From positions 1-41,325 of the forward strand of contig JBBECS010000009.1 in assembly GCA_040881685.1 (NCBI GenBank): a stretch of 41,325 bases of DNA, read 5' to 3'. Shown here one piece after another: positions 1-41,325 of the stretch (positions within the stretch are counted from its first letter, which is position 1; every line of letters begins with the position of its first letter). The DNA comes from Acidimicrobiia bacterium (GTDB lineage Bacteria > Actinomycetota > Acidimicrobiia > IMCC26256 > PALSA-555). Under the pieces are notes generated by a model, which was not told the origin of the DNA, searched no databases, and saw only the letters and a list, made by a program, of their open reading frames with translations. Made by a program: the position numbers and the translations under genes.

Positions 1-255
1 ACGCTGCTCGTCGGTGGGACGAGGGCGGGTGCCGTCTGCGTTCGGCTCGGGCTTGACGACGCCCTGCTCTTCGAGGCAGGCCTTCTGCTCATCGGTGAGC
101 TGCGGTCGCTGAGGTCGTCCCTCGGCGGCCGGGGGGTCGCTCTCGTTGCTGTCCTGGGCGAACGCCGCCGGCGCGAGTGCGCCGACGAGCGCGGTACCCA
201 TGACCATCGCCACGGCAAATCTGCCGAGGCGGTGGGCCTTTCGGGGAGTCTCCAT
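1..255 (-). CDS. small secreted protein, partial (C-terminus beyond window edge)
   Basis: Eighty-five codons are visible and the frame runs off the left edge with no stop. The first 33 residues form a signal peptide: a basic start (METPRKAHRLGR), a hydrophobic stretch and an AxA-type cleavage site near APAAFAQ. The mature part is acidic and rich in Pro, Glu and Gln, with LTDEQKACLEEQGV followed by a Pro-rich linker and a second TDEQ, which looks like the start of a short repeat. The ATG at 255 is preceded by AAAGGA about ten bases upstream, so this start is leadered. Small exported proteins with such Glu/Gln-rich repeats occur in actinobacteria and I know no function for them. It may be transcribed from its own promoter in 256-392 or by read-through from the amidohydrolase gene. 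Confidence 0.7.
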   Translation of the reverse strand, partial: METPRKAHRLGRFAVAMVMGTALVGALAPAAFAQDSNESDPPAAEGRPQRPQLTDEQKACLEEQGVVKPEPNADGTRPRPTDEQR

Positions 256-317
256 TGCTGGGGTGTCCTTTCGTCGGGGGCACCCGCACTCTGCAATGGC
301 TACCTGAATGCACGCTG

Positions 318-361
318 AAGCCCGACCGCGGGCCTCTCAGCGTTCTCTCAGACTCGGGCTT
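318..361. other. inverted repeat between amidohydrolase and secreted-protein genes
   Basis: AAGCCCGA (318-325) and TCGGGCTT (354-361) are perfect 8-base inverted arms. The loop holds a direct repeat of CTCTCAG eleven bases apart. The element sits 32 bases beyond the amidohydrolase stop, so it could help end that transcript or fold in the leader of the secreted-protein gene. It has no clear U-tract and matches no riboswitch I can name. Confidence 0.3.
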
Positions 362-392
362 TGGGTGCGCCTCTCACCCGGCTATTCCGGGG

Positions 393-1511
393 TCAGGGAC
401 GCACGTCGAGGTTGTAGAGACGCGCGCAGTTGCGCCACAGGATGTCGTCGCGCACCTTCGGTGAGAGATCGGCCGTGTGCTCAGCGACCACGGCTTGCGA
501 CTCGGGCCACGTGGCATCGCTGTGTGGATGGTCGTTCGCCCACATGAGTCGTTCGGGGTTCAACAGGTCGGTGATCCGGAACGCAACGAAGTCGTCCTGG
601 AACGTCACGTACACGTTTTCACGGAAGTACTCACTCGGGGGACGAGTGAGATCGGCGGTGAGCCAATTGCGATGACGGTCGAAGGCGTGGTCGGCGCGGT
701 ACATCCAATGCGGCACCCAGCCGGCGTCGGCTTCGACGCACACGACGCGCAGATCCGGATGTCGCTCGAACACCCCACCGAAGATGAGCGTGCCGATGAT
801 GTCCTGACACCCGCGGATGATGCCGAGGAAGCTGTTCATCTTGGGACCGCGGAATCTCCCGCCGGTCATGTCGTCCGTGCCCGTAGTGAGGATGTGGAAC
901 GACAGCGGCAGGTCGAGCTCCACCGCGGTCTCCCACAGCGGATCCCAGCGGCGGTCGTCATAGTCGCCGTCGGCGTGACAGCCGGCGTAGCCAGGGAGCA
1001 TCGCGCCGCGCAGGCCGAGGCTGACGATGGCGCGCAGGTCGTCGATGCCCTCGTCCACGCTGCGCAGCGCCGTCTGCCCGAGTCCGACGAGGCGGTCGGG
1101 CGCGTGGTTCTGGAACTCGGTGATCCAGAGGTTGTACGCGTCGAAGCATGCCTTCTTGTAGTCGACATCGGGATGGTTGCAGAGCAACATGCCGACCGAC
1201 GGGTACAGCACCTCCGTGGTGACACCGTCGCGATCCTGCTCGACGAGGCGAGCCGCGGGGTCCCAACCGCCGGCGTGGAGCTCGTCCCAGCCGACGTACG
1301 TGAACGGGTGGATCGACTCCGCCGGTCGTCCCGCGGCGGCGATCATGCCGTAGGGGATGCGAGTGCGCCCGTTGTCGATGTCGATGACCGCGCCCATGGT
1401 CTCATCCGTTGCGGCAACGGGTCGACGAGCAGCGAACGCGGGATCGATGCGCTCATAGCATTCGCCCGGCTCGGTGACGTGCGAGTCGGCCGAGATCGTG
1501 AACAACGCCAT
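393..1511 (-). CDS. amidohydrolase family protein (amidohydrolase_2 / ACMSD-like)
   Basis: This is a 372-residue metal-dependent hydrolase or decarboxylase of the amidohydrolase_2 type. The N-terminal metal site is visible as SADSHVTEP (Asp9, His11). LSFHIL in the middle supplies a later metal histidine, and WANDHPHSD near the end supplies the catalytic Asp of the TIM barrel. The open frame extends upstream to 1544, but the ATG at 1511 is chosen because TAGCGT lies seven bases before it and the family pattern begins right there. The gene is back to back with a CoA-ligase unit. Family members remove carboxyl groups from, or hydrolyse, ring-cleavage intermediates, so a role in breakdown of an aromatic or cyclic acid is a reasonable inference. 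The substrate cannot be read from the sequence. Confidence 0.85.
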   Translation of the reverse strand: MALFTISADSHVTEPGECYERIDPAFAARRPVAATDETMGAVIDIDNGRTRIPYGMIAAAGRPAESIHPFTYVGWDELHAGGWDPAARLVEQDRDGVTTEVLYPSVGMLLCNHPDVDYKKACFDAYNLWITEFQNHAPDRLVGLGQTALRSVDEGIDDLRAIVSLGLRGAMLPGYAGCHADGDYDDRRWDPLWETAVELDLPLSFHILTTGTDDMTGGRFRGPKMNSFLGIIRGCQDIIGTLIFGGVFERHPDLRVVCVEADAGWVPHWMYRADHAFDRHRNWLTADLTRPPSEYFRENVYVTFQDDFVAFRITDLLNPERLMWANDHPHSDATWPESQAVVAEHTADLSPKVRDDILWRNCARLYNLDVRP

Positions 1512-1518
1512 GGGCACC

Positions 1519-1524
1519 ACGCTA
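1519..1524 (-). promoter_or_regulatory. leaderless -10 element for the amidohydrolase
   Basis: Reading on the minus strand, TAGCGT is followed by seven bases and then the ATG at 1511. This puts the transcript start at or next to the start codon. Confidence 0.55.
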
Positions 1525-1535
1525 TTGCCCGCGGA

Positions 1536-1541
1536 TAGGGT
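1536..1541 (+). promoter_or_regulatory. leaderless -10 element for the PaaK-type ligase
   Basis: TAGGGT is followed by CACGCCG and the GTG at 1549. Only 11 bases separate this hexamer from the opposing one at 1519-1524, so the two divergent promoters overlap. Confidence 0.55.
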
Positions 1542-1548
1542 CACGCCG

Positions 1549-2868
1549 GTGAGCGCGCCGCCCGTCGACAGCGATCGCTACCTTCATCCCGAAATCGAGA
1601 CGATGGCGCGAGCCGATCTGGAGGCGATCCAGGAGGCGAAGCTCCTCGACCTGCTGCCGTACGCGTACGAACGTTCGGCGCTGATCAACTCGACGTGGAC
1701 CGAGGCCGGGGTGCACCCCCGCGACATCAAGTCGCTCGACGACTATCGCGAGCGGGCACCGTTCATCAGCAAAGACGCCATCAGGGTCTTTCGAGACGAC
1801 CGGGGCGACCCGTACGGCGGTTTGCTCTGCTTCGACGAGTCGGAGCTGACCGCGATCACGTCCACGTCGGGCACCACGGGCGACCCCACGCTCGTGCCTG
1901 AAGTGTGGGGCGGAGCGCGCGAAGACACAACGCCGGCGCTCGTGCGCGAGTTCTACGAGATCGGCACACGCCCGGGCGACTACTTCACGTGCATCCTCTT
2001 CACGTTCCGGGGTGCCTTCTACGCGATGGTCCAGAGCCTCGGCGCGGTCCCGGTGTTCCTCGACCACACGCCGGTTGAGCTCCCGCGCTTTGTGGAGCTG
2101 TCGCTGGAGCTGCGTCCCACCTGCCTCTATAACTTCAGCAATGTGTTGATCAGCGAGCTCGCCCGCGTGTGCGACGACATGAAGGTGGATCCGCGCGAGG
2201 TGATGTCGAGCTACCACGGGATCGTCCACGGTGGCGAGCCACTGGGCACGCGATCGCGCAAGCTGCTCGAGGAATGGGGAGTCGCGGGCTTCGAGCACAC
2301 GGCGGTGGGCGACGCGGGGGCCGCCACAGAGTGTCGCGAGCACGACGGTTGCCACTTCTGGGAAGACTCGGTGCTGGCCGAGCACCTGGATCCCGACGGC
2401 ACCGACACTGTGCCCGACGGCACACGAGGAGAGCTCGTCGTGACCGCGCTCGACAATCGGACGATGCCGCTCGTTCGCTTCCGCTCCGACGACCTGGTCG
2501 AGCTCACCCGCGAGCGGTGCGGGTGTGGTCGCACACATGGTCGGATCAGAACCGCGGGTCGCAAGGGCGACGAGGTCATCGTCGACGGCCGCTCGGTGTT
2601 GCCCATGGACGTGTGGGAAGCGGTCGAGCGCTTCGACGAGACCGCGATGGGCTTGTTCCAGATCATCCGGACCGCGCCGCAGATGGACACGCTGCGCCTG
2701 CGCGTTGGTCACGACGGTTCGACGAAGCAGCCCGCCGAGCTGGGTGACCGGCTGATCGGCGCCGTGAGCGAGCTGACCGGCGTGACTCCACAGATCGAGC
2801 TCGTACCCAACGACGAGCTCCTGCGGCTCGGACCTCCCCACAAGATCCCGCGCGTGGCCAAGCGATGA
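1549..2868 (+). CDS. phenylacetate-CoA ligase family (PaaK-like) AMP-forming ligase
   Basis: This 439-residue protein belongs to the PaaK branch of adenylate-forming enzymes, which activate aryl or other carboxylic acids to CoA thioesters with ATP. It has the family opening (YLHPEIETM, then ADLEAIQEAKL), the ATP-binding loop STSGTTGDP at about residues 105-113, and a late CGCGR cysteine motif followed by GRKGDE. The GTG at 1549 is preferred over an upstream ATG at 1510 because TAGGGT lies seven bases before it; the ATG at 1510 would also start inside the divergent gene. Its stop overlaps the next start by four bases (ATGA), so the two products are probably made together. The actual acid is unknown. 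Phenylacetate is not implied, since no paa ring-oxygenase genes are nearby. Confidence 0.85.
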   Translation: MSAPPVDSDRYLHPEIETMARADLEAIQEAKLLDLLPYAYERSALINSTWTEAGVHPRDIKSLDDYRERAPFISKDAIRVFRDDRGDPYGGLLCFDESELTAITSTSGTTGDPTLVPEVWGGAREDTTPALVREFYEIGTRPGDYFTCILFTFRGAFYAMVQSLGAVPVFLDHTPVELPRFVELSLELRPTCLYNFSNVLISELARVCDDMKVDPREVMSSYHGIVHGGEPLGTRSRKLLEEWGVAGFEHTAVGDAGAATECREHDGCHFWEDSVLAEHLDPDGTDTVPDGTRGELVVTALDNRTMPLVRFRSDDLVELTRERCGCGRTHGRIRTAGRKGDEVIVDGRSVLPMDVWEAVERFDETAMGLFQIIRTAPQMDTLRLRVGHDGSTKQPAELGDRLIGAVSELTGVTPQIELVPNDELLRLGPPHKIPRVAKR

Positions 2869-3551
2869 CCACCGAAGCGAAACCGTTGCCAGCGCCGCTC
2901 TGGGGCGTCGGCTCGTTCCGCGTTGGCGACCAGATGCCGGCGTACGCGGTGTCGCAAGACGACCACGGTCGCGACATCTCGACCGCCATGAAGGCGGTGG
3001 CGTCACTCGGGCTGCAAAAGAAGAAGCGTGCGCTCGTGCTCTCGATGCTCTCCGAGGCGGCCCAGTACTGGCCGGTGCAGATCGCGCTGCTGGTCAGCAA
3101 GGCGCAGTTCTCGCTCGCCGACGCCAGCCGTTTCGATGCCTTCCGCACCGCGATGTTCCTTCGTGCGATGCAGTACGACGTGGTGCTCGGCATCAACACC
3201 GACGTGCTCGACGGGCTCGACGACCTCGGCCATGCGTACGCCGACATCTTCGCCAAGGTTCCGGTGCTCTCTGCACGAGCAGGCGCGTACGAACGCCTGC
3301 GCGACGCCGGACTCTCACCTCGTTGGTGGCTGCATGTCGGCCCCACGGTCGCGGTGGAATGCGATCAGCTCCAGGGGGCACACGTCGACGGTGACGAGTG
3401 GGAGCTCGACTCGGAACGCGGCGAGGTGCTGATCAGTGCCCGGAAGCCGCGCGCCGCGACGATCGACCGGCTCCACACCGCCGTACAGGGCGAGATCGTC
3501 ACCGAGGTCTGCGCGTGCGGTCGCTCCGACCCGCGTGTGATTCCGCAATGA
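2865..3551 (+). CDS. unrecognised partner protein of the PaaK-like ligase
   Basis: This 228-residue soluble protein is translationally coupled (ATGA overlap) to the ligase upstream. I do not recognise a named family. The C-terminus (GEVLISARKPRA, then EVCACGRSDPR) resembles the tail of PaaK proteins, where a strand pair leads into a CGCGR motif. The middle (residues about 55-130) reads like the N-terminal Rossmann-type half of an adenylate-forming enzyme without any ATP loop. It could be a truncated, catalytically dead ligase paralogue acting as a subunit, or a separate acyl-binding protein. No signal peptide or membrane segment is present. Context supports a role in the same acid-activation step. 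Confidence 0.7.
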   Translation: MTTEAKPLPAPLWGVGSFRVGDQMPAYAVSQDDHGRDISTAMKAVASLGLQKKKRALVLSMLSEAAQYWPVQIALLVSKAQFSLADASRFDAFRTAMFLRAMQYDVVLGINTDVLDGLDDLGHAYADIFAKVPVLSARAGAYERLRDAGLSPRWWLHVGPTVAVECDQLQGAHVDGDEWELDSERGEVLISARKPRAATIDRLHTAVQGEIVTEVCACGRSDPRVIPQ

Positions 3552-3641
3552 AGCCAGAGGCGAGCGTCCGCGGCGCAGGTACCCTGCGACGTAGCGAGCC
3601 GTGGCCCGAGCGGCCCCGCGCGTAGCGCAAAGAGCGGGACA

Positions 3642-5183
3642 TTGGACCGGCTGCACTCGCTGACGCTCGGCGATCTGCTTCGAGAGAACCGGCGTCGATT
3701 CCCGCAGCGGACGGCCGTCGTCTGCGGCGGTGAGCGCTGGACCTATCCCGAGCTCGACGAGCGGGTGAACCGGCTCGCCAACGCCTTGCTCGGTGTCGGC
3801 TTCCAACCCGGTGACCGCGTGCTCTGGCTTGGCCAGAACTGCCATCGCTTGTTCGAGTGCCTGTTCGCGGTCGCGAAGCTCGGCGGCATCGTGGTGCCGG
3901 CGAACTGGCGTCAGACCGCACCCGAGCTCGCCTTCCAGATCGAGGACGTGGACGCGCGCGTCGTGATGTGGCAAGACGAGGAGATCGGCGACGCCGTTCG
4001 CGAGGCGCGCGGGTCGATCACCTCGCCAGCCCTCTGGCTCCAACACGACGCCCATGGCGACGGCACCTTCGAGTCGTTCCTCGGTTCCGGCGCGACGACG
4101 GACCCTGATGTGGACGTCGATCCGATGTCTGCCGTGCTCACCATCTATACCGCCGCGTTTGGTGGCCGCCCGAACGGCGCACTGCTGAGCCATCTCGGGT
4201 TCATCATCGAGAATATGCAGGTAGCGCTCTTGCAGCGGCTCGACAGCGACGCGATCTACCTCAACTCCGGGCCGTTGTTCCATGTGGGCAGCTTCATGAC
4301 CACCATGGCCACGTTCCAGCAAGGCGGCACGAACGTGTTCATGCCCCGCTTCGATGCGGAGGGCTTCTGTCGACTCGTCGACGCCGAGCGATGCACCACG
4401 GGTTACGTGGTGGGGAACATCATGGACCGCATCGTCGAGTTGAATCGCGACGGCCGTTACGACCTGACGAGCCTGCGTCTGCCCGGCACTCCCGAGTGGA
4501 ACAAGATGGTCAGCGCGGAGACGACGCCGTGGAGCCGGAATGCCGGGGGATACGGCCAGACCGAGGTGAACGGCCTCGTCACGTTCCGCGGCATCGGTGG
4601 CGAGCACGAGGGGACGCACGGTCGCACGCTCCCCGTCGCGCAGCTCCGCATCGTCGACGAGGACGACCAGGAGCTCCCCCCAGGCGAAGTGGGTGAGATC
4701 GTCGTGCGGGGTCCGACCGCGATGGTCGGCTACCTACACCGCCCCGAGGTCAACGCGCACCGCCAACGCGGAGGTTGGCACCACACCTTTGACCTCGGTC
4801 GCCGTGAGGCCGACGGCTCGCTCACGTTCATCGGACCCATGACCACGATGATCAAGTCGGGGGTCGAGAACATCTATCCCGCCGAGGTCGAGGCAGCGAT
4901 CACGCAGCACGCAGCTGTGGCCGAGGTGTGTGTGATCGGTGTGCCCGATCCGGTTTGGGATCAGAGCGTGAAGGCGGTTGTGGTGTGCGTCGCCGACCGG
5001 CAAGTCACGGAGGACGAGATCATCGTCCACTGCAAGCGCAACATCGCGTCGTACAAGAAGCCGAAGCTGGTCGAGTTCACGGACGCGTTGCCGAAGGATG
5101 CAAACGGCATGGTCGACCGTGACGCGGTCGACGAAGCGTTCGGCGGCGGCGGGTACCCAGGACCGAAACGCACACGCGGCTAG
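3642..5183 (+). CDS. AMP-binding acyl-CoA synthetase-like protein lacking canonical lysines
   Basis: This 513-residue protein has the full layout of the ANL (acyl-CoA synthetase) superfamily: an N-terminal domain, YGQTE adenine-site motif, GEIVVRGP and a C-terminal lid with VEAAI. Two key places depart from the norm. The phosphate loop, usually YTSGTTGxPKG, reads YTAAFGGRPNGA (residues 169-180), losing the Ser/Thr run and the lysine. The lid lysine in the usual xxGKxxR motif is Met490 (DANGMVDR). The end is glycine-rich (GGGGYPG). The protein may bind or transfer an acyl group with altered chemistry, or be a clade with another catalytic base. The start is TTG at 3642, after a GAGCGGG stretch; a possible TACCCT -10 lies at 3580-3585. 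It follows the ligase pair by 90 bases. Confidence 0.8.
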   Translation: MDRLHSLTLGDLLRENRRRFPQRTAVVCGGERWTYPELDERVNRLANALLGVGFQPGDRVLWLGQNCHRLFECLFAVAKLGGIVVPANWRQTAPELAFQIEDVDARVVMWQDEEIGDAVREARGSITSPALWLQHDAHGDGTFESFLGSGATTDPDVDVDPMSAVLTIYTAAFGGRPNGALLSHLGFIIENMQVALLQRLDSDAIYLNSGPLFHVGSFMTTMATFQQGGTNVFMPRFDAEGFCRLVDAERCTTGYVVGNIMDRIVELNRDGRYDLTSLRLPGTPEWNKMVSAETTPWSRNAGGYGQTEVNGLVTFRGIGGEHEGTHGRTLPVAQLRIVDEDDQELPPGEVGEIVVRGPTAMVGYLHRPEVNAHRQRGGWHHTFDLGRREADGSLTFIGPMTTMIKSGVENIYPAEVEAAITQHAAVAEVCVIGVPDPVWDQSVKAVVVCVADRQVTEDEIIVHCKRNIASYKKPKLVEFTDALPKDANGMVDRDAVDEAFGGGGYPGPKRTRG

Positions 5184-5214
5184 CTGGCACTCCGTGAATC
5201 CGCGGCTGGGCGTG

Positions 5215-5220
5215 TATCTT
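5215..5220 (+). promoter_or_regulatory. leaderless -10 element for the GT2/methyltransferase fusion
   Basis: TATCTT is followed by eight bases and the GTG at 5229. This favours 5229 over a TTG at 5220, which would overlap the hexamer itself. Confidence 0.45.
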
Positions 5221-5228
5221 TGCCCGGC

Positions 5229-7487
5229 GTGACACCCCCGCTCTCTCTCGTCGTTGTCGCGTACAACATCGAACGCGAGCTCCCGCGCACGCTGCAATCG
5301 CTCTCCGTCGGGTACCAGCGCGGGGTGAACGCGTCCGACTACGAGGTCGTCGTCGTCGACAACGGTTCACCTACACCCGTCGATCCGTCGGTGTTCGATG
5401 GGCTCGACGGTCAGTTTCGCTTGGTGCGCATCGACGACGCGTCGCCGTCGCCAGCACCGGCCGTCAACCGCGGGTTGCGGGAGGCGCGCGGCGACGCCAT
5501 CGGCGTGCTGGTCGACGGGGCGCGTCTGGTGACACCAGGCTTCGTGCACTACGCGCTCGTCGGCAGTCGAGTTCACCCGAGGTCAGCGGTCGTGTCGCTC
5601 GGTTGGTACCTCGGCTTCGACTTCCAGCGCTACGCGCTCGACGCGGGCTGGACCAAGGCCGACGAAGATGCGCTCCTCGAGTCGATCGACTGGCCGGCCG
5701 ACGGCTACCGGCTGTTCGAGATCAGCTCCCTCGACGAGTCTTCCGTCGAGGGTTGGTTCCTCGGCGTCTTCGAGAGCAATGGCTTGTTCCTGCCGGCGAG
5801 TGTGTGGACCGAGCTCGGTGGCTTCGACGAGCGCTTCGCGTCACCGGGCGGCGGATTAGTGAACCACGACACACTTCAGCGCGCCGCTGACCGAGACGAC
5901 CTGGGCTGGGTCATCCTCCTCGGAGAGGGCACGTTCCATCAGATCCACGGCGGCATCGCGACAAACGTCTCGGCTGGAGCGATCGACGAGAAGATGCAGC
6001 GTTGGCGGGCCGAGTACGAGGCGATCAGTGGGCGCACGCTCTACGAGCACCCACCGCTGCCCGACCCAATCTACTTGGGGCCGCTCCCAGAGGTGCTGTG
6101 GCCGCGGTTCGGATACTCCGTGAGCACGATGTTGCACGCGACGAAACGGCTCCCACCGCCGGTGATCCCGCCAGTGCCGCTTCCCGATCCCGAAACCGAT
6201 TCGAACGAGTTCGCCGCGCAATGGTCGGCGCGCGCCGGCGCGGCGGCTCGTCAAGGACGCGCGACCGAAGCGCAGCACTTCGCCCGCTTGGCTCGAGCCG
6301 CTGATCCGTCGGCTCGCGACGTAACCCCACTTTTGTCGTGCATCGCGACGCACCGTCCGCTCGAGCAACTCTCGCGTCCGGAGCGGGCGCAGTTCTTTCT
6401 CGATAATGGGCTCGCGTGTGAAGGGGCCGGTGCCGTCGCGGATGCTGAAGCGCATTTCCGCGAGGCGTTGACAAACGAGCCGCGCCTCGCGGCCGCATAC
6501 GAAGGGCTGAGTCGGCTCCGAATGCCGGGGCCGGGCTATTACGACCGGATTTCGCGCATACACGAGCAGTTGAACCCCGCCTCGTACCTCGAGATCGGCG
6601 TGTTCACCGGTGAGTCGCTTGCGCTCGCTCGCCCACCGACGGTTGCCATCGGGGTCGACCCCGATCCACAGATCCGTGAGCTGATCTCCGTCGAGCTCCA
6701 CCTCTATCGGGAGACATCGACCCAGTTCTTCCAGCGCGACCTGCGGTCAGTGTTCGGAGGCGGCGCGCCCTCCCTTGTGTTCATCGACGGTTTGCACGAG
6801 TTCCCTGCGGTGCTCGAGGACTTTGCCAACGTCGAAGCGGTCTCCGACCCGGGCACGATCGTGCTTTTACACGACATGATCCCGTTCGACGAGACCACAC
6901 AACAAGCCGAGCGGGTGCACGAGTTCTACACCGGCGACGTGTGGAAGCTCCTGCACTGCTTGGCCGATGTGCGTCCCGATTTGTCGTGGTTCACGATCCG
7001 AACGCCGCCGAGCGGGCTCACGGTGGTCGGTGGTCTCGACTCGACGTCGACCGTGCTGCGGGACGAGTACGAGAAGTTGGTGGAGCGCTTCGCGAGCCTC
7101 ACGTTCGACGACGCGCTGAACGTACCGGGTCCGGTGCTCGAGAACGAGTGGTCCGTGGCTGCCGACAACCTCCGTCGCCTGCGAGAGGCCAATGCACCCG
7201 TCGATTCCGCTCACGCGGTCGGCCCGGCGGGTTCCATGGTGGAGGCTCGTGACGCCGAGCAACTGGCGCGACGGATCCGGGACCTCGAGACGGTCGACGC
7301 CGCTCGCCGCAAGGAGCTTGCCGCCCTCAAGCGGGCTCGTCGTGAAGCTTCCCTCGGAGTCGTGCTTGACCCAGAGTCTGCGCAAGCCCAGCTCGAGCTG
7401 ATGCGGAACACGAAGCTCTTCCGGTGGACACGTCCGCTCCGCGCGTTGTACTCGCGACTTCGCGGTCGCGGTCGCGGCAGCGAATGA
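5229..7487 (+). CDS. GT2 glycosyltransferase - TPR - SAM methyltransferase fusion
   Basis: About 752 residues carry three parts. Residues 1 to about 300 are a family 2 glycosyltransferase (LSLVVVAYN start, VVVVDNGSP, then an aromatic-rich acceptor region). Residues about 325-440 are helical repeats of TPR type (QGRATEAQHFARLARAADP, then DAEAHFREALTNEPRLAAAY). Residues about 450-640 look like a class I SAM-dependent methyltransferase (YLEIGVFTGESLALA, IGVDPD, LVFIDGLHEF, LLHDMIP). The tail is coiled coil and ends in NTKLFRWTRPLRALYSRL, a signature also seen at the ends of other surface-glycan glycosyltransferases. It likely adds a sugar and methylates the same or a neighbouring unit at the inner membrane face. 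The following methyltransferase gene overlaps its stop by four bases. Confidence 0.8.
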   Translation: MTPPLSLVVVAYNIERELPRTLQSLSVGYQRGVNASDYEVVVVDNGSPTPVDPSVFDGLDGQFRLVRIDDASPSPAPAVNRGLREARGDAIGVLVDGARLVTPGFVHYALVGSRVHPRSAVVSLGWYLGFDFQRYALDAGWTKADEDALLESIDWPADGYRLFEISSLDESSVEGWFLGVFESNGLFLPASVWTELGGFDERFASPGGGLVNHDTLQRAADRDDLGWVILLGEGTFHQIHGGIATNVSAGAIDEKMQRWRAEYEAISGRTLYEHPPLPDPIYLGPLPEVLWPRFGYSVSTMLHATKRLPPPVIPPVPLPDPETDSNEFAAQWSARAGAAARQGRATEAQHFARLARAADPSARDVTPLLSCIATHRPLEQLSRPERAQFFLDNGLACEGAGAVADAEAHFREALTNEPRLAAAYEGLSRLRMPGPGYYDRISRIHEQLNPASYLEIGVFTGESLALARPPTVAIGVDPDPQIRELISVELHLYRETSTQFFQRDLRSVFGGGAPSLVFIDGLHEFPAVLEDFANVEAVSDPGTIVLLHDMIPFDETTQQAERVHEFYTGDVWKLLHCLADVRPDLSWFTIRTPPSGLTVVGGLDSTSTVLRDEYEKLVERFASLTFDDALNVPGPVLENEWSVAADNLRRLREANAPVDSAHAVGPAGSMVEARDAEQLARRIRDLETVDAARRKELAALKRARREASLGVVLDPESAQAQLELMRNTKLFRWTRPLRALYSRLRGRGRGSE

Positions 7488-8338
7488 CGGCGAACCTGCG
7501 ACGGAACGCACCGGCCGACGACGCATCGCGCCTTCGGGATCTCTACCTCACGATCCTCAAGCGAGCAGTCATGCACACGCTCTACACGCCGCTCGACTCA
7601 CGGTCGATCAATGACTATCTCGATCCCGAAGATGTTCGGCAGTCGGTACTCGGCCAGATCGCGCGCGGTGAGCTCGACCTCAACGATCAGGAAAGTCTTC
7701 GCCGCCAGCGGGAGATGGGCCGTGACTGGCCGCAGTTCGGTCAGACCATGGTCGGACTCGACCGGCTCGACAACATCCAACAGTGCTACGAGCGCATTCT
7801 CGATGACGGCATTGCTGGCGATCTCATCGAGGCTGGCGTGTGGCGCGGCGGTGTCGCGATCTTCATGCGCGGCTTGCTCGAGGCCTACGGCGATCGCGAT
7901 CGCGTCGTCTACGCAGCGGACTCGTTTCAAGGACTCCCGTCACCGAACGCCGACGAGTATCCAGCTGACGAAGGAGACCGCTTCCACACGTTGGACGCCC
8001 TCGCAGTCTCGCGCGACGAAGTAGCGAACAACTTCTCGCTGTATGGCTTGCTCGACGAGCGGGTGCAGTTCCTCGAAGGCTGGTTCAAGGACACGCTCCC
8101 GACCGTGCACGATCGAACCTGGTCCATCATCCGTCTCGACGGCGACATGTACGAGTCGACGATGGACGTCTTGACACATCTCTATCCGCAACTCTCGGTT
8201 GGTGGGTTCCTCATCGTCGACGACTTCGCGCTGGCGCCCTGCAAGCAGGCGATTGAGGACTTTCGTGCCGCGCACGGCATCGCCGAGCCGATCGAAGAGG
8301 TCGACTGGACCGGCGTGTTCTGGCGCCGGACGCGGTGA
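7484..8338 (+). CDS. TylF/MycF-type O-methyltransferase
   Basis: This 284-residue protein belongs to the macrocin O-methyltransferase (TylF) family, which uses SAM and a divalent metal to methylate sugar hydroxyls. The fold is visible in DLIEAGVWRGGVAIFMRG (SAM-binding loop), VYAADSFQGLP, IIRLDGDMYESTMDVL (metal-binding Asp-Gly-Asp) and GGFLIVDDFA (second metal site). The ATG at 7484 overlaps the upstream stop (ATGA), so translation is probably coupled, and longer in-frame starts would lie inside the previous gene. It ends only four bases before the opposing TylF-type gene. Together with the fusion upstream it predicts methylated sugars in the product. Confidence 0.88.
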   Translation: MTANLRRNAPADDASRLRDLYLTILKRAVMHTLYTPLDSRSINDYLDPEDVRQSVLGQIARGELDLNDQESLRRQREMGRDWPQFGQTMVGLDRLDNIQQCYERILDDGIAGDLIEAGVWRGGVAIFMRGLLEAYGDRDRVVYAADSFQGLPSPNADEYPADEGDRFHTLDALAVSRDEVANNFSLYGLLDERVQFLEGWFKDTLPTVHDRTWSIIRLDGDMYESTMDVLTHLYPQLSVGGFLIVDDFALAPCKQAIEDFRAAHGIAEPIEEVDWTGVFWRRTR

Positions 8339-8342
8339 CGCC

Positions 8343-9242
8343 CTAAGACTCACGCTCCTCGCGCACGTAGTCCCAGAGGCCATAGAAGTCCTTCCGGGTG
8401 TAGGCGACGCTCGTCGGGTCGGTGGACCAGTCGAACGGTCCAAGGTAGTGCTGACCCACGCCCACGCCGGTGCCCGCGCCCATGAGGCCGGGTGGCGGCG
8501 CGTCGAAGTACTGCTTCCAGAACCGCTCCGAGAAGAAGAGCGCGCAGTAGTCGAGGTACATGAACTCGTCGACGAACACGTAGCCCTGTTCGGTGAGGCG
8601 CGGCCAGAGATTCACGATGCAGTCGTGGAGGCTCGCCTGAAAGTCGACGTCCAGGAAGCACAACACGACGGGTTCGGTATGCGAGGGAAGCGTCTCGTTG
8701 AACCATCCCTTACGGAACTGGCATCGCCCGATGACCCCATGACGTCGCACGTTCTCCTGGACACGTTCGAGATCGCCGCGGAACATGCTTCGACTCTCGG
8801 GTTTGGCATGGTGGTCACCGGGCTCGGCGACAGGAAGACCCTCGAACGAGTCGTACACGATCAGGTCGCGTCCGACGATGTCGCAGATCAGCGACAGGTT
8901 GACCGTCGAGCCGCCGAGCCAACAGCCGCACTCAACGACGACACCGGCCGTCTCGGGCGGGATCTCGAGAAGCTTCGCGGCCATCGCGAGGTGCGCCTTG
9001 TACGAGGTGCCCGTCCTCACCTTTCTGGTGTTGCGGTACATGCGGTAGGCGAGCTTGAACTTCCTCCGCCAGTTCATCTGATAGCTGGGATGGATCCGGT
9101 GCTTGTCGAAGCCCCAGCGGGCGATGAGAAAGAGGGAGAGCACGTTGTAGACACCTCGGGCTGAACGAGTGGGGATCGCCAGCGAGCCCCACTCATGTTC
9201 AACCCAACCGTCCTGGCGATCGTCGATTGGCTCGGATTTCAC
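8343..9242 (-). CDS. TylF-type O-methyltransferase, last gene of the glycan operon
   Basis: This 299-residue SAM-dependent O-methyltransferase of the TylF family shows VVECGCWLGGSTVNLSLI (SAM loop), IVYDSFEGLP, LCFLDVDFQASLHDCI (acid metal ligands) and GYVFVDEF. The GTG at 9242 is chosen because AAAGG lies seven bases upstream; the frame is open much further only because it shadows the gene before it. It follows the first PhyH gene by 11 bases and is the distal gene of the minus-strand operon. It differs clearly in sequence from the plus-strand TylF protein, so the two probably methylate different positions or sugars. Confidence 0.87.
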   Translation of the reverse strand: MKSEPIDDRQDGWVEHEWGSLAIPTRSARGVYNVLSLFLIARWGFDKHRIHPSYQMNWRRKFKLAYRMYRNTRKVRTGTSYKAHLAMAAKLLEIPPETAGVVVECGCWLGGSTVNLSLICDIVGRDLIVYDSFEGLPVAEPGDHHAKPESRSMFRGDLERVQENVRRHGVIGRCQFRKGWFNETLPSHTEPVVLCFLDVDFQASLHDCIVNLWPRLTEQGYVFVDEFMYLDYCALFFSERFWKQYFDAPPPGLMGAGTGVGVGQHYLGPFDWSTDPTSVAYTRKDFYGLWDYVREERES

Positions 9243-9253
9243 GCGCGGGCCTT

Positions 9254-10255
9254 TCAGTATGCGATCGGTAGCGCCGTTGATGGGTACGCCGATGGCGCAG
9301 CGAACCACGCTTCGATCGCGTATCGCGCCCGGGTCATACCGGGATCGACGGCAGTCCGGTGCAAGAGCATGTGATCGAAGAGCAATGCGTCGCCGGGTGC
9401 GAACATCGGACGCATCGCGCCACCAAGCTCTCGCACCGTGCCTTCTCCGACGCTCCAGTCGAACGTGGCACCGTTGGTCCCGACCTCGACGATCGAGTCG
9501 AGTCGTCGGCCGACGATGTCGAGACCGGGAGCATCCAGTCCGCAGTGCGAGAGCGCGAGCCACACATTGATGCTGTGGATGTGTGCGCCGAGGAACGCGC
9601 CGTCCTGGTGCCAGTCCGGGGTGCCCGTAGGTTCGACCCGGCGCAATGTCCACTTGCTCGCGAGGAGCAGCGGCGCTTCGCCCAGATACGACGTCACGAG
9701 GTCGCGGACGCCGATCTCGTCGAACGCCTCGATCACGTCGAAGATCGTTCGCGGCGAGTCGACGGCCAGGATGCCTTGGCCTTCGTGGATCCACTCGCGT
9801 GGGACCTCTTCGCCGGCCCGAGGCTCGAAAGGTACGAACCATGGGGCCGTGTCGGACGCCGGCGCACCCTTCACGTACGCGTCGTACCCTGCGTAGGCGC
9901 GGTCAATGTCGGTGACGAACTGGTCGACCCGTGGTTGTTCGATGAGCCCTCGAACGAGGAGGCATCCGTGGTGCAGGATCCCGCTCCGCAGCACCTTCGT
10001 CGTGAGCTGGTCACGCGTGACCTCCGGAATCCCACGAACATGGCGGAATCGGTCTCGGGTCTTGGATGGCCAACGTCCACCCCGGTGAGGGGGACCCTCG
10101 GGGATCGGTGCATCCCGTCGCAGCGCCACGAGGCGGGCCTCGACGTCAGGGTTACGCCGACGCCGGTTCTCGCTCGTCAACGCATTGATTGCTTCGCGGA
10201 AGCGCCCGGCAGCCACGAGCTCGTCGATAGTGATGCTGTTCACGCTCGACGCCAC
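9254..10255 (-). CDS. phytanoyl-CoA dioxygenase (PhyH) family protein, copy 1 of 3
   Basis: This 333-residue protein is an Fe(II)/2-oxoglutarate oxygenase of PhyH type. The iron ligands are visible: His216 and Asp218 in DWHQDGAF and His299 in DHMLLHRT, with Arg311 as the likely 2-oxoglutarate anchor. Residues 10-50 form a helical TPR-like hairpin (ELVAAGRFREAINALTSEN) found in all three copies and not part of the usual PhyH core. The start is GTG at 10255; a second GTG four codons on is possible. PhyH enzymes hydroxylate lipids, natural products and sugar or amino-acid moieties. The setting between sugar genes suggests hydroxylation or desaturation of a glycan or its lipid, which is inference. 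Confidence 0.85.
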   Translation of the reverse strand: MASSVNSITIDELVAAGRFREAINALTSENRRRRNPDVEARLVALRRDAPIPEGPPHRGGRWPSKTRDRFRHVRGIPEVTRDQLTTKVLRSGILHHGCLLVRGLIEQPRVDQFVTDIDRAYAGYDAYVKGAPASDTAPWFVPFEPRAGEEVPREWIHEGQGILAVDSPRTIFDVIEAFDEIGVRDLVTSYLGEAPLLLASKWTLRRVEPTGTPDWHQDGAFLGAHIHSINVWLALSHCGLDAPGLDIVGRRLDSIVEVGTNGATFDWSVGEGTVRELGGAMRPMFAPGDALLFDHMLLHRTAVDPGMTRARYAIEAWFAAPSAYPSTALPIAY

Positions 10256-10286
10256 CGGGCGCAGGATATCGCAGGACGAATCCGGC

Positions 10287-11303
10287 TCAGTAGGCGATCG
10301 CGAGCTGATCAGCCGGATACGACGACGGCGCGGCGAACCAGGCTTCGATCGCGTAGCGATCTTGCGTCATGCCCGGGTGCACACCGGTGCGGTGCAGGAG
10401 CAGGTGGTCGAAGAGCAGCGCGTCGCCGGGCTCGAAGATGGGCTGGACGATGCCCTCTGGGGCGAGCTGGCTGACCGTCGATGCACCGACACTCCAATCG
10501 AACCCGGCGCCACTCGTGCCAGGGTCGATGATCCCGTCGAGCCGCCGCCCGACGAGGTCAAGGCCGGGCGCGTCCACTCCGCAGTGTGAGAGTGAGACCC
10601 AGACGTCCACACTCCGGATCCCGGCGCCCATGAACGCACCGTCCTGGTGCCAGTCCGGGTTGCCGCGTGGCTCGACGCGACGGAGGGTCGTCTTCATCGC
10701 GAGCAGCAGCGGTTGTTCCCCGAGGTAGTCGGTCAGCAGGCTGCGCATCCCGATCTCCTCGAACGTCTCTACGACGTCGAAGAACGCCCGTGGTGAGTCG
10801 GCCGCCAACACGCCGTCACCGCCACGAATCCACTCTCTGTGGATCTCGTGGTCCGGCCCGGGGTCGAAGCGCACGAACCACGGTGCAGTCTGTGACACCG
10901 GCGCTCCGTTCGCGTGGGCGTCGTATGCCGCGAACGCTCGGTCGATGTCGTCGACCAGCTGGTGGACCCGCTCAGGGCCGATGAGCCCGCGGACCAGGAG
11001 GCAGCCGTGGTGGAGGATCCCGCTGAGCAGCAACTCGGAGGTGAGCTGGTCGCGGGTCACCTCGGGGATGTTCGCCTCGTTGCTGAAGCGATCCGGCACG
11101 TGTGGAGGCCACGACGCGGCAGCGGCCGCCGTCGCGCCTCCCAAACCATCACGACGAAGCTCCAGCAGGCGCGCCTCGATCTCGGGATGGGGTCGCACTC
11201 TGTTCGCGTTGGTCAGGAGATCGATGGCCTCGGCGAATCGACCCTCGACGACGAGCGCCTCGGCGTGCCGACGGACTCGTGCGTGGCGGCGATGGATCAG
11301 CAA
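10287..11303 (-). CDS. PhyH family dioxygenase, copy 2 of 3
   Basis: This paralogue of 338 residues keeps the same layout: N-terminal helical hairpin (GRFAEAIDLLTNANR), conserved RDQL..GILHHGCLLVRGLI, the HxD iron motif in DWHQDGAFMG, the shared SLSHCGVDAPGLDLVGRRLD segment, and the distal HRTGVHPGMTQDRYAIEAWF. The start is uncertain. TTG at 11303, 14 bases after the previous stop with GGA upstream, fits the spacing and leaves the helical hairpin intact; the longer open frame overlaps copy 3. Copy 1 lies 31 bases downstream. The three proteins are similar enough to be tandem duplicates but differ in the loops around the active site, so different positions or substrates are likely. Confidence 0.82.
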   Translation of the reverse strand: MLIHRRHARVRRHAEALVVEGRFAEAIDLLTNANRVRPHPEIEARLLELRRDGLGGATAAAAASWPPHVPDRFSNEANIPEVTRDQLTSELLLSGILHHGCLLVRGLIGPERVHQLVDDIDRAFAAYDAHANGAPVSQTAPWFVRFDPGPDHEIHREWIRGGDGVLAADSPRAFFDVVETFEEIGMRSLLTDYLGEQPLLLAMKTTLRRVEPRGNPDWHQDGAFMGAGIRSVDVWVSLSHCGVDAPGLDLVGRRLDGIIDPGTSGAGFDWSVGASTVSQLAPEGIVQPIFEPGDALLFDHLLLHRTGVHPGMTQDRYAIEAWFAAPSSYPADQLAIAY

Positions 11304-11317
11304 GTTACGAGTTCCAG

Positions 11318-12328
11318 TCAGTAGGCGATCGCGATCTGGTCGTCCGGGTAGTTGGATGGGGAAGCGAACCATGCTTCGATCGCGTATCGGTCGCGTGTCA
11401 TCTCTGGACGCAACGCGGTGCGATGCAAGAGCATGTGGTCGAACATCAGCGCGTCGCCCGGCGCAAAGACCGGGCTTGCCACCTCTCCGCGCGCGACCTC
11501 TTCGGCAACGCTGTCTGCGACGCACCAGTCGAAGCGCGCATCCTCAGTGCCGACGGCGACGATCTGGTCGAGTCGACGGGACACCAAGTCGAGGCCGGGT
11601 GCGTCGACGCCGCAGTGTGACAACGAGAGCCAGATATCAACGCTGCGGATATCGCGCCCCATGAATGCGCCATCCTGGTGCCAGACCGGGTAGCTCTCCT
11701 CTTCGCGCGCACGCCGCAGCGTCCACTTCTGGGCGAGCATCACCGGTGGCTCTCCCAAAAAGCCGTTCACGAGGTCCCCGATACCGATCTCCTCGAACGC
11801 CTCGATCACGTCGAACAACACGGGCGGTGAGTCGACGGCGAGCACGCCACCGCCCGCGCGTCCCCATTGCCGGGGGATGATGTGTCCAGGCCCGGGGTCG
11901 AAGGGCACGAACCACGGCGTCACCTCGGCGAGCGGTGTGCCCTGCGCGTGGGCATCATGAGCCGCGATCGCATGCTCGATGTTGTCGATCAGGCCTTCGA
12001 CGCGCGGTTGACTGGCAAGACCGCGGACGAGGATGCATCCGTGCCGGAAGATCCCACTGCGGAGCGCATCGGGCGTGAGCTCCCCTGGCGTGATCTCGGG
12101 CGGATTGGCGGCGCCCCGGAAGCGGTCCTTGGTCTTGGGAGGCCATCTCCGCGGGCCGCTCGACGGGCCGAGGTGCGCGACAGCCGCAAGCCGGAGCTCG
12201 ACCAGGCGCACTTCGATTCCCGGGTCGCGGCGCGCGCGGTTGGCGATGGTCAGAGCCTCGATGGCCTCGAGCAGCCGGCCTGACTCGACAAGCTCGTCCG
12301 CCAACGTTCGGGGATCACGCGCAGTCAC
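11318..12328 (-). CDS. PhyH family dioxygenase, copy 3 of 3
   Basis: The first transcribed of the three paralogues, 336 residues. The iron motif is in VWHQDGAFMG, the distal ligand in DHMLLHRTALRPEMTRDRY, and the N-terminal hairpin reads LVESGRLLEAIEALTIANR. The GTG at 12328 overlaps the stop of the membrane protein gene by four bases (GTGA), which fixes the start and points to coupled translation. Compared with copies 1 and 2 it carries a Cys in FDWCVADS where the others have FDWSV, and a shorter, acidic insert before the HxD motif. All substrate statements are inference from context. Confidence 0.85.
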   Translation of the reverse strand: MTARDPRTLADELVESGRLLEAIEALTIANRARRDPGIEVRLVELRLAAVAHLGPSSGPRRWPPKTKDRFRGAANPPEITPGELTPDALRSGIFRHGCILVRGLASQPRVEGLIDNIEHAIAAHDAHAQGTPLAEVTPWFVPFDPGPGHIIPRQWGRAGGGVLAVDSPPVLFDVIEAFEEIGIGDLVNGFLGEPPVMLAQKWTLRRAREEESYPVWHQDGAFMGRDIRSVDIWLSLSHCGVDAPGLDLVSRRLDQIVAVGTEDARFDWCVADSVAEEVARGEVASPVFAPGDALMFDHMLLHRTALRPEMTRDRYAIEAWFASPSNYPDDQIAIAY

Positions 12329-13782
12329 GGTGTAGCTTCGTCCCGATCGGCGCCGGCACGCGCCGGCCGACACACGATACCGAGCATCTCCTTCGGCGCG
12401 GGGATGCCGAAGCGGCGGGGCAGGGCGCCATCAGCCATGAGGTCTTGGAGGAGCGCGACGTTGATCTGTGGTGCAAGGTCGGGGCTCGGCATGGCGTTCC
12501 CGGCCACGCGGCGTCCGCTGCCGCAACCGTCGTCCAGCACGGTCACCACCTGTTGTACGGAAGCCTTCACCTGGGCGGCCCAGTCCTCGCTGAACTGTCG
12601 GACCGGGTTGAACTGCCCGAGGTTCAACACGAAGACGCCGACCAACCCGGCCACCGCCGCGGCGCCAGCGACTCGGTTCAGCTGCTCCCGGGGTGAACGC
12701 AACGAGGCGACGATCGCCGGCGCGAAGGCCAGCAGCAGGAACATCGCGATCCATTGCACGTACCTGGATCCGGGAAGCTGTGACGGAGCGATGAGGAACG
12801 AACGTCCTCTTGCGAGCGCGGCGGTGCCGAACGCGGCCGCGGCGAGCCCGGCGCCGAGTCCGATGATGGTGCGCCGGTCGAGACGGTGTCGTAGCGCGCC
12901 GAACAGCACACAACCCGTGGCGGTGGCAAGGGCGATGGCTCCTACCCATGTGCGATCAAGTGGGATCGTCGGATTCGCCGGCGTGAGCTCGACGACTGAG
13001 CGCGTCTCACCGCCCCCGATGAGTCCGCCCGCCGAGACGAGGAACAACCTCGTCGCGAACTTGAACATCGTGTCGAACGATGCCGACACCTGAACTCCCT
13101 GGTCACCGAACATCAGCCACCCAAGGCCGACCAGCGCTGGAGCCCAGAGGCTGGCAACCACGAAACGCATCGGCCAGAGGAAGGCGAGGAGAACGGTCAC
13201 GAACACGCCGCCGATGATCGCGACTCCGCTGTCCGCCGCAATCGCGAGTACCAATAGGGCCGCGATCAACGTCGCGGACTTCGGTGTCCTTTGATCACCC
13301 AGTACCACATACGCCGCGAAGAAACACGCGGCGAGGCAGAAGTTGATCCCGAGCTGGAACTCCCACACCACATTTTGTCCACCGGGTCCGAAGTACGTGA
13401 CGACGAGTGCCGCGAGAAGCGCGAGCAATGTGGGTACGCCCAAACGGCGCAGCACCAGGGCAATTCCGATCTGCATCGCCGCAACGCTGGCCATGAATGC
13501 AACCCAGATGAGCTGGTGCCCCTCCAGCCCGAACCACGCACGTTGCAGCCGGTACAAGATGTACGACGGCACCTCGAGGTGCCCTTGATGACCGGAGAAC
13601 ATCTCGGTCCACGAACCGAGCGACTTGTCGATCATCGTCCACTCGTCGTAGTAGTACCAATGGTCCTGGTACCACGTCGCGATCCAGAGCATCCCCGCGA
13701 GCGGGAACGCGACCCACACCGCGATTCGCATGGCATCGGCGCGAGACGTCGAGCGCAGCCGAGCGACGAACCCTCCGATCAC
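12325..13782 (-). CDS. polytopic membrane protein, GT-C glycosyltransferase-like
   Basis: The 485-residue protein has about ten hydrophobic segments. After the first (residues about 18-36) comes an outside loop with DHWYYYDEWT; an acidic pair in the first loop is typical of GT-C glycosyltransferases that use polyprenyl-phosphate sugars. A large soluble C-terminal part (from about residue 410) has three cysteines. I cannot name the family with certainty; flippase or polymerase functions are alternatives. The start is GTG at 13782, 13 bases after the previous stop; an ATG 17 codons in (MRIAVWVAF) is also possible. Its place between the epimerase and the dioxygenases suggests transfer of a sugar to the growing glycan outside the membrane. 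Confidence 0.72.
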   Translation of the reverse strand: MIGGFVARLRSTSRADAMRIAVWVAFPLAGMLWIATWYQDHWYYYDEWTMIDKSLGSWTEMFSGHQGHLEVPSYILYRLQRAWFGLEGHQLIWVAFMASVAAMQIGIALVLRRLGVPTLLALLAALVVTYFGPGGQNVVWEFQLGINFCLAACFFAAYVVLGDQRTPKSATLIAALLVLAIAADSGVAIIGGVFVTVLLAFLWPMRFVVASLWAPALVGLGWLMFGDQGVQVSASFDTMFKFATRLFLVSAGGLIGGGETRSVVELTPANPTIPLDRTWVGAIALATATGCVLFGALRHRLDRRTIIGLGAGLAAAAFGTAALARGRSFLIAPSQLPGSRYVQWIAMFLLLAFAPAIVASLRSPREQLNRVAGAAAVAGLVGVFVLNLGQFNPVRQFSEDWAAQVKASVQQVVTVLDDGCGSGRRVAGNAMPSPDLAPQINVALLQDLMADGALPRRFGIPAPKEMLGIVCRPARAGADRDEATP

Positions 13783-13795
13783 TGGCGCCGTCGAC

Positions 13796-14830
13796 TCAGA
13801 TCAAGCCGTTGTCGATCGCGTCGACAACCCAGGGCACGACCTCGTCAAGCATCTCGTCGAGCGTCGTCGTTGCCTCGAAGCCGAGCACGCGACGTGCCTT
13901 CTCGACCGAAGGGACCCGCTTCTGCACGTCGTACTCGAACGCCCTTCCCGTGACGTACCGAAAGGGGGCGTCGGGACCGCGGAGTCGATGCCAGATGCTC
14001 TCCGCGAGCTCCAGCACCGTCGTCGACTGCGCTGTCGAGAGGTTGAAGTCGTCGTTGAGCGCGTCGGGGTGTTCCATCGCGGTGACGGTGCCCTTGGCCA
14101 GGTCACCGCCGTAGGTGTAATGACGGATCTGGTTGCCCTCGCCGAGGATGTGGAGCGGGTCCTGGCCCTTGACGATCTTCTGGATGAGGTCCGGCACGAC
14201 GTGGCTCATGGCGAGCTTGATGTTGCCGCTCAGCACCTCGACGTCGGATCGGGCCCGGATCTCGCCGATGCCCACGCAGTTGAACGGCCGGCAGATCGTG
14301 TACGGCAGCTCGTACTGGGTATGGGCAGCTCGCGCGTAGTACTCGACCGCGAGCTTCTGGAAGCCGTACGAGGAGATCGGCGGCGGGATCTCGCGCTCTT
14401 GGCCCTCGTACGACGGCCACGAGTCGGCCGACTCGAAGACCATCGACGAGCTCATGTACGTGACCTTGCGAAGGCGTCCTTCCCGATGCGCGACGATCGC
14501 GGCGTCGCACGACGAGGCCATGATCCGCTCGTTGGTCGCCAGGAGGTCGTACCCGAACGTGTGAAAGTAGGAGATGCCACCGATGAGCGCGGCCCCGGCG
14601 ATGAAGTGGTCGCAGTTGCGCAACGTCTCGGTCATCAGCTCGACATCGCGGGCGTCGCCCTCGATCAGCTGGTAGTCGGGATGATCGTCGTAGGACTTCG
14701 CGATCTTCCCGTACTTGGAGTGGTTGTCGATGCCGATGACCTGGTAGCCGCGCGCCAGCAGCTCCTCGACGACGTATCCGCCGATGAAGCCGGCTGCACC
14801 GGTCACGAGGACCCTCTGGTCGCCGGTCAA
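13796..14830 (-). CDS. NAD-dependent epimerase/dehydratase (extended SDR)
   Basis: This 344-residue nucleotide-sugar enzyme has the Rossmann motif GAAGFIG at residues 11-17 and the catalytic pair Tyr155/Lys159 in SSYGFQK, with SSSM upstream supplying the catalytic Ser. GIDNHSKYGK after the second strand fits NAD binding. Extended SDR enzymes of this kind epimerise, dehydrate or decarboxylate UDP-, GDP- or dTDP-sugars. The TTG at 14830 overlaps the stop of the GT2 gene by four bases (TTGA). The long frame beyond it overlaps that gene and is a shadow. Pairing with a nucleotide-sugar dehydrogenase hints at an epimerised or decarboxylated uronic acid, but the exact sugar cannot be told. Confidence 0.85.
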   Translation of the reverse strand: MTGDQRVLVTGAAGFIGGYVVEELLARGYQVIGIDNHSKYGKIAKSYDDHPDYQLIEGDARDVELMTETLRNCDHFIAGAALIGGISYFHTFGYDLLATNERIMASSCDAAIVAHREGRLRKVTYMSSSMVFESADSWPSYEGQEREIPPPISSYGFQKLAVEYYARAAHTQYELPYTICRPFNCVGIGEIRARSDVEVLSGNIKLAMSHVVPDLIQKIVKGQDPLHILGEGNQIRHYTYGGDLAKGTVTAMEHPDALNDDFNLSTAQSTTVLELAESIWHRLRGPDAPFRYVTGRAFEYDVQKRVPSVEKARRVLGFEATTTLDEMLDEVVPWVVDAIDNGLI

Positions 14831-15579
14831 CGTGCTTCTCCCGTGGCCCTTCGCAGCTGACCGATCGACAGCTTCCGCCCGAACGCGAAGCGGTACCACC
14901 GCAAGTAGCGCGGGAGCCATCGCAGCACCTTGAAGTTCGACGTGCCCTTCGCGCGCTCGAGCCAGATCGTGGGGATCTCCGCGGTTCGGAGCCGGAGTCG
15001 CCGTGCCTTGGCCACCAGCTCGATCCCGATCTCGAAACCGGTCTCCGACTGGATGCCCACATCGCGTACGAAGTTGGTGGAGTACGCCTTGAACGAGTTC
15101 GTCGCGTCGCGCGTGCCGACTCGCGCGAGCCAGTACAGCGTCAGCCCCGCGAAGTTCGACAGGAAGGTCTTGAACGGTGATCCGCCGATCTGCTGGCCAC
15201 CACTCATGTAGCGAGAAGCCGCGGCGATGACGACACCTCGCTCCACGAGCTTGCACAGTTCGTCGATCTGCTCGGCGTCGTCACTGCCGTCGGCCATCGT
15301 CACGACGGCGACTGGCGCGCGCGTCTGGTCTATGCCGCACCGGATGGCGCGCGCCGGCCCAGCCCCGAGCGTGTTCATGACCGGGATGACGCGGGAGTCA
15401 GCAGCCGAGTACTTCTCGAGGAACGGGAGTGTGGTGTCGGCATCGTCGTCGTACACGACCAGGATCTCGAACGGCAGCTCGACCCCCTCGACGATGCGGT
15501 CGAGGCACCAGATGATGGTCTCGCCTTCGTTCTTGACCGGGATCACCACCGAGACCCGCGGTGTTTCAAGCTCGTTCAT
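14827..15579 (-). CDS. GT2 glycosyltransferase, dolichyl-phosphate-mannose-synthase-like
   Basis: This 250-residue family 2 glycosyltransferase starts with RVSVVIPVKNEGETI and carries VVYDDDADTT (metal/nucleotide-binding acidic residues), ADGSDD and a conserved SRYMSGGQ. There is no C-terminal membrane pair, so it resembles the soluble DPM1 type that moves a sugar to polyprenyl phosphate. That donor would suit the GT-C-like membrane protein encoded two genes downstream. The ATG at 15579 overlaps the preceding stop (ATGA). Substrate specificity is not visible. Confidence 0.85.
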   Translation of the reverse strand: MNELETPRVSVVIPVKNEGETIIWCLDRIVEGVELPFEILVVYDDDADTTLPFLEKYSAADSRVIPVMNTLGAGPARAIRCGIDQTRAPVAVVTMADGSDDAEQIDELCKLVERGVVIAAASRYMSGGQQIGGSPFKTFLSNFAGLTLYWLARVGTRDATNSFKAYSTNFVRDVGIQSETGFEIGIELVAKARRLRLRTAEIPTIWLERAKGTSNFKVLRWLPRYLRWYRFAFGRKLSIGQLRRATGEAR

Positions 15580-16778
15580 ACCTGGACGCCGCGGTCTCGC
15601 AGGTTCCAGATGTCCACAATCGGGACCTCGGTCTCGATGTCACGGTACGCGCGGTGCGGTGCGCCGATGATGAGGAGATCGGCCTCGCGCAGCACTTCGT
15701 CGAGGGGCACGAGCGATGGATCGATGGTCACGTAGGGATCGGTGGTCAGCACGCGTTCGGCCTTGAACCCCAAGATGCGCTTCAGCTTGTAGCTGAGGCT
15801 CGACCGAATGTCGTCGGACTCGGCCTTGAACGACATCCCGAGGATGCCGACGGTCATGCTCGCGAGGTCGTACCTGCGCTCGAGCCGGGCCACCACGTAG
15901 AGAGGGAGGCCTTCATTGGTGTTGACGCTGGCCTGACCGAGCTGGAAGTTGTTGTTGTTGAACGCCGCGAGCTGCATCGTGTCCTTGAACAGGCAGGGTC
16001 CGGCGGCAAATCCGGCGCGTGGCAGGTCTGCGGCCCGGGGGTAGTTGTAGGTGAGGGCCGAGCGGATGCGCTCGTAGTCGAGGCCGAAGTCGTTGGCCAT
16101 CATGTAGAGCTGGTTGGCGGTGGCGAATTTGATGTACCGCCAGGTGTTCGTGAACAGCTTGGCAAGCTCCGCTTCCTCCGGCTCCAGGTACACCATGTCG
16201 TCGGTCAGCACGCGCAGCAGCTTCGTGGCGCGCTCGGAGGCCCGTTCCGTGCGAGCCGCGATGATCTGGGGTAGCTCACAGAGCTCGGTCATCGCCTCAC
16301 CCTCGGCAATGCGCTCCGGACAGAAGGCGACGTCGACGTCGACCCCGAGGCGTGCGACGAGGTTCTCCACCATCGCGGTGACACCGGGGTACACGGTGCT
16401 CCGAAGTACGAGAAGCTGGCCGTCGACCAGGCTCTCGGCGATCTCCGCGATCGCCACCTGCATCGCCTTGAGATCGGGGTTGAGGTGCTCGTCGATCGGG
16501 GTGCCGATCACGACCACGACATGCTCCGCGTGGGCAACGAGTGCCGGGTCGGTCGTCGCCCGCAGACGGCCCGCCTCGAGCACGCGTGCGAGCACCTTGA
16601 CCGCGCCGCGCTCCTCGAAGGGCAGGATCCCGGCGTTGACCTTGTCGACCGCGATCGCGTTGACGTCGAAGAGTGTGACGTCGAGCCCGCGATCTGCGCT
16701 TACGAGCGCGAACGGAAGCCCCACGTGACCACAGCCGCCCACCACCGCGACGTCGACCGAGAAGCGCGAACTGCTCAT
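15576..16778 (-). CDS. nucleotide-sugar dehydrogenase (UDP-glucose/UDP-ManNAc dehydrogenase family)
   Basis: This 400-residue enzyme oxidises the C6 alcohol of a UDP- or GDP-sugar to a uronic acid in two NAD-dependent steps. The NAD fold is at residues 11-24 (GGCGHVG), the catalytic Cys262 sits in AGPCLFKDT, and FTNTWRYIKFATANQ is the typical dimer helix. The C-terminal domain (from about residue 310) has the usual GMSFKAESDDIRSS. The ATG at 16778 overlaps the stop of a 13-residue leaderless uORF. It leads the glycan operon. A UDP-GlcNAc 2-epimerase gene elsewhere in the window (32226-33350) could supply UDP-ManNAc, but the link is only inference. Confidence 0.87.
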   Translation of the reverse strand: MSSSRFSVDVAVVGGCGHVGLPFALVSADRGLDVTLFDVNAIAVDKVNAGILPFEERGAVKVLARVLEAGRLRATTDPALVAHAEHVVVVIGTPIDEHLNPDLKAMQVAIAEIAESLVDGQLLVLRSTVYPGVTAMVENLVARLGVDVDVAFCPERIAEGEAMTELCELPQIIAARTERASERATKLLRVLTDDMVYLEPEEAELAKLFTNTWRYIKFATANQLYMMANDFGLDYERIRSALTYNYPRAADLPRAGFAAGPCLFKDTMQLAAFNNNNFQLGQASVNTNEGLPLYVVARLERRYDLASMTVGILGMSFKAESDDIRSSLSYKLKRILGFKAERVLTTDPYVTIDPSLVPLDEVLREADLLIIGAPHRAYRDIETEVPIVDIWNLRDRGVQV

Positions 16779-16816
16779 TCCGCCCGCGACTGGTAGTGGA
16801 CAGAGACCCTTGCCAT
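16775..16816 (-). CDS. possible leaderless uORF, 13 residues, coupled to the dehydrogenase gene
   Basis: Reading MARVSVHYQSRAE, this short frame begins at an ATG eight bases after a TACGCT hexamer. Its TGA overlaps the dehydrogenase ATG as ATGA. A ribosome ending here would be placed directly on the next start. The peptide has no run of one amino acid, so classical attenuation is not suggested. Coding status rests on layout only. Confidence 0.4.
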   Translation of the reverse strand: MARVSVHYQSRAE

Positions 16817-16824
16817 GGGGCACA

Positions 16825-16830
16825 AGCGTA
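16825..16830 (-). promoter_or_regulatory. -10 element for the glycan operon
   Basis: TACGCT on the minus strand, eight bases before the uORF ATG at 16816 and about 47 bases before the dehydrogenase start. Divergent from the -10 at 16871-16876. Confidence 0.42.
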
Positions 16831-16870
16831 CGCCGCCGCCGCCGTCCGGCGCCGAAGAGCGGCACCGCCG

Positions 16871-16876
16871 TAGCAT
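16871..16876 (+). promoter_or_regulatory. leaderless -10 element for the SAM methyltransferase
   Basis: TAGCAT is followed by CCAGACG and the GTG at 16884, which decides the start of this gene. Confidence 0.5.
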
Positions 16877-16883
16877 CCAGACG

Positions 16884-17573
16884 GTGAGTGGGCCCGATAC
16901 GTCGAGCGACGTTCCCGGCATCGACTACCAACGCCTGTACGCGTATCGGTTCCGGCACGTCGACCAGGGGTCCCGACAGGCCGTGTGGAACGAGCTCGCG
17001 CCCACGATCCACCGATGGCTCGGTTCACCGCAGCGAGTGCTCGATCCGGCCGCGGGTCGGGGCGAGTTCATCAACGCAGTCGCGGCGCGCGAGCGTTGGG
17101 TCGTCGACAACATCGAGTACGACGAGACGGTACGGGACCCCGGTGTGAAGGTGGTCATCGGCGACGCACGGTTCGTGGATCTGCCCGAGGCGCACTTCGA
17201 CGGTGTGTTCGTGTCGAACCTGCTCGAGCACCTGCCGACGCAGGACGACGTGGCTCGGTTCCTCCGCCGCATGCGCGGCTGCTTGACGCCGTCGGGTCGC
17301 ATCGCCGTGATGGGGCCGAACTTCCGTTACTGCTCGCGGGACTACTTCGACTGCGCCGACCACACCCTGGCTCTCACGCACGGTGCCGTCGAAGAGCACC
17401 TGTACAGCGCAGGCTTCGAGATCACACGAACGATCCCGCGCTTCATCCCGTACTCGTTCAGGAGCCGCATGCCCCAGTCGCGGCTGCTCGTGCGCGCGTA
17501 CCTTCGCATGCCGGTCGCCTGGCGACTGCTGGGCAAGCAGTTCCTGGTCCTCGCGGAGAACCCGGCCGCGTAG
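16884..17573 (+). CDS. class I SAM-dependent methyltransferase
   Basis: This 229-residue protein has the methyltransferase motifs VLDPAAGRGEFI (motif I, Asp-Pro variant), VVIGDAR, FDGVFVSNLLEHLP and LTPSGRIAVMGPNFRYC. The last segments resemble the UbiE/COQ5 type. The GTG at 16884 follows TAGCAT by seven bases. An upstream ATG in the same frame at 16815 would begin inside the uORF and across the promoters, so it is less likely. The gene diverges from the glycan operon and ends 16 bases before the opposing acyltransferase gene. A role in methylating the same glycan or its lipid carrier is plausible but not shown. Confidence 0.83.
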   Translation: MSGPDTSSDVPGIDYQRLYAYRFRHVDQGSRQAVWNELAPTIHRWLGSPQRVLDPAAGRGEFINAVAARERWVVDNIEYDETVRDPGVKVVIGDARFVDLPEAHFDGVFVSNLLEHLPTQDDVARFLRRMRGCLTPSGRIAVMGPNFRYCSRDYFDCADHTLALTHGAVEEHLYSAGFEITRTIPRFIPYSFRSRMPQSRLLVRAYLRMPVAWRLLGKQFLVLAENPAA

Positions 17574-17589
17574 CTGTTCGGGTGTCGCG

Positions 17590-19737
17590 CTACGACGCGG
17601 GCTTGCCGTTCGAGCTCGCCAACAGCTCGACGATCTGCGATGCCATGGCGGCCGCGACCCGGCGTGCCCCGCCGGCATGGGTGATGGCGCAGTGTGTGCC
17701 GTCCCACGCCGGGTCGTCGCAGAAGTGGAAGCCATCGACGTAGCGGACGCCGATGGTGCCGTCGGCAGTGCACCCGGGCTCGCCGCCGGACAGGCAGGGC
17801 ATCCGCCACTGGTACGCGCCGTTGGCGTCGCGAATGAAGATCCCGGGATCCAGCACGGTGATGTGGTCGGGATCCTCGGCGGCCCAGAGCTGGAACTGAG
17901 GGGTCTGCGCGGGCGCGTCGACGGTCACGCCGTTGCCGACCACCTTGTAGACGTTGGGATCGGGCGAGGGCACCACGTTGGGGACGATCGGCGCGAGGTA
18001 CACCTCGACATCGGCGGCCCTCCAGATGCGGATCGCTTCGCGGACTTGCAGCTCCCAGTCCTTGTTGCACGTGCTGTTGTCGAAGAACCAGTCGAACGCG
18101 AACCAGATCGCGACATCGGGACGGGTCGCCGGGTCGTTCACCTGCTCGCGGAGCTTCGGCAGCAACGTGCACGGTGGGGCGGCGCTGTGGGCGACGCTCT
18201 CGAACGCGCCACCATGGTCCTCGACGATGGCGGCAAGGCAGGGAACCAGCTCCACGGCAACCGAGTTCCCTGCCAGCTGCACGAGGGGACGCTTTCCCTT
18301 CCCGTCGGCCGCGGGCGGTACGCCGGCCTCGACGGGTGGGGGAGTGTCGAGCGGCCCGTCACAGTGCGGTGCTGCCGCATAACCGACGGCGGTCTCCTCG
18401 CTCGAGCGCGATGGGTTCACCTTGGGCGGTGCGGCAATGGATGGGAACGCGGCCACGGGGATGGCGAGTAGCACGGCGAGGATGATCGCCGTGAGGACCG
18501 GGACGAGGCCGCGTCGGGTGGTCCAACGCGGCCACTGGCCGCGCCGGATGGGCTGCTCGACGAGCCAGTAGCTCGCGAGCGACACCGTGAGCGTGATGAC
18601 GGCGCGGAGCGAGAAGAGCGCGACGCCGTCGAGTCCGGTTTCGTCCTGGTTCAGCCAGACGACGACGGGCCAATGCCAGAGGTACACGCCGTACGAGATC
18701 AGCCCGAGCCCGACCAGGGGTCGGCCTTCGAACACGCGCGCTAACGGGTTCGATCCCGGTTGCGCGGCGGCGACGAGGACGACCGCGATGAGCACGGCGA
18801 TCGCGCCGTAGCCGCCTTGGTAGATCCAGGTGTCGGTGGTGTCGATGATGGCCATAGCGGTGACGAGCGCCAGTGAGGCGGCGCATCCGGCCACGATCAG
18901 CAACGTCCGCGGCGCGCGACGAGCGACCCCGAGCGCGCCGGCCGTCAACGCACCGAGCGCAGCGCCGATCAGAAGAAGGAACGCCCGCGTGTCGGTGCCG
19001 TAGTAGACGCGGTCGGGGTCGCGCGCGTCGAAGAGCGCGATCATCTCGAGCAGCGACAACGCGCCAAGCACCACGCACATCACGACGAGGGCACGGCGGA
19101 AGCGACGACGCGCGCGAGCCGTTCGTTGCGCCTTGCGGCTCTGCGTGCGCGCCACGAGCGCTCCGATCCCGGCGACTGCCAAAGGCCACAGCAAGTAGAA
19201 CTGCTCTTCGATCGCGAGGGACCACGTATGGCGCAGCGGGCTCGGCGCCTGCTGGATGAACTGCTCGACGTATGCCTGGCCCGACGCGATGAAGTGCCAG
19301 TTGGCGACATAGCCGAGTGCGGCCAGGCCGTCCTCAGCCATGTTGTGCGCGGCGACCTTCGTGGCCACCAGCAGCGCGTAGAAGCCGACCACGGCGAGGA
19401 CCAGGAACAGCGCCGGGAGCAGCCGCCGGGCCCGGCGAATCCAGAACTGCCGCAGCGAGATGCGGCGAGATCGTTCGAGTTCGTTGACCAGCAGGCTGGT
19501 GATCAAGAACCCGCTGAGCACGAAGAAGATGTCGACCCCGAGGAAACCTCCTGGCGCGATCTCGGGGGAGAAGTGAAACAACACCACCGCGAGCACGGCC
19601 ACGCCGCGCAACCCGTCGAGGGCACGCAAGTGAGCCAACTTGTTGCCATCACCGGCGGCGGGCGAGCCATGCCGAGCGCGCCGAGGAGCGCGTGCCTGCG
19701 CTGTTGTCGCGTCCTGAGTCGGTGCGTCGATGGTCAC
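17590..19737 (-). CDS. OafA/YrhL-type acyltransferase with C-terminal SGNH domain
   Basis: This membrane acyltransferase of 715 residues has an acyltransferase-3 domain (about residues 35-400) with HLRALDGLRG, the catalytic-type His55 in VLFHF, GVDIFFVLSGFLI and ten or so membrane helices. An extra helix near 410-430 leads to an outside SGNH-like domain (about 480-715). That domain has DGFHFCDD near its end, the usual Asp-x-x-His block, but block I reads AGNSVA (Asn491-Ser492) where GDS is normal. Such proteins acetylate or acylate surface polysaccharides. The GTG at 19737 lies 15 bases after the stop of the acyl-CoA dehydrogenase gene, so the two may be co-transcribed. It converges on the SAM methyltransferase gene. 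Confidence 0.86.
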   Translation of the reverse strand: MTIDAPTQDATTAQARAPRRARHGSPAAGDGNKLAHLRALDGLRGVAVLAVVLFHFSPEIAPGGFLGVDIFFVLSGFLITSLLVNELERSRRISLRQFWIRRARRLLPALFLVLAVVGFYALLVATKVAAHNMAEDGLAALGYVANWHFIASGQAYVEQFIQQAPSPLRHTWSLAIEEQFYLLWPLAVAGIGALVARTQSRKAQRTARARRRFRRALVVMCVVLGALSLLEMIALFDARDPDRVYYGTDTRAFLLLIGAALGALTAGALGVARRAPRTLLIVAGCAASLALVTAMAIIDTTDTWIYQGGYGAIAVLIAVVLVAAAQPGSNPLARVFEGRPLVGLGLISYGVYLWHWPVVVWLNQDETGLDGVALFSLRAVITLTVSLASYWLVEQPIRRGQWPRWTTRRGLVPVLTAIILAVLLAIPVAAFPSIAAPPKVNPSRSSEETAVGYAAAPHCDGPLDTPPPVEAGVPPAADGKGKRPLVQLAGNSVAVELVPCLAAIVEDHGGAFESVAHSAAPPCTLLPKLREQVNDPATRPDVAIWFAFDWFFDNSTCNKDWELQVREAIRIWRAADVEVYLAPIVPNVVPSPDPNVYKVVGNGVTVDAPAQTPQFQLWAAEDPDHITVLDPGIFIRDANGAYQWRMPCLSGGEPGCTADGTIGVRYVDGFHFCDDPAWDGTHCAITHAGGARRVAAAMASQIVELLASSNGKPAS

Positions 19738-19751
19738 TTCGACAGTAGAGG

Positions 19752-21050
19752 CTACAGATTGCCCACGTCGTGCTCGAGTAAGTCGGCGAACTTGGCCTGC
19801 GCGGCCGCGATCGTGCGCGGGAGATGGCGACTGGGCCACTCGTCAGGTGCGGGTCGGCAGTCCTTGAGGATCTGACGCGCAACCGTCACCTTGTGCACCT
19901 CGTTCGGTCCGTCCATCACACCCTGCATGGCCGCGATTTGCCAGAGCCTGCTCAACGGCATCTCGTTCGAGACGCCCAACGCACCGTGCACCTGCACCGC
20001 GCGTTGCACCACGTCGTGGAGCACCTTGGCCGCCGTGTACTTCGCCGCGGCAATCTCCTTGCGGGCTCCCGCCGTCGTCTTCTGGTCGATGAGCCACGCC
20101 GTGTAGAGCACGAACAGCCGGAACTGCTCGATCTCCGCATACGAGTCGGCGATGTAGCCCTGTACGAACTGCTTGTCACCGAGGATTCCCGTACGGGTCT
20201 CGCGACTCAACGCGCGCTCGCAGAGCATGTCGAAGGCCTGCCGGCACTGGGCGACCGTTCGCATCGCGTGGTGGATGCGCCCACCGCCGAGTCGGGTCTG
20301 CGCGATCGCAAATCCCTGGCCTTCGCCACCCAAGAGGTTGTCGGCCGGGACGCGCACGTCGTTGTATCGCATGTATGCGTGCATGCCCGTGCCGATGGGC
20401 TCGTCTCCGGTGCCGAGGTACCGGACCACGTCGAGTCCGGGTGTGTCGGTGGGCACCAGAAACATCGACGAGCCCTGGTACACGGGCACGTCGGGGTCGG
20501 TGATCACCATCACGATGACGAAGGCGGCCGACGAGAAGTTCGACGAGAAGAACTTCTCCCCGGTGATGACCCACTCGTCGCCGTCGCGCACGGCACGCGT
20601 CCGGAACAACGACGGATCCGAGCCACCCTGCGGCTCGGTCATCGAGTAACAGGAGAAGATCTCGCCGTCGAGCAGCGGCTGGAGATACCGCCGCTTCTGA
20701 TCGTCGGTGCCGTAGTGGGCGATGATCTCGGCGTTGCCCGTGTCGGGCGCTTGGGTGCCGAACACGATCGGTGCCCACGAAGATCGCCCGAGGATCTCGT
20801 TCATCAACCCGAGCTTGAGCTGGCCGAAGCCCTGGCCGCCCAGCTCAGGGCCGAGGTGACAGGCCCACAACCCACGCGCCCGGACCTGGTCCTTGAGTGG
20901 GTCGACGATCATGCGGAGCCGCGCGTCGAGGGGCACGTACGCGAGGTCACCCCAGAGCGCGTCCAACGGTTCGATCTCGGCCCGCACGAACGAGTCCATC
21001 CATTCGAGCTCGGCCTGGAACGCCGGATCGGTCGAGAAGTCCCACGCCAC
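19752..21050 (-). CDS. acyl-CoA dehydrogenase family protein
   Basis: This 432-residue FAD enzyme carries out the alpha-beta oxidation of an acyl-CoA. Motifs include CYSMTEPQGGSDP (FAD/substrate signature), WVITGEKFFSSN, GGGRIHHAMRTVAQCRQAFDM and the C-terminal QVHGALGVSNEMPL with MDGPNEVHK. The last pattern fits the ACAD10/11-like and bacterial long-chain branch, where an Asp-Gly-Pro-Asn-Glu loop is common. The GTG at 21050 follows TAGCCT by eight bases. It sits between DNA-repair and surface-glycan genes and looks unrelated to both; it may share a transcript with the acyltransferase. Confidence 0.9.
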   Translation of the reverse strand: MAWDFSTDPAFQAELEWMDSFVRAEIEPLDALWGDLAYVPLDARLRMIVDPLKDQVRARGLWACHLGPELGGQGFGQLKLGLMNEILGRSSWAPIVFGTQAPDTGNAEIIAHYGTDDQKRRYLQPLLDGEIFSCYSMTEPQGGSDPSLFRTRAVRDGDEWVITGEKFFSSNFSSAAFVIVMVITDPDVPVYQGSSMFLVPTDTPGLDVVRYLGTGDEPIGTGMHAYMRYNDVRVPADNLLGGEGQGFAIAQTRLGGGRIHHAMRTVAQCRQAFDMLCERALSRETRTGILGDKQFVQGYIADSYAEIEQFRLFVLYTAWLIDQKTTAGARKEIAAAKYTAAKVLHDVVQRAVQVHGALGVSNEMPLSRLWQIAAMQGVMDGPNEVHKVTVARQILKDCRPAPDEWPSRHLPRTIAAAQAKFADLLEHDVGNL

Positions 21051-21058
21051 GGCGGCGC

Positions 21059-21064
21059 AGGCTA
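21059..21064 (-). promoter_or_regulatory. leaderless -10 element for the acyl-CoA dehydrogenase
   Basis: TAGCCT on the minus strand, eight bases before the GTG at 21050. Confidence 0.48.
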
Positions 21065-21071
21065 GTGGCGA

Positions 21072-21206
21072 CTACCCGAGGCGGTACGGCTTGCCGACGG
21101 CCCGGATGGGCTCGAGCGGCGGCACGGAACCCACCGGCACGGCGTACGCCGCTCCGTCGTCAGCCTCGTCGCCGACGCCACCCGCGATCGAGCACAGGTG
21201 ACACAT
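21072..21206 (-). CDS. possible small protein with N-terminal CxxC, 44 residues
   Basis: An ATG frame of 44 codons fills most of the gap between addA and the acyl-CoA dehydrogenase gene. It begins MCHLCSIAGG, is acidic in the middle, then Pro/Val rich, and ends AVGKPYRLG. About 88 percent of its third codon positions are G or C, as expected for a real gene in this genome, and there is no competing frame. No strong ribosome site is seen. The CxxC could bind metal or form a disulfide. I do not recognise the family, and the case rests on codon use and position. Confidence 0.38.
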   Translation of the reverse strand: MCHLCSIAGGVGDEADDGAAYAVPVGSVPPLEPIRAVGKPYRLG

Positions 21207-21211
21207 CCAGA

Positions 21212-21225
21212 CTCGGAGGTCCGAG
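21212..21225. terminator. palindrome downstream of addA, possible terminator or operator
   Basis: CTCGGA and TCCGAG arms around GG, with outer CCAGA/TCTGG arms (21207-21211 and 21231-21235) that could lengthen the stem past a bulge. It lies about 30 bases beyond the addA stop and just before the small 44-residue frame. No U-tract follows on the minus strand. Confidence 0.3.
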
Positions 21226-21257
21226 AGGGCTCTGGTGTAGTGCACGTGGGTTCATCG

Positions 21258-24200
21258 TCAAATTGCGGCCTCGGGTTGAGGCCCCAGGACCTGGGCCCGG
21301 ACGGCCGCTACGGCCGATCGCAAGTCGGGCACCTCCCGTTCCACAGCGCCCCCCGACCGGGCGAACACGAACACGCACCGATTGACCGGTCGCCCCAGCA
21401 CCGCCTCGAGCGCCAGCGCATACGCCGCCCCTTGCGGGGAGTAGCGCGCAAGGGCGGTGTCAAGCGCCTCTTCCGACGGCGCCCGGTCGGTCTTGTAGTC
21501 GACCACCGTGAAGCCGTCGGCGTCCTCGATGAGGAGGTCGATGAAGCCCTCGACGAGCGTTCCGGCAACCGGCGCCGCGACCGGCACCTCCCGCCAGCAG
21601 CGCGCACCAGCGACGGTCGCTGTTCGCACGGTGGACGAAGCGAGGACGCTCTCGACGAGCGCGCGGATCTCGCTTTCCCGCCCCGGGATGGCCTCCGCCA
21701 GTGCTTGGGCGCGGGCGGTGGCGTCCAGCCCGTCGCCCGTCGCGAGGTCGACGGTCTGGAGCACGGCGTGCACGGCGCGCCCGAGCGCGGTGCCGGCGCG
21801 CCCACGGCGCCACGGTGGTGTCTCCGTCGCGTCGGTCTCACCCTTCTCGAGCCCGGGCTCCCGCGCGTCGGCGGCCACGCGAGCCAGCGTGGTCGCGGCG
21901 ACCACTGGCGCGCGGCGGTTCGTCGCGATCTGCTCGTGGCGGGCTGCGATCCACGAGGCTCGGTCGGTGCGGACAACGTCGTGCTCGTCGTCCTGCGCCG
22001 AGTCGCGCGTGACGCGACCCGCCGCGCTCCCCGTGAGCTCCGGACGCGAGCTGGCGGCGACGGCGAGATGGTTGCCGAGGCATGTGTCACCTTCGCGTCG
22101 GTGCATGCTGATCACGAGGTGGTCCTCGGCGCGGGTCAGCGCGACGTAGAGGAGACGGATCTGCTCGGCGCGCCATGCCTCGACCTCGCGCTGCTTGAGT
22201 GCCTCGAACCCTGGGCTCACATACGCAACCGCCTGGCGCCCGACCTGCATCTCGGGGCCGTCGTCTCCGAAGAGCACGACGCCAGGCCGGGCTTGCTCGA
22301 TGAGGCCCAGCCCAGTGAGCAGAACGACGGGGAACTCCAAGCCCTTGGCACCGTGAACGGTGAGCACGCGGACCGCGTCGTCGTCGGGCTCAGGCACGAT
22401 CACCTCGACGGCGCGTGCCTCCTCGTCGGCCTGCCGCTGTGCCCACTGCACGAAGCCGCGCAGGCTTGTGCCGCCCCGGTCGGCGTACGCCCGTGCCGCG
22501 TCGGCCACGAAGCGCAATCGGCGCCAGTGATCGCGCGGCCGTCGACGCTCGACCGCGAGCTCAAGCAGCCGCCGTTCACGGATCACGCGTTCGACGAGCT
22601 CGCTCACGCCGTCCCACCACCGTCGTTCGTGCAGGGCGAGGAGCGCACCCAGACCGTCGACGACCGCATGATCGGGCGGGAGCGCTGGTGGGGGAGAAAC
22701 CCGGTAGTCCCAGGAACCGCCGGCGCGCGCGAACTCGACGAGCTCGGTGTCGGTGCACGCGAAGCCCGGTGACCGGAGTGCGGCGACGATCGCCACCTCA
22801 TCGACCGGGTCGTCGGCGGCCTGGAGCACATGGAGCAGCTCTTCGACCTCGGCGGTGGCGAAGACGAGCGACTGGCTCTCGATGCGTGTGGGCACGTCGG
22901 CCTCGTCGAGTGCCTCTTCGAGGTAGGAGAGCGTTGCCCGCGTGGGGAGCAAGATCGCGATGTCGGCGAAATGGGCGTCGCGAGTGCCGCCGTCGACGGC
23001 TCGGTCCCGCACCTGCCAGCGCTCGTCTCGCACCCGACGCACGATCGCGGCGAGCTCGCGCGCTTCGGTGCGGCGCAGCTGGTCCAGATCGGTGCCCTTG
23101 GGTGCGGCGGTGCCGAACGTCCGCACCGGCTCGGGTGTCGCAGCGCACGGATCGCGGTCGGGGATGAGGGGGTGGTAGAGCGCTTGCAAGGGTGTGTCGT
23201 CGCTCATCAACGGCTCGAACACCTCGTTGACGAACGCGACGATCCCCGGACGGGCGCGAAAGCTGGTGGTGAGCGCGCGCCGTGTGCCCTCGCGGTCGCC
23301 GAGGACCTCGCCGACCAAGCGGTACAGCTCGATGTCGGCGCGGCGGAACCGGTAGATCGACTGTTTCGGGTCGCCAACGACGAAGATCCGACCGGGGACG
23401 ACGCTGCAGTCCGACCACGGTTTCGATCCGGAATCCGCGTCGGGGGACGCGATGAGGACCGCGAGCTCGATCTGGAGCGGGTCGGTGTCTTGGAACTCGT
23501 CGAGGAGCAGGTGCTCGTACCGCTCGTGCAGCCGAGCGCGCGCTACGGGTGACGAGCGCAGCAGCTCGACCGACATCACCAGCAGGTCGTGGAAGTCGAT
23601 GCGGCCGTCGCGCCGCCGCTCCTCGACCGAGTCACGTACGTGCTGTGCCACCGCGCCGAGCAACGTTCGCACGGCCGGGCCGCGCACGCGGTCGATCGCG
23701 GCGATGCGCGCGTGCTCTGCCTCGTTGAGACACGCGACCACTTCGTCCTTGGCGCCGTGCCAGCTGTCCTTCTTGCCGCGGTTGCCGCTCGTCAGCTTCT
23801 TGGGCATGAGCAGCTCGAGGGCTTCGAGCTCGTCGAGCGCAGCCTCGACCTGGTGGGCGCGGGCTTCGACTTCGCGGAGGAACGTGAGCAGGGTGTCGCC
23901 CTCGATGCCACACTTCGACGCCAAAGCGGTTGCGGCGCGCATGCGCTCGAGCACGGGCGCCGGGTCGAACGTCGGCACCGGCTCTGGCGCCGGCGCCCAC
24001 TCGCGAGCCAAGTCCCAGCTCGAGCCGAGCGTCCGCGCGATGCCCTCGAACGGCCGCAGCCCGATCTCGAGGACGGTGACAGTCGCGATCGCGGTCGCGG
24101 TGGCGTCGTCGGCGAACAGTCGGTCGAGGAAGCGAGCCCAACGTTCGGTGAAGGCGACGTCGGACTCGATCTCGTCGAGCACCTCGAACCCCGGCGGTAG

Positions 24201-24557
24201 ACCCGCCTCCACCGGGAACTCGGCGAGCGTGCGCTGCGCAAACCCGTGCAGCGTGCCGATCGCTGCGTCGTCGATCGCGGCCAATGCGGCCTCGCAGCGC
24301 GTGCGTCGCTCGGCATCGGCGCTCGCGATCGCCTCTCGGGCGAGCTGCTCGCGGACCCGCTCACGGAGCTCGGCCGCGGCGGCCTCGGTGAACGTGATGA
24401 CGGCGAGGCGCCGGATGTCGGTGCCCCGAGCTACGAGGCCGACCACGCGTCCGACGAGCTCGTGCGTCTTGCCCGTGCCGGCGCCGGCTTCCACGAACAG
24501 GTTCTCGCCAAGACTTGAGGCGATGTCATGGCGCGCGTCGAGGTCGGCAGCGCTCAC
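21258..24557 (-). CDS. addA: AddA-like ATP-dependent helicase/exonuclease subunit
   Basis: This 1,099-residue protein is the active motor subunit of an AddAB/RecB-type double-strand-break repair complex. Helicase motifs run in order: Walker A VEAGAGTGKT (about residues 21-30), VITFTEAAAAELRERV, DEFQDTDPLQ (motif II), GDPKQSIYRFRRAD (III), VRVLTVHGAKGLEFP (V) and LLYVALTRAEDHLV (VI). A RecB-type nuclease domain ends the protein, with EGFIDLLIEDADGFTVVDYKTD holding the catalytic Asp and Asp-x-Lys. The GTG at 24557 overlaps the addB stop by four bases (GTGA), so the subunits are made in a coupled way. The gene order addB-addA is the common one. Confidence 0.88.
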   Translation of the reverse strand: MSAADLDARHDIASSLGENLFVEAGAGTGKTHELVGRVVGLVARGTDIRRLAVITFTEAAAAELRERVREQLAREAIASADAERRTRCEAALAAIDDAAIGTLHGFAQRTLAEFPVEAGLPPGFEVLDEIESDVAFTERWARFLDRLFADDATATAIATVTVLEIGLRPFEGIARTLGSSWDLAREWAPAPEPVPTFDPAPVLERMRAATALASKCGIEGDTLLTFLREVEARAHQVEAALDELEALELLMPKKLTSGNRGKKDSWHGAKDEVVACLNEAEHARIAAIDRVRGPAVRTLLGAVAQHVRDSVEERRRDGRIDFHDLLVMSVELLRSSPVARARLHERYEHLLLDEFQDTDPLQIELAVLIASPDADSGSKPWSDCSVVPGRIFVVGDPKQSIYRFRRADIELYRLVGEVLGDREGTRRALTTSFRARPGIVAFVNEVFEPLMSDDTPLQALYHPLIPDRDPCAATPEPVRTFGTAAPKGTDLDQLRRTEARELAAIVRRVRDERWQVRDRAVDGGTRDAHFADIAILLPTRATLSYLEEALDEADVPTRIESQSLVFATAEVEELLHVLQAADDPVDEVAIVAALRSPGFACTDTELVEFARAGGSWDYRVSPPPALPPDHAVVDGLGALLALHERRWWDGVSELVERVIRERRLLELAVERRRPRDHWRRLRFVADAARAYADRGGTSLRGFVQWAQRQADEEARAVEVIVPEPDDDAVRVLTVHGAKGLEFPVVLLTGLGLIEQARPGVVLFGDDGPEMQVGRQAVAYVSPGFEALKQREVEAWRAEQIRLLYVALTRAEDHLVISMHRREGDTCLGNHLAVAASSRPELTGSAAGRVTRDSAQDDEHDVVRTDRASWIAARHEQIATNRRAPVVAATTLARVAADAREPGLEKGETDATETPPWRRGRAGTALGRAVHAVLQTVDLATGDGLDATARAQALAEAIPGRESEIRALVESVLASSTVRTATVAGARCWREVPVAAPVAGTLVEGFIDLLIEDADGFTVVDYKTDRAPSEEALDTALARYSPQGAAYALALEAVLGRPVNRCVFVFARSGGAVEREVPDLRSAVAAVRAQVLGPQPEAAI

Positions 24558-27500
24558 GAGGGGTCCTCCGCGACTTCGTCGTCATCGGACGGCTCGCGAA
24601 GCGAGAGGATGCCGTCGAGTGCCGGATCTTCGCGGCGGCGCTCGAAGCGCCGGACCCGATCTCGCGGGCACAACCGGTCGTAGTCGCAATACCGGCAGCT
24701 GTCGGGACCGAACATGTAGTTGTCGACACCGGGGTAGGCGGGGAAATGCCCTTCCGTGATCTCCTCGGCGACGAGGTCGAGGACGAAGCGCACCCGCTCC
24801 TCCGCATCGGCGTCGAGCTCGAAGCCCTGAACCGCTGCGTCTCCGGCGCTGCGCGTGAACCAGTAGGACGCTCGCACGGGTCGATCGGGCTCGCCCTCAC
24901 GTACTGCGAGCGCGTAGAGCGCGAGCTGGAGGCGCGTTCCTCCGTCGACAGGATCCGCGAGCAGATCGTCGGAGGTGATATTGGCGTTCCCGGTCTTGTA
25001 GTCGAACACTTCGAGGTGACCGTCTCGGTCGCGGTCGACGCGGTCGATGCGACCCCGGAACGCGACCGACACGCCGGTTGACAGCTCGAAGCGCACGGGG
25101 GGCAGCTCGTCGTCCGGGTTGCCGAAACCCAGCTCCATCGCGTGTGGCACGAGACCACGACTGGCCCGAACCGACTCGTCGGTGTCGAGCACACGGTCGA
25201 GCTCCCGCAGGATCCGTGAACGGTCGAGGGTCCACAAGACCGGCCGACCGGTCAGCCCCAAGCGCTCGAAGCTGTCACACACGGCCTCGGCCATCGCGCG
25301 CAGCTCGGCCCGCTCCGAGGGCGACCACGGCTGTTCCGGTGACTCACGAGGATGTGCCGTGAGGAACACCTCGAGCACCTCGTGGATGAGCGTGCCGCGG
25401 TGGCGCGGCGAGATCCGGTCGCGTGCCTCGGGTCGCTCGAGCGCCTCCACTCGGAGCACGCGACCGAGGAGATACCGGAACGGGCAACGAGCCCAGGTCT
25501 CGAGCGCGGTCGGCGAAAGCACGGCATCTTCACCGGGCACCTTGACGAAGCGCGTGTCGACGACCCCATCCCAAGTGTCGAGATGGCGACTCGTGCGCGC
25601 CCGCACGCAGCGGAGACCGGCCCCGAGCCGGGGCTCGGCGCGGACCAGCGGGTGACGCAGGCGCGACCCGTTGGTGCGCAGGAGCGACTGGACGTCGTGC
25701 TCCTGGAGCGAGGCGGGGGTCGCCGTGGCGCGCACCGCGTCGTCGAACGACGCGACGATGCGCAGCCATCCGGCTCCGATGGCTTCACTCGCCGCTTCCG
25801 TGGCTGGCTCGAGCTCGTGCGCGGCGACGAGGCGGTCTGCGTGGGCCGCGGCGGTCTCGAGGAGCCATGCGGCTGGGCGCACGGCTCGTTGCGCCCGGGT
25901 GTCGGCGCGGGCGTACGAGAGGGCACGCCAGGCGCCGCTCGCCAGCGCGGCGAGGAACGCCGCGCGTTCCTGCAACCGTCGCTCTGGGCGGCGCGCCAAC
26001 GCGCTGTCGACGCGATCGCGCTCCGCATCCGGGAGCACCGGGTCGTCGCGCGCTGGAGGTGGGAATGTGCCCTCGCTCATGCCCACGACGAAGAGCGCGG
26101 CGTAATCGGTGCCCAGCACCGCTCCGACCGGCGCGATCAGCACGCCGTCGCCGAACGTACCGGTGTGTCCGACGCTCACGTCCAGCTCCTCTTCGAGGGC
26201 CGCACGCAACGCGGCCGCGGATGCCGGAGCATCGAGCGCGTCGAGTCCGGCGAGACCCTCGACGACGGCGCGCACGCGATCAAGCGCAACCTGCTCCGCA
26301 TCGGGCGCGGCTGCGGGCAACGTGCGACCCACGTAACGCTCGAGCAGCTGCACGGCCCAGTCGGAGAGCGCGCGCCAGTCGGCACCACCAGGCGGCGTGA
26401 GCTGAGCCGCGAGGTCGGTGACGAACGCCGTCAGCCGCTCGCAATCGTCGAGCACCCGGTCGGGTGCATCGATGGCGAAGAGCGCGCCGTCGGCTTGCGC
26501 GCGGCGCTCCAGCAGGGCGCGTCGATCGGCCGCGTGACGCTCGAGCCGCAGCCGCCATTCGTCGAGCCCGCCCACGATGTTGGCCGCGCACGACAGCCGG
26601 TCCCAGCGGGGGCCGGGAACCCGCTTCCCGCCCGCGCGCTCGATGAGCGGAGCGCTCGTGAGCACCTCCATCACGGCGTCGCGACGAAATCCCGTGCCTT
26701 CGAGCATGAGGAGACCAAGCAGCGCGCGCCCGGCCGCGGTGTCGCGCAGACGCCGCGGTGATGGACCGTGCGCGGGGATGCCCGCGGCGTCGAAGTGCTC
26801 GTGGAGCAGCCGGGCGTAGGGCTCGGACAGCCGGTACGTGACGGCCATGCGGTGCAGTGGCGTACCGGCCTCGACGCGCGCGAGGACGTCTCGCACCACG
26901 GTCCGGACTTCTTCATCCGCATCGGGGCACGACACCACGACGGACCCGAACGGTGGGTGCATCGGCGGCCCGCTCGGCGGCGGTTGCGGCGGTCCGAGCG
27001 CGGGCGTAAGGCGTGCTGCGAGCGCATGCGTGCCGGCGTCGACGACAGGATCGCCGGTGAAGCCGAGCACGGCGCGTGCACGGCCGCGCTCGCCGAATGC
27101 GGCTACGAACGCCACGCCCGCGGGGCTGAGCGCCTGCGGGAGATGCAGCACGAGCGTGCCGATGTCGGTGAGCCCCCGCCCATCGGATGCGACCACGGCG
27201 GTTGCTGCCGCGAGCTGGTCTTCGTCGTCGTAGTAGTCACGGGTGAGATCGCGCACTCGCCGGTAGAGGCGCACAACGGTGGGGGCTCTACCGCCGCCGG
27301 TGGCGAGCCGGGAGAGCGCGTCGTCGTCCAGCTCGCGGAGCTCGGCGAACGTCGACGCGAGGCTGCGCACGGTCGCTGGGTGGCGAGCCACTGGGCCGAA
27401 GTCGCCGGGGTCCTCGGCCAGCGCGGTGCGGATCGCGCCGAGGGCAAGCGCCGGGGTGAGCGGTCGCCGATTCGGCTCCGCGAGGAAGGGCGCGCCCAGG

Positions 27501-27718
27501 AGCTCGGCAACCCGGGCCAGGGCGAGGAAGCGCACGTTCACGAACCCGCGCTGCGCCCCCAGGCCGCGTCGTAGCGACAGCGCGGCATAGGTGGACGGGA
27601 CGGCGACCGTGACCGGGGCGAGCGGATCATCGCTCTGGAGCTCGGCAACAACGACGGCCAACGCCTCGCGCGCGGCCAAACCATGAGGTACGAGCAGGAG
27701 GCCACCGGAGCCCGACAC
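24554..27718 (-). CDS. addB: AddB-like nuclease subunit with iron-sulfur cluster motif
   Basis: This 1,054-residue protein pairs with AddA. The N-terminal half is a helicase-like fold without a Walker A lysine, as in AddB. The C-terminal nuclease domain has LIHEVLEVF, GRIDRVDRDRDGHLEVFDYKTGN with the catalytic acids and lysine, and a four-cysteine set (ARCPFRYLLGR earlier and CRYCDYDRLC late) that fits the AddB iron-sulfur staple. The longest frame continues to 28765, but everything upstream of 27718 is antisense to the penicillin-binding protein gene. The GTG at 27718 follows TAGCCT by seven bases and is the start chosen. AdnA-like proteins of mycobacteria are an alternative relative, though they have helicase motifs that are missing here. 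Confidence 0.85.
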   Translation of the reverse strand: MSGSGGLLLVPHGLAAREALAVVVAELQSDDPLAPVTVAVPSTYAALSLRRGLGAQRGFVNVRFLALARVAELLGAPFLAEPNRRPLTPALALGAIRTALAEDPGDFGPVARHPATVRSLASTFAELRELDDDALSRLATGGGRAPTVVRLYRRVRDLTRDYYDDEDQLAAATAVVASDGRGLTDIGTLVLHLPQALSPAGVAFVAAFGERGRARAVLGFTGDPVVDAGTHALAARLTPALGPPQPPPSGPPMHPPFGSVVVSCPDADEEVRTVVRDVLARVEAGTPLHRMAVTYRLSEPYARLLHEHFDAAGIPAHGPSPRRLRDTAAGRALLGLLMLEGTGFRRDAVMEVLTSAPLIERAGGKRVPGPRWDRLSCAANIVGGLDEWRLRLERHAADRRALLERRAQADGALFAIDAPDRVLDDCERLTAFVTDLAAQLTPPGGADWRALSDWAVQLLERYVGRTLPAAAPDAEQVALDRVRAVVEGLAGLDALDAPASAAALRAALEEELDVSVGHTGTFGDGVLIAPVGAVLGTDYAALFVVGMSEGTFPPPARDDPVLPDAERDRVDSALARRPERRLQERAAFLAALASGAWRALSYARADTRAQRAVRPAAWLLETAAAHADRLVAAHELEPATEAASEAIGAGWLRIVASFDDAVRATATPASLQEHDVQSLLRTNGSRLRHPLVRAEPRLGAGLRCVRARTSRHLDTWDGVVDTRFVKVPGEDAVLSPTALETWARCPFRYLLGRVLRVEALERPEARDRISPRHRGTLIHEVLEVFLTAHPRESPEQPWSPSERAELRAMAEAVCDSFERLGLTGRPVLWTLDRSRILRELDRVLDTDESVRASRGLVPHAMELGFGNPDDELPPVRFELSTGVSVAFRGRIDRVDRDRDGHLEVFDYKTGNANITSDDLLADPVDGGTRLQLALYALAVREGEPDRPVRASYWFTRSAGDAAVQGFELDADAEERVRFVLDLVAEEITEGHFPAYPGVDNYMFGPDSCRYCDYDRLCPRDRVRRFERRREDPALDGILSLREPSDDDEVAEDPS

Positions 27719-27725
27719 GCACCGG

Positions 27726-27731
27726 AGGCTA
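27726..27731 (-). promoter_or_regulatory. leaderless -10 element for addBA
   Basis: TAGCCT on the minus strand, then CCGGTGC and the GTG at 27718. It cuts 349 codons off the longest open frame. Confidence 0.55.
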
Positions 27732-27753
27732 CCGACGAGGTGTGACAGCCTTC

Positions 27754-27836
27754 TTCGCTCGCTTTCTGCGGCCGGGGATACCCCGGCCGCGGGCGTTCGC
27801 TCGCTGGCGAGCGCCCCCGCTCCGCTGCGGCGCCGC
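27754..27836. repeat. cluster of three palindromes between addBA and the PBP gene
   Basis: Three palindromes follow one another. The first has 10-base arms (GCGGCCGGGG, 27768-27777; partner 27781-27790) around ATA. The second has arms CGCTCGC/GCGAGCG around TG (27798-27813), with GGG/CCC outer arms past a bulge. The third is GCGGCGCCGC (27827-27836). A direct repeat TTCGCTCGCT occurs at 27754 and 27796. It lies between two divergent genes, so it is not a simple terminator. A REP-like extragenic element or a regulatory fold is possible. Confidence 0.6.
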
Positions 27837-27898
27837 GCTTCCGGACGATGGGCCCCGACTCGGGAACCCCTCTCTTGTATGCCACCATGGAGGGCCTC

Positions 27899-30010
27899 AT
27901 GCGTCGCCTGCCCCAAGCCCTTCGCGCCTTCTTCATCACCGTCGTCATCGGTGGTGTGTCCGTCGGTGCGTGCCTCGCGGCGCTGATCCCGGGGGCCGAT
28001 CTGCTCGGGGGCGCCAGCTTCTACGAGTCCACGAAGATCGGGGAGCTGTCCGACCTTGCCCAGCGCTCCACGATCTACGACGCCGACAACCGGGTGCTCG
28101 CCGTGCTCGGTCTCGAGAACCGTGAGCCGGTCGACCTCGACGCGGTCCCCGAGGTCCTGCAGAACGCGGTGGTCGCGGGGGAGGACAAGACGTTCTGGCG
28201 GAACAACGGCGTCGACCTCAACGGCACCCTGCGCGCCTTCATCAAGAACCTCACCGAGGGCGGAATCGTGCAAGGTGGCTCCACGATCAGCCAGCAGCTC
28301 GTGAAGAACCGGATCCTGTCCAACAAGCGAGATATCAACCGCAAGATCCGCGAGATCATCCTCGCCCTCCAGCTCAACGAGAAGTTCTCGAAGCGCGAGA
28401 TCCTCGAGCAGTACCTCAACACCGTCTACTTCGGGCAAGGCTCGTACGGCGTGAAGTCGGCCGTCGAGCGCTTCTTCCTCAACGCGTCGCCCTTCGGCCC
28501 CGTGTCGTCCACCGATCTGGCGAACGTCAGCATCGGCCAGGCCGCGTTGCTCGCCGGGCTCATCTCGAACCCCGAGGGCAACAACCCGTTCTTGTACCCC
28601 GAGCGGGCGAAGCTGCGGCGCGAGCTGGCGCTCGAGAACATGGTCGAGGAGGAGTACATCACCCAGGCGCAGGCCGACGCTGCGAACCTCGAGCCGCTGC
28701 CGAACCCAGCCCTCAAGCCGCCGCCCGAGCTGCGACCGCGCACCTCGTGGGGTGAGGAGGTGCAAGACCGACTCTTCACCGACCCGATTTTCGAAGTGCT
28801 CGGCTCCACGCCAAAGGAACGCAGGCAGAAGGTGCTCACGGGTGGGCTGAAGATCTACGCGACGTTGGACCCGAAGCTCCAGGCCGACGCGCAGAACGCG
28901 GTCGACTCGATCCTCCCGACCGGGGCCGACGGCTTCACTGCCTCCCTGGTGTCGATCGACCCGCGCAACGGCTACGTGAAGGCGATGGTGGCCGGCCCGG
29001 GCTTCGAGAACAGCGAGTACAACATCGCGACCAGCTACCCGGGTCGTCAGTCGGGGTCGACGTGGAAGGTCATCACGCTCGCTGCCGGGCTCGAGTCTGG
29101 TTTCTCACCCGCCGACATCGTCAACGGGGCTTCGCCGTGCGAGTTCAAGCAGTACGGCCGCACGATCAACGCTGAGGGCGGTGGCGGTGGCCCGATGACG
29201 ATGCGCGCTGCGACCGCGAGTTCCGTGAACTGCGCGTTCGCCCGGATGGAGCTGGCGGCCGGCTTCCAGAGGGTGATGGACACCGCGCAGAAGATGGGGA
29301 TCACGCAAAACACGCTCAAGCCGATCCTCACGCTCACGTTGGGCACGATCGAGACGACCGCACTCGAGATGGCCACGGTCACGGCGACGATCGCCAGCGG
29401 CGGCATCCACCGCACGCCCACGTTCGTGAGCAAGATCGTGGCGCCCGACGGCGAAGTGGTGTTCGACGCCAAGAACCTCGTGTCCTCCCGTGCCATCTCG
29501 GCCAACGCCGCGGCGTGCGAGACCGACCTCATGCGCGGCGTGGTCAGCGGTGGCACCGGTACCGCGGCCCGCCTGAACGACCGCCCCACGGCCGGCAAGA
29601 CCGGCACCACCGACAATTTGGCCGACGCCAACTTCCTCGGCTTCACGCCGCAACTCGCCACGTTCATCTGGCACGGCAGCCCGCTCGCCCGCATCCCTGG
29701 TGCCGGTTTCGGAGGTGGCATCCCGGCGCGGATCTTCAAGCGGTACATGGATGCCGCGCTGACCGGTGAGCCGGTGCTCCAGTTCCCCCCGCCCGGCCCG
29801 TTCTGCGCGCGCTCGGCCGCGTTCATCACCGAGAACGGCCGCGTGGCCACGTTCAACGGACTCTTCCCCGGCCAGAGCACGATCCCGACGCAGATCCCAC
29901 CCACCGTCATCATCAACACGTTGCCGACGCTCCCGCCGACGACGTCGACCACTGCACCGAAGTGTGTTCCACCGGACTCCGATCCCAGCGATCCGGACTG
30001 CGATCCGTGA
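27899..30010 (+). CDS. bifunctional penicillin-binding protein (class A PBP)
   Basis: This 703-residue protein makes and cross-links peptidoglycan outside the membrane. An N-terminal anchor (residues 8-31) is followed by a glycosyltransferase 51 domain with catalytic Glu95 in AGEDKTFW and QGGSTISQQLVKN. The transpeptidase domain has Ser387 in SGSTWK, the SxN motif SVN (442-444) and KTGT (568-571). The GT51 consensus histidine after the ED motif is replaced (RNNGVD). There is no PASTA domain; the tail is Thr/Pro rich with two cysteines. ATG at 27899 is chosen because GGAGGG lies just upstream; an ATG four codons earlier (27887) is the alternative. It diverges from addBA. Confidence 0.9.
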   Translation: MRRLPQALRAFFITVVIGGVSVGACLAALIPGADLLGGASFYESTKIGELSDLAQRSTIYDADNRVLAVLGLENREPVDLDAVPEVLQNAVVAGEDKTFWRNNGVDLNGTLRAFIKNLTEGGIVQGGSTISQQLVKNRILSNKRDINRKIREIILALQLNEKFSKREILEQYLNTVYFGQGSYGVKSAVERFFLNASPFGPVSSTDLANVSIGQAALLAGLISNPEGNNPFLYPERAKLRRELALENMVEEEYITQAQADAANLEPLPNPALKPPPELRPRTSWGEEVQDRLFTDPIFEVLGSTPKERRQKVLTGGLKIYATLDPKLQADAQNAVDSILPTGADGFTASLVSIDPRNGYVKAMVAGPGFENSEYNIATSYPGRQSGSTWKVITLAAGLESGFSPADIVNGASPCEFKQYGRTINAEGGGGGPMTMRAATASSVNCAFARMELAAGFQRVMDTAQKMGITQNTLKPILTLTLGTIETTALEMATVTATIASGGIHRTPTFVSKIVAPDGEVVFDAKNLVSSRAISANAAACETDLMRGVVSGGTGTAARLNDRPTAGKTGTTDNLADANFLGFTPQLATFIWHGSPLARIPGAGFGGGIPARIFKRYMDAALTGEPVLQFPPPGPFCARSAAFITENGRVATFNGLFPGQSTIPTQIPPTVIINTLPTLPPTTSTTAPKCVPPDSDPSDPDCDP

Positions 30011-30030
30011 CCCGTCGCCGTCGGCGCGCA

Positions 30031-30036
30031 TAGCGT
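30031..30036 (+). promoter_or_regulatory. leaderless -10 element for the zinc-ribbon gene
   Basis: TAGCGT is followed by CGGCACG and the GTG at 30044, 33 bases after the PBP stop, so the zinc-ribbon/RNase H unit has its own promoter. Confidence 0.5.
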
Positions 30037-30043
30037 CGGCACG

Positions 30044-30757
30044 GTGACGTCGCTCGAACCCCTGCTCGATCTCCAGGAGCGCGACCTCGCGCTCGATCGA
30101 CTCCGTCACCGGCGCGACACGCTGCCCGAACGCGCCGCGCTGGCCGCGGCCGAGGCCGAGGTCGCTGCGCTCCAGGCCCAGCTCGACCGCGCTCGTGCGG
30201 CGCGCGACGAAGTGCTCGCGGAGGAGCGTCGCCTCGACCAAGAAGCCCAGTCCTTCGCCACACAAGCCGAAGACCACGAACGACGCCTCTATTCAGGCGA
30301 GATCTCGTCCCCTCGCGACCTCCAGGCGCTCCAGTCCGACGTGCAGGGGCTTCGTCGCCGTCAGCAGGAGACCGAAGACCTTCAGCTCGCGACAATGGAG
30401 CGTCGCGAGCCGCTCGACGGCGAAGTCGCACGCCTCGAGCAAGAGATCGAGCGCACCGAGGGTGCGGTGATTGCCGCGCTGGACGCACTTTCAGCGGCCG
30501 AGGCCGAGATCGACGGCGAGGCGACGGGGGAGCGCGGCGCACGCGATGCGCTGGCCGCCGGCGTCGACAACGACCTGCTCGCTGACTACGAGCAGCGCCG
30601 GGCAAAGGCCAACGGCGTTGGTGCGGCCCGGCTCGTCGGCAACACGTGCCAGGCCTGCCACCTCACGATCCCCGCGACCGAAGTCGAGCGGATCCGCAAA
30701 GCGCCAGCCGGAACGGTCACCTATTGCGACAACTGCGGCTCGATCCTGATCCCGTGA
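30044..30757 (+). CDS. coiled-coil C4-type zinc ribbon protein (DUF164 / zf-RING_7)
   Basis: This 237-residue protein has a long charged coiled coil (about residues 5-180, rich in Glu, Arg, Leu, Ala) and a C-terminal C4 zinc ribbon with Cys202, Cys205, Cys228 and Cys231. The family is widespread in bacteria and often sits beside RNase H genes, as it does here. A role in nucleic-acid or ribosome biology has been proposed but is not settled. The GTG at 30044 follows TAGCGT by seven bases. Its stop overlaps the RNase H start (GTGA). Confidence 0.88.
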   Translation: MTSLEPLLDLQERDLALDRLRHRRDTLPERAALAAAEAEVAALQAQLDRARAARDEVLAEERRLDQEAQSFATQAEDHERRLYSGEISSPRDLQALQSDVQGLRRRQQETEDLQLATMERREPLDGEVARLEQEIERTEGAVIAALDALSAAEAEIDGEATGERGARDALAAGVDNDLLADYEQRRAKANGVGAARLVGNTCQACHLTIPATEVERIRKAPAGTVTYCDNCGSILIP

Positions 30758-31176
30758 CCCGTCGCGACGCGATCCAGATCTACAGTGACGGCGGGGCGCG
30801 CGGAAATCCGGGGCCAGCCGCGATCGGCGCGGTCGTGCTCGACGGGGATACGGACCCGCCGACGCGCCTCGCGTCCGTGAGCGAACGCATCGGTGTGGCG
30901 ACCAGCAACGTGGCCGAGTACCGCGCAATCATCGCCGGGCTCGAGGCGGCTCAGGCGTTCCCCGCACGCGCCGTTCGCGTACGGGCCGATTCGTTGCTCG
31001 TGATCCGCCAGCTCGAGGGCAAGTGGAAGGTGAAGACAGCGCACCTTCGCCCGCTTCACGCGCAAGCGCTGGCCCTGCTGGCCGAGTACGACGAGGTCGA
31101 CCTCGCGCACGTGCCGCGAGAGGAGAACACCGACGCCGACCTGCTCGTGAACGCCGCGCTCGACGCCGCGGACTGA
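30754..31176 (+). CDS. ribonuclease HI
   Basis: This 140-residue protein cleaves the RNA strand of RNA-DNA hybrids. Active-site acids are visible: Asp12 in IYSDGGARGNPGP, Glu55 in NVAEYRAI, Asp79 in VRADSLLV and Asp129 in NTDADLLVN. The basic stretch EGKWKVKT is the typical substrate-binding part of this short actinobacterial type. The GTG at 30754 overlaps the previous stop. In mycobacteria and streptomycetes this domain is fused to a histidine phosphatase domain; here the protein stops after the RNase H fold and the phosphatase is a separate gene two positions on. Confidence 0.9.
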   Translation: MTRRDAIQIYSDGGARGNPGPAAIGAVVLDGDTDPPTRLASVSERIGVATSNVAEYRAIIAGLEAAQAFPARAVRVRADSLLVIRQLEGKWKVKTAHLRPLHAQALALLAEYDEVDLAHVPREENTDADLLVNAALDAAD

Positions 31177-31190
31177 TCGGGGAGAGCGAA

Positions 31191-31673
31191 ATGCTCCTCT
31201 GGTACGTGGGCGTCTCGGTGCTGCTCGTCGCCAACATCTTTCGCAGCAGCGGGATCGACTACCGCCTCGTCGCGCTCGGCGCGTTGCTGCCATTGGTCGT
31301 CGACCTGCCGGTCGGGCATCTGGCGTTCGGACACACGCTCGTCTTCCCTGTTGCGCTGTTGGCCATCGTGATGGTTGGCACGATCGGTCGCTCGCGCCTG
31401 GTGCGCCGCCGCCTCCTGTGTGTGCCGATCGGCATCTTCTGCGGGTTGGTCCTCTCGGGCGCGTTCACCGCCGACGACGTGTTCTGGTGGCCCGGCTTCG
31501 GCACCAACTTTGGTGCCGAGTCGTTGCTCCCGGCGTGGTGGGCGGTGGTGCTCGAGGAGCTGATCGGGCTGTTTGCGCTGTGGTGGGTCGTCGGTCAGTT
31601 CGACTTGTTTCGGCCCGGCCCGCGTGCGGAGTTCGCGCGCAGCGGCCGGCTGCGCGAGAGCCGCGAGCCGTGA
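31191..31673 (+). CDS. small membrane protein of unknown function
   Basis: This 160-residue protein has about four hydrophobic helices (starting at MLLWYVGVSVLLVANIF) and an Arg-rich cytoplasmic end. A loop with SRLVRRRLLCVP and a later FTADDVFWWPGFG are the most distinctive segments. GGGGAGAG lies nine bases before the ATG. It sits between the RNase H and phosphatase genes, with a 14-base gap before and a GTGA overlap after, so all are probably one operon. I do not recognise a named family. Confidence 0.75.
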   Translation: MLLWYVGVSVLLVANIFRSSGIDYRLVALGALLPLVVDLPVGHLAFGHTLVFPVALLAIVMVGTIGRSRLVRRRLLCVPIGIFCGLVLSGAFTADDVFWWPGFGTNFGAESLLPAWWAVVLEELIGLFALWWVVGQFDLFRPGPRAEFARSGRLRESREP

Positions 31674-32254
31674 TCGCGTTCGTACGCCACGGCGAGACGG
31701 CCACGAATCGCGCCGGTCGTCTTCTCGGGCGGGCTGACCCTCCGCTCACCGAGACTGGTCGCGCCCAGGCGTCCGCGCTCGGGACTGGCTTCGCTGCTGG
31801 GTCGCCGCCGATTGCGGTGCTCACGAGCCCGCTTCGTCGCGCCGTCGAGACCGCCACGGCCATCGCCGAACCCTTCGGCCTCGAGATCGAGCATGACGAG
31901 CGACTCATCGAGATCGACTACGGCGAGTGGGACGAGCGGGGCTTCGACGATGTGCCCGCAGACGAGATGCGCAGGTGGCGCGCCGACCCGTCGTTCGCGC
32001 CGCCGGGTGGTGAGAGCCTGACCTCGGTGCTGGCGCGCGCGGGAACGTGCGCCGAAGCGCTGCTGGAACGCGCGGGCGACGGCCTGGTCGTCGCGGTGAG
32101 TCACGTGTCACCCATCAAAGCCGCGGTGGCATGGGCACTCGGCGTCGGCCCGGAGATCGCATGGCGAATGCGGCTCGACCTGGCCTCTATCACGCGCATC
32201 GGCCCCGGTCCGAGCATCCTCTCCTTCAACGAGACCAGATTTGCGCGCGACTGA
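31670..32254 (+). CDS. histidine phosphatase family protein (phosphoglycerate mutase-like)
   Basis: This 194-residue enzyme has the RHG signature FVRHGETATNRAGRLLG with the phosphorylated His7 and a second active-site histidine in VVAVSHVSPIK. IDYGEWDERGFDD carries the catalytic acid region. In related actinobacteria a domain like this is joined to RNase HI and acts as an acid phosphatase or CobC-like enzyme; this may be that part as a separate gene. The GTG at 31670 overlaps the previous stop by four bases. Its 3' end overlaps the opposing UDP-GlcNAc 2-epimerase gene by 29 bases. Confidence 0.88.
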   Translation: MIAFVRHGETATNRAGRLLGRADPPLTETGRAQASALGTGFAAGSPPIAVLTSPLRRAVETATAIAEPFGLEIEHDERLIEIDYGEWDERGFDDVPADEMRRWRADPSFAPPGGESLTSVLARAGTCAEALLERAGDGLVVAVSHVSPIKAAVAWALGVGPEIAWRMRLDLASITRIGPGPSILSFNETRFARD

Positions 32255-33350
32255 TGAGCGCGTCGACGATTCGCGTCGAGGCATTGCCGTCGCCGAACGG
32301 CGTCTCCGCCGCGAGCTGACCCGTGGTTGGCGCGGCGGCGAGCTTCGCGATCGCGCGCTCGACGATCAACGCGGTGTCGGTGCCGACCAGCTCGAGACTT
32401 CCGGACTCCACGCCTTCGAGACGCTCGGTCTCCTCCCGCAGCACCAACGTGGGGATGCCGAGCGCGCACGCCTCTTCCTGGACACCGCCCGAGTCGGTGA
32501 GCACGAGATCGCTCGCAGCCAAAGCGTGCACCATCGATACATAGTCGAGTGGGTCAACGAGCGTCACGTTCGGAACGGCGGCGAGCACACGACGAACCGT
32601 GTCGCCAACGATTGGGTTCGGGTGGACGGGCAGCAGTACGGCGACGTCGTCGCCTCCCGATTCAGCGATCGTGCGCACCGCTTCGCACATTCGCTGCAAG
32701 GGATCGCCGAAGCTCTCGCGCCGGTGCATCGTCACCAGCACCTGTCGGTGACCGGCGGCGGTGCTCCGCTCAGGTCGTTGGTGGTGCTCGAGCACGAAAC
32801 GCACCGCGTCGACAACCGGATTCCCTGTCACGACGATGTCGGCGTCGTTCACGTTCTCATGGAGCAATGCGCCGCGTGCTCGTTCCGTGGGCGCGAAGTG
32901 CAGATCGGCGACCGTCGTGATGACGCGTCGGCTGAGCTCCTCGGGATACGGTCGCCACTTGTGGGTGGTGCGCAGCCCGGCTTCGACGTGGGCAACCCTC
33001 ACCCCGCAGTAGAACGCGGCGAGCGCCGCCGCCGCTGCGCTCACCGTGTCGCCCTGCACCACGACCCAAGTGGGCTCATCGGCCATGAGCACGGCAGGGA
33101 GGCGTTCGAGCACAGCTGCGGCGACGCTCGCCGGGTGCTGGTCTGGGCGCATGACGTCGAGATCATGATCGGGCACGATGCCGAATGGTCGGAGCCCTTC
33201 GTCCAACAGTTCGCGGTGCTGCGCGGTAGCGCAGACGCGCACTTCGATGTCGTCGCTCTCCTCGTGACGTTGTTGGAGCGCCCGCACGACGGGTCCGAGC
33301 TTGATCGCTTCGGGTCGCGTGCCCAGCACACACAGCGCTCGAACCCGCAC
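32226..33350 (-). CDS. wecB: UDP-N-acetylglucosamine 2-epimerase (non-hydrolysing)
   Basis: This 374-residue enzyme interconverts UDP-GlcNAc and UDP-ManNAc for cell-wall or surface polysaccharides. Family motifs are LGTRPEAIKLGPVV at the start, VVQGDTVSA, HVEAGLRTTHKWRPYPEE, VTGNPVVDA, HRRESFG and TDSGGVQEEA, the last binding the nucleotide. The GTG at 33350 has AGAGGGG about eleven bases upstream, so unlike many neighbours it has a leader. It diverges from a large glycosyltransferase gene, with a palindrome between them that could serve both. The product could feed the dehydrogenase of the glycan operon about 16 kb away. Confidence 0.92.
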   Translation of the reverse strand: MRVRALCVLGTRPEAIKLGPVVRALQQRHEESDDIEVRVCATAQHRELLDEGLRPFGIVPDHDLDVMRPDQHPASVAAAVLERLPAVLMADEPTWVVVQGDTVSAAAAALAAFYCGVRVAHVEAGLRTTHKWRPYPEELSRRVITTVADLHFAPTERARGALLHENVNDADIVVTGNPVVDAVRFVLEHHQRPERSTAAGHRQVLVTMHRRESFGDPLQRMCEAVRTIAESGGDDVAVLLPVHPNPIVGDTVRRVLAAVPNVTLVDPLDYVSMVHALAASDLVLTDSGGVQEEACALGIPTLVLREETERLEGVESGSLELVGTDTALIVERAIAKLAAAPTTGQLAAETPFGDGNASTRIVDALISRAQIWSR

Positions 33351-33366
33351 GACTGTTGACCCCTCT

Positions 33367-33395
33367 CACCTGGTGCTCCGTCACCACATGGTGAC
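33367..33395. promoter_or_regulatory. candidate operator: two CACC/GGTG palindromes between divergent glycan genes
   Basis: CACCTGGTG (33367-33375) and GTCACCACATGGTGAC (33380-33395) are both inverted repeats of the same TGGTG half-site. They sit upstream of the -10 at 33408 and within the leader and promoter zone of the opposite gene. This is the layout of a shared operator for a dimeric regulator, but no regulator gene is adjacent. Confidence 0.4.
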
Positions 33396-33407
33396 AACCT
33401 CGGCCTG

Positions 33408-33413
33408 TAGTCT
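33408..33413 (+). promoter_or_regulatory. -10 element for the three-domain glycosyltransferase
   Basis: TAGTCT would place transcript start near 33420, giving a leader of about 20 bases before the ATG at 33441. No clear ribosome site is seen in that leader. Confidence 0.35.
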
Positions 33414-33440
33414 CGCGCCGGGCAGACACGCCCATAGACG

Positions 33441-36320
33441 ATGAGTTCTCCCACGACTTCTCGCCGGCTGGTGCTCGTCGCACCCGCACTCGACGCCCGC
33501 TCCGACGATGTCGATCGGCGCAGCCGAACACTCGACTTCGTACGACGCGTCGACGACTTGCTGCCCGATGTCGAGAAAGTCGTGGCGTCGTTCAATCCAG
33601 CTGACGCGCTCGCCGACACCCCAGCGCGCGTGATTGCCGCGACCGACAAAGGCTCACTGATCGCCGCTGCCTTCGCAGCCGATGCGGTGATCATCGGCCC
33701 GATGTGCTTCACGAACGAGTCGATCGACAACTCTGGCGACGGCGACCTAGTCGGTGAGGATGCGTCGGGCGTGGCGTTTGCGGCCGGGCTCGCATGCGTT
33801 GCCGCGATCGTGGACCGCCCGCTCTGGGTTCTCGGCGCATCGATCGGTGACGTGTCTGCGGAGCCAAGCCGTGGACTCGCGCGGGCCGTCTTCGAGCTGG
33901 CAACAGTCGTGAGCGTCGTCGACGACGCGTCGAGGTCAGCCGTCGAGGCGCTCGGAGCGAGAGCCGACACCGTGCACATCGGCGAGCCGAAGCACCTCGC
34001 ATTGGCACCCGAGTCCAACGCGACGACGCCGCGGTCTCCCGAGACGCTCGCATTGGTCGGGCGGCTGAGTCCGAGCGTGCACCGCCAGCTGTGGCTCCGC
34101 CACCAGGAGCTCGAGCATGAGCTGGCGCGCCGCGGGCGGGCAATCCGTGACCGCGATGGGGTCATCCGCCGCCGCGAGGATGACATCGCGGCGCTCCGCG
34201 TCGAGGCCGCACGCAAGGAGGCCGAGCTCGAAGCTCGAGGCCTCGCGGCGATCGAGACCGAGCTCACGGAGATCAAGGGATCACGCGCGTGGCGGGCCGT
34301 GGACCGGTACCGGCTGCTGCGGGCCCGTGTACGCGCGTTCCGGGCCATACGGCGTCGGCTCACCGAGCCCGCACGACCGCCCACGCCACTTCAATCGGCT
34401 TCACCGCTGCGGACACATCGGGCTGCCAAGCATGATGTGGTCTGCCTCTCGATCATCGACTGGGACTCGCGCTGGCAGCGGCCCCAGCAGATCGCCTCGA
34501 AGTTCGCCGACAATGGCCACCGCGTCTTCTACGTGCGGATGTCGGGTTTCCTCCCGCCGGGGGAGCGCGCGTACGAGCTGGCTGAGCTGCGCGAGAAAGT
34601 GTGGGGCGTCACCGTCACCACCCGCATGCACCCGCGCGTGTACGAGCAGCCGATCGATCCGACGATCGCGAGCGCGGTGGCCGACTCGCTCGCCGCGCTC
34701 CGTTCCGAGCACGACATCTCGCTCGCGGTGGCACTTGTGCAGATCCCGACGTGGCGGCCGGTCGCGGCCCTCGTGCGCCAGCGATTCGGCTGGAACGTCG
34801 TGTACGACTGCATGGACGAGTGGAGCGGGTTCCCGGGCATCTCCGAATCGGTGATCGACGAAGAGACGAGCCTCGCGGCCTCCGCCGACATCGTGGTCGT
34901 GAGTGGCAAGCGGCTGCTCGAGAAATGGGCTGCCGCCGGACCACCGGTGGTGCTCGCCCGGAACGCGACCGACTTCGACCGCTTCGCCAGTGACCCCGGG
35001 CCGTCCGAGCTGGATGACGTCGATGGGCCCGTAATCGGATACTTCGGTGCCATCTCCGAGTGGCTTGACCTCGGACTGGTGGCCTGGGCCGCGCGTGAGC
35101 GACCGGCGTACACGTTCGTGCTCGTCGGCGCGCCTGAGATCGACGTGCGCGCGGTCAAGAAGCTCCCGAACGTGCGCCTGTTGGGTCAGCGCCCGTACGA
35201 GGAGATCCCCGCCCACCTCGCTCGCTTCGACGTGTGTATCATCCCGTTCCTCGTTAACGACATCACCGCAGCCACCGACCCGGTGAAGTTCTACGAGTAC
35301 CTCAGTGGCGGGAAGCCGGTCGTGTCGACCTGGATGCCCGAGCTCGAGGCCTATGCAGAGCACGTCTCGCTGGCCCGGAATCGCGACCAGTTCCTCTCTT
35401 TTATAGACGCTGCCGTGACCGAAGACGATGTTGCCAAGCGCGACGGTCGCATCGACGTCGCTCGGGCCAACGACTGGCAGGCGCGCTACGAGGTCATCGA
35501 GAGCGCGATCGCAGAGGTACTGGGAATGCTCAGCATCGTCGTGGTCACGTACGGCAACTTCGAGCTCAATCGACAGTGCATCGAGAGCGTGCTCGTGAAC
35601 ACGACCCATCCGAGCTTCGAGCTGATCGTTGTCGACAACGCATCGGGCGACGCGACTCCCGAGTACCTCCGGCAATGCGCAGTCAACGACGACCGGGTTC
35701 GTGTCGTGATCAATGACGACAACGTGGGCTTCGCGGCCGGGGTGAACCAAGGACTCGCGCTCGCTCGCGGCGATGTAATCGTGATCCTCAACAACGACAC
35801 CGTGGTGCCGAGTGGTTGGCAAGCACCTCTCTTGCGACATCTCGAGGACACAGACGTTGGTCTTGTCGTAGCGAGTACCAACTCCTCGGGCAACGAATCG
35901 AGGATCCCGGTGTCGTACACGGATCTCGATGAGATGGAGGAGTTCGCGGTGCAGCGTCGACGTGCGCATGACGGCCGATCCTTCGACATCCGCGTCGCGG
36001 CGATGTATTGCGTGGCCCTGCGCCGTGATGTGTTCGAGGGCGTCGGCCCCCTCGACGAGCGCTTCGGTGTCGGGTGGTTCGAGGACGACGATTACTCACA
36101 CCGAACGCGGCTCGCCGGCTACCGGGTGATCTGCGCCGAAGATGCGTTCGTCCACCATGTCGGACAAGCTGCGTTCCAGCTGCTCCCGTCAGGTGATCTC
36201 GAAGCGCTCTGGGACGCCAACCAGCAGCGCTTCGAGGAGAAGTGGGCCACAAGATGGGAGCCCCACACGCTGCGGCCCGAGCTTGCCGACGTCCAGCCAG
36301 AGCGACACCCGCCCGACTGA
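33441..36320 (+). CDS. multidomain glycosyltransferase (pyruvyltransferase-like - GT4 - GT2)
   Basis: This 959-residue protein joins three parts in one frame. Residues 1 to about 215 resemble a worn polysaccharide pyruvyltransferase fold (ADAVIIGPMCF, PLWVLGASIGD, VVSVVDDASRSAVEALG). Residues about 215-310 are coiled coil ending in the SRAWRAVDRYRLLRAR motif seen in other surface glycosyltransferases. Residues about 330-690 are a GT4-like domain (IIDWDSRWQRPQQIASKF, YDCMDEWSGFPG, FYEYLSGGKPVV). Residues 696-930 are a GT2 domain (MLSIVVVTYGNFELN, VVDNASGD, NVGFAAGVNQG, ILNNDTVVP). The GT2 part opens with an internal ATG at 35526 behind an AGAGG, so a free GT2 could also be made. It probably builds two linkages of a surface glycan. 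Confidence 0.82.
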   Translation: MSSPTTSRRLVLVAPALDARSDDVDRRSRTLDFVRRVDDLLPDVEKVVASFNPADALADTPARVIAATDKGSLIAAAFAADAVIIGPMCFTNESIDNSGDGDLVGEDASGVAFAAGLACVAAIVDRPLWVLGASIGDVSAEPSRGLARAVFELATVVSVVDDASRSAVEALGARADTVHIGEPKHLALAPESNATTPRSPETLALVGRLSPSVHRQLWLRHQELEHELARRGRAIRDRDGVIRRREDDIAALRVEAARKEAELEARGLAAIETELTEIKGSRAWRAVDRYRLLRARVRAFRAIRRRLTEPARPPTPLQSASPLRTHRAAKHDVVCLSIIDWDSRWQRPQQIASKFADNGHRVFYVRMSGFLPPGERAYELAELREKVWGVTVTTRMHPRVYEQPIDPTIASAVADSLAALRSEHDISLAVALVQIPTWRPVAALVRQRFGWNVVYDCMDEWSGFPGISESVIDEETSLAASADIVVVSGKRLLEKWAAAGPPVVLARNATDFDRFASDPGPSELDDVDGPVIGYFGAISEWLDLGLVAWAARERPAYTFVLVGAPEIDVRAVKKLPNVRLLGQRPYEEIPAHLARFDVCIIPFLVNDITAATDPVKFYEYLSGGKPVVSTWMPELEAYAEHVSLARNRDQFLSFIDAAVTEDDVAKRDGRIDVARANDWQARYEVIESAIAEVLGMLSIVVVTYGNFELNRQCIESVLVNTTHPSFELIVVDNASGDATPEYLRQCAVNDDRVRVVINDDNVGFAAGVNQGLALARGDVIVILNNDTVVPSGWQAPLLRHLEDTDVGLVVASTNSSGNESRIPVSYTDLDEMEEFAVQRRRAHDGRSFDIRVAAMYCVALRRDVFEGVGPLDERFGVGWFEDDDYSHRTRLAGYRVICAEDAFVHHVGQAAFQLLPSGDLEALWDANQQRFEEKWATRWEPHTLRPELADVQPERHPPD

Positions 36321-36342
36321 GCTGAACACCTCCAAACCCCCG

Positions 36343-37410
36343 CTACTCAGCGGCGACGGGGATGGTGGTGCGGGCTGGGCGGGCGTGGGCGCCGTTGGCG
36401 TCCACGATGAACCGACCTTCACCGGGACCATCGGCCACCGGCATGCCGAGCGCGTCGAGCAGCGCGAGGTCGGCTTCGGCGTCGCGGCCGGTCGTGGTGA
36501 GGTAGTTGCCGACGATCAGCGCGTTGGCACCCGCGAGCAGGCCCATCGCTTGGAGCTCGCCGAGCACGCGCTCACGGCCACCGGCGAGGCGCAGCCACGC
36601 GTCGGGGAGGATCAGTCGGAACAGTGCGATCGCCTGGAGCGCTTCGCGCGGTGACAGCAGCGACTCGTCGGCGAGCGGCGTGCCTGGGCGCGGGTCGAGC
36701 AGGTTGATCGGAACCTCGCACGGGGCGAGCTCGCGGAGCTCGAACGCGAAGTCCACCCGTTGCTCGAGCGTCTCGCCCATCCCGAGGATGCCGCCGCAGC
36801 ACAGCTCCATGCCCGCATCGATCGCCAGGCGGGCCGTCTCGACGCGGTCGTCATATGAATGCGTCGTGCAGATGCGCGGGAACACCTCGCGACACGTCTC
36901 GAGGTTGTGGTTGTAGCGGCGGACGCCGGCAGCGGCGAGCCGGTCGGCCTGCTCTTTGTTGAGCAGCCCCAGCGAGCACGCCACTTCGAGTCCGGTCTCG
37001 TCGTGCACCGCATTCACCGCGTCGATCACCTTGCGCAGCAGCCGCTCCTCAGGACCGCGCACTGCGACCACGATGCAGAACTGCGTGGCCCCCGCGGCGC
37101 GCGTGGCTCGGGCCGCACCGAGAACCTCGTCGAGATCGAGGAACGGATAGACGTCCACGTCGGTGGCGAACCGAGCGGACTGGGAGCAGAACGCGCAGTC
37201 CTCGGGACACGCGCCCGACTTGGCATTGATGAGGCTCTCGAGCTCCACCTCCGGACCGCACCACTCGAGACGGACGCGGTGTGCCAGTGCGACCACGTCG
37301 GGCATCCGGTCGAGAGGAATCGCCGCGACCGCACCGGCTTCGGCGCGCGTGAGGCGTCGGCGCTCGTCCAGCAGCGCATGCTCGGCGACCGCGAGGGCAG
37401 CTTCAGGCAC
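36343..37410 (-). CDS. bioB: biotin synthase
   Basis: This 355-residue radical SAM enzyme inserts sulfur into dethiobiotin. The 4Fe-4S cysteines are Cys68, Cys72 and Cys75 in SGACPEDCAFCSQSARF. Downstream are VACSLGLLNKEQ, RYNHNLETCREVF, the second-cluster region LCCGGILGMGET and INLLDPRPGTPL, all of BioB type. The GTG at 37410 follows TACGCT by six bases. The longer frame runs into the divergent amine oxidase and is a shadow. No other biotin gene is in view, so bioB stands alone here. It ends 22 bases from the opposing glycosyltransferase gene. Confidence 0.93.
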   Translation of the reverse strand: MPEAALAVAEHALLDERRRLTRAEAGAVAAIPLDRMPDVVALAHRVRLEWCGPEVELESLINAKSGACPEDCAFCSQSARFATDVDVYPFLDLDEVLGAARATRAAGATQFCIVVAVRGPEERLLRKVIDAVNAVHDETGLEVACSLGLLNKEQADRLAAAGVRRYNHNLETCREVFPRICTTHSYDDRVETARLAIDAGMELCCGGILGMGETLEQRVDFAFELRELAPCEVPINLLDPRPGTPLADESLLSPREALQAIALFRLILPDAWLRLAGGRERVLGELQAMGLLAGANALIVGNYLTTTGRDAEADLALLDALGMPVADGPGEGRFIVDANGAHARPARTTIPVAAE

Positions 37411-37416
37411 GGCCGC

Positions 37417-37422
37417 AGCGTA
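37417..37422 (-). promoter_or_regulatory. leaderless -10 element for bioB
   Basis: TACGCT on the minus strand, six bases before the GTG at 37410. Confidence 0.45.
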
Positions 37423-37468
37423 GAGGGTTCGCCCTCTGGTGAGCAGGCGAGCGGGCCCGAAGGGTCGG

Positions 37469-37485
37469 GGTCGGGTACCCCGACC
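37469..37485. repeat. hairpin between bioB and the amine oxidase
   Basis: GGTCGGG and CCCGACC arms around TAC. It lies between two divergent leaderless promoters, so it is not placed as a terminator. The core resembles the first palindrome at 27768-27790 (G-rich arm, TA in the loop, C-rich arm). Confidence 0.4.
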
Positions 37486-37506
37486 ACGAGCGAGCGCGAC
37501 CAAACC

Positions 37507-37512
37507 TAGGGT
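37507..37512 (+). promoter_or_regulatory. leaderless -10 element for the amine oxidase
   Basis: TAGGGT is followed by CACGCC and the ATG at 37519. Confidence 0.5.
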
Positions 37513-37518
37513 CACGCC

Positions 37519-38876
37519 ATGGCTGAGCGTGTCGACGCCGATGTGTGTGTGGTGGGGGCAGGAATCGCCGGGTTGATCGCGGCACGCGACCTCGTGGCCG
37601 CCGGCCGCGAGGTGATCGTCCCCGAGGCGCGCGACCGGGTGGGCGGCCGGGTGTGGAACCACTCTCTTGCCGACGGCACGGTCGTGGAGCTGGGCGGTCA
37701 GTGGCTCGGGCCCACGCAACTGCGCATGGAGCGTCTCGTTCGTGACCTCGGTCTCGCCACGTTCCCCACCTACGACGAGGGCGAGCACGTCCTGCGCTTC
37801 GGCGGGCGATCGTCTCGCTACCAGGGGACCATCCCCCGCATCAGCCCCGTCGTGCTGGCCGACATGGCCCAGGCGCAGACCCGGTTCGACCGCATGGCCA
37901 AGCGTGTACCGCTCGAGACCCCATGGAACGCGGCGCGGGCCGCTGCCTGGGATGGCCAGACGTTCGACTCGTGGATCGGCCGCAACACGGCCACCCGCGG
38001 CGCGCGCGAGCTGTTCTCGCTCTACGCCAGGGGGTCTTCGCGGCCGAGCCCACCGACTTCTCGCTGCTGCACGCGCTCTTCTACACCGGCTCGGGCGGGG
38101 GAGTGGACGTGATCTCCGGCACCCGCGGTGGCGCGCAGCAGGACCGCGTCGTCGGCGGTTCGCAGCTGGTCCCGTTGGGGCTTGCCGCCGCGCTCGGTGA
38201 ACGAGTCAGGCTCGGCCAGCCGGTGCGGCGGATCGACCACGCAGTCGACCACGTCACGGTGCACGCCGACAGCGTCGAGGTCGCCGCACGACATGCCATT
38301 GTCGCCGTGCCGCCCGCGCTTGCTGCCCGCATCTGGTACGAGCCCGCCCTGCCGCCGGGGCGCGATCAGCTCACGCAACGCCTGCCGATGGGGTCGGTCA
38401 TCAAGTGTCACGCGGTCTACGACGAGCCGTTCTGGCGGGCAGACGGCCTCACCGGCCAGGCCACTGGCGATCGCGGCCCCGTGAAGATCGTGTTCGACAA
38501 CTCGCCCCCGTCGGGTGCCCCCGGAGTGCTGTTGGCCTTCCTCGAGGCCGCGCACGCCCGAACGTTGGGCCGCCTGCCGGCTGACGAACGTCGGGCGGCG
38601 GTCCTTGCTTCGCTGGCGGAGTTCTTCGGACCGCGAGCCGCGACGCCGATCGACTACGTGGATCTCGACTGGTCGGCCGAAGAGTGGACACGCGGTTGCT
38701 ACGGGGCTCACTTCCCGACCGGGGTGTGGACCCAGTTCGGGCTCGCGTTGCGCACCCCCGTGGGCCGATTGCACTGGGCCGGAACCGAGACCGCGTCGGT
38801 GTGGAACGGCTACATGGACGGCGCGGCCCAATCAGGGGAACGGGCCGCCGGAGAGGTGCTCGTCCCCGGCGCCTAG
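37519..38876 (+). pseudogene. flavin monoamine oxidase family protein, broken by a one-base frameshift
   Basis: Two overlapping frames together spell one FAD-dependent amine oxidase of about 452 residues. The first has the FAD-binding GAGIAGLIAARDL and EARDRVGGR and is in frame to ELFSLYAR; the second carries on with GVFAAEPTDFSLLHALFY and ends with the FAD signature WAGTETASVWNGYMDGA. The break falls in a run of five G at 38030-38034. One more G would restore a single frame and make the length a multiple of three. Read as it stands, the first frame stops at 38112 after unrelated residues. The indel may be a sequencing or assembly error, a true recent mutation, or slippage. Similarity along both parts is otherwise intact. 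The usual hydrophobic residue before EARDRVGGR is Pro here. Confidence 0.85.
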
Positions 38877-38908
38877 GTGCCCCGATCGCCTGTTCACGGG
38901 AAGCGAGA

Positions 38909-39367
38909 ATGGGGCATAACGACGCGTATGCGATCGGTGCCCGAAGGGTGCAGCAGGTGATGACCCAGCAGGTGAGCCAGGAGCTGGCCGCGGTGGACGT
39001 CAGCCCGGCTCGAGCTCGCTCGATCGTCCGCCGCATGCTGGCCGTGTGGGACGCCGACGACGAGGTTCGCCTCACGGAGTTGCTCACCAGCGAGCTCGTC
39101 ACCAACGCAGTTCGGCATGCCGCGACCGAGATCATGCTGCGAGTGGCGGTCGACGCCCGGACGGTCCGGGTCGAGGTCACCGATACCGGCAAGACCATGC
39201 CGGTGCTCACGCAGACGCCCGATGTCGGTGGCTATGGTCTGCGGATCGTCGATCAGCTGGCTGCCCGCTGGGGTGTCGATCCGATCCCGAACGACGGCAA
39301 GACGGTGTGGTTCGAGGTGGATCTCAAAGGTCACGAGGCCGGAACGCGCGTCACCACTCGTCCGTAG
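38909..39367 (+). CDS. ATP-binding regulatory protein (HATPase_c, anti-sigma factor kinase type)
   Basis: This 152-residue protein has only the GHKL ATPase domain: the N box ELLTSELVTNAVRHA (about residues 54-68), VEVTDTGKTMP and the lid GGYGLRIVDQLAARWGV. This is the pattern of RsbW/SpoIIAB-like regulators in actinobacteria. Its usual partners would be a sigma factor or anti-anti-sigma protein, and neither is nearby. The ATG at 38909 has GGGAAG about seven bases upstream; a later ATG at 38959 would still keep the N box. The gene's TAG stop is also the first half of the TAGACT -10 of the next gene. Confidence 0.83.
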   Translation: MGHNDAYAIGARRVQQVMTQQVSQELAAVDVSPARARSIVRRMLAVWDADDEVRLTELLTSELVTNAVRHAATEIMLRVAVDARTVRVEVTDTGKTMPVLTQTPDVGGYGLRIVDQLAARWGVDPIPNDGKTVWFEVDLKGHEAGTRVTTRP

Positions 39368-39370
39368 ACT
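39365..39370 (+). promoter_or_regulatory. leaderless -10 element for the aldehyde dehydrogenase
   Basis: TAGACT is followed by GCGCGGC and the ATG at 39378. The TAG is at the same time the stop codon of the upstream gene. Confidence 0.52.
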
Positions 39371-39377
39371 GCGCGGC

Positions 39378-40874
39378 ATGGCGAGCGCGGTGCGGCACAT
39401 CGGCCATTGGATCGACGGGGGCCTGGTCGAGGGGTCGGAGCGCACCGCACCGGTGTTCAATCCGGCGACCGGCGAGCAGACCGCGGCAGTCGCGCTCGCT
39501 TCGGCAGAAGAGGTGGATCGAGCGGTCGCCGTGGCGAGGGCCGCGTCTGCCGGCTGGGGAGCAACGCCCCTGTCGGCCCGCGCCGAGTTGTTGTTCCGGC
39601 TCCGGGAGCTGCTCGACGGCAACCGGAAGGAGCTGGCGTCGGCCGTCAGCGCGGAGCACGGGAAGGTGCTCTCCGACGCCCTGGGGGAGGTCGCCCGCGG
39701 GATCGAGAACGTCGAGTTTGCCTGCGGCATCCCGGTGCTGCTGAAGGGCGGGTTCTCCGAGCAAGCCGCCACCGGCGTCGACGTGTACTCGATCCGCCAG
39801 CCGCTCGGCGTCGTCGCCGGGATCACACCGTTCAACTTCCCGGCGATGGTCCCGCTGTGGATGCTGGCCAACGCCATCGCCTGTGGGAACACGTTCGTGC
39901 TCAAGCCGTCGGAGAAGGACCCTTCGGCGTCCCTGGTGATCGCCGATCTCGTGAAGCGCGCGGGTGTGCCCGACGGGGTGCTCAACGTCGTGATGGGTGA
40001 CGCGGTGGCCGTGAACCGCATCCTCGAGCACCCCGACATCGCCGCGGTGTCCTTCGTGGGCTCCACGCCCGTCGCCCGCCACGTGTACGAGACCGGCACG
40101 CGTCACAACAAACGCGTCCAGGCGCTCGGGGGCGCGAAGAACCACATGGTGGTGCTCCCCGACGCCGACATCGACATGGCGGCCGACGCGGCGATCTCGG
40201 CTGGGTTCGGGTCAGCGGGCCAGCGGTGCATGGCGATCTCGGTGGTGGTCGCTGTCGGCGCGGTCGCCGACGACCTCGTCGCGGCGATCGCCGCGCGCAT
40301 CTCGCAGGTGAAGGTCGGCGCCGGTGACGATCCGTCGGCCGAGATGGGCCCGCTCGTCACGCGCGAGCTGCGGGACCGCGCCGCCGCGTACGTCGAGGGC
40401 GCTGCCGGCGAAGGCGCGACCGTGGTGGTCGACGGGCGATCGAGCGGACCGAGCGGCGACGGGTTCTTCATCGGCTGCTCAGTCGTCGATCACGTGCGGC
40501 CAGGCATGAAGCTGTACGACGACGAGATCTTCGGCCCGGTGCTGTCGGTCGTGCGGGTCGACAGCTACGACGAAGCGATCGGGATGGTCAACGACAACCC
40601 GTACGGCAACGGCGTGGCGATCTTCACTCGCGACGGCGGTGCCGCCCGTCGGTTCCAGTCCGAGGTGCAGGTCGGCATGGTGGGCGTGAACGTGCCGATC
40701 CCGGTGCCGGTCAGCTACTACAGCTTCGGCGGCTGGAAGAGCTCGCTCTTCGGCGACACCCACATCTACGGCCCTGAGGGCATCCACTTCTATACCCGCG
40801 GCAAGGTCGTGACGGCCCGGTGGCCCGACCCCGCGTCATCGCAGATCGACCTCGGCTTCCCGCAGCACCGCTGA
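39378..40874 (+). CDS. mmsA: CoA-acylating methylmalonate-semialdehyde dehydrogenase
   Basis: This 498-residue enzyme converts (methyl)malonate semialdehyde to acetyl- or propionyl-CoA in valine, thymine or inositol breakdown. The catalytic cysteine is Cys284 in GSAGQRCMA, the NAD site is ITPFNFPAMVPLWM with KPSEKDP, and the family-specific ends FVGSTPVARHVYETG, FGGWKSS and YGPEGIHFYTRGKVV are all present. The length is usual for MmsA. The ATG at 39378 is chosen over longer frames because TAGACT lies seven bases before it. The neighbours do not include other valine or inositol genes. Confidence 0.92.
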   Translation: MASAVRHIGHWIDGGLVEGSERTAPVFNPATGEQTAAVALASAEEVDRAVAVARAASAGWGATPLSARAELLFRLRELLDGNRKELASAVSAEHGKVLSDALGEVARGIENVEFACGIPVLLKGGFSEQAATGVDVYSIRQPLGVVAGITPFNFPAMVPLWMLANAIACGNTFVLKPSEKDPSASLVIADLVKRAGVPDGVLNVVMGDAVAVNRILEHPDIAAVSFVGSTPVARHVYETGTRHNKRVQALGGAKNHMVVLPDADIDMAADAAISAGFGSAGQRCMAISVVVAVGAVADDLVAAIAARISQVKVGAGDDPSAEMGPLVTRELRDRAAAYVEGAAGEGATVVVDGRSSGPSGDGFFIGCSVVDHVRPGMKLYDDEIFGPVLSVVRVDSYDEAIGMVNDNPYGNGVAIFTRDGGAARRFQSEVQVGMVGVNVPIPVPVSYYSFGGWKSSLFGDTHIYGPEGIHFYTRGKVVTARWPDPASSQIDLGFPQHR

Positions 40875-40908
40875 CGCATTGTCGGTGTCGCCCGGCCGCT
40901 GGACATGG

Positions 40909-40914
40909 GACACT
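40909..40914 (+). promoter_or_regulatory. possible -10 element for rnpB
   Basis: GACACT lies six bases before the first base of the P1 helix at 40921. The match to TAnnnT is imperfect and no clear -35 is seen, so this is tentative. Confidence 0.3.
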
Positions 40915-40920
40915 GGTGGC

Positions 40921-41322
<402 letters not shown>

Positions 41323-41325
41323 ACT

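Follow-up and report, generated by a model that had tools for sequence, protein, structure and literature searches.

Several of the activities considered here are familiar from other settings. The classical substrate of PhyH is phytanoyl-CoA. Reactions with 2OG take place in the cytosol, whereas GT-C enzymes draw on lipid-linked donors at the outer side of the membrane. The rhizobial RgtE/Rgt and Arn pathways combine a UDP-sugar 6-dehydrogenase (UGD), an epimerase, a polyprenyl-phosphate-sugar GT2 and a GT-C enzyme. Three PhyH-type oxygenases, aviO1-aviO3, are found within the one oligosaccharide cluster of avilamycin, and related oxygenases of everninomicin (EvdO1/EvdO2) and hygromycin B (HygX) are thought to close orthoester bonds (PMC8234114). 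The combination of TPR repeats with a 2OG oxygenase is known from the aspartate/asparagine beta-hydroxylase AspH and from collagen prolyl 4-hydroxylase (PMC6817910, PMC12433258).

The locus described here holds three adjacent PhyH-type genes within a glycan operon, each with an additional N-terminal helical hairpin. The preliminary description of this DNA was aware of no earlier example of a sugar operon encoding three such enzymes, a view that the avilamycin cluster contradicts (PMC8234114). A survey of the literature on PhyH in polysaccharide or O-antigen loci returned no described case of the hairpin-PhyH family. The enzyme class is a known one; what is new is the subfamily and, in part, its setting, and the locus is not a new kind of system.

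Results

Organization of the locus

The window, that is the whole stretch of DNA that was analysed, is a complete contig of 41,325 bases from a genome of 3.1 Mb in 54 contigs. A minus-strand operon runs from 16778 to 8343 in the order UGD, polyprenol-phosphate GT2, SDR epimerase, GT-C, P3, P2, P1 and TylF, with successive genes overlapping by four bases or separated by gaps of tens of bases (Table 1). As had been described, the three paralogues are adjacent, each with an HxD...H site and a common N-terminal hairpin, and they are flanked by a GT-C-like membrane protein and a TylF methyltransferase, the former recognized by its transmembrane segments and DEW motif (none of the Pfam families scores above cut-off on it) and the latter by its Pfam match. 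The start of the flanking TylF gene was taken as the GTG at 9242; the open reading frame of P2 extends to 11525, overlapping its neighbour, and its start was taken at 11303, and that of P3 extends to 12373, the chosen start at 12304 immediately preceding the hairpin. Promoter and terminator scans of the locus were uninformative.

A wider glycan region is suggested by two further features of the window, a gene for a UDP-GlcNAc 2-epimerase and one for a large multi-domain glycosyltransferase in which GT1-like and GT2 domains are combined. The GT-C-like protein with the DEW motif is duplicated in a sister species, and homologues of the GT2-methyltransferase fusion that converges on the operon adjoin hairpin-PhyH members in other genomes.

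Table 1. Coordinates of the locus and of related features (positions are those of the window unless preceded by a locus handle, L).
Feature	Position	Strand	Remarks
GT2 fused to a Methyltransf_24-type domain	5220..7487	+	converges on the operon
First TylF-type O-methyltransferase	7484..8338	+	convergent with the operon; Pfam TylF (PF05711) E=5.2e-96, 321 bits (cut-off 23)
Second TylF-type O-methyltransferase	8343..9242	-	subtype co-occurring with the hairpin-PhyH family; Pfam TylF E=6.7e-21, 75 bits (cut-off 23)
PhyH-hairpin copy P1	9254..10255	-	Pfam PhyH E=2.8e-6; hairpin coded 10106-10228
P1 2OG arginine R311 (by analogy)	9323-9325
P1 Fe ligand H299	9359-9361
P1 Fe ligand D218	9602-9604
P1 Fe ligand H216	9608-9610
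PhyH-hairpin copy P2	10287..11303	-	hairpin coded 11142-11267
PhyH-hairpin copy P3	11318..12304	-	transcribed first of the three; hairpin coded ~12179-12304
Candidate GT-C-like membrane glycosyltransferase	12325..13731	-	9 predicted TM segments; invariant DEW motif in the first loop
NAD-dependent sugar epimerase/dehydratase	13796..14830	-	extended SDR, GalE/UDP-uronate-epimerase-like
Polyprenyl-phosphate-sugar synthase-type GT2	14827..15579	-	Dpm1/ArnC-like
UDP-sugar 6-dehydrogenase (UGD, nucleotide sugar dehydrogenase)	15576..16778	-	TIGR03026, 261 bits over cut-off
Class I methyltransferase	16884..17573	+	upstream of the operon
AT3-type O-acyltransferase	17590..19629	-	upstream of the operon; weak SGNH-like match; Pfam Acyl_transf_3 E=1.1e-35
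UDP-GlcNAc 2-epimerase and multi-domain glycosyltransferase	32226-36320
Duplicated DEW-motif GT-C-like protein	L031 4840-7704		sister species
Hexapeptide acyltransferase-like neighbours	L083 11512-12734; L085 10898-11491; L086 8893-9504; L033 15814-16431; L035 15853-16473
Giant fusions	L081 11474-14878; L035 11361-14627; L037 13237-16494; L040 1512-4793		distant genomes
Hairpin-less PhyH gene in G023	L036 3220-4230
Homologue of L036 3220-4230	L081 5182-6210		G259
Two non-family PhyH genes (L007, L008)	G000:C43:30165-33253		own genome

The three oxygenase copies

By sequence, the enzymes are of the PhyH type. The three copies score 28.2, 24.4 and 21.0 bits against Pfam PhyH (PF05721), the third falling just under the cut-off of 22, and every one of the 12 aligned family members matches that profile; scores as weak as these mark a divergent PhyH branch. 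The predicted iron triad, H216 and D218 of the HxD motif and the distal H299 (P1 numbering), is invariant in 12/12 family members, as is R311, which lies 12 residues past H299 and is assigned its 2OG role by analogy. P2 and P3 are 58-64% identical to P1 (P2 being the copy at 64%), and the paralogous proteins differ by 36-42%. Codon-level divergence among them amounts to a dS of about 1.1-1.35 and a dN of 0.28-0.35, giving a dN/dS of about 0.2-0.3, so that all three copies are under purifying selection and are not chance open reading frames. Given the intact HxD...H site, the 2OG arginine and this dN/dS, all three look like working enzymes.

No TM segment was predicted in the PhyH-hairpin proteins, which are therefore probably cytosolic, and this fits the requirement for 2OG. 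The closest solved relative by profile is PtlH (2rdn, E=5e-4), and the subfamily has no NCBIfam match. An AlphaFold2 model built from 4 sequences was poor (pLDDT 42) and did not reliably yield the core fold, which in PhyH enzymes is a double-stranded beta-helix.

The N-terminal hairpin

All three copies carry, ahead of the PhyH core, a helical hairpin of roughly 42 residues with the motif A--L---GR--EAI--LT-ANR--RD---E-RLV-LR--A, which was modelled as helices 6-11, 15-28 and 32-44 with a pLDDT of about 70 within the otherwise poor model. Its likeness to TPR is weak, with an E of about 0.015-0.08 in single hairpins; in the full-length proteins no family among the TPR profiles was significant, and a comparison of the hairpin with PDB sequences gave no match. 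A profile of the hairpin produced 28 matches in the 19 family-bearing genomes, and 27 of these are N-termini of the hairpin-PhyH subfamily. The remaining match, a weak one, lies at a contig end (G052:C306) beside the matching TylF subtype and is probably a cut-off member of the family. Distant members elsewhere in the phylum retain a recognizable hairpin, and it is present on members that adjoin neither TylF nor the GT-C protein. One candidate for a hairpin outside PhyH (L014) was rejected, as by eye it resembles a luciferase-type enzyme, and the hairpin is absent from it.

The hairpin is thus a fixed part of one PhyH subfamily, which it defines and to which it is probably ancestral. It had been proposed that the hairpin is an addition that the PhyH core does not need and that it serves as a docking module. 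The first proposal is supported: the genome's 8 other PhyH proteins lack the hairpin. The second is weakened, given that the hairpin occurs on essentially every subfamily member, an outcome that the preliminary description had itself listed as speaking against its view, and on no partner enzyme, a profile search of the other proteins of the locus having found none. This universality leaves room for a role in oligomerization or substrate capping, and the hairpin probably serves in core packing, dimerization or capping on the substrate side.

Distribution and copy number

Counting the genome studied, the hairpin-PhyH family was found in 3 of 12 genomes of the same taxonomic family, in 9/58 of the order, in 15 of the 395 genomes sampled from the class and in five of the 396 sampled from the phylum; phage, plasmid and viral collections held no relatives. 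Copies number from one to three per genome. In the tree, separate duplications appear in the genus studied here, in G023 and in G710, and G274 and G196 each have several copies at different loci. The copies, for which the preliminary description inferred serial oxidation of one glycan or of its lipid carrier, have the look of duplications that arose repeatedly in separate lineages. The sister species G009 has a well supported orthologue of P3 and a weaker one of P2, which indicates that the duplication probably predates the split. In a second sister species, G010, the syntenic locus itself carries two copies, placed differently within it, one beside GT-C genes and one beside a helicase.

The eight non-family PhyH genes are a large set for 3.1 Mb, and two of them lie close together. 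In G023 an ordinary, hairpin-less PhyH gene lies beside two hairpin-bearing copies, and a homologue 64% identical to it is found three genes from the family member of G259.

Linkage to TylF and glycan genes

A link between these oxygenases and sugar genes, as first proposed, is recurrent. Of the 25 contigs bearing the family, 10 have a TylF gene at a distance of no more than 10 kb, against 1/86 contigs with other PhyH genes from these 19 genomes (Fisher 6e-7). In nine of the 19 genomes, some of them represented by very short contigs, TylF is missing from the 10 kb on either side of hairpin-PhyH. The TylF subtype adjacent to P1 occurs in 7/395 genomes of the class, six of which carry hairpin-PhyH (hypergeometric 7e-9, with kinship between genomes ignored); it has a family member nearby in the genome studied, in G274 and in G339, and adjoins the truncated copy in G052. 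Genes that recur beside hairpin-PhyH in other lineages encode GT2, TylF, a CmcI-type rhamnosyl O-methyltransferase, hexapeptide and AT3 acyltransferases and a sulfotransferase. Hairpin-PhyH is coupled in the genome to TylF and glycan genes.

Giant fusions of ~1,100 residues adjoin hairpin-PhyH in distant genomes, and that of L081 comprises Methyltransf_24, TylF, GT2 and rhamnosyl O-methyltransferase/CmcI domains. A hexapeptide-repeat acyltransferase-like protein of ~200 residues, sometimes duplicated, directly adjoins hairpin-PhyH in several lineages.

Discussion

It is suggested, with about an even chance of being correct, that the three proteins are cytosolic Fe(II)/2OG oxygenases which oxidise a surface-glycan sugar alongside O-methylation by TylF and which have been multiplied by duplication. 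The substrate would be a sugar of a surface-glycan intermediate in the cytosol, whether a nucleotide-sugar, a polyprenyl-phosphate-sugar or a lipid-linked oligosaccharide, and a ring or side carbon would be hydroxylated or otherwise oxidised either before or after methylation by the neighbouring TylF enzyme; the lipid-linked product could then be used by the GT-C protein outside the membrane. Given the cytosolic nature of 2OG chemistry, the lack of a predicted membrane segment and the use of lipid-linked donors by GT-C enzymes on the outside, the oxidation most likely takes place inside the cell. Tandem duplication in the genus would have produced the copies, which may each oxidise a different residue or position or may serve dosage. 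The sequences themselves show the family, the intact catalytic residues, the hairpin, the operon, the coupling to TylF and glycan genes and the purifying selection, whereas the catalytic activity, the sugar substrate, the order of steps and the role of the hairpin are inferred from them. Some observations speak against this reading: PtlH, the closest solved relative by profile, is a terpenoid hydroxylase and not a sugar enzyme, the neighbourhoods of the family members G196:C2 and G259:C15 are without obvious glycan genes, and TylF is not near hairpin-PhyH in nine of the 19 genomes.

It is conceivable, although unlikely, that the copies are redundant, the tandem array representing gene dosage or neutral copy-number variation of a single decoration gene. 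The variation from one to three copies between genomes and the separate multi-copy states in G023, G710, G274 and G196 are what such a process would give. However, the paralogous proteins have diverged by 36-42% at a dN/dS of about 0.2-0.3, and the separate orthologues of P3, and possibly P2, in a second species indicate that distinct copies have been kept.

Oxidation of the lipid carrier or of a glycolipid acyl chain, as by classical PhyH and the lipid A hydroxylases, in place of a sugar is a rather improbable alternative. It would agree with the founding PhyH chemistry on phytanoyl-CoA and with the presence nearby in the window of an AMP-binding acyl-CoA ligase-like gene, an acyl-CoA dehydrogenase and the AT3 acyltransferase, but the acyl-CoA genes lie outside the operon and the partners that co-occur specifically are sugar O-methyltransferases and glycosyltransferases, not lipid enzymes.

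The consistent pairing with TylF raises the thought of orthosomycin-like chemistry on a surface glycan, in which oxidation would close a ring between adjacent sugars or form an orthoester or methylenedioxy bridge from an O-methyl group. Precedents are an oligosaccharide cluster that encodes O-methyltransferases together with three oxygenases of the PhyH type (PMC8234114) and the fused methyltransferase-oxidase EvdMO1 cited in PMC10338323. Such chemistry is nevertheless very improbable here: no EvdO, AviO or HygX protein came up when PDB sequences were searched by profile up to E=10 (the inclusion of these proteins in the set is unconfirmed), and neither a polyketide synthase nor a halogenase was found among the ten flanking genes scanned. 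Equally hard to credit is a broader version in which this undescribed family acts with TylF to install a type of oxidative decoration that surface polysaccharides are not known to carry (e.g. bridged or orthoester-type sugars), with the three paralogues working at different positions. Least probable of all is that a soluble small molecule is made, such as a modified amino acid or nucleoside, with the glycan genes merely nearby: PhyH enzymes have many small-molecule substrates and several family members lie in non-glycan neighbourhoods, but in these genomes the remaining PhyH genes are, by contrast, almost never beside TylF.

Oxidation of a surface-glycan sugar, the preferred reading, concerns a step that is little charted for 2OG enzymes acting on surface polysaccharides, and such coats may carry extra hydroxyl, keto or bridged sugars. 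The family offers a coherent and testable 2OG oxygenase subfamily whose genes accompany those of sugar O-methyltransferases in many glycan loci of actinobacteria.

In comparison with known systems, the first half of the operon has the predicted activities of the RgtE/Rgt and Arn pathways in the same order, and to our knowledge neither of these includes PhyH or TylF genes. PtlH (1-deoxypentalenic acid 11-beta hydroxylase, PDB 2rdn) has a PhyH-type core in common with hairpin-PhyH but acts on a terpenoid, and the alignment covers the core only, leaving the hairpin outside. AspH and collagen prolyl 4-hydroxylase likewise place a helical TPR-type region N-terminal of a 2OG oxygenase; they contain more than one TPR repeat and act on proteins, whereas the present proteins have a single, weakly TPR-like hairpin. 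As with AviO1-AviO3 and EvdO1/EvdO2/EvdMO1, several putative PhyH-type Fe(II)/2OG oxygenases are grouped with O-methyltransferases in one oligosaccharide cluster; unlike the orthosomycin clusters, the present locus includes genes for a polyprenol-phosphate GT2 and a GT-C protein, as is typical where surface glycans are made, and its oxygenases carry the extra N-terminal hairpin.
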